From the NCBI RefSeq assembly GCF_000189635.1, contig NW_002476495.1:186001-250000 (forward strand): a DNA stretch of 64,000 bases, given 5' to 3'. This document shows positions 1-64,000 of the stretch, piece after piece. Origin of the DNA: Tetrahymena thermophila SB210 (taxonomy: Eukaryota; Ciliophora; Oligohymenophorea; Hymenostomatida; Tetrahymenidae). Made by a program: the position numbers and the translations under genes. How positions within the stretch are numbered: position 1 is the first letter of the stretch; each line of letters starts with the position of its first letter. The notes below the pieces were generated by a model. That model had not been told where the DNA came from, made no database searches, and was given only the letters and a program-made list of their open reading frames with translations.

Positions 1-265
1 AATTGAACCACTATATCATTTATAGCAATCTCTATCTATTTATCTAATAATTAATTATCAAACACAATATCCAAGTAGAATTTTTGATTCTTTTCTCTGC
101 ACTCAAAAAAAAATTATTATTGTGCAAAAGTAGCAGCAAATTTTTTTTTTTAATGAAAAATGAATTTTAATTAAAAAGTATTTAAAATTTTTATTACAAA
201 ATAATTTCTATAAAAGAATACAAAATTAAATTAATTTTTTTTCTAATATTTAAATATTGTTCAAA

Positions 266-2348
266 TCAACTATCACTGTCGTAATCAGTGCTCTTTTCTT
301 TACCAGTTATAAACCCAAATATATCTTTTGTCTTTTCTTCTTCATCAAGATCATTAAGCTAAAAGAATTTATCCCAAAAATGATTGGTGACTTAATAGCC
401 ATATTCCCTATCTTTAAAGTGATGCTTAGCGTGTTTATTCCTTAAATATTAAGAATAACTAAGAGTTAATTTCTTTTTATTATGGAGAGCATAGTGAACT
501 ACCTCATAATAAAGATATCCTAAACAAATACCACTTAGAATTAAATATAAAGTATTTCCATATATTAACAAACCTAGTGAATATCTTATCAAAAATGCTA
601 CAAAAATGCTGAAGAATGGCTAAATTGTTGTTCTGGCTCTATATAAATAAAATAAATTAATATTTAACAAATAATTTTGAATAAATATTAAATATTTTTA
701 TTTTATGAATTTTAATTTCATTTTATCATAAAATATTCCAATATCAAATTTTAAAAATCAGATTTAAAAATTATTTAAAAGCAAATATTAATTTTTGAAT
801 ATTAAAGTTAAATTTTAGAAAATATAATTTTTATTTTAATGCTTTTAAATAAATTTTAACATATCTAAAAAATCAATTAATTTTATTTAAAGCTTGATTT
901 TTGATAAGATATTTGAAATATTTAAATAATTAAATATAAAATTTATTAAAAATTGTGTTTATAGAAATAAAATAATCAATTTATTTTTTTAAATATTGCA
1001 TTTGATTTAAATTAGATGCAGAAAATCTCAAAATAATTTCATTAAGTAAATCAATCTTCCAAGTAAATTTAAAGAAGAAAGGCTAAGATTATTTATACTC
1101 AAACCTGAAATAAATTAAAAGAAATAAATAAATAAATTACTCATCTAATGGAAAGACATAGTGAATTCCAAAAATTAAGAAATGGAATGTTTTTCCTAGG
1201 ACATAAGGCTGCAAAATGATTCTTAGAAAAACATATTCCATAATCCAGAAAATGATAATTCCACAAAATAAGAAACCAAAAAGAAAAAGCAAGGGTCTGT
1301 TATCAGCTTTATAATGCCTGTCAAACATTCCCCTAGAATAGTTATAATCTAAATTGAGACCACAATAGAACATGTAAATGAATATCATGGTATACAAAAG
1401 AACTACTATTCCTATATTATTATTCAACAGAGAGTCAATTGAGTCATTATCAAAAAGTTTTGTTCCAACTACTCTCTTGCAAGGGTTTTTTAACAAATCT
1501 TCATACGTCTTTTTATCTTTTATTGCTCTAATTTGACTAACCAAACCCTTATTTAAATTCAAAGTCACATTTTTATATTCCAATTTATAGTCGTGTGTGA
1601 GGTGAGGATATTATTTCTTTTAATTTTAAAGTATTTTTTATTAACATATTGTCTTTAAATATATTTTAATTATAAATTAAAAAATTTCATTTTAATTTAT
1701 CTATTTATTGTTTACTAGCTTTGAGTTGTTTTTTAAACTTAATTGCTTGTTCAAATTATTTTACCTATGATATAGGTTTAATAATAATTTGAATTTAAAC
1801 AACTTACTTTTTTTGAAATGGTAAAATTAAACTAAATCATATGTATTAAACAAAGTGTATTTAACTAATTAATACCTTTATCTTTCCTTATTTAAGCTGT
1901 TCTCTTTCCTCCTCTTGCTCATCTCCAATTACACCGTAAATGTACTTTTGCATAAGATTTTATGCATATTAAGAATGTTTATGTCTTGAGGAGTTAAAAA
2001 ATATGTCAGATATATCAAGTCCCTAGTAATCTTCGATAGCATCTTGGCCACCTTTTTTATTTATATTTGATTTATAATTTTAAAATATTGTCTAATTTAT
2101 TTCTTTTATCTGCATTCTAATATTAATATATTATAATGATGAATTTATTTCTTACCTGGATGCTCATGCTGAAATTATGATAAATCGTATACTTTATTTT
2201 GAAAAATTACGAGCATTTTGTCATTTTCTTCTGCAAATTCTTCAACCTTTTGAGGATTTAGGAACCTTTTTAATTTTCTATTTTAAATCAATCCATTGCT
2301 GCTTTCGTTGCTTGTGCTTTTTTCTAAAGGCTTGATTTTGTTTGACAT
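266..2348 (-). CDS. Cytochrome b5 / fatty acid 2-hydroxylase family protein (Scs7/FA2H-like), 4 exons
   Basis: Exons read on the minus strand are 2348-2156, 2051-1876, 1616-1141 and 638-266. They total 1,218 nt (405 aa plus TGA) with matching phases and GT...AG introns. Residues ~40-115 form a cytochrome b5 domain with the haem motif HPGGQD and a second haem-side HSQYA. A linker leads to YKNVTLNLNKGLV, which matches the start of the hydroxylase part (compare FTVDLNKPLV in plant enzymes). Membrane segments and histidine motifs follow: HFLIFGIHYVFPLDE, then after intron 3 YYEVVHYALH and NKHAKHHFKDREYGY. The family hydroxylates the alpha carbon of sphingolipid fatty acids in the ER, taking electrons from b5. 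Oddity: the usual first box, EYxxHRxxxH, reads EYVFLRIILQ, and HFxxHGxHH reads HFLIFGIHY, so several di-iron ligands are missing. The family call is strong; catalytic activity is doubtful. The start is the only upstream ATG that keeps the b5 frame. Confidence 0.9.
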
Positions 2349-3448
2349 TTATTTATATTTAAATTCTAATAGAACTAATATTATTTTTAAGATCTACTCT
2401 TTCTTTTCGCCAAAACTTATTTTAATTTAATAAATTTCAAATTATTACTCAAAAACTGAAAGAAATTAAAAAAGATAAATAAATATATAGATAAATAGCA
2501 AACAAATGTTATCTAAACATCTCACTAATATTCATTTGAATTCTTTATTTCTTGTAAACAAAAAAAAACCAAATAACAGATTTGTTTTCTGGCACAATTT
2601 GATAGAAAAATTCAAACAATAATTTTAACAATATTCAATAATTGCATTTTATAATAACAAAAAAAACAGAATATTCTAAATATTAAGATAATTAATCTTA
2701 ATTTAAATCCTTTTATTTATCACTTCGATTGACATATGAGTTTCTCTTATTTCTGTATTTTTTTTTTTGAAATGTTAAAAAATCATTTTTGATCAAGACA
2801 TTTTTGTAATTGATAGAATCTGAGATTGAAAATAAGTGTTTATTTTTAATAATCATAAATAAAAACAAAAAAAGCATATTTAAATATGTTTTATTTTTCT
2901 AATTTTTTGCTTTTGAAAGTGACATTTTATATTAATGAGTATTTTAAAGCTTTCTAAAGCATCCTTCTGACTTGCTAAATCATTAAATATTTAATATAAA
3001 TTTACTCTATCTATCTATTCAAAAGTTTTTTAGTTTTGAAGCTGTTGTTGAATTTATGTAAATTTCTCTTGAATTTTTACTTGCTACTTTTTCAATTAAT
3101 ATAAATCCTCAAATATTAATTAACATCCCCCATTATTGACTGACCCCTTATTCAATGGGCTAAAAATTAAAAAATTTTCTTAATCAACCTTTTACCTAAA
3201 AGTCTTAATAAATGGATATTTATAGTAAGTAAGTAATTTCATTGATTTATTATCAAAAATTTTAATTTTATTGAATTTATTATTTAATCATATGAAATAA
3301 AAAGAAAAAACTCTTTTTGAAAATATAAAAAAAAATAAAAATAAATTATTGTAATTTTTTCAGTTATTGAATAAAAAACATAAAAATACTTAATAAAATA
3401 AAAGAAAGTCCTTCTAAAAAATTATTAAAATTTTTTAATTTATTTGGC
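2349..3448. other. Intergenic, AT-rich
   Basis: This lies between two minus-strand genes: upstream of the b5/hydroxylase gene and downstream of the cysteine-rich membrane protein. It holds homopolymer runs and short AT repeats. I see no convincing exon or RNA gene. It presumably contains the hydroxylase promoter and the 3' UTR of the neighbour. Confidence 0.6.
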
Positions 3449-6400
3449 TCAAATGTATTCAATTCCATATAATTCTTATGAACCTTTTAATTCTCCATTG
3501 CTTTAAACTTATTAACTGCCATTTTTATCGCTTTTTTTACTTTCAATTTCAAAATCGCGGAACTTACTTGCTCTATTTTTTTTTCTTAAATATATTATAG
3601 CTACTATTCCTATAATTACTAGACCACCTACTATTGAGAATACTATAATGATTATTAATTGAGTATTTGTAGAATTATCTTGAGAACTTTCTGTACTTTA
3701 GTTTTCACTTGATGTTGATGTTTAAGTTGTTGGATCAGTTGATGGAGTTGATTTTTCTTATATTTAGATTTAAAAGCTCTGAACTAAATATTTATACTTG
3801 CTTGGATAAAGAACTTAATCACTCTCTAATAATCTCTTTTTTCCAGACTATAAAACTTTGGAAGTTATTCTTATGGTTGAGTTATTTGCCTACTTAGGTG
3901 CTTTAAATTTATACAAAATTTTACCTGGCTAGGATTAATCTATTGAGAAAGGATGATCTAAAATTACTTTAATGCTTCCATCAGTAGAATTACGAGTAGT
4001 AATTCTAAACTCGTGAGGTTCTATTCTACTACTTTGGTAGCTAGATTCACCAGTGGTCTATACTATTTCTATATCTTCTTCCGTTTAAGCTGATACAGTG
4101 TTTGAAGAGCAGTTTTTGCTAGTCTTGCAGCTTACTTATAAAGTGGATTAAACCTAAACTGAATTTGGAATTTCACAATTTTGGCATATTTTTTGAACTT
4201 CTTCAAAATTTTTTTAGATTTCAAAAGGGATTAAGGCAAAATCTGTGGTTAATTTAATCTTTACTTCTTGTTTTTGCACATCTTTTTGGAATATCTAAAA
4301 TAAAACAAAAATGAATTTATTTTTGTTTTAATCTTCACTTATACTCTAAGAGATATCCTTTTTAGAAATGTGAGCAATCATTTCTAGCTTGTTGTTGATA
4401 TTAGTTTACTAATCTTAAAGCTATTATTCCACATTACTTGCGCTTACTACTTTGAATGTGAAGCACTTTTTGATTTCACTTTGGCTGAAAGTAATTTTTA
4501 TGTCAATATAATCATTTGTATTATTTGAGATGCTTGTTGTTAATAAATCTGGCAATGCTCCTATCAAAGATGAACAATAAAGCTAGAGATTAGAATCAGA
4601 ATTTATATCAGAGCACTTCAGAAAGTTGTTTTCTTTATCTTATATAGCATATTGGCCATCAGGGCAAGCTTTTATGCATTTACCTTCTTCTGTTTCAGAC
4701 TTTTTCCATCCATATGGACATTTATCGATACAGGTATTTTCATGGTAGAATTAGTTTAATTTACAATTACATAATAAGTTAACAGATTTTGAAGGATCTA
4801 CACATGTTATGCATTTTGTAAGAGATGAGCACGAGGAGCATTAATCAGGACACTTTATGCAAACCTACCTTTTTGTTTAAGTAAGAAATTCGTTAGGTTT
4901 GCATTGCTTTGGCTTTGAATCGCAGCTTCCATCAATTGGCTATACTCCATTTTAGCATGAATAGCAAAAACTAGTATTATTGAAAGCACATGTTTAACAA
5001 CCATTCTAGCATTTAATTTGTTAAGAGCAAGTAGGTAACGCGTTTCCGATCTATCCATTTTTACAAACTTTATCACACCTATAAAAGGAAGAAGTAGCTT
5101 ATTTAAAGCCGTCATCACATAAAATACAAAAATTGGTATTTATTCCACATTAGCAATTTAAATTATTATCTTAGCATTTTGCTATCGGAGAAATAAACTT
5201 GCAAGTACCATCGTTGAGGAGTTGATAAGAATTTTAACAATATGTGCACGTATCTATTCCTTTAGAGTATAAGCAGTTTTATAGTTTAGCAGATGTTTAG
5301 CATTTATATGTATCTTGGTTCAAGCTATAGCCAAATTAGCATTAATTACATTTACCGCTGCTAGAAAAATTTATACAATTTTCTTTTGTGTTTTGGCAAG
5401 AATATTCTCCGTTTTAGCTTTTAATAGCTGTTTAAAAGTAAAATCCTTGAAAGCAATAATCCTCACCATCAAATAAGGCAAAGTTGGTATAGTAAAAATC
5501 TGGTTATTATATTACACACTTAAATTACTTTGTAAGGGTATAGCCATCTTCGCAGATAAGACACTTTTCATAGAATTATTTTCTACAATTATCTATCTTA
5601 GGAGATTAGCAATAAGGCTTTTAATCTGAGCACTTTAAGCATTGTTTTTTCTGAGTATCAAAAACTAAGCATCCTTCTGGTATCTGTTAGGTATCCTGAG
5701 AACATTACGACTAAGGTGTTTTACTAGAGTTTACGAGAACAATACCTTATTCGCATCTAACACACAAATCAGAAAAAAGGGAGTATTCTAAACATCCTTA
5801 AATTTAAGTGATCTACTAGGGATTAAATAATTAAAAGTCATAGGTCATTTCAAATTACTAATAGTATTGCGTATTAGTATACATTCTACTTCCATAACTT
5901 TTAAAAAACATTGAATTCTTTTGAACTATACCTATAATATTTATGTAATCAGAAGTACTGGATATCTTCAGAGGCTCAAGATGAGCGATAGATTTTGGAA
6001 TAGGACGATCTACATCCTCCTAAAGCCAAAATTATCTATCAGAACCTAATGAAGTGCAGAAATCTCCTAAGGGGTGTTATGATTTATTCGGGCAATTTTT
6101 TGAGAACTTTCTTTCAACGCAATCATATTTTAAGAAAAAGTTTTCATTATCTTTACACTTCAAGCCTCCACCATATTAATTATATATATCAATATTTTTC
6201 TTTTCGTTTATCCTGCAATCGTTTGCATATTCCGGAATATCTTTTCTGATAAAACAAGCCAAGCATTCATAAGGAGGATATTTATTAATAGTTTAGCAAT
6301 TTAGCCATTTTTTACATACATAGTTATTTTTTTCTTCCTTAACAATTTTATAGCCCTTTTAGCAAAGTAGGCATTAAGAAAAGTTGTCTGATGGATTTTC

Positions 6401-7141
6401 AATAACCTAAATTAAGCAATTATCTACAGTGCTGTATTGACATTCGCCAGTATGAGCATTTATCGCATAATTAGCTATGCACTCCTAGCATCTATTAAAT
6501 TCGTCAGCTTTAGAACAGAAAGGATCAAAAAAGTCATCATTGACGCAACCAATTTTATCTTGAGTTTTTAATAACTTATATCCCGTTTAACATTTAATAT
6601 TTTTAGAAGTAGAGCCTTTCTAAATTTTCTCAAAATTTTGAAAGTCTTTGAAAAATACTGAGTAGCTGTAGTCTTCTACTGGCAAGAAGCGATAGTAATA
6701 TTTCTCGCAAGTCTTATTGGTAGAATTATAAATAGCGCACATTGTTTTATCCATCAAAATATAAGTGTTATCAGGAATAACAAAAGTGTACCCAGATTTT
6801 GGACTCTCACATATCTTTCCATCCTCAGAAAACATGCTACACTTATCATCAAAGACAGATGATTCGATACTAAATTAGTTTCTCTTTAAGACATAATTGT
6901 CTGTTGTTTCTAAGCAAAGAAACATGCTATTTACTCTCTTACAAAAAGACTTTAAAGTCTCCTCTAATTATAATTAGAAATTTTTATCATATAAGCATTC
7001 ATAATTATCAGAAATGGTGATGCTACAATAATAAAAAGATATCCTTGTAGGATTATTATTCATATCTAGCACATCTAAGCTTGTTAAAATTTATTTAGCA
7101 AAAGCAATGCTAATAACCACTAAACCTATTAAGATTTTCAT
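3449..7141 (-). CDS. Large cysteine-rich (furin-like repeat) type I membrane protein
   Basis: One uninterrupted frame of 1,231 codons closes at TGA when TAA and TAG are read as Gln. The N-terminus MKILIGLVVISIAFA is a signal peptide. The long ectodomain is full of paired-cysteine repeats of growth-factor-receptor/furin-like type, for example CQECIANYAINAHTGEC, CQNGCQTCAFNNTSFC and CPDQCSSCSSLTKCITC. A less cysteine-rich beta-type stretch follows, then a Ser/Thr/Gln-rich stalk. Next is one hydrophobic span, LIIIIVFSIVGGLVIIGIVA, a basic stop-transfer (YLRKKNR) and a short ~40-residue tail ending LYGIEYI. Such proteins are numerous in Tetrahymena and mostly of unknown function, so a surface receptor or adhesin role is inference. 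An intron-like AT stretch near 4295-4344 was considered, but removing it breaks the frame, so I keep a single exon. Confidence 0.82.
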
Positions 7142-8510
7142 TAATTTAATTATTTGCCTTTTGATTATTTTTACACAATTTATATTAAATTAATAGAAAT
7201 TAATTGCTTATTATTAATTATTTGGCTTTATTTCCATCTATAAATTAATACAAATATGCTTAAGTTTTTATTTAATTTATCAAATAAAGTAATTTATTCG
7301 CAGTAAATAAATTTAAAATCCAGTAAACCTTTAATCTTTTCTGCAGACCCCTATTAATTCAGTTATGTTTTCATTTATTTATCTATAAAAAATAGATACC
7401 AGAATAGAATTCTTGTTTAAAACAAAAATAGTAGTCTGTTTATTTGTTTATTTGTTTGTTTGTAAGTTTGTCTATCTGATTATCTGTCTCTTTTTAATTT
7501 ACTTATTTGTTAGAGGTACTTTGCTATGAAAATTTCATATATAATTTTAGAATCATTATAAAATTAGAATAATAAATTAAAATAAATCATCTGTAATGGT
7601 TAGTTAGTAATACCTACAAATTAAAAACTAATAAATTTCATTATTTTTGTATTTTAATTAGCTAAAATAGCCACTTATATTTGATGTTCATATTCGTTCT
7701 CAATAAAAACTCAAATAATTTAATTTCTTGTGAGAATTAAAAGTGAATATGCTTTTAATAAATATCCATAGCAAGCAACACTTCTATCTAATATAAAATT
7801 AGGGATAAGTAGATATATATTTTATCCAGTCTACTCTCTTTATGTTTCCAATAGCCATATTTTAAGTAAAACTTGTTATTTTTTATTTATTAGAAATGAT
7901 CAAAAAAATTCTTTCAAAAATTGACATTATTTAAAGATTAGGTAAAAATAATTACAATTAATTGATAGTGCAATTTAAATAATATTTCTAATCTTGTTAC
8001 TAAAATATTGCTAGCTGTGTATGTATGTGCAGATTGTGACATTTCATTTAATTAAAATAGCTATTTGCTGCATATTTTTTGTGTAGCTAAGAAGAGTAAA
8101 ATATAAATAAAAAATAAATCAATTACTTAATTTTTAATTTTTATGTTATTTTATTTTAATGTTTTTATTTGTTTACTTTTTAATTTTTTTTAAGTAAATT
8201 ATTTTAATTTTAATTTTATTTTATATTAATTAAAAAATTATAGATAAATTTATTGATAATTAATTTTATGTTGTTTGTCTTTCCTTTTCATATTTTATTT
8301 AATTAAATATTAATTAATTTAGATATTAATAAATTATGTAATCTATCATTTTATTAGCAATTTATTTTTAAATTCATTATTTTTTTATCATTTTTTCTGA
8401 AAATAATAAAGCCTTCAAGGCGAAATGCTTGGAAGGCAGAAAAAAATAGTGTGATAGGTATGGAGAATAGAGAAATATATTTTTCTTTTTTGGCTGGGAT
8501 CAATACAATT
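7142..8510. other. Intergenic, AT-rich with short TTTG/TATC repeats
   Basis: This is upstream of the cysteine-rich membrane protein gene. It contains a degenerate TTTG/TATCTG tract around 7437-7490 and a small GC-richer hairpin (8411-8437, listed separately). No exon is supported. Confidence 0.55.
8411..8437. other. Short GC-richer hairpin
   Basis: GCCTTCAAG and CTTGGAAGGC can pair as a nine-base-pair stem with one bulged G, closing an eight-base loop. It stands out in very AT-rich DNA. It has no match to a known RNA family that I can recognise. Confidence 0.35.
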
Positions 8511-8519
8511 TTTTTCTAT

Positions 8520-9005
8520 ATATTATATTTTTAAGTATATGTTTTAAATACAAATATTAAGATTAAATAATGAATTTTTAAATAACTCTTCTGTGATTGA
8601 TATCTATCTATCTCTTCATAAAACAAAATTAATAAATTAATATCTGATAATTAATTATTATATTTTATTAGTTCATTTTATCCATTTATTATTAATTAAT
8701 TAAATTTCATAAATCGCTATTCAATATTTTTGAAAAAAAAAAATAAATGAAATAGATTAAATATTACAACAGATTAGAAGAAGTAATTATTAATTTTTTT
8801 ATTAATATCCTTTAAATTTATATAAATTAATAAAAAAAGTTTTTAAGCTCTTCACTTTTATCTCATGAGGTTCTCCATATTGAACTGAAGTGTTTTTTAT
8901 TTATTAATATTATTTTTATTATTATTAATATTTTTTATATATTTAACTTTCAATTTATTTAAATAAGTAATTTTTGTTTTTGAAACTATCATCATTATTT
9001 ATTAA
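8520..9005 (+). repeat. Upstream block shared by the two LRR genes (copy 1)
   Basis: The block matches 22,620-23,160, the sequence before the second LRR gene. It includes the conserved AAGCTCTTCACTT and TCTCATGAGGTTCTCCATAT. It was probably duplicated together with the LRR gene and may contain its promoter. Confidence 0.65.
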
Positions 9006-9010
9006 TTTTT

Positions 9011-12000
9011 ATGAAAACAAATTTGACACTTTTGCTTGGGTAAAAACAGCTTATTTATTTAGGATTATGATATTTTTAATTATAAAAACTAATTAAAAAG
9101 AATAAAGCTCTTTTTTCTTTTCTTTCTTTGTTAATTTAACTCATCATTTTATTTTCAACTTTTTTTCTTTTATTATTAATTAATTAATCTTATTATTTCA
9201 TATATTTTCTTCATTTTTTCCTTCTAATTAAATATTTAATGTTATATTTTTTCTTCAATTTTTAAAAAGTTCCAATTAAATTGGTGACGAAGGTGCATCA
9301 GGCTTAGGTTCTGGTTTATCAAATTGCATTAATCTCTCAAATTTGGAACTTTGGCTTGAGTAAAAACAGTTTATTTATTTTGGATTGTGATATTTTTAAT
9401 TATAAAAACTAATTAAAAAAACAATACATTTTTGTTTTTTCTTTTTATTGTGCTTGCTTTTTTTGTTCTTTCTTTGTTAGTTTAGCTCATCATTTTATAT
9501 TCAACTTTTGCTTTTATTATTAATTAATTTTATTATTTCATATTTTTTCTTCATTTTTTCCTTCTAATTAACTATTTGATGATATTTTTTTCTTCAATAA
9601 TTAAAAAGTTCCAATTAAATTGGTGCTATGGGTATTTCAAACTTAGGTTCTGGTTTATCAAATTGCATTAATCTCTCTAATTTGGAACTTATACTTGTGT
9701 AAAAATAGTTTATTTGTTTTGGATTGTGATATTTTGAATTATAAAAACTAATTAAAAACAATAAAGCTCTTTTTTCTTTTTCTTATTATTGTGTTTGCTA
9801 TTTTTTTGTTCTTTCGTTGTTAATTTAACTCATCAATTTATTTTCAACTTTTGCTTTCATTATTAATTAATCTTGTTATTTCATATTTTTTCCTTCTAAT
9901 TAACTATTTAATGATATATTTTTTCTTCAATATTTAAAAAGTTCCAATTAAATTGGTGCTATGGGTGTTTCAGGCTTAGGTTCTGGTTTATCAAATTGCA
10001 TTAATCTCTCTAATTTGACCCTTTTGCTTGGGTAAAAACAGCTTATTTATTTTGAATTATAATATTTTTAATTATAAAAACTAATTAAAAACAATAAAGC
10101 TCTTTTTTATTTTTCTTATTATTTTTTTGTTCTTTCGTTGTTAATTTAACTCATCATTTTATTTTCAACTTTTGCTTTTATTATTAATTAATTAATCTTG
10201 TTATTTCATATTTTTTCTTAATTTTTTAAGCTATTTAATGATATATTTTTTCTTCAATATTTAAAAAGAAGTAATTAAATTGGTGACGAAGGTGCATCAG
10301 CCTTAGGTTCTGGTTTATCAAATTGCATTAATCTCTCAAAATTGACACTTTCACTTTGGTAAAAACAGTTTATTTGTTTTGGATTGTGATATTTTTAATT
10401 ATAAGAACTAATTAAAAACAATAAAGCTCTTTTTTCTTTTTCTTATTATTGTGTTTGCTTTTTTTTTTGTTCTTTCGTTGTTAATTTAACTCACCATTTT
10501 ATTTTCAACTTTTGCTTTCATAATTAATTAATCTTGTTATTTCATATTTTTTCTTCATTTTTTCCTTCTAATTAGCTATTTAATGATATATTTTTTCTTC
10601 AATATTTAAAAAGTGAGAATTAAATTGGTGATGAAGGTGCATCAGCCTTAGGTTCTGATTTATCAAATTGCATTAATCTCTCAAAATTGTCACTTATCCT
10701 TGGGTAAAAACATTTTATTTATTTTGGATTATGAATTATAAAAACTAATTTAAAATTATAAAGCTCTTATTTCTTTTTCTTTTTATTGTGCTTGCTTTTT
10801 TTTTTATTCTTTCTTTGTAAATTTAACTTATCATTTTATTTTCAACTTTTACTTTTATTATTAATTAATCTTATTTTTTCAAATTTTTTCTTCATTTTTT
10901 CTTTCAAATTAACTATTTAATGATATATTTTTTCTTCAATATTTAAAAAGTGGAAATTAAATCCGTGATAAAGGTGTATCAGGCTTAGTTTTTGGTTTAT
11001 CAAATTGCATTAATCTCTCAAATTTTTTACTTTGGCTTCCGTAAAACAGTTTATTTGTTTTGGATCGTGATAGTTATAATTATTAAAACTATTAAAAAAC
11101 AATAAAGCTCTTTTTTCTTTTTCTTTTTATTGTGCTTGCTTTTTTTTTGTCCTTTTTTTGTTAATTTAACTCATCATTTTATTTTTAACTTTTGCTTTTA
11201 TTATTAATTAATTAATCTTGTTATTTCATATATTTTCTTCATTTTTTCTTTCTAATTAACTATTTAGTGATATATTTTTTCTTCAATATTTAAAAAGTTC
11301 AAGCTAAATTGGTGATGAAGGTGCATCAGGCTTAGGTTCTGGTTTATCAAATTGCATTAATCTCTCAAATTTGACACTTAACCTTGGGTAAAAACAGTTT
11401 ATTTGTTTTGGATTGTGATATTTTTAATTATATAAACTAATTTAAAACAATAAAGCTCTTATTTCTTTTTCTTTTTATTGTGCTTGCTTTTTTTTGTTCT
11501 TTCTGTCTTAATTTAACTTATCATTTTATTTTTAACTTTTGCTTTTATTATTAATTAATCTTATTTTTTCTTCATTTTTTCTTTCGAATTAACTATTTAA
11601 TGATATATTTTTTCTTCAATATTTAAAAAGTTTCAATTAAATCCGTGATAAAGGTGTATCAGGCTTAGGTTTTGGTTTATCAAATTGCATTAATCTCTAA
11701 AATTTTTCACTTTTGCTTCCGTAAAAACAGTTATTTGTTTTGGATTGTGATATTTTTAATTATAAAAACTAATTAAAAACAATAAAGCTCTTTTTTCTTT
11801 TTATTGTGGTTGCTTTTTTTTGTTCTTTATTTGTTAATTTAACTCTTCATTTTATTTTCAACTTTTGGCTTTATTATTAATTAATTAATCTTATTATTTC
11901 ATATTTTTTCTACATTTTTTCCTTCTAATTAACGATTTAATGATATATTTTTTTTTCAATATTTAAAAAGAAGTAATTAAATTGGTGATGAAGGTGTATC

Positions 12001-12994
12001 AGGCTTAGGTTTTGGTTTATCAAAGTGCATTAATCTTTCAAATTTGACACTTAACTTAAAGTAAAAACAGTTTATTTGTTTTGGATTGTGATAGTTATAA
12101 TTATAAAAACTAATTAAAAACAATAAAGCTCTTATTTCTTTTTTTTTGTGCTAGCTTTTTTTGTCCTCTCTTTGTTAATTTAACTCATCATTTTATTTTC
12201 AACTTTTGCTTTTATTATTAATTAATTAATGTTGTTATTTCATATTTTTTCTTCATTTTTTCCTTCTAATTAACTATTTAATGATATATTTTTTCTTCAT
12301 TATTTAAAAAGTTTCAATTAAATTGGTGATAAAGGTGCATCAGGCTTATGTTCTATTTTATCAAATTGCATTAATCTCTCATATTTGACACTTAAGCTTG
12401 GGTAAAAATAGTTAATTTGTTTTAGATTGTGATATTTTTAATTATAAAAACTAATTAAAAACAATAAAACTCTTATTTCTTTTTCTTTTGTTTGCTTTTT
12501 TTTTGTTCTTTCTTTGTTAATTTAACACATCATTTTATTTTCAACTTTTAATTTTATTATCAATTAATTAATCTTATTTATTATTTCATATTTTTTCTTG
12601 ATTTTTTCCATCTAATTAGCTATTTAATGATATATTTTTTCTTCAATATTTAAAAAGTTGCAATGATATTGGTTATGAAGGTGCATCAAGCTTAGGTTCT
12701 GCTTTAGCTAATTGCAGTAATCTCTCAAATTTGACACTTTAACTTTTGTAAAAACAGTTTACTTGTTTTGGATTGTGATATATTTAGTTATAAAAACTAA
12801 TTTAAAACAATAAAGCACTTTTTTCTTTTTCTTTTTATTGTGCTTGCTTTTTTTTTGTTCTTTCTTTGTATTAAAAATTTACACCAATTTATTATAAAAT
12901 TTTTAGCAAAATGAAGGAATCATAAAAATTCAATTTAATAAGCAAGATTCTTAAATCAAAAAGATTAGTTGTCTTAAAAAAAGAATTCATGTGA
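9011..12994 (+). CDS. Leucine-rich repeat protein A, 13 exons
   Basis: Exon 1 is 9011-9039 (MKTNLTLLLG). Then come eleven exons of exactly 90 nt: 9270-9359, 9609-9698, 9942-10031, 10269-10358, 10614-10703, 10951-11040, 11298-11387, 11631-11720, 11971-12060, 12312-12401 and 12658-12747. The last exon is 12907-12994. All introns are phase 2, start GTAAAA and mostly end TTTAAAAAG. The spliced frame is 1,107 nt (368 aa) and ends in TGA. Each 90-nt exon gives one ~30-residue ribonuclease-inhibitor-type repeat such as SNQIGDEGASGLGSGLSNC followed by INLSNLTL. The C-terminus SKILKSKRLVVLKKEFM is typical of this protein type. No signal peptide or kinase domain is seen. Such LRR solenoids usually bind proteins; the partner is unknown. 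The start is the least certain point, since exon 1 is a partial repeat and its ATG context is T-rich. Confidence 0.8.
9040..12800 (+). repeat. Tandem ~330-bp exon-plus-intron unit of LRR gene A
   Basis: Each unit is a 90-nt LRR exon plus a ~220-270-nt intron. The introns are themselves repeated: GTAAAAACAGTTTATTTG at the start, TTATAAAAACTAATTAAAAA next, then AATAAAGCTCTTTTTTC, a T-rich tract and CTTCAATATTTAAAAAG at the end. Introns as conserved as exons point to recent amplification of whole genomic units. Confidence 0.85.
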
Positions 12995-13795
12995 TAAACC
13001 AGTGGAATAAATATTAAATGTTTGAATAATTGAATATTATATGTTTTTTTTATTATATAATATTTTGAAAAAGTGTTTTTAACATAAAATATAATAAGAT
13101 AAATAGATTTTATGGTCAATCCCTGTTATTTCTCCACCTAAGACCTAAAATGATTAAATATCCACCATATACCTAAACATTTTAAATATCCACCTTAAAA
13201 AACTAGTGGATATCTATCAAGTTAAGAACCATTTTAATTGAATGAATAGTAAAGAGTTTAATTTTTAATTGGCTTATCAAAGAATAATTATGATATTTTT
13301 AAAATAAATTCAAATATGATAGAAATTAAATTGAGCTTATTAAAAAAAAAAATCAGTCTCATTTGAATTTAAATAATATTTATTTTTTAAAATCATAAAT
13401 TTAAAACATAATCAGATTTTATTACAAAATTTATAATTCAATTCCAAAAAAAAATAGTCATGGGTTTTGTTGAAAGTCTAATTTTATTAAAAAATAAACA
13501 GCTTATCTTGTATGCTGCATAAAAAAATAGATAAAACATAGATTAAATATTTAGCTTTTTAAAGAAAGATTATTCATTTAAATAATGACTAAAATTGTGA
13601 TTAATTGATTTATTGATTTATTTATATTTAGTTTACAGAAATTGTATTAAAGATATTAATTAGGTATCTATCTATCTTATTTTAAGTAAAAGTATATTTA
13701 CATTTTTGTAAGTATTATTAATTATATTAGTTTAATTAGTTATTTATTTATCTATCTATCTAGTAGTTGTTCATTTTAAGGCGTTTTTGCATATT
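12995..13795. other. Intergenic between convergent LRR A and TPR genes
   Basis: No exon is supported. Around 13,153-13,220 the word ATATCCACC occurs three times and pairs with GTGGATAT, giving a small imperfect hairpin. Confidence 0.55.
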
Positions 13796-14644
13796 TCATT
13801 AATTTTCATTCTCTTATCCTAGCAATTATTTACTAATTTCTAAATATTCTTTTGCTTTTTATTCATTATCTAACTTGCTATACAAAAATGCTAAGTTATA
13901 GTAAATTTAGCCATTTTCTGGGTCTAAATTCTTAGCCTTTTCTAATGGAATAAGGGCTTCTTAGTATTTCTACTAATTAGCATATGCTTATGATAAATTG
14001 AAGTAAGCATTTGAGAAAGAATTGTCTATTTCAATAGCTTTTTCAAAATTTTAAATGGCTTAATTATAATCTTTCTTTTGCAAATAAATGCTTCCTAAAT
14101 TGTTAAATGACTCTTTAAGATTCTTGTCTAGTAAAATTGACTTTTGGTAAAGCATTATGGCTTTATCAATGTCTTCATTGTTTTATTTTTATTCTGATTA
14201 ACCTTCATAGGCTATTGCTAAATTGTAATAAAGCAGAGGGTCATCTGGAGATGATTTCAATGCTAAGAGAAAACATTTGATTGCACTCTCAAAATTACTC
14301 ATATTCAAGAAAGATTATCCAATATATTTATATGTGGCTGTTTCTTTTGGCTTGTTTTCTAAATATTTTTAAAAACAGTCGATTGCCTGCTTATGATTCT
14401 AAAGCTTTTAGTAGGCATGACCCATATAAAAGTATGGCACTATGTTCTTTTCATCTAATTTGATAGATTTACTATAGTAGAAGATGGCTTCTTCAAATTA
14501 ATTTTGTTTGTGCAGTTGCTAAGCTTGCTAAAACAGATTTTTAGATTCCTAAGGGCTTTTTTGAATTTCCTTCTTTTGTTGCTACTTATTTTTTAAGCTA
14601 AAAAAGAAAGTTTGAACATTTTAAAGTTTAAAAAACCTACTCAT
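13796..14644 (-). CDS. TPR-repeat protein
   Basis: A single exon of 283 codons (282 aa) runs from ATG (14642-14644) to TGA (13796-13798). After a Gln/Lys-rich N-terminus (MSRFFKLQNVQTFFF...), residues ~34-275 form about six to seven tetratricopeptide repeats. Examples are AQQLHKQNQFEEAIFYYSKS, NNLGSIYLQKKDYNQAIQNF and YYNLAFLYSKLDNEQKAKEY. They show the usual pattern of small residues at positions 8 and 20 and NLG/NLA/NLS turns. TPR arrays are protein-protein scaffolds, and the Asn-rich repeats resemble superkernel-type or ciliary TPR proteins, but nothing points to one pathway. There is no signal peptide or membrane span, so it is likely cytosolic. It runs convergently to the LRR gene and divergently from the first antigen gene. 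Confidence 0.88.
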
Positions 14645-16667
14645 TTTTGTATTTTTACTCAATAACAAATGTAATTATTATTAATAAAATTTGCCTTATT
14701 TTGGTGATATTTTCTAGAAATATTTGTTAAATCTACTTTTATCAAAATTAATTTCACAAAATAAAATTATGAAAAAATAATTTTCTTTTTTTATGTTTTA
14801 ACTTAAAAAGATAATAATATAATAGATTGTAATTTAGTCATACCACCTATCTATTTATTGTGTTTAATATTCCAAAAGTTTTTTAATCCATAAAAATGGA
14901 TGGATGGATTGTTACGAGTATAAAAAAGTTATAATTCTCCTTATCTATTATATGATAATTTTATAAAATTATTAAAAAAAAATATTTTTTAAAAAACCTA
15001 GCTATATTCTCTTGTTTGCTTAAATTTATTTTATTAAAGATAATGCAATAAATTAACTTTAAAAACATTTAGATACTATTCTTATTTCAAGTATTAGATA
15101 GAAAATCTATTACAATCAGTTTGGTTTTCAAAAATATTTTGTGAGAAATATTTTTTTTAAACCTGTAAGTACTCTTTCAAAATTAATACTAATATTTAAA
15201 GGAAGAATTAAGATCAATTTTTTGTTTGTAAATAAAATTAAAATGACCTAAAATTTATTTTCTTTCTTTTTTATTAACTTTTTTTCTTTTACTTTTTAAA
15301 TATTTAACTAATCATTTATATTAACTTTGTTTAATAATTTCAAATGTATGCATGAAAGTATGCAAAAAAATAAAAACTCCTTAATCCTAAAAGATAATAT
15401 TAAAGATATATAAATTCAACATGAGTTTATTTATCCCTGATTAATTTTAAGTTAAATTATGTTTAAAGTATTAAATTCTTGAATTTATTTAAATGAATTA
15501 ATTTGAGCTTTTCTTTGAAGTATTTTTTTGCAATAACAAAGAGCAAATTTAAAATAAAATAAAAAGTAAGCCTTTATTTACTTTTGAGTTTAGAAAAATA
15601 ATAATTTTTAATATTATTTTTTCTAATTTAAAAGAGAGAAAACAAATTTTAAAAAATTTCATCATAATATCATCCAGTATTTATTATATTCAACTCTTAT
15701 AAAGAGAAATATTATTAATGTTTTATCAATAATGATCATATATGTTATAATCAGCTCTTCTAATGACAAATTTTATTAATATTTCATCAGAACTAGAACT
15801 AGAAATTAAATTAAGTGAGTAGGAATGAAATTAATTAATTAATTAATTATTCCTTTTATCTCCCAAATTTTCTCTTCATTAAAAATTTAATTTTGTTTAT
15901 TGGTGTTTTTACTAATTTTCCCTTCAATATTTTGAAAGTCGTAATAAATATATATGATTGTTATATTGATATGTAATTAGATGAATAATTTTTTTGTAAT
16001 ATTATCATGCATAGGATATGAAAGAAAAAATATACAAGATAATTAATCTGCAAAACGTTAGAAGACAACTTATGTTAATATTTTACCAAAAATTATGATA
16101 ATAATTATCCCAATAAATAATTAAAAGACAGACATATGTTTCTAATATTTTATCATAAAATTAATCAATTTTTTATTTGCAAATCTAATTTAAAAAACTG
16201 ACCATTTTCTCCTAAAATTATGGTAGATTTTCTACTTTTTAGTAGATAATAAAGTAGAATAAAGCATTTTATTTTTATTTATTTAGTACTTTTAATAATT
16301 AACTCAAAAGTAGTATCAATTAATTTTATATTTTACTTTGTGCTTATTTAGAAATAGATTAAAATTTTTAGGTTTTCAATTTTGTGTAAAAATTCTCTTT
16401 AAAAAAAAGTAGTTAAATGATTTTTATGAAATTAGAGTAGAATTTCATATTTTTAAATAATTATTTTTTTGTTTAGGATCCTAAATAAAATTATATTTAA
16501 CAAATTTAGGTAATGTTTCAAATAAGCTAATTTTAATAATTTTTGTTTTTTTATCTTGAATGAATTAATAAATTTAATTAATTATCTTACCCGATCGATC
16601 ATTTATTTAAAATTCTAGATAATTAATATAAAGAGGGAACATTGATTTGATACAATAATGAATGGAT
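14645..16667. other. Intergenic, divergent; far-upstream region of antigen gene 1
   Basis: No exon is supported. From ~15,000 the sequence is related to the regions upstream of the other four antigen genes. It includes degenerate copies of the AGACAAATTTT / TTAATATTTCATCAG motif near 15,640, 15,705, 15,760, 16,060 and 16,125. Confidence 0.6.
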
Positions 16668-16779
16668 AATATTCAAATTATCTCAGCTCATCTGTATTAT
16701 TTAAAAATAAATGAGCAAAATTCTAATTATAAAGATTTAATAAAAATAAAAATAAATATAAACTAATATAGCAAAAATA
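16668..16779 (+). promoter_or_regulatory. Conserved proximal upstream block of antigen gene 1
   Basis: This is about 110 bp conserved before all five antigen genes. It has TTCAAATTATC, then a CAGCTCA-type core with TGTATTATTT, GAGCAAAATT and TATAAAGATTTAATAAAA, and an A-rich leader up to the ATG. Promoter plus 5' UTR is the simplest reading; function is inferred. Confidence 0.55.
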
Positions 16780-17556
16780 ATGAAAGCAATTTCTTTAATA
16801 TTTATATCATTAGCTGTAATTGCTACAGTAAACGCTACTTGTGCTGATGCAAATGCTACTGCTGGTTAAGGAGGTACTTGTTTCTGTAATGCTGGTTATT
16901 ATGGTACTTCTACTGATGTTTCTTCAGGTGGATCATGCAAAAAATGCCCAACTGGAGCTACTTCTCCTGCTTCCACTACCTCAGGGACTCTTAAGAGCTC
17001 TTGCACTTGCATCGATACTAACGCTATTCCCGATATTACTTACACTCTCTGCTTATGTAATGATAACTACTACGGTACACCTACCAGTTCTGGTGCTAGT
17101 GGATGTACTCCATGCCCAACTGGATCAAAATCCTTTGCTGGTTCAACTACTGTTACTTAATGTCTTTGTGGTGACTTTAATTCTGTCATCAATGATGCCA
17201 AAACTGCCTGCTAATGTAAGGCTAACTACTATGGTACACCTACTTCTTCTGGTCCCAGTGGATGTACTAAATGCCCTACTGATACAACCTCTACCATAGG
17301 TACAACTGCTCTATCTTCTTGCGCTTGCCCAGACACTAACGCTTCCCTCAACACTGCTAATCCTCCTGTTTGCTAATGTAAAGCTAACTTCTATGGTTCT
17401 CCTACTAGTTCTGGTGCTAGTGGATGTACTGCATGCCCTAATGGATAAATTGCTCCAGCTGGTTCTTCTACTAATGTTTGCAAAGTTGCTTCAACATCTT
17501 CCACATATATTTTACCCATAGTTTCTTTACTTTTCTCTTTAGTTATGCTTATTTGA
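16780..17556 (+). CDS. Immobilization-antigen-type GPI-anchored surface protein, copy 1 (4 repeats)
   Basis: The frame has 259 codons (258 aa). MKAISLIFISLAVIATVNA is a signal peptide. Four cysteine-rich units follow, built from CxC, the core NFYGTPTSSGASGCT or a variant, and CPxG. The tail SSTYILPIVSLLFSLVMLI is hydrophobic and ends at the stop, as GPI-attachment signals do. In-frame TAA codes Gln in CQCKANYYG and at GQGG near the N-terminus. The design matches ciliate i-antigens (Tetrahymena Ser proteins, Ichthyophthirius i-antigens), which coat cell and cilia and bind immobilizing antibodies. Assignment to a named locus is not possible. Compared with copy 2 it has an extra Ala-Thr pair before the first Cys. 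The start is fixed by the signal peptide and by alignment of all five copies. Confidence 0.87.
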
Positions 17557-19897
17557 AGTTAATTTTTCAAAGAAAATATCTTTAAAATATCAATTATTAA
17601 AAAATTAATAAATTTTTGTCTGTTAGTCAATAAATAATAATTTTATGTTCTAATGATTTGAAAATGGATTAATAAGTTTTATCAAAAAAAAATAAAATAT
17701 TAGTTCTTTTTTATTAATTTTTTTAATACTCAACTTTCAAATTATATAATTAGATAATAATCTTATTGTAAATAATTAAACAAATAAATAAAACTTGCCT
17801 ATTAAACATGAAAATTTATCATGAATAGAATTTTTGTTAAATATGAAAATATTCTGATTTGAGTTTTTTAATATCACTTTAAACATGTTAAGAAAAAAAT
17901 TAATAAATTTATTTGGTTTATATTGATTTCAGTAGTCAATAATATTTTGAATAAAAGAGTAAGTTTAAAAAGTCTGGCAAGGCAATCTGATTAAATCAAA
18001 AAAATAATGATATTTAAAATATATACTACAGTTTTATAGATATTGAGAATGTGGTATCTATCACCCAATAAAAATTATTTTAACGTATTTTTGAAAATTT
18101 ATATGACTAATTTATTATTTTTACTCTTGGAACATTTAAGAATTTATAGTTGATATATTTTTTTTGTTTAAAAAAATGGTTAAATTAAAAAAGAAATTTA
18201 TTTTGAAGATACCTTATAATTCTGTAAAATGGGGAAAATAGTTAATGTGTTATTTTATTGATTTTATCACATATAATATAAATCAATTAAATATTATAAA
18301 ATAATTCTATTATAGAAAAATATTCATTTAAATATAGTTGAATAGGAAACTTACTTACTTACTTCCTTTTCAATAGAAAAAAATCAAAAACTAACTAATT
18401 AAATTACGAAAGATTACAAAAGGATAGTAAATAAATTAACTGAATGAATAGTAAAGATAAAGACATGTTAATCATGATTAAAAAGAGATATATTTTATTA
18501 GAATATATGGAAAAGTAAATATTTATCATATATTTATTATAAATATCTAACGAAATATTTTTTTCAAAAGTAAAAATGATAAAATTAAATTTTAAAATTG
18601 ATCAGATTTATTTAAGCAAATAAAGATAATTTTGAGCTTAGAGGTAGCAAAATAAAAATTTTTATCTTTTATTTTTGTACTTTGAAATTTACATAGTTTT
18701 TAGATCTCATTTTTTGAGTATTTTAAGGATACCAATATATTTTTACTTTATACATAAATACTATGTTAATATAAAATTTATTTTATTTAGTTAAATTTTG
18801 TAAAATTATTTTGAAGTAAAAAAAAAGATATCATTTTAAAAATGATAAATAAATGAATGAATTTTTTTGTAAATAAAATTAAATACAATTTAACCAATTT
18901 ACAAATATTTTATCAAAATTACAAAAAATTTATTTATTTAAAAATATTATTTTTTTCTAATTGAGAGAAAGCAAAATTTTAAATATTTCATCATACAATT
19001 CTTAAGCATTTATTATATTCAATTCTTATAAAGGTAAATTTTATTAATATTTCATCAGGACTAGAAATTAAATTAAGTTAGAAGTAAAGAAATCAATTAT
19101 TACTCTTAACTCCCAAGTTTTATCTTCTTTAAAAATTAAATTTTTTTTTTAATTTTCTTTATTAGCTAGCGCTTTTATTAGTTTTTCCCTTCAATACATT
19201 GTAAGTGGAGATAAATATATATGGTTGCAAATTGATACATAATTTTATCAATATTTTTTTGTAATATTATCATGCATAGAATATGTAAAAAAAAAATATA
19301 CAAGACTAATTAATCTTGCACACCAATTTATGTTAATATTTTAACTTAAATTATGATAGCTATTATTCCATTAAATAATTTAAAACATACATTTTTTAAT
19401 GTTTTATCTTAAAATTAATCAATGTTTTTTTTGCAAATCTAATTTGAAAAACCAATCATTTTCTCCTAAAATTTGGACAGATTTTCTACATTTTAGCTAT
19501 TAATAAAGTAGAATAAAGCATTTTATTTTTAATTATTTCGTACTTTTAATGATTAACTCAAAAATAGTATCAATTAATTTAATTTTCTATTTCACTTTGT
19601 GTTTAGAAACATATTTAGAATTTTTGGGTTTTCTATTTTCAAAAATTATCTTAAAAATATAAGTAGTTAAATGATTTTCATAAAAAGTGAGTATAATTTC
19701 ATATTTTTAAGTAATTTTATTTGCGTTTAGGAACTTACATGATACTATCTTTAACTAATTTAGGTAAATGTTTCAAATAAGCTAATTTTAACAATATTTG
19801 TTTTGTATCTTAAATTAATTAATTAATAAATTAACCTACCTGATTGATAATTTATCTTAAATTCAAGATTATAATATGAAGATAAATTAATTAATGA
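17557..19897. other. Intergenic between antigen genes 1 and 2
   Basis: The first ~150 bp is the 3' flank shared by all antigen genes (TTTTTGTCTGTT, ATTTTATGTTCTAATG). A ~500-bp dispersed repeat lies at 18,340-18,860 (see its own entry). From ~18,880 the sequence is homologous to the upstream regions of the other antigen genes. No exon is supported. Confidence 0.6.
18340..18860 (+). repeat. Dispersed ~500-bp repeat (copy 1)
   Basis: This matches 26,420-26,960 in the same orientation. Shared words include TATTTTTTTCAAAAGTAAAA or a close variant, GATAAAATTAAATTTTAAAAT and GTAGCAAAATAAAAAT. No coding capacity is recognised. Confidence 0.6.
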
Positions 19898-20019
19898 ATA
19901 ATCTTCAAATTATCATAGCTCAGCTGGATTATTTTAAAATGAGCAAAATTTTAATCATAAAAATTTAATAAAATAAAAAATACAAATTAATATAAATTAA
20001 TCTTGCAAAAAAAAAAAAA
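19898..20019 (+). promoter_or_regulatory. Conserved proximal upstream block of antigen gene 2
   Basis: Same block as before copy 1: CTTCAAATTATCATAGCTCAG, GAGCAAAATTTTAATCAT and an A-rich leader ending in a run of 14 A before the ATG. Regulatory role inferred from conservation. Confidence 0.55.
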
Positions 20020-20793
20020 ATGAAAGCAATTTCTTTGATTCTTATTTCATTAGCTGTGATTGCTACAGTAAACGCTTGTACTGATGCTCACGCTACTGCT
20101 GGTAATGGAGGTACTTGTTTCTGTAATGCTGGTTATTATGGTACTTCTACTGATGTTAATGGTGCAGGATCTTGCCAAAAATGCCCAGATGGAACTACTT
20201 CTGCAGCTGCCACTACCTCAGGAACTCTTGTCAGCTCTTGCACTTGCATCGATGTTAATGCTATTCCCAATGGTGCCAACACTGGCTGCGCATGTAAGGA
20301 TAACTTCTATGGTAAACCTACCAGTTCTGGTGCTAGTGGATGTACTCCATGCCCAACAGGATCAATTTCTACTTTTGGTTCATATTCTGTTGATTATTGC
20401 TTTTGCGTAGACTCAAATTCTGTTAAAAATAGTTCCAACACTGCATGCTAATGTAAGGATAACTTCTATGGTACACCTAACCCAACTAAGGGTGGTGCTA
20501 CTGGATGTACTGCATGCCCATCTGGAACAACCTCTACCGCTGGTACAACTGATATGTCTTCTTGCGCTTGCCCAGACACTAACGCTTCCCTTAACTCTGC
20601 TAATCCTCCTGTATGCTAATGTAAAGCTAATTTCTATGGTAGCCCTACTACTTCTGGTGCTAGTGGATGTACTGCATGCCCTAATGGATAAACTGCTCCT
20701 GCTGGTTCTGCTAGTAATGTTTGCAAAGCTTCATCTTCCACATACATTTTACCCATAGTTTCTTTGCTTTTCTCTTTACTTATGCTTATTTGA
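20020..20793 (+). CDS. Immobilization-antigen-type GPI-anchored surface protein, copy 2 (4 repeats)
   Basis: The frame has 258 codons (257 aa) and ends at TGA. It has the signal peptide MKAISLILISLAVIATVNA, four cysteine units and the GPI-type tail SSTYILPIVSLLFSLLMLI. TAA is read as Gln in CQCKDNFYG, CQCKANFYG and at NGQTAP; under the standard code the protein would stop after 143 residues. Its third unit has an Asn-Pro-Thr-Lys insert (TPNPTKGGATGC) that resembles the longer units of copies 3 and 5. It lies 2.5 kb downstream of copy 1 in the same orientation, as a tandem pair. Outer-surface coat protein is the expected role. Confidence 0.87.
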
Positions 20794-21869
20794 AGTTAGT
20801 TTTTCACAAAAATATCTTTATAACATCAATTATTAAAATTTTAATTAATTTTTGTCTGTTTGTCTATAAATATTAATTTCATGTTCTAATGGTATGAAAA
20901 TTGATTAATAAGTTTTAATTTATTTTGCTAATATTGATTTCAGATTTTAATAATATGTTGAATATAAGAATTAGTTTTAAAAAATTAGGCAGAGCAATCT
21001 GGCTAAATGAAAAAATAATGAAATTTTTAAATATATTTACTACAATATTATAGATATTGAGAGTGCAGTGTTACTTAATAGAAAAAATTTTTAAAGATAT
21101 TTTCACAATATTATGAAGTTGCATCCAATTTCATTTATTTATCAAAAAAACTTATTTTTTCGAATCAATACAATTTAAAAAATTGCAATTTTATCTTAAC
21201 ATAATTATCATTTCACTTCTTATAAAAAATCGCTTTTAAAAAATTATATCTATTTAGGAAAATAGACAAAATTAGCCCAAAAAAAGAAATAAAAGAAATT
21301 TAAAATGAACATCAGATTAATTAAGAATTCATCAGAATGAAAGAAAAAAATTTAAAGATTCACTCAGATGGTCATTAAAGATTATGCACAAGCATATTTT
21401 AAATTGTTTTATTTCTTCCTTTTGAATAATTTTTGCTTATTTTATTTAATTATGATTAATATTTTTATTTTATGGGTTCAATTTATTTTTTAGGATTAAC
21501 TTTTAAAGTTAAAATATCTAGTATGTGTGTAGTATGTTAGTTTATGATATTTTTATTTTTTATTTTTTAGTTTTTTGAAAAAATAAAAATAATATAAAAA
21601 TTTAAGCCATAGTCTTTTTTTAATTTTACAAAATTTACAATCTATATAAACAGAAAGAAATGTTAGGTAGATATTGATTGACCAAATAGATGCTAATTTG
21701 TATTTAAAATTTTTCAAACATCTATCTATCCATCCATCTTTTCAAATCTTTTTATTAATTTTTAATGAAGGATTATGTATAAAATTGACTTTTGTTATTC
21801 TATTTAATATTTTTGGTGACTTAAATAATACTTTCAATTTACTATAGATATATATATTATTTTTACAAA
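20794..21869. other. 3' flank of antigen gene 2 and AT-rich spacer
   Basis: It begins with the conserved antigen 3' flank (to ~20,930). The rest is AT-rich with no supported exon. Confidence 0.5.
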
Positions 21870-23115
21870 TTTTTTAATTAAAATTAAGTTAAAATAACTA
21901 AAAAACATTTTAAAAAATAATGTACGAATATAGGGAAAATTTCTATAAGAAAAATTAATGACAGTTAAATATATAAAGAATATGTATTATAATGATAATA
22001 TTTTTTTAAAAATATACCTCAGACCTATATGGAGGACCTCATGAGAATAAAGTGAAGAGTTTAAAAACTTTTATAGTAAAAATAAATTAAGAGTATACTG
22101 ATAAAAAAATAAATAATAACTTCTTAAAATTTGTTGTAATATTTAATCTATTGCATCATTTATTTTATTAATTAATTAATTAATTAAAGAATATTGAATA
22201 ACGAAGTAATTTTTGGAAATTTAATGAATTATAAGTTGATAAAAAGAACAAATAAATAAATTATATGAATTCATAAATTTGCTTTTATCAAGATAAATCA
22301 CAAATAACTTACTTAATCAGTCTAATTAATATTCATTATTAAATTTTATATTTCTATTTTAAATATTTACTTAAAAATTAATAAGGAACTAGAGATTATA
22401 TATAAAGGATAATAAGAATGCAAACTTTTTAAAAATAGTTAGTTAGTTAGTTATCATTTACTTTTTTAAACTATTTCAAAAATATAAAATTTTAAAAAAT
22501 AAATATGATAATTATTCAAATAACAGAAAGAAATACTTGTAAATACTTGAAATTTATTTTATTCTAGTGAGTTCTCTCTCATTCATTATCCTTTATATAC
22601 AATCTCTAAGTCATTATTATTTTTAAGTAAACATTTGAAATAGAAATTTTAAGATTTAATAATGAATGTTAGTTTGACTGACTAATTAAGTTATTTGTAA
22701 TTTCTCTTACTAAAAGCTAATAAATTCATATAATTTATTTATTCTTTTTATCCACTAATAATTAATTAAATTTCCATAAATTAATTGTTTGTTATTCAAT
22801 ATTTTTGAAAATAAATAAATGATATAATAGATTAAATACCACTCATTACAAGAAGTAATTATTTATTTTTTATCAATATACAATAAATTTATATTTACTA
22901 ATATTAAAAGTTTTTAAGCTCTTCACTTAAATCTCATGAGGTTCTCCATATTGGTCCGATGTATATTTATTTATTTATAAATTTCATCTTTATATTATAA
23001 ACTTTCTTTTCTTTTAGAATTTAATTTTTCAAATAGAAATTTTCCCTACATTCGTAAATTATATTTAAAAATGTTTTTTTAGTTATTTTAACTGAATTTT
23101 CATTAAAAATTTTTA
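21870..23115. repeat. Large imperfect palindrome (~560-bp arms)
   Basis: The left arm (about 21,870-22,440) reads on the opposite strand like the right arm (about 22,560-23,115). Examples are GAGGACCTCATGAGA against CTCATGAGGTTCTCC, TACGAATATAGGGAAAATTT against AAATTTTCCCTACATTCGTA, and TATATAAAGGATAAT against ATTATCCTTTATATA. The right arm is the LRR upstream block also found at 8,520. It could be a foldback element or an inverted duplication. Confidence 0.75.
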
Positions 23116-23476
23116 AAAATCATTATCCATTTATTATGATTTGATATTTTTTATTAATTTAGTTCTAACACTTTTACATGATAAAAACTGTTTATTAGTT
23201 TTGGATGGATTATGATATTTTTACTAATAATAAATTAATTTAAAACAAAAGAGCTTAACTTGCTTATTAGCTTTTTATTTAATTTACTTTCTTCTTTTTC
23301 TTTTTTATTATAATTGTGTTATTTTTTCTACTATTTGTCTTAATTTAACTCTTTTTTATTTTAAATAATTGCTTTTATTATTTATTTATTCATTTCTTAT
23401 TATTTCATATTTTTTCTTCATTTTTTCCTTTTAAATAATTAATTAGTTTATTATTTTTTCTTCAATATTTAAAAAG

Positions 23477-25864
23477 TATCGGTTTTAATGGTGCAATAGA
23501 TGTAGCAGGCTTATGTCATGGTTTAGCAAATTGCACTAATCTCTCAAATTTGACACTTCACCTTGGGTAAAAATAGTTTATTTGTTTTGGATTGTGATAT
23601 TTTTAGCTATAAAAATGAATTTAAAACAATATAGCTAGCTCTTTTAACTTGTTTATTAGCACTTTATTTTATTTTCTTTTTCATTTTTATTGTTTTTTCT
23701 ACTTTATTATATATCTTCATTTTTTTATTTTCTACATTTGCTTTTATTATTCGTAAAATCTCTTTAACTCGCAACCAGAAAATTCAAAACATTTTCGATT
23801 TATCGAGGTTTTCATTTTCGAAAATTTTAAAGCTCTTACCTACAACTCATTCATTTTTTTTAACGAGGTTTTACGGTATTTATGTATTCATTTCTTATAA
23901 TTTCATATGTTTTCTTCATTTTTTTCTTCTAAATAAATAATTAATCTTATATTTTTTCTTCAATATTTAAATAGTGATAATATGTTTGATGATTAACATG
24001 CATTAAATTTAGTTTCTAGCTTAACAATTTGCACTAACCTCTCAAATTTGACAATTTATTTTGAGTAAAAACAGTTTTTTTGATTAAGATTGTGATATTT
24101 TTAGCTATAAAAATGAATTAAAAACAATAGAGAGAGCTCTTTTAACTTGTTTTTTATCTTTTTATTTAATTTACTTTTCTTTTTCTTTTTTATTATAATT
24201 GTGTTGTTTTTTCTATCATCTTTCTTCATTTTTATATTTTCAACATTTGCTTTTATTTATTTGTTTGTTTGGTTATTTATTTATTTATTTATTCATTCAT
24301 TCATTTCTTATAATTTATATTTTTTATTCATGTCTTATTATTTAATATTTTTCTTCATTTTTCCTTTCTAAATAACTAATTAATATTATATTTTCTTCAA
24401 TATTTAAAAAGTAAAAATTATATTGGTGCAACAGGTGCATCAGGCTTAGGTTCTGGTTTAGTAAATTGCACTAATCTCTCAAATTTGACACTTAGTCTTA
24501 AGTAAAAACAGTTTATTTGTTTAGGATTGTGATCTTTTTAGCTATAAAAATGAATTTAAAAGAAAAAGCTCTTTTAACTTGTTTATTAGCTTTTTATTTG
24601 ATTAAATTTTCTTTTTCTTTTTTATTGTAATTGTGTTGTTTTTTCTATTATCTTTCTTCATTTTTTTATTTTCAACATTTGCTTTTATTTATTTATTTAT
24701 TTAATATTATTTCATATTTTTTATTTTTTTTTCATTCTAAATAACAAATTGATTTTATATTTTTCTTCATATTTAAAAAGTAAAAATTATATTGGTGATT
24801 TAGGTGCGTCAGGCTTAGGTTTTCGTTTAGGAAATTGCACTAATCTCTCAAATTTGACACTTAATCTTAAGTAAAAACAGTTTATTTGCTTAGGATTGTG
24901 ATATTTTTAGCTATAAAAATGAATTTAAAATAAAATAACTCTTTTAACCTGTTTATAGGTTTTAATTTGATTTACTTTTCTTTTTCTTTTTTATTGTAAT
25001 TATGTTGCTTTTTCTATTATCTTTCTTCATTTTTTATTTTCAACGTTTGCTTTTATTATTTATTAATTCATTTCTTATTAATTCATATTTTTTATTTATT
25101 TTTTCCTTCTAAATAATTAACTAATTTTATATTTTTTCTTCAATATTTAAAAAGTTCAAATGGAATTGGCGATTAAGGTGCATCAGGCTTAGGCTCTGGT
25201 TTAGCAAATTGCACTCATCTCTCAAATTTAACACTTTAACTTAGGTAAAAACAGTTTATTTGTTTAGGATTGTTATATTTTTAGCTATAAAAATGAATTT
25301 AAAATAAAATAACTCTTTTAACCTGTTTATAGGTTTTAATTTGATTTACTTTTCTTTTTCATTTTTATGGTTCCTGTGTTGTTTTTTACTGCTATCTTTC
25401 TTCATTTTTTATTTTCAACATTTACTATTATTTATTTATTTTTTTATTTATTTATTCATTTCTTATTGTTTCATATTTTTTCTTCGTTTTTTTCTTCTAA
25501 ATAACTATTTAATATTATATTTTTTCTTCAATATTTAAAAAGTGGCAATAAAATTGGTGCAAAAGGTGCATCAGGCTTAGGTTCTGCTTTAGCAAATTGT
25601 ACTAATCTCTCAAATTTGACACTTTATCTTAGGTAAAAACAGTTTATTTGTCTTAGATTGTGATATTTTTACTTTAAAAAATGAGTTTATAACAAAAAAA
25701 CTCTTATGCCAGATGTTTTTTTTTATTTAATTTTATTTATTAATTTTTTTTAATTTAATAAAAATAAAAGTTCCAAATTTATTGATAAATCTTAATAATT
25801 GAAAGTAAAAAGCAAGTGTCTTAAATCAAAAAAATTAATTGTCATTAAAATAAGTTTCTATTGA
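23477..25864 (+). CDS. Leucine-rich repeat protein B; start not found, possible 5'-eroded paralogue
   Basis: Six 90-nt LRR exons (23477-23566, 23975-24064, 24412-24501, 24781-24870, 25155-25244, 25543-25632) and a last exon (25771-25864) all join in phase 2 and end in TGA. The last exon gives KCLKSKKLIVIKISFY, homologous to the end of protein A. The repeats follow the ANCTNLSNLTL pattern. The position equal to exon 1 of gene A (~23,160-23,190) has lost both ATG and the GTAAAA donor: the donor site reads TGATAAAA. Exon 2 has diverged (DNMFDDQHALNLVSS). Either another upstream exon supplies the start or the gene is inactive. Intact splice sites and frames in seven exons suggest recent or continuing constraint. 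Confidence 0.6.
23752..23875. mobile_element. 124-bp MITE-like insertion in an LRR B intron
   Basis: The ends are imperfect 16-bp inverted repeats: CGTAAAATCTCTTTAA at the left and TTAACGAGGTTTTACG at the right, 13 of 16 matching when reverse-complemented. TATT lies on both sides, with one extra G on the right. Other LRR introns run straight through this point (GCTTTTATTATTTATT). The interior has a second hairpin around ATTTTCG/CGAAAAT. Confidence 0.6.
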
Positions 25865-26419
25865 TAAAGAAGTGGTGAAAAAGATGAATAAATATTAAAT
25901 ATTTGAATAATAATAGAACGAACATATATAATATGTATTATAATATAATATTTAGTAATATATAATTTAACCTAAAATATATATAAATATGTTTTGTTTG
26001 TTTATTTTGTCTTTTTTATATATGTATAGATATTTAAGAATAAAATAAAAAAATAAATTTATATACTGAAATTTAATTAAGTTAATTTTATTTAATTTAA
26101 TTTGTACATAATTTATCCATTAAAAATTAAAAAGGTTATTATTATTCGAAAACTATCGAGCTAGAATTTAAAAATTTTTCAGATACTCGATACTTTTAGG
26201 TAAAAAAAATAAATACTCAATACCAATATTTTGTATCGGTTTCAGAACTTTTTTCAGATACCAAAAAGTATCTAAGCAACTCTGTTTAGTACCCAATTTA
26301 TTTTTTTAACATGTTAAATGAATTTAGTGAATATTCGAAAAGTTGTTTAACAATGAATAATATTGATTGGATGAGTTAATGAAAAATTAAATTGAATTTA
26401 TAATTTATATTCAATTTAG

Positions 26420-26960
26420 AAAAGTATATATGTAGTTGAATCACCAAATGACTTCTATTTTAATAGAAAAAAATTAATAACTAAAATACGAAAGAATAGT
26501 TCATAATTAATTCAGAAAGCTGAATGAATAATAAAGGTAAGAAAATAAATGTTAATCTTAATAAAAAGATATATTTTTAAGGAAATTTTATTAAATTAAA
26601 GAGAAAAGAAGGTATTTATCTAATATTTTGTATTAAAAATATCTAAATAAAACTATATTCAAAAGTAAAATGATAAAACTAAATTTTAAAATCTATCAGA
26701 TTTGTTTAAGCTAATAGAGATAATTAATTAATTTTGCACTCTGTGGTAGCAAAATAAAAATCTTTATTTTTGATTGATTTTTGAACTTTGAAATTGAAAT
26801 AGCGTTTAGAACTTATTTTGAGTATTTCTAAATATCAAATTATTTTTTATAAAATTTACTATGTTTTTATTAATAGAAAACGGTAGAAAATTTATTTTAT
26901 TTACTTAAATTTCTTTTAAGGTTTAGGAATTTATTTTGAAGCGCAACAATAAATACAAAT
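26420..26960 (+). repeat. Dispersed ~500-bp repeat (copy 2)
   Basis: Same family and orientation as 18,340-18,860, roughly 75-80% alike by eye. It begins near TAGTTGAAT and includes GTAGCAAAATAAAAATC. Confidence 0.6.
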
Positions 26961-27793
26961 TTAAGCAAATTATATTTAACAAAAAGGATAAATAAATGAA
27001 TTAATTTTTAAACATTAAAGGATTGATATTACTAATTTTCTATGTCCTTCAATTTTATTTGTTTATTTATTTATTTACATTCCAGAATTAAAAATTGCTC
27101 TTATGAAAAAAAGAGTAAATTAAATTTGACTATGTTGTCTGTCTATTATAAAGTAAAGTTATAGTGTCTTTCTTTATTTACTCTTTTGCTATCAAGTTCT
27201 GATTGTTTGAGACTTGATGAATCAAAACTCAATTAAATCAGATCAGGAAAAAATGCTTTGTATGATTGTTCAATGTGTTTCTTTGAACTTTTTCCTTATT
27301 TAAATTCAAAACTTTTTAATAATTTTAGTCACAAATCATATGTGTAATTTTATTTATTTAACTATTTTGGGCCAATTTTATCACAAAAGGAGCATTTATT
27401 TCATAATAAAGATTAACTAGATAGAAACAACTAAAAAGCTTTAGAAATCATGGTAAAATCTTATTTTGGCTCTCCATGAGTATTTTATGGGAAGAAATTC
27501 TCAGAATTAAAAAAATTAATGGAAGGTTAATCAAAGTTTATTATGAAATTTAAAAAATCGATTGATTGTATGGACATAATTTATACTTCAATCTATAATT
27601 AGATGGAAAAAAGAATATACTAGTTCGTGTGATTACTTAATGTGTTAATTCATTCATATTAGACAAAAAGTGAGTTTGATAAATAAAATCAATTGAGTAT
27701 TTTGACAAGTAAAAAGTAGATTTACTTTCAAAAAATTTAAATTCTCATTATAAAATAAATGATTAATTAAAATGTATTCATTATTAAATTATC

Positions 27794-27829
27794 TTGTTTG
27801 TTTGTTTGTTTGTTTGTTTGTTTGTTTGC
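27794..27829. repeat. (TTTG)n microsatellite
   Basis: About nine uninterrupted TTTG units. Confidence 0.9.
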
Positions 27830-28156
27830 TTATCCCTTTATTCATAGTATTTCGCATCATGCACTACACACCAAAATCAAATAATCTTCGAGGTAATTGA
27901 TGGTTATCAAACGCTTGTTCCTATGAATTTGGAAGAAAATATTTATTAATTTGTTTTTCTGTAATTGTGAGATAATAAATCATAAAGGATAAGCTAATAA
28001 ATAAATAAATAGATTAATAAATAGTTTGAATGATAAAGTAATACATGCAGAGAAGATTAAAATCCTTCTAATCGTATTTATGATAAATCCATAATTAATA
28101 AATTAATTAATCAAATTAAGATTAGAATAACTAAATATCAAATAAACAAAACAAGT

Positions 28157-30561
28157 ATGAAAACTACTATTATAATAGCTTTGATTGCTTTTTCTATGCT
28201 CTTGCCTATATGCTTTGCATAGATGACCAAGCCTGAAGATTTATCCACTTTTTGCTCTTACATCGGTAACAAGTATAACCGCTATATTTAGTAAAACAGT
28301 GATTCCTTCTAGCGTTGTACATACTGCTAATATAAATATAATGATCCTTCTGACCCTGTTTTTGGTGGATGCGCTTCTTGCCCTAATTTTAAAGATGGAA
28401 GCTGCACAAGCTGCGTTAGTGGTTACGTCCTATTCAACGGAAAGTGTGTCTCTTGCGGTAATGGTGTTAAGTCTTGTACTATCGCCAACTAAAACTTCTT
28501 AAAAGATCCCGTCATTCAATAAGTATTAAGTGATATTAGTAATTCCACTTTGAAGACTCAACAACAAAAGAACATCGAAGAAATGAAAATCTATCAATAA
28601 TACTTAGCTATCAGAGCTGATGAATGCGTTGATTCTTCATCAAGCGATGGAGTTGTTGCAGAAATAGGTAGCGTATGTAAGAAAATTCAAAATTGTGATA
28701 AGATAGATAGAACCTCTACCACTGTTTCTTGCTCCAAATGCAAGGCTGGATTTTACTTTGATTCACATTTTAGCTGCACTGAATAATGCAAAGCCGACAT
28801 TGTCTTCTTCAATAACGATAAATACGAAAAATAAGAATCTAAAGTTTGCAGCGATTGCACTTATAAAGGCTTATGTAAAACCTGCCCTGCTGGAACTGTC
28901 TAAGTTAGCTCTAAAAACTAAGATGCCCTTAAAGATTCAACTCTTATGGTCTGCCAAAAGTGTATGGATAATTGCTAGTAATGCTCTGTTTCTGACTCTC
29001 TCACCAGTCACATTTAATGCGATATCTGCTCATCTGGATTCTTCTACAACTCTGATAAAAACACTTGTGACTAATGTAATATTGATTCTCTCTTGATTAA
29101 CAAGCCATCAGATTCTCAAAGAAGTAGCATTAAATTAGTTTGCTCTGGAAATAGCTTCAATTAAATTAACTGGAGTGCTTCTTATGTTACCCAAAATGAT
29201 CTCCTCAACCAAACCTTTACTTATTCTATTAAGACTGTAAACAATAACTAAGCTTTCATTTGCGGAGAAGGTGCTATTGACTGCGAATTAAAGGATGGAA
29301 ATGTAATAAATAAAACCTGCTTATATGGTTATGCTTTGAAAGATAACAAATGTGTTTCTTGCGATACTTTAGCTAAAAATTCTATCCTCTGTTAATACAA
29401 TGATAAGCTTAATGCTTACATTCCCACTTTATGTAAGGTCGGCTCTTAATTCGATATTCCCTACGCTGATAGCTACTCCTTATAAATCACTATCGATGAA
29501 GTTGATGGCTTAGTCAAAGAGGGTATTGTCAAATCTTACAGCGATGTTCCTAATCCTGATACTTGGTGCCAAATAAACACTAAGTAATGCAAGAGTTTTG
29601 CCTCTCTTAGATAAAAAATTGTAAAATTTTATTAAGATTTACTATTTAATAAATGAATAAATAAATACAAATTTAAACTTACTTACTTACAGTCAAAAAG
29701 ACAAAAAAAGCAAACAAACAAACAAATTTAATTTTCAATTTCAAATATTTTTTCTATTTGATTTTCCACAATTATTCTATTAAACAATTCTAAAATTAAA
29801 AAAAGGCTTTAAATATCAGCGATGACAAGTTTAAAGGTGCTTGCAATGATTGCTTCACTGATGATAGTATTCCAAAATTATAAAGAAAGATTAGCTCCTA
29901 GGATTTCTACCAATTTGATGATGGATAAACCTAAAAATGTCTTCGTTGCTCTGATCAAAATGCTGTTAGCTGCAAATAAATAGACAATCAAATTTAAACT
30001 ATTTAATGCTCTTCTCACTACTATTTAAGCGTAAATAACGAATGCCTTCCTATTAAATCAGAAGATTAAATAAAGTAAATTGATAACTGCTTGAGCTAAA
30101 AACAAAATAAAAATAATGATGGCTCAGATTCACAGTTATGTGTTGTCTGTGCTGAAAATTACCATTTAAGTAATGACAATAGTGCTTGCTAACCTAACAG
30201 TATCGAAAATTGCGCTGAATAGGAAGACACTACTTGCAAGAGATGTATTTAGGATGGAAAGCAATACTATTTGAAGGACAACAAATGTATCTCTATTCCT
30301 TAAGGTTGTGCAAGTTACCAAAATGGAAACTGTTCCGTTTGCTAATACAGCTACAAGCCAGTAAATATCACTGATGTTTAAGTCTGTATTCCTTGCTACC
30401 AAGAATTCAATAATGCCCAAGCCTTGATCCAATACGATTGCCCGGGAAAGGTCAAAAAATCATAATTAGAAAATGATGATGGATTGTCAGTTTAACCCAA
30501 GAGCAACTCTATGGTTTTACTGTTCTCAGCTATTTACTTCATTTTATTCTTGGTATTCTGA
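28157..30561 (+). CDS. Cysteine-rich secreted protein with GPI-type tail, 2 exons
   Basis: Exon 1 is 28157-29620 and exon 2 is 29806-30561, both whole numbers of codons, giving 739 aa. The intron begins GTAAAA and ends AAAAAG. MKTTIIIALIAFSMLLPICFA is a signal peptide. The body carries many CxxC pairs in furin-like or variable-surface-protein style, for example CASCPNFKDGSCTSC, CSKCKAGFYF and CQKCMDNCQQC. The C-terminus NSMVLLFSAIYFILFLVF follows a polar spacer and ends at the stop, which fits GPI attachment better than a transmembrane anchor with a tail. Function unknown; a surface coat or adhesion protein is likely. It lies between the two groups of antigen genes but is not their homologue, since it lacks the YGTP...GC core. 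Gln codons TAA and TAG are frequent. Confidence 0.82.
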
Positions 30562-31953
30562 TAACTTTGAAGAAAAGAATATATAAGTAAGTATAAATAT
30601 TATATAAAATATATAAATAAATAAATTCTGAAATAGATTTTATAAGTTTCTTGAGAAAATTATATATAAAATTCTATAAAAATATAAATAAACAAAAAAA
30701 CAAACAAGCAACAAAAGAATAAATATTTGTTTTTTGATTGTCAATTCATGTTAATTTATAAATATATATGCTAAACTCTATCAAATTCATATTTTATAAT
30801 TATCAATTTTATTTAAAACAAACACAAACAAAATTCATTTTAAATACCGCTATGAACAAATAAAGTATCTTATCAAAATTTAAGTAATTATTTGCATAAA
30901 ATTGCTTATTTAATTTGTTTTTTCAAAGATTTATACCAAAACAGAAGTAATTCTTCAAAAATGTAAAAAATGTAGATTTACTTGTTATTTACAAGTAAAA
31001 AATAAAAATGTGCATTCAACAAATCAAATTTATGTTTCTTTCTTTTCATAATATTTTATTTATTTAAAACTAACAAATAAATCAGCTTATATTTAGTTTA
31101 GATATCAAAATTTATTTTTTAAAAAAGGGTATTTTATATTTAAAAATACAATTTTAAGTTATCCTAATAAAGCAAATTTTAAATAGATAATGAATTGATA
31201 TTAAACACCTCTAAAATTATTGAAATTAAAGAATTTTGGATATTTTTATTAATGTAGAAGTAAGTTTAGTTAAATTTTTATCATAAATAAACAGTATTTA
31301 AATTATATAATTTTTAATATTTATTAAATCAAAATGAATGAATTAATAAATTATTCTCCAATAATTTTTTAAAAAAATGAAAAAAATTTAACGCAAAACG
31401 ATATTAACAAATTTAGATATTTTTAAATAACTTCTTGTAAGCTAGTTGTACATTATATCTTTATTACGCTTCAAAAATCATTTCAATTAATTCTGGATAA
31501 TTTATTTATTATTAAAAATCATCAAAATTTTTCTGACTGTTTCTTTTGATATAATTCTGATAGAATTAATAATCCCATCCAAATCATAGATAATTTTGTT
31601 TTTTCCCCAATTTTACAATTAGACACTCAATCTAAATCAAAATTTTTATATTTGCCTAAGCTTTAATAACATTTATTCACAAATTTGTATCTTGATTAGA
31701 ACTATTTATTGGATCTCCTAAATCATAAAAAATAAAAGAAGAAAGGAATTGTGAAGCCAAATACCAAATAGTAATTACAATACTTATTTTATTAGAAAGA
31801 AAATTAAAGTTGATAAAAAAATTCTAAGCTATTAATTTTATTTGTTTGTTTTGATTTTAAAATGCTAAAAAAAAATATAATCTTATTTAATTTTTGTTAT
31901 TTATATAAATACAGTTCAAATTTTTTATATTGTTATCATTATTTATATAAATT
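30562..31953. other. Intergenic, convergent
   Basis: Mostly AT-rich. On the minus strand near 31,640-31,480 a short coding-like stretch (KNKIIYDLDGIINSIRI) ends in TGA, but an in-frame TGA lies just upstream and no exon structure is visible, so it is not called. Confidence 0.5.
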
Positions 31954-32394
31954 TCATTCACTGTTGCAGTTTCCGGGGACGAAGTAAGATGATTTTCCAG
32001 AAATGCATGCATGGCATTTGTTAGGATAAGTTTCACCGCAAGGAGCCTTGATGCAATTGACGGTCTTTTCATAGATACCACAAACGGGGATGTATTCCTT
32101 GGTACACATCTTGTTATTGACAGCATCGGGGTGGCAGAAGACGGCATTTTCAGGATAGGAGTTGCAAGCACCTTCAGCGAAGAAAAGAGTTTCTGAGCTC
32201 TTGCAAGCATGACATCTATTAGGGAAAGTAACCTTGTTGGTTTTGTTGGAGTTTTCTTTAGAAACTGTGATACCACAAACAGGCTTGTAAATCATGCTGC
32301 AGAATTAGTTGGTTCTTTCTAAGTCACTGCACTTGGTATTAACAGCAGTGCAAACAGCTAAGATGGCAAAGAGAGCAATAGTGAGTTTGTACAT
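31954..32394 (-). CDS. Secreted two-domain Kazal-type serine protease inhibitor
   Basis: The frame has 147 codons (146 aa). The signal peptide is MYKLTIALFAILAVCTAV. Two Kazal domains follow. The first, residues ~30-77, contains CSMIYKPVCG and FPNRCHACKSS. The second, ~88-144, contains CTKEYIPVCG and TYPNKCHACISG and ends PGNCNSE. Both keep the PVCG and (T/F)(Y/F)PNxC signatures and six paired cysteines; domain 2 has an extra Cys pair in a longer loop (VNCIKAPCGE). Kazal domains block serine proteases by presenting a loop after the second Cys. A secreted free-living ciliate inhibitor could limit its own or foreign proteases; the target is unknown. Codons are markedly richer in C-ending forms than neighbouring genes, as in highly expressed ciliate genes. 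TAA appears once as Gln (TNQFCS). Confidence 0.9.
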
Positions 32395-34015
32395 TTTTTA
32401 ATTTGAGCAAAATTCTTGATTTAATTTTTTTTTTGAAATAATTTATTATATTTTTACGAATTAAAGTTAGAATATAAATTGAGATAAACCAAAAGAAAAT
32501 AGCTCTTGTTTGCTTGCGTATTGCCAAATCAATCTAATTTAAAACCTATCATATTTGATCAAAAAATTTAGCTGCATATTTTTATTTTGCCTATCTAAAT
32601 TTTTACTGTTTTAATGTTTTTGCTGAAATTATTAACCACATTTTAATTGACATCTCTCTCAGTAATAATTTTGATTGCTTTATAGCTCTATTAATTTACA
32701 TATAATTACCATAATTTCAATCAAAAGTAAACTAACAAAAGTGTTCATTTAGAAATTGAGAGCTGGGGAAAACGATTATTACCTCTAATTCACATTATAA
32801 AATAGCTTGATTACATTACATTTCCTTGTACATTAAAAGGCTTAACTAACCTTACATTTCTTGTAATTATGCTTTTAGCTGTAATCCAAAATATTGCTTA
32901 CTAACAAAAAATAAACTCTCCTTTATCATGCATTTTATAATTTTTTTAGCATTGATTTTTAAAATATTAAGGCTAAAATTATTTTTTGTTTTGATTAATA
33001 AAGTAGAAATCTTTTGCAAAATTTTTTTAAAATTTGTGGATAGACGGATTGATTAATTTACTGAAAGAATGGTGATTGATTTTAGTATAAATTTTGTTTT
33101 TATTTAAAATGTATGTAAAAAGCAATATTAATAATTTGTTAATTTAAATAATTATTCTTCATTTTACATTAACCCATTTGTATTAATTAATTTGATTTCA
33201 TTTTTGAATAAAAAATAAACATTTTATGATTGAAGAAACTTTCCTCTTGTTTTCAATTCAATTTTTACTTCATAACAAAAATTATTTTTTTTTGACCTCA
33301 ATTACTTTTTTAAAGAAATCAACTTGATTACTTTTTAAAAAAATATGTAACCTACCTATTAAGATCAATTTGAGTAAAACTAAAGTCATTTGTTAATATC
33401 TAATTATTATATAAATCTCTTAATTATTTTTTTAATTTACTTATCCATTACCAGCTCAAGTGTAAGCTAATATTTTTTGGTTAATTCTAACAAAAAAGCA
33501 TTTAAATTATTTATAAACCATTACTTATTTTACTTAATTATTAAAAATTTTTTGATCAATCCAGAAAATTGTCATCGATCTCCTTCTAATATACTAAATG
33601 AGAAAAATAAATTTAAATGATGTTATTTATACTATACTTTTAGATATTTTTTTACATACTATATTCTTTTACAATTAATTAGTCTCTCAATCTTTAATTT
33701 ATATCAATTAAATTTATTATTTTTAGTATTTGTTTTAGTTAAATAAAGTGTATATAAAAGAAATAACTATTTTATATGTACTCTACTTGTTCAGATATTG
33801 CAGTAATGAAATGATAACAATGATAATATTTTAAAAAATAAATAATTGTCTAAAATTATCTTTTTCATTCATATTTTATTTAAATTAAAATGTAAAAGAA
33901 ATGAAATGTTGGTATTATTATTAATAAAATTATCATATTTTTTTCAATCAATTTACATATAACAAGAATTAAATTTGCTAAGCTCCCTCTAAAAAAATGA
34001 ATTTAGCATTTTTAA
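32395..34015. other. Intergenic, upstream of Kazal gene
   Basis: AT-rich. I see no exon, RNA gene or long repeat. The first few hundred bases are probably the Kazal promoter. Confidence 0.5.
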
Positions 34016-34879
34016 GATTTGCAAAAATAAAAAAATTAAAAATTTTTTTTTAAAACTTGAAAAATAATATGAGTCAGTATAATAAATAGTAATAATAAAT
34101 TTCATTCTTATAAATAAATATGGTAAAAAGAAATAGATAGGTTAAAATAAAGAGCTTAAAAGCCTTTTTTATTAAAAAATAAATACAAAAAATAATCATT
34201 TAAAAACAAAATATTATATCTAAATTTTTTATAATTTTATCAATTGTATTATTTATTTTTTCTCAATAAAATTGAATATCAATTAATTATAGGTATTCAA
34301 AATCAGTTTACAATTTACTTTATATTGATAAGTTAAAATAGTTAGATAGATAACTATAAAATTTCTTATCAAATTTTGAAATTACTAAATTAATTTGTAT
34401 AGTTGAAATTACAGATAGATTGATGGGAATATAATGAAAAAACTAAGATGATAGACTGTCTAATTATATTTCTAAAAATAATTTAAATGTAAAAAATTTG
34501 TTAATTTATTTAAAAATAATACATTTATAATAAAAAATGGTCAAGTGTAAGTTGTTAGTACAATTTATTAATATTTTACTAATATATTCTAACATGTTGC
34601 CAATTTTTAAATTCCAATATATTTATATAAAATAAATTTGTGCTAATGAAAAACTAAATAAAATTAAAAATAATATTCTATCAATTTTTTTTAAACTATC
34701 AAATATTAGTAAGTGGTAAATTAAAATAAAATTAGTTAATTTTATGAAATACATTTGTTAAAAATAAAATAAATGGATGCCCTTTTTACAAAATAAAATA
34801 TTGAGTTTTTTCCTTAACTTTATTTGAAAGTAAATTTAAAGAGCAACTTATTTAAAAGAATAATTAAAAATTTTAAATT

Positions 34880-35830
34880 TTATGAATTGATTAAAAATAT
34901 TCTGGTTTTCTTTGTATCAATCATTGAGTCTTGATCTTTTTTCTATAACTTGTTTCCTCCTAGATAAATTCTTACTTCTTCAATTAGTTAGTTAATTTAG
35001 TGTGTCACTTATCTGTCATAGTAAAGGTGTAGAGGGTATTTTTTACGAATTTGTTAATTGATTGTATACTTATCTTTCATATACGTGTTGTTTGGTGTCA
35101 ATAATATTTATATCTCCATCATAAAAAATTATTTTATAATATGTGCTAGACTAGAGAATTGTAAAAATTTCCTTCAAGCCTATGTCTTAATTTGCTGATT
35201 ATATATATAATTGATGGTTTTTCTAATCAAAAAAGTGTAAACAGAAAAAGAGTATAAGACTTAAATCTATTTTACAGAGATAAATAATCACATCCAGCAA
35301 AATTTACATGAATTTATACTTGTTTTTAAAGAGTTACCCCTAAGCCAAAGCTTTTTTTTTTTTGTGATTTATTGAGTCTTTTTCAACGAAAATTTACAAG
35401 TTTTTTAGAAATCATATATCTTATTTTATTGAATCACCTAATAAAAATGTAGCTCTATATAGTCATAATTCATAACATCATCAATTTATGAAATCGCTTA
35501 ATCCCTTTTAATAATTTGTTAAAATTTTTAGTTTTCGTATTTTTAAACATCCAAAATAACTAACTCTACCCTAAAGAAATATGAATTTAAATAATTTGAT
35601 CGGATACAAATATTTAATATTGCAAAGACTCTATCTGTAAGCTTAATAGACTCAGTCTTTTCTTCTTTAAAAAATAAATACCTTGATACAAACCAGAATA
35701 ATTTTTGGTCTCACTAACATCTCTGATTGACTAAAAATAGCATTCTAACTATAATTCTTCTTCATTAAAGAAATCTCTACAAAATTAAGAGCTGAAGACA
35801 GATATTTTTGAGGTTTTGACTCCCCTGCCA
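34880..35830 (-). pseudogene. Decaying unrecognised gene inside duplication copy 1
   Basis: Read on the minus strand with TAA/TAG as Gln, several stretches look coding. From upstream to downstream these are FCRDFFNEEELQLE and IRDVSETKNYSGLYQ; then IIKRDQAISQIDDV with FYQVIQQNKIYDFQKTCK; then KLRHRLEGNFYN; and finally YPLHLYYDRQVTHQINQ. The second copy keeps the same frames at the same places, for example KRDSAISQIGDV and FYQLIQQNKIYDIQKSCK. Frames change between segments by introns or frameshifts that I cannot settle, and no start or end is secure. Product unrecognised. Confidence 0.5.
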
Positions 35831-37145
35831 TTTAATTTACTAAATTATTTTTAAATTCTAATTAATTAATTAATAAAATTCGAATTAAAAATTTGAGATT
35901 GAAAATTGTATAAATTACTCATTTAATTTTAATCTAAAATTAACTTATGAAAATAAATTGATATTTTGAGATTAAAAACTTTCAATGTATGTATATTCTT
36001 CTTGTAAAAATTGATAAAAATATTCTAACTTTACAGCAACTGCTCACTTGTAAAGAATGTAAGCAATTTGCTTAAAACGAAATCATTAATTAAATACCCA
36101 TAAAATTTAAATAAGACAATTACTATTTTGACTTTTCCTCACTTAATATATCGTAAAATACTTATTAAATATAATACAAAAATGCTTTTAATTTTCAAAA
36201 AATAAAAAATTTAAATAAATCGAAAAATTTATAGCTATCTATCTATCAGCAATTTTGATAACATAATTTTTAAAAATAGAAAAAGTAAGACTTAATTAAT
36301 TCAAATTATGAAAATTCAGAGTAAATTTTATTCTAAAGACTGCTATTAAAATAAAAAATAATCATTTTGATTATTATTATTATTTTTATATCCCAGGAAG
36401 ATATAAATCTCTTCTTTTGTTTTAACTATTTTTGCTAAAAATAATAACAAAATGAAATATAGGATAATATAAATTACTTTATCATTTGTAGCAAAATGAG
36501 AAAATTACATTAATTAAAATAATTTTGTTAAATAATTAAATAAATTTTAATTAAATAAAATAAAAACCTATTTTTAGAGAGTTAATTTGAAATAACTAAT
36601 ATTAGAAACAAAATTTACAAATATTAAATCTAATTTAATTGACAAATGATTGTTAATTTTAGTTTTTAATTTGTTTTTAAATTTTACTTTATCGATTTTA
36701 TTTTTAAGTAAATATTAAAAAAATTAAGAAATATTTTATTAAAGAAAAAATTAAATTATAAATTGTTTTTTAATCCTTTTTTTTTTAAATTTAGTTTCTT
36801 AGTTTCTTTATTTGCTATTTGGAATAGTTATTAGTGTAAAAAAAAATATATATAAATTATTATGAAATTGCATATTTTAAATGTTGAAACAAGGTGCTAA
36901 TAAATTATTTAATAAAATAAAAAAAATGTAATAAGATATAGAACAACTAATAATATTAATTAAGAATATAAAAACATAAATTCTATTGATATTTTATTTC
37001 AAGCAAAATCTTAAATAAATAAATAAATAAAAGAATAAATTGAGATAAAATATAAATAATATATATTCGAAGGAACTAATTTATTTTGTATTCACTTTCA
37101 TTCCTTTTCTTAAAACACTAAATAAAATAAAATAATTTGGAATTT

Positions 37146-37178
<33 letters not shown>

Positions 37179-37180
37179 TT
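37146..37180. repeat. (CAGT)n microsatellite within duplication copy 1
   Basis: CAGT units with one changed unit (AAGT). The same site in copy 2 carries TTAG units. Confidence 0.85.
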
Positions 37181-37739
37181 TTTAGATATTTTATTTTAGC
37201 ATATGAAATTAAATTTTACTGTAAATTTTAATTGGTTTGTTTCTGTTGCTTAAATAAATAAATACTTATTATATACTAAAATCTATAATAATAAAACTCA
37301 TGAAAGATATTTAGCATTTTATAAATGAATTAAATTTATTTAATTTAGCTTTTATTATTAAATCTAGTCATATTTTGTAATTGCTTTATTTATAACTTTG
37401 CTTTATTATATTTAATATAATAATAAGTACATAAAAAAATAAATTAAAATATCACTCTTGAGAAATAAAATCTAACTAACAAATATAATAGTCCTTTTTA
37501 ATTTGCATAGGGAGAATATCCTTTGAAATTTAAAATAGGGGAATATTTTTTAATTTGTATGGGAAAAATACATTAAATAACTATTTGGTAATAAAAGGAA
37601 AAATCAATATAAGAAATATATTTTTATAAATAAATCCCCTGTTAGTTGGATATATTATAATTATATTAATCGCTATTTATTAGTATATGAATATATTTAT
37701 GAGAATTTCATATAGTAGATTTAAGAAAAAAATTTTAAA

Positions 37740-38395
37740 ATAAGCAAAAATCAATTATTGAAACTTTCAATCATTTATTTATTTATCAAAAATTTTAATC
37801 CAATTTTACTTAGAGTCTCTATACCTATTCCATTTTTCATCTGTGTTTAAATTTTCAATGACTATTTTCTTTCAAGATTAATTTATTTGCAGTCCTTTCA
37901 TTAAAGTGCATAATGGAAAAATATATTGTAAAAGAGATTTTAGAAGTAATTTTAAAATAAGCAAAAATTAATAATCGAAGTTTTTAAATCATTTATTTAT
38001 CTATTAAAAATTCAACAATTTCTTAGAATCTCCAAACAAATATATTTCATTTTTCATCTATGTTAAAATTTTAAATGACTTTTTTTCTTTCAAGATTAAT
38101 TTATTAGCAATTCATTCATTCATTAAAGAGCAAAATGGAAAAATATATTATAAAAATGATTTAGAAGAAAATTTTTTAAATAAATAAAAATCAATCAAAG
38201 AAGCGCTTTCATTCATTCATTCATTCATTCATTTATTTATTAAAAATTTAAATCCAATGATTTCATTGATAGTCCAAACCTATTTCATTCATTTTTCATC
38301 TGTGTTTAAATTTTGAATGACTTATTTTTCTTTATTAATTAATTTATTTGTAGTTTATAAAAACGCATAATGGAAAATATCTTGTAAAAAATAAG
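37740..38395 (+). repeat. Three tandem ~210-220-bp units
   Basis: Units start near 37,745, 37,965 and 38,185. Each has CAAAAATCAAT, TCATTTATTTAT, TTTTTCATCTGTG, TTCTTTCAAGATTAATTTAT (or close variants) and ATAATGGAAAAATATATTGT. The end of duplication copy 2 enters the same unit. Confidence 0.7.
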
Positions 38396-41300
38396 GAATT
38401 TAGCACTATTGAAAAAACAAAGCAAGATATTTTTGTTTTAAATCAAGTTCTATCTAAATAAATATCTAAGAATATTAAATTGAATTTTTTAAAAGACCTA
38501 GTAAATATGATATTTAACATATAATTTAGGAAACTTTTGAAGCTTTTCAAAGAGGCTTTAGGAGAAATTTTAATTATTTTTTACCAAATAAGGTCTTATA
38601 GACCCTGAATTAGTTAATATATTTAAATGCATGCGGTATATGCATATGTTTAAATAAAGAGAAAAAATCATCTATTATTTATTAATATTTTCTTAGGAGA
38701 TTTGAAGAGAAATTGTTAAATTTAAAATAAAAAAGAAATTTAATTTATTGAGATAGATAACAAATTCTGAAGAAGACAAATTTTAATAATATTTAATCAG
38801 TTTTGAAATACATAGTCGAATAAATAAATAAATTAATACATCATCAACTCGAAAAATTTTATTTTAGTTCTACAACAAATCATTTCATATACTTGTATGA
38901 TAAAACTATAATAAAAATTTATAAAAATATTTGCGCTAAGATGGGATGGATATATAATATACGCATCGCATTTAGTTGTATTTCGAAAAAGAAATAATTT
39001 TTATTTATTTGCTTTATGTTTATTTATGTATTTAATAAATTTAGGGAAAATACACTATTTGTTTTGAGGGGAAATTCACTTTTTGTTTGTTTTTTTCCAA
39101 TTAAAATTTACTTTCTTTTTTTATTGTAAATTTTTAAGATGACTAATTAAAAATATCTCATCACTTTAATATATGAAATTTGAACTAAATGGCATTTTAT
39201 TTGTCAATTTTAATTATTAAGTTTTTAAAGAAATGAATTGAATCTTCTATTGGGAAAATTAATTAGTTTTCAAATTAAAGATATTTCCATCGGAAGAAAT
39301 TCAGCTGAGCTTAATTTTAATTTTTAGATTTTATTTGATTTTATATATATGTATGTATCATTAGGAAATTTTAAATATTCTTCTTTGTTTAAAAATTTAA
39401 TCTAATTTATCATTTTCTAAATAAGAGTCTTTATTTTGTAGCTTCTGCATAGAATAAAAACTATAAAAAAATTTATTAAATTTAACATTTAAAAATGTTA
39501 AATTCATTCATTTCTTTACATTATTATAAAATATTTATTTTTAAATTATGATTTTTACTTTAATAAAAGATGTATCGCAAAAAAAAATAAGACATTTTGT
39601 TTGAGAAGCTTAAAAACGAAAGAAAAAATAGCTTTTAAATAATGGGTTTAACTATTATTTTTCATTTGATTCTAATTTGTTTTTTAATATAGGCTTTGTA
39701 TTTAATAGCCTGATTTTTTTTATTTATTTGTGAATATGTGTTTGCTTTTTTTATTTACTCTATTTTAATTACGCATTTATTTAATTTTTACCTGAAATTG
39801 CTAGGCGGCAATCAATATATTTTAATGTAAGGATTGATTCCAGATAAAAGTAAATTTAGAAAGTAAGTCCTCTTGACTTGAATGAAAATAAATAAATAAA
39901 TAAATAATTATCGAGAAGATACTTATAAATTCTTAAGAAGACATTTTTTATTAATATTTAATCAGAAAAATATTATTTTTTTTTAATTACAAAATCTCCT
40001 AAATACTCTTGTGTATCTATCTTTCTATTTCATGAAAAATAATGCATTTAATTAACTTTAAAAAATTTAGATAAATTTCCTTTTATGGATATGTATGTTT
40101 TAGAAAATCTATAATAAATATTCTGTTTGTTTTTTAAAATTTTTTTGCAAGAAATAATTTTTTAAAGCTCAAAGCGCTCTTTCAAGTAAAATTGTTATTA
40201 ACGGAAAGAAAGAATTATCAATATGATCAATTTTTGGTTTTTAAATACGAATAAATAAAATTTAATGAATTGATAAATATTTTATATGATAATTGCCTTT
40301 AAATTTTCTATTCTCTTCATTTATTTATTTACAGTGCCAGCAGCCAATTTTTACAAGATTTTTTATAAATAATTATCAAAAAAATTTTTTTTTTTTTATG
40401 AGAATGCAATAAGTAATTGATAGCCAGGGAGAGACTATAGATTATTGATTATAAGATAGTTTATGGTATAATATGTTTGACTTTAATAATTTATTTTTTG
40501 TAAAAATTGGTTGTTACTACTGTATTTATTTATTTATTTCTTTCTTTCTTTCTTTTACTTTTAAATTAATGAATTAGTTAGTTACTTTTTATTATCTTTG
40601 TTCTAATAATTTAAAATGTATAAATGTATCAATTTATACAGAAAAATTAAAGCTCCTTAATCATAAAAAATATTTTAAAAATTTATGAATTCAATATTGG
40701 TTTATCCATAATCAATTTAAAGATAAAATAAAATCTCTTGTATTTATTTAAATAAATATTTCTTTTGATTGAAAGAAGTATTTTTTTACAATAACAAAAC
40801 AGCAAATGTCAAGTAAATTAAAAAAAAAAGCCTTTATTTATTTTTGAGCAAAGATCTAAATAAATATTTATATTTTATTTTTTCTAATTTATTCGTTAGA
40901 AGACAAATTTTGTTAATATTTCATCAGAAAACCATCAAACATTTATTATATTCAAATCTTTTAAAGACAAATTTTGTTAATATTACATCAATAAATGATT
41001 TTGTCTATTATTACAAGCTCTTCTGAAGACAAATTTTATTATTATTTCATCAGAATGAAAAATTTATTAAGTGATAATGAAGGAAACTAATTCCTCCTCT
41101 TTTCTCTCAAATTTTCTCTTCATGCAAAATTAAATTTTTGTTTTTTAAACTTTCTTTATTGATGTTCTTGTTAAACCTTCAATTTTTATAAGTAAAAATA
41201 AATATATATGACTGTTATATTAATTTGTTATTTGATGAATGTTTTATATGCAATATATATTATCATCCATATAATTAATATACATGAAAAAAAATATAGA

Positions 41301-41949
41301 CTTATTCTTACAAATCCTCAGAAGACAATTTATGTTAATATTTTACCAGAATCTTTCCAATAAATTCTTTAAAAGACATATTTTTTTAATATTTTATCAG
41401 AAAATTAATCAATATTTTATTTGCAAATTTTATTTAAAATACCTACCATATTCTCCTAAAAATTTAGAAAATTTTCAACTTATTAGCTTGTAATAAAGTT
41501 GAATAAAGCTTTTCATGTTTAGTTTTCTCCTACTTTTAATGATTAATTCAAAAATAGTATTTATAAAAAATAGCATCAATTAATTTTCTATATCATTTTG
41601 TGTTAAGAAATGGAAAGATTTAGAACTTTTAGAATTTTGATTTTTTTTAAATGTTATTTTAAAATCGAAATGACAAAATAATTTTCATGAAAAAAAAATA
41701 AATTAAAGGTATGAATGTAGAATTTCATATTTTTAAATTTGTTTTTTTTCATTTAGAACCTACATTATACTATACTTGATAAAAGTAGATGTTTCAAATA
41801 AGCTAATCTAAAAAATTTTGTTTTTCTCATGAATTAATTAATAAATTTACCTACCCGATTGATCATTTATTTTTAATTCAAGTCAATTAATATTAAGAGG
41901 GAAAATTATTAAACGAATGAATGAATAATCTTCAAATTATTAAGCAATA
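38396..41949. other. Intergenic; extended upstream region of antigen gene 3
   Basis: No exon is supported. Stretches at 38,640-38,830, 39,130-39,330 and 39,890-40,060 are homologous to 43,820-44,010, 44,100-44,310 and 44,330-44,420, so the amplified antigen unit reaches several kilobases upstream. The motif array is listed separately. Confidence 0.55.
40898..41400 (+). repeat. Array of AGACAAATTTT...TTAATATTTCATCAG motif upstream of antigen gene 3
   Basis: Copies lie near 40,898, 40,963, 41,025, 41,321 and 41,371; the first three are 62-65 bp apart. Each is AAGACAAATTTT (or AAGACATATTTT), one or two bases, then TTAATATT(T/A)CATCAG or TTTATCAG. The same series occurs before the other antigen genes. 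It may be a regulatory array or a decayed repeat. Confidence 0.65.
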
Positions 41950-42077
41950 GAATGAATAATCTTCAAATTATTCAGCTCAGCTGTATTAATTTTAAAATAG
42001 AGCAAAATTTCAATTATAAAGATTTAATAAAAATAAAAAATACAAATAAATATAAACTAATTTTGCAAAAAAAAAAA
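41950..42077 (+). promoter_or_regulatory. Conserved proximal upstream block of antigen gene 3
   Basis: Contains AATCTTCAAATTATTCAGCTC, GAGCAAAATTTCAATTATAA and an A-rich leader. A 27-bp stretch (GAATGAATAATCTTCAAATTAT) is tandemly doubled here from 41,918, unlike at other copies. Confidence 0.55.
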
Positions 42078-43028
42078 ATGAAAGCAACTTCTTTGATACT
42101 TATTTCATTAGCTGTAATTGCTACAGTAAACGCTTGTACTGATACTAACGCTACTGCTGGTGCTGGAGGTACTTGTTTCTGTAATGCTGGTTATTATGGT
42201 ACTTCTACCGATGTCACTCCTTCTGGATCTTGCACAAAATGCCCAACTGGAACTAATTCTGCTGCTGCCACTGCCTCAGGTACTCTTGTCAGCTCATGCA
42301 CTTGTAATGACACTAATGCCTCCCTTAAGGGTGATAACTCTGGTTGCTAATGTAAGGCTAACTTCTACGGTACACCTAACGCCGTCTCTGGTGGTGCTAC
42401 TGGATGTTCTGCATGCCCAACTGGTACTACTTCCCCTGCTGGTACAGCTGCTGTTACTTCATGCGCTTGCAATGATACTAATGCCTCCCTTAAGGGTGAT
42501 AACTCTGGTTGCTAATGTAAGGCTAACTTCTACGGTACACCTAACGCCGTCTCTGGTGGTGCTACTGGATGTACTGCATGCCCAACTGGTTCTGCCGCTG
42601 CTGCTGGTTCAACTGCTGTTACTTCATGCGCTTGTAACGATACTAACTCTTCCCTCAAGGCTGATAACAGTGCTTGTGTATGTAAGGCTAACTTCTACGG
42701 TACACCTAACGCCGTCGCTGGTGGTGCTACTGGATGTACTGCATGCCCAACTGGAACAACTTCTACTGCCGGTACAACTGTTATTGGTTCATGCGCTTGT
42801 CCAGACACTAACGCTTCTCTTAACACTGCTACTCCTCCTGTTTGCTAATGTAATGCTAATTTCTATGGTACCCCTACCTCTTCTGGTGCCAGTGGATGTA
42901 CTGCATGTCCTTCTGGATAAACTGCCCCAGCTGGTTCTGCTACTAATGTTTGCAAAGCTGCTTCAACATCTTCCACTTACATTTTACCCATAGTTTCTTT
43001 GCTTTTCTCTTTAGTTATGCTTATTTGA
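42078..43028 (+). CDS. Immobilization-antigen-type GPI-anchored surface protein, copy 3 (5 repeats)
   Basis: The frame has 317 codons (316 aa). The signal peptide is MKATSLILISLAVIATVNA. Five cysteine units follow; three of them carry the longer core NFYGTPNAVSGGATGC or NAVAGGATGC and begin CNDTNASLKGDN. The tail SSTYILPIVSLLFSLVMLI is a GPI-type signal. Gln is TAA in each CQCKANFYG. An upstream in-frame ATG exists at 41,952, but the signal peptide and alignment with the other copies fix the start at 42,078. It is almost identical to copy 5, 6.5 kb away. Repeat units within the gene are nearly identical at DNA level, which favours unequal exchange. Confidence 0.87.
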
Positions 43029-45577
43029 AGTTAATTTTTCACAAAAATATCTTTAAAACAGCAATTATTAAAAATTTAATCAATTTTTGTCTGTTAGTCA
43101 ATAAATATTAATTTTATGTTCTAATGATTTGAAAATTGATTAATTATTTTTATCATACAGCAAAATAAAATATTACTTCTTTCAAATATATTTATTTTTT
43201 CAAAATCAATTATAAAATACAACAGTAATATAGTAAGCATAAAAGTAGTTAAATAAACAAACAAACAAACAAATAAATTTAAATAATGTATGCCTATAAA
43301 TATGAAAAGCTACAAGCTAGCTAGCTAGCTAGCTCTTCAATCAAATTTTTATAAAAAATAAAAATATACTGATTTGAGTATTATTCATACTACTCTTTAA
43401 AAATGTTAAGAAAAAAGTTATTACTGTTCTCACTTAAAATTTAACATGCAATTATATCTTTTTATAATTAATATTTATTTGACTTATTTTGATTTCAGTA
43501 ATATGAAGAATAAAGAATTATTTTTAAAAAATCTGATAAATCAATCAGACTAAATAAAAAAAATAATGAAATTTTTAAAAATAACATTAAAAATTTGTAA
43601 CATATAAATTTGAGGGTGGGTGGGTATATTCGTAAAGGTATTTAAAGTTTTAAATAATTTTTCTTTATATACATAATGTCAGCTGATTATCAATAAGTTT
43701 TTATTTAAAAATACCTCCTTCCTACTTTTTCTAAAATTAATATTTTATTATAGCCTAGATAAAAACTATTATTTACCAAATCAGCGTTAATATACTCGTT
43801 ATTAGTTAATTTATTTAGATAAATGAATAAAGCATATACATATTTGATAATGAGAAAAAATGATCCATTTTTTCTTCGGAGATTTAAAGAGATTTTATTA
43901 AATTTGAAATAAAAGAATGAAATTTAATTTTATTTAGATGGATAACTAATTCTGAAGAAGACAAATTTTAATAATATTTAATCAGATTTAGATTTGAAAT
44001 ATATGACCTAATAAATAAATATCTCATCACACGTAGTGGATATTTGTTTTATGTTTTTTACTATTGAAATCTACTTTTTTATCATAAATCCTTAAGAAAA
44101 AGAAGATGACAAATTTTAAAATTATTTCATCATTCAAATATCTAAAATTAATTTGAATTAATTCATAAATATCTTAGTATTTTTATTACTAAGTTTTTTG
44201 AAGAAAGTAACTGATACTTTTATTGGGAAAATATATTTGTGAATTAAGGATATGATAGCAGAAAGAAATTCATGATTTCTAATCAAAATAAATATTGAAA
44301 TCACGCTTAAACGAAAATAAATGATTATCTAGATGATACTTATAAATTCTTAAGAAGACAAATTTTATTAATATTTAATCAGAAAGATATATATATATAT
44401 TTTTTATTAAAAAATGTCCTAAATACTCTCATGCTTAAATTTTTTTAAAAATAATGCGTTATATTAAATTTAGATATTTATTACTAGTATGAATGCGATA
44501 GAAAATCTATTACAATCTGTTTATTTATCTAAATTTTTTCCGAGAAATAATTTCTTTTAAGGTCTAAGTGTACTTTCAAATTAAATTGTTATTACTGTAA
44601 ACAAAATTATGAATTTGATTAATTTTTGGTTTGTAAATTAAATTAAATACAATTTATAAATAGATTAGAATAATTCCCAATACATTTTCTATTCTCTTTT
44701 ATTTATTTCTTTCTTTTACATTTAAATAATTAGCGAATTTTTACTATCTTTGTTCAAATAAAACCAAATGTATGAAAGTATACACAAAAATTAAAGTTTC
44801 TTAATCATAAAAAAATAATTTTAAATTCAGCATTAGTTTATCCTGATCAATTTTTAGATAAATTATGTTTAAAATATTAAATTTAATGTAATCATTTAAA
44901 TAAATTTGAGATTTTCATTAATGTATTTTTATAATAGCAAGCAAACAATAAATTTCAAGCAAAATATAGGGTAAACCTTTATTTATTTTTGAGCAAAGAA
45001 AAATCAATATTATAAATATTTATATATAATTTTTTAATTTATTAGAGAGGAGACACATTTTTTAAATATTAAATCAAAAGATCAGCAAATATTTATTATA
45101 TTCAAATTTTAAAGACAAATTTTGTTAATATTTCATCAAGAAATGATCATATCTATTATAACTCTTATGAACACAAATTTTATTAATATTTTGTCTGATC
45201 TAAGAATTTAACTAAGTGAAAAAGAAAGAAAGAAAGAAAGAAATTAATTAATTAATTTCTCCTCTTTTCTCCCAAATTTTCTCATCATTTTCTTGTTGAT
45301 ATTTTTATTGATTCTTTTATTCAAAAACTGTAAGATCCAATAAATATATATGATCTATGGAAAAATTTTCAAGACAACATAGCATTGATAAAAAAATAAA
45401 AATTTTCTATTTTATTTTGTGTTTAGAAATAGATTTAGAGCTTTTGGAATTTCAACTTGAAAAAAACTATCATTAGAATAAAGTATCATTAATTAATAAA
45501 TTAACATACCCTATAGATCATTTTTTTAAAATTAAAGATAATTAATATAAATAAGAAGAATTGATAAACGAACGATT
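43029..45577. other. Intergenic between antigen genes 3 and 4
   Basis: It begins with the shared antigen 3' flank (to ~43,150). A GCTA tract lies at 43,317-43,334. 43,820-45,300 is homologous to the upstream regions of antigen genes 3 and 5 and includes degenerate motif copies near 43,952, 44,353, 45,049, 45,112 and 45,170. A GAAA tract lies at 45,221-45,241. No exon is supported. Confidence 0.55.
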
Positions 45578-45692
45578 GGGTAATCTTCAAATTATCCTAG
45601 CTCAGCTGTATTATTCTTTTAATAGAGCAAAATTTCAATTATAAAGATTTAATAAAATTTCAAATAAATAGAAATTAATATTGTAAAAAAAA
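45578..45692 (+). promoter_or_regulatory. Conserved proximal upstream block of antigen gene 4
   Basis: Contains AATCTTCAAATTATCCTAGC, TCAGCTGTATTATT, GAGCAAAATTTCAATTATAA and an A-rich leader. Same layout as the other four copies. Confidence 0.55.
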
Positions 45693-46139
45693 ATGAAAGT
45701 AACTTCTTTGATACTCATTTCATTAGCTGTAATTGCTACAGTAAACGCTTGTACTGATACTAATGCCACTGCTGGTGCCGGAGGTACTTGTTTCTGTAAT
45801 GCTGGTTATTATGGTACTTCTACTGATGTAACTGCTGCTGGATCTTGCCAAAAATGCCCAACTGGAACTAATTCTGCTGCTGCCACTGCCTCAGGAACTC
45901 TTGTCACCTCATGCAATTGTCTCGATACTAACGCTTCCCTCAACTCTGCTACTCCTCCTGTTTGCTAATGTAAAGCTAACTTCTATGGTACCCCTACTAA
46001 TTCTGGTGCTAGTGGATGTACTGCATGCCCTTCTGGATAAACTGCTCCAGCTGGTTCTACTACTAATGTTTGCAAATCTGCTTCTACATACATTTTACCT
46101 ATAGTTTCTTTGATTTTCTCTTTATTTATGCTTATTTGA
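45693..46139 (+). CDS. Immobilization-antigen-type surface protein, copy 4 (short, 2 repeats)
   Basis: The frame has 149 codons (148 aa). The signal peptide is MKVTSLILISLAVIATVNA, followed by only two cysteine units and the GPI-type tail STYILPIVSLIFSLFMLI. It joins the first unit (CTDTNATAGAGGTCFC) directly to the last unit (CQCKANFYGTPTNSGASGC), so the middle units found in other copies are absent. The frame is intact, and 5' and 3' flanks are those of the family, so it looks like a functional minimal member made by loss (or before gain) of internal repeats. Its Gln codon TAA after PPVC would truncate it under the standard code. Confidence 0.85.
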
Positions 46140-48457
46140 AGTTAATTTTTCACAAAAATGTCTTTAAAACAGCAATTATTAAAAATTTAATCAATTTTTG
46201 TCTGTTGGTCTATAAATATTAAATTTATGTTCTAATGATTTGAAAATTGGTTAAAAGTTTTATAATAAAAAACAAAATAAAAAATTAATTCATTTTTATT
46301 TATTTTTTCACATTCAACTTTCAAATTACAACAGTAAGTAATAATAAGCATATAAATGAGTAAAAAAACAAATATAATTATAAAAAGTTTGTCAATTAAA
46401 AATGAAAAGCTATTTTAAATATTTGCTTTATTTTAGATCCAAAAGAAGAAGAAGATGAAGAATGTTAAAAAATATCTTATCATTCAAATATATATCTAAA
46501 ATTTGTACTGTTTCATAATTAAATATCTTAGTATTTTTTTCTCAGTTTTAATGATTATATTTTTGATGAAGCTAACTCAAACTTTTATTGGAAAAATATT
46601 TTTGTGAATTAAAGATATTTTTGCAGAAATAAACTCCGTATTTCCAATCAAAATAAATATTAAAATCACACTGAAATCAAAATAAATAATAAATGATTAT
46701 TTAGATGATACTTATAAATTCTTAAGAAGACAAATTTTATTAATATTTAATCAGAAAGATATATATATTTTTATATTAAAAAATATCCTAAATACTCTCA
46801 CTCGTTTTCAATTTTATAAAAAAAATAATGTATTATATCAAATTTAGGTATATTTCTTATTATGAGTATTAATTCAATAGAAAATTTATTACAATCTGAT
46901 TATTTATCAAATTTTTGCTAGAAATAATTTTTTTAAAGCTCTAAGCACACTTTCAAATTAAATTATTGTTATTGTGAAAGAAAAATTATGAATTTTATCA
47001 ATTTTTGGTTTGTAAATAAATAAAGTTAATACAATTTAATAAATTGATAAATATTTTATGATATTTGCCTGTAAACTTTTATTTATATTATTATATATTA
47101 CTTTCTTTCTATTTTAATTAATTAATTAGTCAATTTTTATTATCTTTGTTAAAATATAATCAAATATATGAAAGTAAAAGCAAAAATTAAAGCTCCTTAA
47201 TCATAATAAATAATTTTAAAGATTTATGAATTTAATATGAGTTTTTCTATGATAAATTTTAAGAAAAATGATGTTTTAAGTGTTAAATTTTGTGTGATCA
47301 TTTAAATAAATTTGAGCTTTTCATTGATTTATTTTTTTATAATAACAAACAAACAATAAATTTATATTATTTTGCAAATATTTATTAGAGAGAAGACACA
47401 TTTTTTAATATTTCATCAGAAGATCATCAAGCATTTATTATATTCAAAGCTTTTAAAGACAAATTTTGTTAATATTTCATCAGTAAAGGATCATTTCTTT
47501 TACAGCTCTTGTGAAGACAAATTTTATTAATATTTCGTCAGAACTAAGAATTTAATTAAGTGATAGTATAGAAATTGATTAATTCCTCCTCTTTTCTCCC
47601 AATTCTTCTCTTCATTCTAAGTTTGATTTTTTTTAATTTAAACTTTCTTCATTGATATTACTGCTGATTTTTCCCTTCCAAAAATTGTAAGTGGAAATAA
47701 ATAAAAATTCATGAAAAAATATACAAGACAAATTATTTTTTCACACCCTGAGAAGACAACTTAAGCTAAGATTTAATGAGAAAATATAATAACTACTTTT
47801 CTAATAAATTCTTTAAAAGACAGATTTTTTTAATATTATATCAGAAAATTAATCAATATATATTTTATTTTAACTATTATTCTAATAAATTCTTTAGAAG
47901 ACATATTTTTTTAATATTTTATCAGAAAATTAATCAATATTTTATTTGCAAATCTAATTTATAAAAAGCCTACCGTATTCTCCTAAAACTTTAACATATT
48001 TTCTATTTGTTAGTTAGTAATAAAGTAGAATAAAGCATTTCATTTTTAATTCTTTCCTAATTTGAATGATTAATTCATAAGCAAAATTTATAAAAAATAA
48101 TAATTTTCTATTTTATTTTGTGTTTAGTAAAATTTAGTATTTTTGGATTTTCAACTTTAAAAAAATCATCTTTTAAACAAATGAAATTAAATGATTTTTA
48201 ATGCAAAAAAAATAATTAGCATAAAAAAAATAAGTTTATGATATGATATGAAAATTTCTTATTTTCAAATATGTTTTTTTTCATTTAGAACCTTTATTAT
48301 ACTATATTTGATATATTTAGGTAGATGCTTCAAATAAGTTAATTTTTAAAATATTAGTTTTTTATCATTGATAATAAATTAGCCTACCCTTTTGATCATT
48401 TATTTTAAATTCAAGATAATTAATATAAAGAGGGGAAATTGATAAACGAATGAATAA
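46140..48457. other. Intergenic between antigen genes 4 and 5
   Basis: It starts with the shared 3' flank. 46,440-47,380 is homologous to 44,100-45,000. The motif array is listed separately. No exon is supported. Confidence 0.55.
47391..47935 (+). repeat. Motif array upstream of antigen gene 5
   Basis: Six copies of the AAGACAAATTTT / TTAATATTTCATCAG motif lie near 47,391, 47,453, 47,511, 47,750, 47,813 and 47,895. The last two, followed by AAAATTAATCAATAT, are a local ~80-bp tandem duplication. Confidence 0.65.
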
Positions 48458-48579
48458 AAAATCTTCAAACTATCCCAGCTCAACTGTGTTAATTTGAAAA
48501 TAGAGCAAACTAAAATTATAAAGATTTAATAAAAATAAAAAATACAAATAAATATAAACTAATTTTGCAAAAAAAAAAA
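48458..48579 (+). promoter_or_regulatory. Conserved proximal upstream block of antigen gene 5
   Basis: Contains AATCTTCAAACTATCCCAGC, GAGCAAACTAAAATTATAA and an A-rich leader. Same layout as the other copies. Confidence 0.55.
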
Positions 48580-49530
48580 ATGAAAGCAACTTCTTTGATA
48601 CTTATTTCATTAGCTGTAATTGCTACAGTAAACGCTTGTACTGATACTAACGCTACTGCTGGTGCTGGAGGTACTTGTTTCTGTAATGCTGGTTATTATG
48701 GTACTTCTACCGATGTCACTCCTTCTGGATCTTGCACAAAATGCCCAACTGGAACTAATTCTGTTGCTGCCACTGCCTCAGGTACTCTTGTCAGCTCATG
48801 CACTTGTAATGACACTAATGCCTCCCTTAAGGGTGATAACTCTGGTTGCTAATGTAAGGCTAACTTCTACGGTACACCTAACGCCGTCTCTGGTGGTGCT
48901 ACTGGATGTTCTGCATGCCCAACTGGTACTACTTCCCCTGCTGGTACAGCTGCTGTTACTTCATGCGCTTGCAATGATACTAATGCCTCCCTTAAGGGTG
49001 ATAACTCTGGTTGCTAATGTAAGGCTAACTTCTACGGTACACCTAACGCCGTCGCTGGTGGTGCTACTGGATGTACTGCATGCCCAACTGGTTCTGCCGC
49101 TGCTGCTGGTTCAACTGCTGTTACTTCATGCGCTTGCAACGATACTAACTCTTCCCTCAAGGCTGATAACAGTGCTTGTGTATGTAAGGCTAACTTCTAC
49201 GGTACACCTAATGCCGTCGCTGGTGGTGCTACTGGATGTACTGCATGCCCAACTGGAACAACTTCTACCGCCGGTACAACTGTTATTGGTTCATGCGCTT
49301 GTCCAGATACTAACGCTGCCCTCAACTCTGCTACTCCTCCTGTTTGTTAATGTAAAGCTAACTTTTATGGTACTCCTACCGCTTCTGGTGCCAGTGGATG
49401 TACTGCATGCCCATCTGGATAAACTGCCCCAGCTGGTTCTGCTACTAATGTTTGCAAAGCTGCTTCAACATCTTCCACTTACATTTTACCCATAGTTTCT
49501 TTGCTTTTCTCTTTAGTTATGCTTATTTGA
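48580..49530 (+). CDS. Immobilization-antigen-type GPI-anchored surface protein, copy 5 (5 repeats)
   Basis: The frame has 317 codons (316 aa), the same length as copy 3 and nearly the same sequence. Early differences are few: one Ala to Val near residue 63 (GCT to GTT) and NAVSGG versus NAVAGG in the third unit. More changes occur in the last third (NAALNSATPPVC, TASGASGC). Signal peptide, five units and tail SSTYILPIVSLLFSLVMLI are as in copy 3. The sharp contrast between the near-identical 5' coding part and the more diverged flanks suggests gene conversion or recent selection on the coding part. Surface-coat role as for the other members. Confidence 0.87.
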
Positions 49531-50139
49531 AGTTAATTTTTCATAAAAATATCTTTAAAACAGCAATTATAAAAAAATTAATCAACTTTTGTCTGTTGGT
49601 CTATAAATATTAATTTTATGTTCTAATGATTTGAAAATTGGTTAATAATTTTATCATACAACAAAATCAAAATTATTTATTTTTTATTTACTTTTTCATA
49701 CTCAACTTTCAAATTACAATAGTAAGTTATAAAGCATTTAAGTAAATAAACAAATACAATTAATAAAAACAATATAGCTAGCTCTTCAATAAATTTTTTT
49801 TAAAATAAAAATATATTGATTTGAGTGTTTTTTTTAAAATGTTAAGAATAAAATTATTATTACTCTCTCTTAAAATTTAATATACAATCACAGTAATATA
49901 CCAATTAGAGCCCCACCAAAAAGTTCAAAAATTGGTCTTTTTTGAAAAATTAGCTTAAAATCATAAAAATTAAATAACATATCACCATCTGTATGTACCT
50001 ACACAGTTCCTGATATTTTAATTACAGGATTAGCTATACTTGATTTAACTTTTTTTACAAAAATGTAAAATAAAATTTGAATTTAAAGAATGAAGAAAAA
50101 TGACAGTGCTTTTGCGGAAAAAACAATGTTTTTTTTTTT
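49531..50139. other. 3' flank of antigen gene 5 and spacer
   Basis: It begins with the shared 3' flank (TCAACTTTTGTCTGTTGGTC and TTATGTTCTAATGATTTG). The remainder is AT-rich. An exon belonging to the next gene may start near 49,980-50,040 but is not resolved. Confidence 0.45.
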
Positions 50140-51440
50140 TCATATTCTGATATAGATGCTCATTCATTTTAAATTACTACAATTGAAAGATAAGCTCTTT
50201 GTTATTGGAAGTGTAAATTGATGAATATAAGTTGTTAGTTAAAGGGTAAATTTCTACTGTTTTCAAAAATTATATGGAATATTTAGATATGCAAAAGAAA
50301 TAATGTAAAAGAATTGGTCTTTCTTGATTTTTTTATTTTTTTATTTTCCATCTCTTCATTTGATCGCCTTATTTTTATGGTTAATTAAAATTTATCTATT
50401 AAAATAAAAGTAGACTTAAAAAGCAAATAGGATATGCTTTGAGTGTTTTAACAAAAGAAATACAAGCTTTCTCTTAGGAGTATTATCAAGTGTTTCAATA
50501 TCTTTACTTCATTTATACGAATTTGTGTAACTTAGCAAATATAAATGCAGTCTATGCTATAATAATTGTTTGGATGTATTCAAAATTTACTGCTCTCATC
50601 TCAAGTTTTCAATAATTTGAAAGAGAGAATCAATCCATTTTATTTACTTTGGTTCCTTATAAAGTGAATGGTATTGTGTTTGTAGATCAATGAAAAATTA
50701 AGCAATTTGAATGCTTGTTTAATTGATAGTTACCACCTTGCCTACTGCTTGCATAAATATCTACTTGCTCTCTTTATCAGCTAAAAGTTTGTAAAATTAA
50801 TTTTATATAGCCATGATTTTTATCAATTTCTCAATTCTATGGATTTTAACCAATTAAATCATAATGAAATTTTAAAAGTTGTACGAAGGAAAGCTAATAA
50901 TTCATTCTGCCTTTTTAAATATTTGCACCATTTATATATTGGTTCAAAGTTTTATTTACAGCAATTTTTTATTTATTTTTCTACTTAGCTTTAATTTCTT
51001 AGTAGGAGTATTAGACTTTTATACTTCTACTAAAATAAAAAAGAAGAACAGAAAGAAGATTTGATTATCTATTTCTGTTAATAATCTTTTAGATGAATCT
51101 ATCTATACCCCCTTTCAGACCTATTAGAAATTTCAGCTAAACACAAAACTTCCTAAATGGGAGTAAATTTTGAAACTAGGTATTTAATGTATTAACTTAG
51201 TCATTCTAGTTTTGGTTAAATATCTATATATTACCAAAGTAATATAATTAGATTTTGCTATTTATGTTTCGCTTTTCTTCTGTTTGCCTTAATTTTACCT
51301 CCTAGCTATTAATCTGTATTACAAAAGCAGAAAGTGTAATCAATTTAAATCATAAATATTAATATTAAAGGAAAACTAGGTGCAATTTAATAAGAAACTT
51401 TCTTGTTAATTGCAGGACAGATTTGTGGAAGAATATAAAT
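50140..51440 (+). CDS. Unrecognised multi-pass membrane protein gene or recent pseudogene
   Basis: Several plus-strand stretches look coding under the ciliate code. They include SKQIGYALSVLTKEIQAF followed by NINAVYAIIIVWMYSKFTAL (50,420-50,690), then INEKLSNLNACLIDSYHLAY with LHKYLLALFISQKF (50,694-50,880). After these come the hydrophobic KLIIHSAFLNICTIYILVQS and FLFIFLLSFNFLVGVLDFY (50,885-51,030). Finally there is NNLLDESIYTPFQTYQKFQL (51,080-51,180) and a further hydrophobic span (YLCFAFLLFALILPPSYQ). A 34-nt intron ending TTTGTAG at 50,693 would join the first two in frame. An in-frame TGA at 51,061-51,063 and a frame change near 50,880 are not explained. The layout of an Asn/Leu-rich helix before late membrane spans faintly recalls gustatory-receptor-like 7TM proteins, but this is weak. 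Confidence 0.42.
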
Positions 51441-51461
51441 TAGAAATAATAATATAGTTAA

Positions 51462-51990
51462 ATGAATTAAACTCAAACAATCATTAAAAATTTATTTGCT
51501 CACAATTTAACTTTGATTTAGAAATTTATTAAATTGATCAGTAAATTTAATTTAAGCTCAATAATAATTTAAATAAGTGATATGAGTAATGCATTTGAAT
51601 TTTAATGGAGATTTCAGAGAACTAGCTTTAAAAAAGAGCTATTAACAACCATAACAAACAAAGTATTTCATGAATAATTAAGCTTAGAAATGTTTTAAAA
51701 TTTGAGAATGCTCCTTATTGATAATATATAATAATAAATTTAAATTGCTTCTTATCAAATCGTGAAAAAGAATTAAAAAATATGTTATCTTCTGGATAGT
51801 TCTTTAGCTTTTATACCTATAAAATATCTGGGCTAGCTGACTATGAGAATGCCTAATTTAATGAAACTTTATTTAATAAAAATAAAGTAGCTGGCAGCAA
51901 ACAACTTTTAAGTGATAGCTTATTTTAAGTCAATTTCTTAATATTCAATAATAAATCCAGCTCATTTATTGTATGATTTTTTTAGTGAAA
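51462..51990 (+). CDS. Possible small or fragmentary gene, unrecognised
   Basis: The frame is open from ATG 51,462. Its first part looks coding (MSNAFEFQWRFQRTSFKKEL from 51,580; TTITNKVFHEQLSLEMFQNL). Near 51,780 the coding look passes to another frame (SFYTYKISGLADYENAQFNE, then FNKNKVAGSKQLLSDSLFQV), which ends at TGA near 51,980. An intron or frameshift in the A-rich stretch between them is likely. It may be the 3' part of the preceding membrane-protein gene. Confidence 0.3.
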
Positions 51991-53540
51991 GCATTTGAGT
52001 ATTAAAATGGTTAAATCAATATTTATTTTTTTAAATAAAATTTTATTTTATTTCAATTTCTACTAATTTTAATACGAAGTAAGTTTTACATTTTAATAAT
52101 TTGATATTAATAATTTAATATTTTTAAAAATTTTTTTGTAGAATAAAAGTTTTTTCATTAATTATTTGTTGAATTTAAGGATTTTTTAACTAAAATTAAT
52201 TTAGCTTACTTTTATCTACAAAAAAAATTATACATAATAAATATTTTAACTTTGGCAAATATCAAAAAAAAAATATTTTTTATGACTTTTTAGAAAAACG
52301 ATGATATTTTAAAGTTGTATATTTCATTACAAATTAACAAATAAGAAAAATTAAAAAGAATTAAATTAATTAAGCTATATCAAGTACAACTAGATGAGTA
52401 AATTATAGAGAATATTTTTAATTATCTTTTATTAGGGTTAGATAGTATTTCTTTTATATCAAAACATTGTTATTTTAAACACATTATATTTTAATAAATT
52501 ATATGCTAATGGATAGAGGAGATGAAACTCTATCAGATTCAGAAAACTAAATATTGATGCATATTTGCTTCAGAAAATATAAGCGGCAAATAGCAATAAA
52601 TTAAAAAATTTATTATTTTTATTTTTTTTAAAAAGAATATCATAATAATTTAGTTTTGAATGGACAGAATTCAATTATTTTAATTATTTTTAGAAATGTA
52701 TTTGGTATCAAAGTAAATAAAAATTTATTATATGGCAAACAAATATTTTGAAGATTTAATTGCTTTATATCTATCTGTACTTAAATGGAATTAATAATTA
52801 AAAATATTTTATATTTTATTAATTTTTAATATATTAACTCTGTAATTATCCAAATGAATATCAAAAATTAAATTTTATTAATGTTAAAGGTAATTAATAA
52901 TTGCTTTCAAAAATAAGTATGGAGTAAAATTCATTTTTTCAATAATGTATTTCTTTTTTTTCAATAAAATAAAATTAATAATAAAACATAAGGAAGAAGG
53001 CATTAATTAATAGGGATAAAAAATTTAGGTATATTTTATATATCAGATACGAAACCATTATTTTATTTTTTAAAAATATTTATTATGGCTAAGTTTATGT
53101 TTGCTACTCTAAAAATAATTTTTCGAAAATAAGAAAATAAAAAATTTAGAAAAAATATTTTAATATAAAAATGAAATTAAAAAGTAATTATTTTTAATTT
53201 TATTATTTAATGAAATAATACATACTAAAAAATAATTAAATGTATTCATTCATTAAAAATTAAAGTTTATTCCTTTCCAAATAATTTTAAAAACATATTG
53301 CTTAACCTATAGATTATAAGATCTAGATTTTTTTAAAAAGCAATCAGTAAAATAATAATCTCAACATTTTAATTTGAAATACTGTTGATTTTTCTCATTC
53401 TATTTAAAATGATGTCTTTAAAGTAGAACGATTTTTTTAAAATAATATTTCTAAAAAACTAAAAATTACAAACAGATATATCAAAAAAATTTTGAAAGGT
53501 TTGATAATTACCCATTTAATACTAAATAGGATTTTCCTTT
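51991..53540. other. Intergenic, very AT-rich
   Basis: Long A/T runs. I see no exon, RNA gene or recognisable repeat. Confidence 0.5.
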
Positions 53541-53549
53541 CCTTTGGCC

Positions 53550-54060
53550 AATAAGTTGATGTTAGTTAATGTAACTAAGCATGCTAAGATTGCTCTAGCG
53601 ATAAAAATTTTGAGTGTCTTGGATGTAAATACCCATTTTATTTTGATCAAAATAGTTATAATTGTGTCTAACTAATCTTGTCCAAGCGGATCATATAAAA
53701 ACTAAAAAATGTAATGCATTTCCTGTCTTCTTAATTTTTCTTAAGCTACTCACCTACTGAATGCTATTAATGCTAATCTGGATACTCTGTGAATCCACAA
53801 AATAAAGTAATTTAATCATTTAATTTTCTTAAAACCATTACATTTTTTTTACTCTAGTAAGGATACATTTTGAATTGCTTAGATGTATAATATTTGCTTG
53901 ATGGAGAGTGTGTATATGAATGCAGCATTTAATCTAATAGTTATTCCTTATATCCATCCATATTGTAATAGATGCATTTATCTATAGATCAACCCTTAGT
54001 TATCTTTTTTTCCTGCATCTTAAATGGTTGGTAAAACATAATTCTTTAGCCCTTCTATTA
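53550..54060 (+). CDS. Cysteine-rich exons, probably 5' part of the 53.5-57.7 kb gene
   Basis: Plus-strand stretches read CNQACQDCSSDKNFECLGC and YPFYFDQNSYNCV. A SCPSGSYKNQK piece follows in another frame, then SPTECYQCQSGYSVNPQNK. An intron from GTAATTTAATC to TTTACTCTAG (about 53,808-53,862) leads to GYILNCLDVQYLLDGECVYE. This is the CxxC/furin-like repeat style common in large Tetrahymena surface proteins. At least two frame changes have no clear intron, so this may be a decaying gene. No start was found. The 54,060-55,110 interval downstream shows no clear exon. Confidence 0.42.
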
Positions 54061-55114
54061 GTAATGGTAAACATTTCAATTTAAGCCAATAATTTATGTT
54101 TTACCTTTTTTTACCCTTGAATAATTAACTTAAATGAAAATAAAAAGACTTTTTGTAAAATATGTACCAAACACTTTTATTTTCTTTTAAATTCACTTGG
54201 TTGTATGGATTTAAATCTAAACATCTATCTGATACCTTATTTTTAAAAACTTAATAAATTTAAATGAAAGGATTAAGTGTTTTTAATTTAATTTTCTTTT
54301 TTCTAATTTTTTAAATGATAAGATTCATTCTGTATTATATTTTCTTTTTTCTACATTTATAGCATCTATATTTTGAATTCGTATTATATAATTTGACTGT
54401 ATTATTTAATTTTTTATTATTATCAATTTAACTTTCAAATAATGATTATATAAAATACTTTTAAAATTCTTTTTTATTTAAGGCATATTTTAAGTTTAGA
54501 AAAAAATGTTTTTATGAAGATATTAATAAGTTTTTAAGTTATATTTTTAAAGAATTTACCTACCTCAGTTTTTAAAAATATTGAAGCTTCATAAAAAAAA
54601 ACTGTTAATATAATTTTAAATATTATCAGAATTCCTTTTTTTAATTAAGTAAAAGTTCTAATTGCTAATTTACTGAATTAATTATGAATTTACATTACAA
54701 TTCTATTTTTAAAATTATTATTTAAAAAAGTTCATTTTATTTTAAACTAAAATTTACTTTTTCAATATTTTTCTAATTATGTGCAAGTGGAAAATAATAA
54801 ATTTTGCAAAAAAATGTGAATGATTACAATTAAGTTCTACATAAAAATGATATTTTGAGTGCTATAAATAAATTAAATAAGCTTCGAAAAAAATAGATAT
54901 TAATATTTTTTTTAAATTTTGAATTTTACCTTGATTGCTTTGAGTAAAAATAATCAAATGCAAATAAACCACCATGAAAATAAATAATTAAAATTATTAG
55001 TTTTTTATAATTGATTATAATAGTTCTATATTTTATAGAATATTTTAATTTTTTTATCATAAAGTAAAAATTAAAAAAAAAAGATAATAGAAATATGCTT
55101 TAGATTGATGAATA

Positions 55115-57668
55115 TATCAAAGTTATTGTCAATCCAATTCCTTAGCTTATACCTCAAGCTTTATACATTCCCATAAATAGCATTTGTAAATAATTTTATT
55201 TATATTTATTTACATTTTAAGTTTCAATAATTCATAACTGATCACAAATTGTGTGCAGCTAGTAGAATAACCAACACAAAACAACATATTATCTTGTATG
55301 AATACTAATATTTTCGCATTTTATATCTCATCTGGCCTACTCTAATCATAAAATGTTAAATTTAATTAATAAATAGCAAATATGTATTATTTAGATGGAA
55401 TGAAAATGACTTTTTAACTTAAACAGGATAAATAGTCTAATACAACTTCTAATCTTACAATTTTTTGTTGTTGATAACTCGTCAGATAATCTGTGGAGTT
55501 GATAGCAATAATATATTGATCATTTTTTTGATAATAATTTTAAAAGCTAAGTATTTAATTTATACAATTTTCTATTATGATTAATCATTTAATAAGAATA
55601 TACTTTTATATTATTGGTCATAGATCATTCTTTAAATGATAAATTTAAGTACTCAAAATATCTGGGCGTTCTACTAAATTAATAAAATAGATTTTTATTC
55701 AGTAATATTTGGTTATACTCCTTCATTAATCAAATCAATTACTTCATAAATTGTCCTCTATTCAATATTGTTTTTTAAAAATATTTAATAATATTATTTT
55801 TTCAAAATATAAACTTTGATTCTAATTGTTAGTCAAAATTTAACAGAAATTTAAGTATTCAAAATTAGCTCAAATAAGTAGGTCACTGAAATAACGAACA
55901 CATTAGCACCTAGTTAGTCTCTTTAATTCTTGACTGCTTTTTCTCTTAAAAACAAGATCTATAGGTAATTCCAGCAAATTGGAAACCCTCTATTATTTTT
56001 TAGATAAACAAGTTTATTTAAAAATCTAATTTTATATTATTATAACCCTTATGTAATTGTATAATAATAAATAGTTTCAAATAATAAAATTTTATCTATT
56101 TCATCAAAAAATTAACAAAGATTTTTAAAATTTTAATCTAGTTTTTTTTTTAAGCTTAAAATTTGTATAAATTTCTTTTAATTAAATATTCATTAATTAG
56201 TATAGCCTATCAAAAATTAAAAAGGCATTTAATTCTAGTTAAATAAATTTTTTTAGATAACAATTCTACATTCAAAGTACAAAAACCTTGATAGCTTATA
56301 TTAGTAATTAAGAAATCAGTGAACTTTTTGCAGAATTAAGACAGCTTCACGTTTTTCATTAAAGCTAAATAAATAACTTATACAACTACAAATTCTCAGT
56401 AAGATAAATAGTAAATGATGTTTAAGTTTCACAGAAAACTGGTGATGTTATTTGTTTCTCAGTTTTTTAAGTCTACCTCAGTTAAATAGTGATCTATAAT
56501 GTTTACAAAAATGTAAGTAAATTTATTTTAATCTAATTAATTAGAAAACCTTTTTTAAAAAGAGTAAAATCCAGCTTATGTATCTCAAGAATTTTATAAT
56601 GTTTGTACAGATTAGTTAGGTTTTTTTAATTTAAACTAAGATACTATTTATTAACAGATTTTTTTGGAGGGATAATGAGCATGAGCCTTCTAAACAATTA
56701 TTAGATTAATATATTTAGTGAATATTATTGCGTTTTATCATATTATTTATCTCCAAACTTAAGCTATTAGATATTTAGCTTAAGTCCTTATAATACAGTT
56801 TAAATTGTATCTACTGCAGATTATAAAATCCTCTTAGTATCATATCAATTTAAAAGAAATTTTAAATAATTATATATATATTTTTTAAATTAGGTAATAA
56901 CTATTGGTAAATACATTCCATAGTATATTAGATATGATAACAAAGTATTCATTTACAGTAATACTTACACTTTATCATACTGTGATTGATTGAGATACAA
57001 GCACGCTAATACTATACCAAAACTAATATTATGGACAAAAAATTTAGGCCTTTTTACATAAATAAAATTAGATAATATTCATAAATACCAATGTCTATCT
57101 CACAATTAGTTTAGATGATCCAAATCTTGAATTATAGTTGGTAAGTCATTAATTAATATTTAAAATCTACTTTTTTTCAAATTAATATTTTTTTAATTAA
57201 TAGATAGCATAAAATACTAAATATTATTCATTTCAATTTAACGATATTTAAATCCCTATAACTCTTAATAATAACTAGGTAGAGTAAATAGTTGATGTTA
57301 AATAAATATTTTGCTATGAATATTAAAGTGATGATTATTTAAATAATTTATTTTTCTAACATATTGTTAATTAATATGAGTTAGATATATAGCTCAATAT
57401 ATATCCAAATTAGATAAGAGTGATACAATTGCAAAAGACGGTAGTAGATGTTGTTATTGATTTACTATAACCTCATTAGCTAGTATTTGAAAATTACAGA
57501 TACTATCTATTGTATGATAAAAAAGGATTTTATTTTCCCAATTAAAATTATATGGTAATAATTATTGGATATCATATTGCTTTTATTAGCTCAACTAACT
57601 TTGAAATTGTATATTTGACATAAAATAATAATTTAAAAGCTTTTTCATTATCTATCTTAAGCTTATGA
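55115..57668 (+). CDS. Unrecognised large beta-rich protein, several exons (start unresolved)
   Basis: The 3' half is well resolved. An exon NLFQKEQNPAYVSQEFYNVC joins to FFGGIMSMSLLNNYQ (from ~56,658), whose exon ends at 56,836 (IVSTADYKILL). Then come 56,894-56,957 (VITIGKYIPQYIRYDNKVFI), 56,995-57,140 (NTSTLILYQNQYYG to ISLDDPNLELQL) and 57,204-57,668, ending at TGA. All join in phase across GT...AG introns. The 5' part includes NSLAYTSSFIHSHKQHF joined by a 36-nt intron to FNNSQLITNCVQLVEQPTQN and continuing to YYLDGMKMTFQLKQDKQ (to ~55,470). 55,470-56,400 is coding-like but its exon borders are unresolved. The many short beta-type segments (IYNTSTLILYQNQ, VQVSQKTGDVICFS) suggest a beta-propeller. 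No domain is recognised. It may be one gene with the cysteine-rich exons at 53.5 kb. Confidence 0.5.
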
Positions 57669-57939
57669 TATAGAATTAAGATACATGGCCTTTATAGAAA
57701 ACTTGTAAGATTGCATAATCGATTTAAAAGTAAATAAATGAATGAATACTTTTAAAAATAGTTATTTTAAAATATTTTTCTTAATAAGGCTATTTCTAAA
57801 AATTGCATATCTAATAATTATCCATTTGGCGATGATTATTTTCTTAGAAATATTATTTAAATACAAAAATAGTTGATATCCTTTTATAGTTAACATTGTT
57901 TAAGAGTGTACTCTTTTAAAGAATAAATTTAAAAAGTTT

Positions 57940-58800
57940 GTAAAATATTCAACAGGCTTTTTACCTTATTCTATATAATATAACGATTTTGGTAGATTCT
58001 CATTATTGGAGATAAATAAACTTAAAGATTTAGATACACTTAAGTTTTTGTGGATACATCTTTCCGGCCATTTAGTATTTATACTCTTGAAAATCTGTAT
58101 CAGGGGCAGCAATCTCCAACTGCTCCTAAAAGACCTCCTCTTTGATCCAGAATTATACAGAAACACTTCCTATACCAGAAAATCTACCTATTGAAGTGTA
58201 TTTAAGAGAAGATAAATTACAAATTAAGGTTCATTAAGATTCAATCCTCAGTCTTTAAAATGTAAGAGAAGGCAATGCCATACATAGAACTTCTAAAATT
58301 TGAAAGATTGAGGCCAAAGTAACAAATTTACACATCAGTAGATGCGATTTCTTGATGTACCGTAGCACAGTCATCAGCATTTGTAGGATAATTTTTCTTA
58401 TTCAAAATACTGTGGTAAAGAAAGAAAGCAGTTTCACTTTCTTCTATGATGTCAAGATTGCCTCTGATTGTGTCAACCAAGAACAGTTATTCTCATAACT
58501 GAGTCAGAATTTTGATGATATTTTCAAAATGACGACATAAATGAGTAAAAAATAGGAAGAGAAATCAGTCATTCAGGGTTACAAGTTTTTCATTTGCTAT
58601 TCAATTACTTATATGAAAAATCTGAATTAATATCCTTCAAATACAGAAAATCAAAAAACTTGACCCTCATAACATCCACTTCTAGCTATTTGCAGACGAT
58701 ATGTAGATTATCCTAAAAAATTACAAACACACAGAAAGCTGTACTTATGGAGGAACATAAAAAAGTCTTCAAAGAAGTAGCTAAATCTACTAATTATTGG
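57940..58800 (+). pseudogene. Broken coding stretch with reverse-transcriptase-like FADD motif
   Basis: Plus-strand coding-like segments in changing frames read FRPFSIYTLENLYQG (58,070-58,110), then from 58,145 IQNYTETLPIPENLPIEVYL and REDKLQIKVHQDSILSLQNV, in-frame TGA at 58,301, and KVTNLHISRCDFLMYRST and DVKIASDCVNQEQLFSQLSQ up to TGA at 58,661. In the next frame (58,626-58,800) comes KKLDPHNIHFQLFADDMQII. The FADD box with flanking hydrophobics resembles the catalytic motif of non-LTR retrotransposon reverse transcriptases. The upstream part has no visible RT motifs, so it may be a different broken gene. GC content is higher than the surroundings. Confidence 0.4.
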
Positions 58801-59814
58801 GTTAAATTCATTTTTATCATATATTTTTACAATAAAAATTATTTTAATTCAATTCATTTTAAAAAACTCCTTTCGTTTTTGAAAGAAAAAAGATTGTAAC
58901 GTGATTCATATTTTTGTATGAAAATAAAATTATTAATCTAAAAACTTTAAAAAATTACTTTTTTTAATGTGTTTTCTATTAATATTTGTACAAAAAAAGC
59001 CAAAAAATATTTAATAAGTAATTAAAAATATTTGATTTACAATGAATGAATGGCATTTTGTTAAAACCAATTTAAGAATTGTAAATATTTATATTTCCAT
59101 ATTAATAATTATCATTAGGGATTTATAATGGTAAAAATAACCATATTATCTTTTATCCTACATACTTTCATACCTCACTCCCTCCCTCACTTCTCTCCAA
59201 AAAAAATTTATATTCTATTTATTAAAAATCTAAAAATGCAAAATATTTTTAAAAAGTTTGTTTTAATAGAATAATTCAAAATCTTTCCTCTTTTTTACAT
59301 AAATTTTCTAAAATAATTGGCATTTTAATATTATTTATGCTGACTCTAATTAATTAATATTTATCTAAAGACAGATGGTTTAAATTATAATTGAGTTTTG
59401 TACCATAACATGATGCATAAGAGGGAAAAAAGTTTTATCAAAATAAAAAACAAAAAAATCAAATATATTGTTTTTTAAATTAATTTTACATTAAAAAATA
59501 TTATATTTAAAACAAAAAGCCAAACAAACAAACAAACAAACAAACAAACAAACAAAAAAAAAACTGTTTATACATTATATCAAGAGTAAAATTAGTGAGG
59601 TTTGTTAGTAAATTTTGCAAAAGCAAAACCTTTTCTGACAAATCAATTACACAAATTTATTTACAACTTATTAAATATTGAAGAAAATATAATGAATTAG
59701 TTATTTAGAAGGTAAAAATGAAGAAAAAATATGAAGAAATAAGAAATTAATTAATTAATAATCAAAGTAAATGTTATAAATTAAAAATGAGTTAAAATAA
59801 ATAAAAATAAAAGA
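58801..59814. other. Intergenic, AT-rich, with CAAA tract
   Basis: No exon is supported. It includes a pyrimidine-rich stretch near 59,165-59,200 and a CAAA microsatellite at 59,520-59,556. Confidence 0.5.
59520..59556. repeat. (CAAA)n microsatellite
   Basis: About nine uninterrupted CAAA units followed by an A run. Confidence 0.9.
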
Positions 59815-60729
59815 ATTAAAAATAAATATTTTAAAAACTTGAAAAAAATATGAGTGAGCAAAATAAATAGTAATAATAAATTTCATTCTTACAAAATCAA
59901 TATGGTGAAAAGAAATAGGTTAAAGCAAAGAGCTTAAAAACCTTTTTTACTAAAAAATAATCATTTAAAAACAAAATATTACATCTAAATTTCTTTGATA
60001 TTTTTTCAATTATATCATTTATTTTTTTTCAAGAATATTGAATATCAATTAATTATAAGTATTTCAAGAAATTTATTTAGTTTTAGATAAATTTTATTTG
60101 GATAAAAAGAAAAAATAATATTTTGGTATTCAAAATCCGTTTACAATTTACTTTTTTAAATAGGTTAAAATAGTTAGATAAATAAATATAGCTATAAAAT
60201 TTCTTATCAAATTTGTTTTGAAACTACTAAATCAATTTCTATAGCAGAAATTACAGATAGATGGGAATAGATAGAATGAAAATTCTATGAATAATTTAAA
60301 TGTAAAATTTTTTTAAATTTGTTTAAAAAGAATAGAATTTCTAATAAAAAATGGTCAATTGTAAGTTGTTAGTATAATTTATTTATATCTTACTAATATA
60401 TTCTAACATGTTACCAATTTTTTAATATCAAACAAACAATATATTCGTATAAAATAAATCTGTGTCCAAATTTAGTAATAATGAAATACTAAATACAATT
60501 CATAGTAATTTTATATCAATTTTTTTTAAACTAAAAAGTATTAGTTAGTAGTAAATAAAAATAAAATTAATTTATTTTATGAAAAAGTATTTGTTAAAAA
60601 TAAAATAAATGAATACCCTTTTTACAAACTATTGTGTTTTTTCCTTAACATTATTTGAAAGTAAATTTAAAGAGTAACTTACTTATTTAAAAGAATAATT
60701 AAGAATTTAAAATTTTAAAAATTAATTAA

Positions 60730-61640
60730 AAATAATCTGGCTTTCTTTATATCATAGAGTCTTGATCTTTTTTCTAGAATTTGTTTCCTCTTACATAAAT
60801 TCTCAGTTTTTCTATTAGTTAATTTAGTATGTCACTTATCTGTCAAGGTAAAAGTGCAGAGGGCATTTTTCATGAATTTGTTAATTGAATGTATACTTAC
60901 TTATCTTTAATATACGTGTTGTTTGGTGTTAATAATATTTACATCTCGATAATAAAAATTATTATATAATATGTGCTAGACTAGAAAGTTATAAAAATTT
61001 CCTTTCAGTCTATGTCTTAATTTGCTGATTACAGTAAAATTGATAATTTTTCTAACCAAAAAAAAGTAACAGAAAATGAGCATAAGACTTGAATAAAGAG
61101 AGATAAATAATCACATCCAGCAAAATTTAGATGAATTTTTATAGAGTTACCCCTTAATAAAAGCTTTATTATTTTGCTATTTATTAAGTCTTCTTCAAGA
61201 ATTATTTACAAGATTTTTATATATCATATATCTTATTTTATTGAATCAACTAATAAAATATAGCTATATATATTCTAGATTAAACATCACCAATTTGTGA
61301 AATCGCTGAATCCCTTTTATTATGTTGTTAAAATTTTTAGTTTTCCTATTTTTAAACATCCAAAATAACTAACTCTACCCTAAAAAAATATCAATTTAAA
61401 TAATAAGATCTGATACAAATATTTAATATTTCAACAACTCTATCTGTATGCTTAATATATTATGTCTTTTCGTCTTTAAAAAAAATAAATACCTTAGTAA
61501 AAAGTCAGACTAATTTTTGATCTCACTAACATCTCTAATAAAATTCTAACTTTAATTCTTCTTCATTAAAAAAATCTCTACAAAATGAAGAGCTGACAGA
61601 CAGATAGGCATGTTTGAGGTTTTATTTGGCTCTCTCTTAT
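60730..61640 (-). pseudogene. Decaying unrecognised gene inside duplication copy 2
   Basis: Counterpart of the minus-strand remnant at 34,880-35,830. It keeps FCRDFFNEEELKLEFYQ, KRDSAISQIGDV, FYQLIQQNKIYDIQKSCK and DRQVTYQINQ. An 11-base loss after EFYQ and later TGA codons (for example after INQQKN) break it. Product unrecognised. Confidence 0.5.
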
Positions 61641-63100
61641 CCCCTGTCATTTAATTTACTAAATTATTTTTACATTTTAATTAATGAATAAAATTTAAAT
61701 TAAAAATTGTATAAATTATTCACTTAAATCTAAAAATTAATTTATGAAAATAGATTGCTATTTTGATATTTAAAAACTTTCAATGTAGTTTCTTCTTGTA
61801 AAAATTGATAAAATATTTATTTAAATATTCTAACTTAGAGCAAACCCTCTTTTAAATAATGTAAGCAATTAATTTATGGAAAACGAAATCTTTAATTAAA
61901 AACCCTTAAAATTTAAATAAGACAATTAGCTGGCTTGGTTTAGCTTACTATTTTGACATTTCCGCCACTTTTTATATCAGAAATAAATGTTTTTTTAAAT
62001 ATTAAATATTTATGGATATAATTACGATTATCTAAAAATAATAGGTTGTAAAATACTTTATAAATATAATACAAAAAATGCTTTTAATTTTCAAAAAATT
62101 TAAATTAAACGAAAAATTTATAGCTATCAATCTATCTGTAATTTTGATAGCATAATTTTTTTAAATTAAATTAGGTAAGACTCAATTAATTCAAATTATG
62201 AAAATTCAGAGTAAATTTTATAATATAGACTGTTATTCAAATAAAAAAAAATTATTTTGATTATTATTATTATAATATAGCAGGAAGGAAGATACAAATC
62301 TCTTCTATTGTTTTAACTATTTTTGCTAAAAATAATAAATAACAGAGTGAAATAAAGGATTATGTAAATTACTTTATCATTTGTAGCAAAAATGAGAAAA
62401 TTGCATTAATAAAAATAATTTCATCAAATAATTAAATAAAATTAAAATCCTATTTTTATAGAGTTAATTTGAAATAATTAATATTAGAAACAAAATTTAC
62501 AAACATTGAATCTAATTTAATTGATAAATGAGATAGTCAAATTAGTTTTAAATTTTGCTTTATAAATTTTATTTTTAAATAAAATATTAAAATAATTCAG
62601 CAATATTTTATTAAAGAAAAAATTCACACTTTATTATTCATGAAAAAATTTTCATTCTTTAATAAATTTAATAAAAATTATATAATAAATTAATTAATTA
62701 ATTTTTCAATCCTTTTTTTAAAAATTCAGTTTGTTAGTTTCTTTATTTGCTATTTGGAATAGTTGTTAGTGTAAAAAAAAAAATTATTATTATGAAATTG
62801 CATATTTTAAATGAAAAAAGGTGTCTTTAAATTATTGAATAAAATAAAAAAATGTAAAAATATAAAATAAGATTTAGGATACTAATAATATTAATTAAGA
62901 ATATAAAAATACAAATTATATTGATATTTCATTTCAAGCAAAGTTTTTAAATAAATAAATAAATAAAAGAAGATATTGAGATAAAAGTAAAATGTTAATA
63001 ATATTAATTTAAATGAACTAATTTTTAATTTCTTTTTTATTGACTATCATTCAGTTTCTTAAAATTCTAAATAAAATTAAATGTTTATATCAATTTGGTT

Positions 63101-63150
<50 letters not shown>

Positions 63151-63160
63151 CAGCCAGTCA
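63101..63160. repeat. (TTAG)n microsatellite within duplication copy 2
   Basis: About twelve TTAG units ending in AGTCAGCCAGTCA. Copy 1 has CAGT units at the same place. Confidence 0.9.
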
Positions 63161-63816
63161 TTTTTAGATATTTTACTTTAGCTAGTGAAATTAAATTTTA
63201 CTGAAAATTATAATTGTTTTAGTTGCTTAAATATATTCTGATTTTTAACTAAAATCTATAATAATAAAACTCATAAAAAATATTTAGCATTTTGTAAATA
63301 AATTAAAGTTATTTAATTTAATTATTAAACAGAATCGCTTATACTACTAAAATTTGGTCATATTTTGTAATTGCTAGATTTATAACTTTTTTTGTTTTAT
63401 TTAATATAATAATAATAAGTACATAAAAAAATAAATTAAAATATCACTCTTGAGAATTAAAATCTAACAAACAAATAAAGTAGTCCTTTTGAATTTGCAA
63501 AGGGAGAATATCCTTTGAAATTTAAAAAGGGGGAACATTTTTTATTTTACATGGGAAAAAACATTAAATAACTATAGTAATAATAGGAAAAATCAATGTA
63601 AGATATATATTTTTATAAATAAATCCCTCCTGTTAGTTGGATATATTATAATTATATTAGTTGCTTTTTATTAGTATATGAATATATTTATGAGAATTTC
63701 ATATAGTAGATTTAAGAAGAAAATTTTAAAATAATCAAAAATCAATCAAAGAAGCTTTCAATCATTTATTTATTTATCAAAAATTTTAATCTAATGATTT
63801 CTTAGAATCTCCAAAC

Positions 63817-63836
63817 CTACCTACCTACCTACCTAC
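63817..63836. repeat. (CTAC)n microsatellite
   Basis: About five CTAC units in the tandem-unit part of duplication copy 2; absent from copy 1. Confidence 0.85.
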
Positions 63837-64000
63837 TTCACCATCTGTATTTAAATTTTAAATGACTTATTTTTCTTTAAAGATTAATTTATTTGTAATT
63901 CATTAAAGTGTATAATGGAAAAACATATTGTAAAAAGATTTAATAAGTAATTTTAATATAAACAAAAATCAATCAAGGAAGCTTTCATTCAATGTATTTA

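Follow-up and report, generated by a model that had tools for sequence, protein, structure and literature searches.

Introduction

In thousands of leucine-rich repeat (LRR) genes of Tetrahymena, the exons form arrays, are exactly 90 bp long, and are separated by introns in phase 2, an arrangement for which exon shuffling was invoked (Xiong et al. 2019, PLoS Biol, PMC6564038). The shuffling was ascribed to unequal crossing-over, possibly with retrotransposition, and the median Ka/Ks of the young LRR genes, about 0.4, was interpreted as relaxed purifying selection (PMC6564038). The same report gives RNA-seq support for the 90-bp-exon class and suggests a function in bacterial sensing. The nearest parallel is the LRR-ROCO family of brown algae, which combines symmetrical phase-2 exons encoding one LRR each with exon shuffling and a proposed receptor repertoire (Teng et al. 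2024, PMC11378527). Positive selection is reported there for sites 14, 16, 18, and 19, which belong to the concave face. The algal genes differ in their 72-bp exons, 23-residue LRRs, ROC-COR domain, alternative splicing, and distant lineage (PMC11378527).

The stretch of DNA analyzed here, referred to as the window, comprises 64,000 nucleotides of the Tetrahymena thermophila SB210 genome (positions 186001–250000 of contig C71 in assembly G000). It contains an LRR gene at positions 9011–12994 of the window, and the feature of interest is the variation of a few codons per repeat. Such variation of a few contact codons in otherwise similar repeats is found in PRDM9 zinc fingers, TAL effector repeats, and lamprey VLRs. 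The repeats of PRDM9 and TAL effectors are not split by introns, and lamprey VLRs are assembled somatically.

The gene at 9011 is a member of the family that has already been published, and because its architecture is in print, we do not present it as new. As in groups II and III of Xiong et al., the 90-bp exons form arrays of at least three, the introns are in phase 2, each exon encodes one LRR, the units repeated at the DNA level include the intron, and the unit number is variable. The first eleven introns of the gene are 230–257 nt long, compared with a peak of about 257 bp in group III of T. thermophila, and the leucines that Xiong et al. centered at nucleotides 36, 48, 66, 75, 81, and 87 correspond to codons 12, 16, 22, 25, 27, and 29 of the gene at 9011. 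The pattern of hypervariable codons described below would be an addition to this account, part of which the published logo figures may show. The main text of PMC6564038 contains none of the terms "hypervariab", "diversifying", and "positive selection", and its amino-acid logos omit the codon at the exon junction. A search of titles in the open-licence literature retrieved no report of hypervariable or positively selected LRR codons in Tetrahymena, and the main text of a study of 22 T. thermophila strains (PMC10868616) contains neither "LRR" nor "leucine-rich".

Results and discussion

Gene model of the LRR array

Positions 9011–12994 of the forward strand, when read with the ciliate code (NCBI table 6), constitute one gene of thirteen exons: a first exon of 29 nt, eleven exons of exactly 90 nt, and a last exon of 88 nt. 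The first exon (9011–9039) encodes MKTNLTLLL plus two nucleotides and fuses the ATG at 9011 to a repeat exon's 3′ tail. The eleven LRR exons, assigned from their length, phase, and splice flanks, are located at 9270–9359, 9609–9698, 9942–10031, 10269–10358, 10614–10703, 10951–11040, 11298–11387, 11631–11720, 11971–12060, 12312–12401, and 12658–12747, so that the array has a period of 327–347 bp. The last exon (12907–12994), which is common to the paralogs, encodes a peptide containing ...SQKFNLISKILKSKRLVVL... and ends with the stop codon TGA at 12992–12994. All twelve introns are of the GT–AG type and in phase 2, with 24 of 24 splice dinucleotides intact; the first is located at 9040–9269, and the twelfth (12748–12906), which precedes the last exon, is 159 nt long. 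The spliced coding sequence of 1107 nt encodes 368 amino acids in frame without an internal TGA, and an in-frame TGA is located upstream of the start at 8981. Each of the eleven 90-nt exons contains one or two in-frame TAA or TAG codons, as in the ciliate code. The position of the gene and the number of its units had been given correctly in an earlier note on this DNA: eleven stretches between AAAAG and GTAAAA are exactly 90 nt long, and all eleven are entered in phase 2, which bears out the claim that the internal exons are symmetrical. The GC content of the window ranges from 17 to 32% in 2-kb steps.

The spliced protein matches the Pfam family PF13516 (LRR_6) with E=5.9e-28 and 95.1 bits, above the cut-off of 23.4, and none of its three Pfam matches at E up to 1 is a ROC or COR family. 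A sequence search of the PDB returned ten matches, the best of which was 9y6s_8O, "Leucine-rich repeat protein" (E=3.9e-12); 5irm_A, which we take to be NOD2, was also matched (E=2.5e-10). Leucine occupies codons 12, 16, 22, 27, and 29 in all eleven exons and codon 25 in nine, the other two having phenylalanine. Judged from its sequence, the gene is predicted to be spliced and expressed, and the proteins of the family probably adopt the LRR fold and bind ligands.

The comparison of the units with one another corrects two statements of the earlier note. The introns had been described as being as conserved as the exons, but they are more conserved: among the same ten units, intron identity is 90.9% at ungapped columns (84.9% with gaps counted), and exon identity is 82.3%. 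The units had also been described as recently duplicated. Exon identity between units is 73–92%, and therefore most duplications in the array are not very recent. The proposal of modular units of exon plus intron that preserve the frame is supported, and it has already been published for this gene family (PMC6564038).

The repeat family and its reading frame

The genome that was searched is a 101 Mb assembly of 445 contigs. On contig C4, CCCCAA repeats cluster at 5–358 on the forward strand and from 465612 on the reverse strand, as at two chromosome ends; we take CCCCAA to be the Tetrahymena telomere repeat. The earlier note had called for a search for related genes, and the unit at 11298–11630 has at least 254 matches in this genome; the array is therefore not a product of chance. 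A second unit type, represented by 24781–25154 of the window, has at least 317 matches.

An array that is tandem, AT-rich, and highly repetitive could be non-coding satellite DNA that only resembles exons. We consider this highly improbable, given the LRR match reported above and the following properties of the family. We gathered 275 ninety-nucleotide LRR exons from 46 contigs by coordinate, using 98 loci and the window; a first set of units had identical sequences removed, which could hide true duplicates, and the coordinate-based repetition gave a like result. None of the 275 exons contains TGA, whereas 31.3 would be expected if their own substitutions were relocated at random (range 19–50 in 200 runs). 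The reading frame of the family is therefore under purifying selection. A chance origin of the 90-nt length was rejected, since, with any length of 75–105 nt allowed, 185 of 197 candidate exons had exactly 90 nt; the exon length is thus real. The RNA-seq support reported for this gene class (PMC6564038) also argues against a satellite.

Both ends of the array belong to repeated sequences. The 5′ flank (8519–9021, forward strand) has at least 40 long matches including the window and six short weak pieces. The other long copies are 84–87% identical, and several precede arrays of the same orientation by about 0.6–1.3 kb. The 3′ end with its downstream flank (12869–13100, forward strand) has at least 40 matches including the window, 40 candidates having been scored, and its other copies are 79–83% identical. 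The acceptor AG before the last exon of the ...SQKFKVISKCLKSKRLVVF... type is kept in six of the seven paralogs that were inspected among the 39 other matches listed; the locus L035 is the one without it.

Integrity of the copy at 9011

The alignment of the 5′ flank has 23 rows besides the window, two of which are the same place, leaving 22 distinct copies; two BLAST matches that end early, L061 and L062, are omitted from it. The ATG at 9011 is present in 0 of the 22 other copies, most of which have ATT, and in the gene at 9011 the flank is directly followed by a repeat-exon tail. Because of the unmatched ATG and this junction, the copy may be 5′-truncated; it may use a new start codon, or it may be broken. 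In the latter case, the copy would be a non-functional fragment in which the 5′ flank became attached to the repeat-exon tail through a deletion and the ATG is fortuitous. Our reading of the alignment places the junction inside the repeat exon at a short common CAAATTT-like stretch, as such a deletion would have it. The absence of stops in this gene alone is not significant either, with 1.71 stops expected in its eleven exons and P(0)=0.153. A decayed fragment would, however, have had to keep 24 splice dinucleotides, eleven exon lengths, and the common last exon intact, together with eleven hypervariable signatures that are all different. We therefore regard the fragment as a possible but doubtful explanation. 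The proposal of the earlier note that the array serves to make repertoires of binding proteins is accordingly weakened for the gene at 9011 taken alone by the P value and by the lack of its start codon in the 22 other copies.

An N-terminal exon that appears conserved in the paralogs (MPIQFIKGEMQYIL...) was considered as well. Several of its 23 rows are frame-shifted or carry TGA, and for this reason we do not claim it.

Hypervariable codons flank the intron

The three most variable codons of the repeat in the 275 exons from 46 contigs are those that flank the intron: codon 28, codon 1, and, between them, the junction codon, which the intron interrupts. Among 134 units of type A, amino-acid entropy is 3.70 bits at codon 1, 3.42 at the junction, and 2.86 at codon 28, followed by codon 7 with 2.16. 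The corresponding values in 69 units of type B are 3.64, 3.61, and 2.89 bits, and codon 3 is fourth with 2.76. Nucleotide diversity (pi) in type A is 0.69 at codon 1, 0.54 at codon 28, 0.50 at codon 7, and 0.37 at codon 6, and the junction nucleotides 89, 90, and 1 have values of 0.74, 0.61, and 0.42; the six leucine codons have 0.01–0.09. In type B, pi is 0.68 at codon 1, 0.47 at codon 28, 0.44 at codon 3, and 0.42 at codon 7, with 0.71, 0.63, and 0.42 at nucleotides 89, 90, and 1. Codons 3, 6, and 7 thus form a second tier, and the gap between it and the top three is smaller by nucleotide pi than by entropy.

The hypervariable residues are the X residues of the motif LxLXLXXN, on both sides of the intron, and the amino acids common there are D, N, Y, S, G, R, and E. 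According to the general LRR pattern, the X residues presumably face the concave ligand side. To this extent the claim of binding-protein repertoires gains support for the family: its most variable residues are at the expected ligand-facing positions, and binding itself is predicted. The three codons form 250 distinct signatures among the 275 exons, and all eleven signatures of the gene at 9011 are distinct. Twenty exons from 12 contigs that are identical in their other 81 nt carry 18 different signatures.

Rate of divergence at the hypervariable codons

The excess of change was quantified in interior units, for which the distance to a contig end is 8 kb or more. Of the 59 interior units, 54 were used for comparison between contigs; they come from the 12 contigs whose lengths were entered, and the units of four more contigs are omitted. 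In this comparison, the hypervariable bases differ by 0.629 (interval 0.574–0.676), introns by 0.072 (0.063–0.084), and third positions of conserved codons by 0.089 (0.047–0.137); the first interval overlaps neither of the other two. A lack of constraint as the cause is ruled out, because unconstrained sites should resemble introns. When all 59 interior units from 16 contigs were ordered by rising intron divergence, the hypervariable difference was 0.22 (n=1), 0.47 (n=4), 0.53 (n=13), and 0.56 (n=53), with about 0.6 beyond. A saturation fit puts the hypervariable rate at approximately 37 times that of the introns (bootstrap 29–515). In the complete type A set, conserved codons track intron divergence, with differences of 0.007 at less than 1%, 0.048 at 4–6%, and 0.083 at 10–15%, and codons 3, 6, and 7 rise from 0.38 to 0.60 across the classes. 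The nine hypervariable bases do not track the introns, and differ by 0.55–0.61 in all classes that contain at least two pairs.

The closest pairs of units show the same codons changing. Counted over the 63 closest pairs (these are not mutually independent), codons 1 and 28 have 221 nonsynonymous and 11 synonymous differences, and the other codons 307 and 51, respectively; codons 3, 6, and 7 differ in 59, 66, and 74 of 126 cases. Fifty-seven of the 63 are pairs of units located near contig ends (within 8 kb). The contig ends that we inspected are without telomere repeats and several stop inside arrays, so the near-perfect intron identity found there may be partly an assembly artefact. A local test based on 107 nt of flanking sequence is weak, since pairs without mismatches may represent the tail of a star-like expansion, and we relied instead on the comparison of whole introns and on interior units.

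Such an excess could arise from a dedicated process targeted to the hypervariable codons, in the form of templated or error-prone patching, instead of ordinary mutation and selection. Three pairs from different contigs have introns identical over 251 nt without an indel and differ at three to five of the nine flanking hypervariable bases, and the type A sites retain little memory of their ancestry in any divergence class. Most near-identical pairs are, however, the ones at contig ends, and we do not rely on the statement that the hypervariable codons have no memory of ancestry, which rests mostly on units located there. The rate in interior units is finite, and strong diversifying selection could produce it. 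One pair from the same contig with identical introns differs at only one of nine hypervariable bases, and the three closest type B pairs keep most of theirs alike (0.19–0.22 different). Two observations on synonymous codons weakly favor a targeted process. Their choice is mixed inside codons 1 and 28 (0.45 and 0.50, as against 0.00–0.20 elsewhere), and NAC makes up 65 of 88 NAY codons at codon 1, 82 of 192 at codon 28, and 14 of 166 at codon 6, a C-rich third base; the background codon usage, in which real and spurious frames are pooled, gives no more than a rough indication. The whole genome yielded a single reverse-transcriptase (RVT_1) match, and no candidate enzyme was identified. We consider a targeted process improbable and infer that selection, not a dedicated mutator, is the cause.

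Adenine-specific change of the kind made by diversity-generating retroelements (DGR-like) is not supported: several bases occur at each hypervariable site, all four of them at most sites, and adenines in the rest of the exon hardly vary.

Proposed diversification of the LRR repertoire

Based on the exon structure and the distribution of variation, a mechanism can be proposed. It is likely that the gene at 9011 belongs to a Tetrahymena family of 90-bp-exon LRR genes in which the codons flanking the introns are driven apart as a recognition repertoire. One 90-nt exon with an intron of about 250 nt would supply one 30-residue leucine-rich repeat. Because the exons are symmetrical (2-2), crossing-over within the similar introns may add, remove, or swap units without breaking the frame. 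Selection would keep the scaffold positions constant and drive apart codon 28, the junction, and codon 1, with a smaller effect on codons 3, 6, and 7, so that the family would constitute a repertoire of recognition proteins. The sequence variation suggests diversifying selection on the ligand face, and ordinary mutation, unequal crossing-over, and selection may be enough to generate it.

It is unlikely that the family is instead a germline LRR repertoire in which a targeted process diversifies three ligand-facing codons per unit and leaves most of the unit, including the intron, untouched. If it were, targeted LRR diversification would be a protist counterpart of the dedicated receptor-diversification systems. 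The family could be used to examine whether a unicellular eukaryote diversifies its receptors by means beyond mutation and selection. The pattern of hypervariable codons makes the recognition repertoire testable and indicates which residues to exchange in a laboratory ciliate.

The positions of the variable residues can be compared with those of the brown-algal family. In our own alignment on the asparagine (N), sites 16, 18, and 19 of LRR-ROCO match codon 28, the junction, and codon 1 in spacing (PMC11378527). Site 14 would be codon 26 under this alignment.

LRR arrays in the window and elsewhere in the genome

Among the matches listed, many LRR units are located close to contig ends of the T. 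thermophila assembly (for example, at the matching loci L004, L006, L011, and L028). None of the contig ends inspected carried telomere repeats, and several of them fall within LRR arrays. Therefore, the assembly is broken within the arrays, and the counts of LRR units are incomplete.

The window contains another LRR array of 90-nt exons at 23477-25632 on the forward strand, in which six exons were found. Its units are of a more diverged type and have longer introns. The acceptor of the last exon reads AAC in paralog L035 (contig G000:C216), whereas the other paralogs inspected have AG followed by one base; L035 is possibly a decaying copy. At locus L050, together with L068 (contig G000:C359, immediately 5' of 12841), a short G+C-rich stretch is joined to a paralogous array, where it takes the place of the initial bases of the first repeat exon. 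Judged by eye, the stretch resembles a reversed tRNA; an ARAGORN run on L050 called no tRNA.

Other open reading frames in the window

The five G+C-richer ORFs on the forward strand (16651-17553, 19675-20790, 41925-43025, 45354-46136, and 48454-49527) are related, with the likeness found in opposite-strand translations. Pfam searches gave Ephrin_rec_like alone, below the cut-off, for three of the five and no match for the other two. The only one translated, 41925-43025, encodes a cysteine-rich product that carries CNDTNASLKGDNSGCQCKANFYGTP-type repeats, is hydrophobic at its ends, and resembles a Tetrahymena surface immobilization antigen.

A TPR-repeat ORF on the reverse strand (13799-15115; Pfam TPR_1, E=2e-36) is positioned immediately 3' of the LRR gene, on the opposite strand from it. 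Also on the reverse strand, the ORF at 31957-32658 matches the Kazal-type protease inhibitor domain with a score of 26.2 bits, above the cut-off of 21 (E=8.3e-6).
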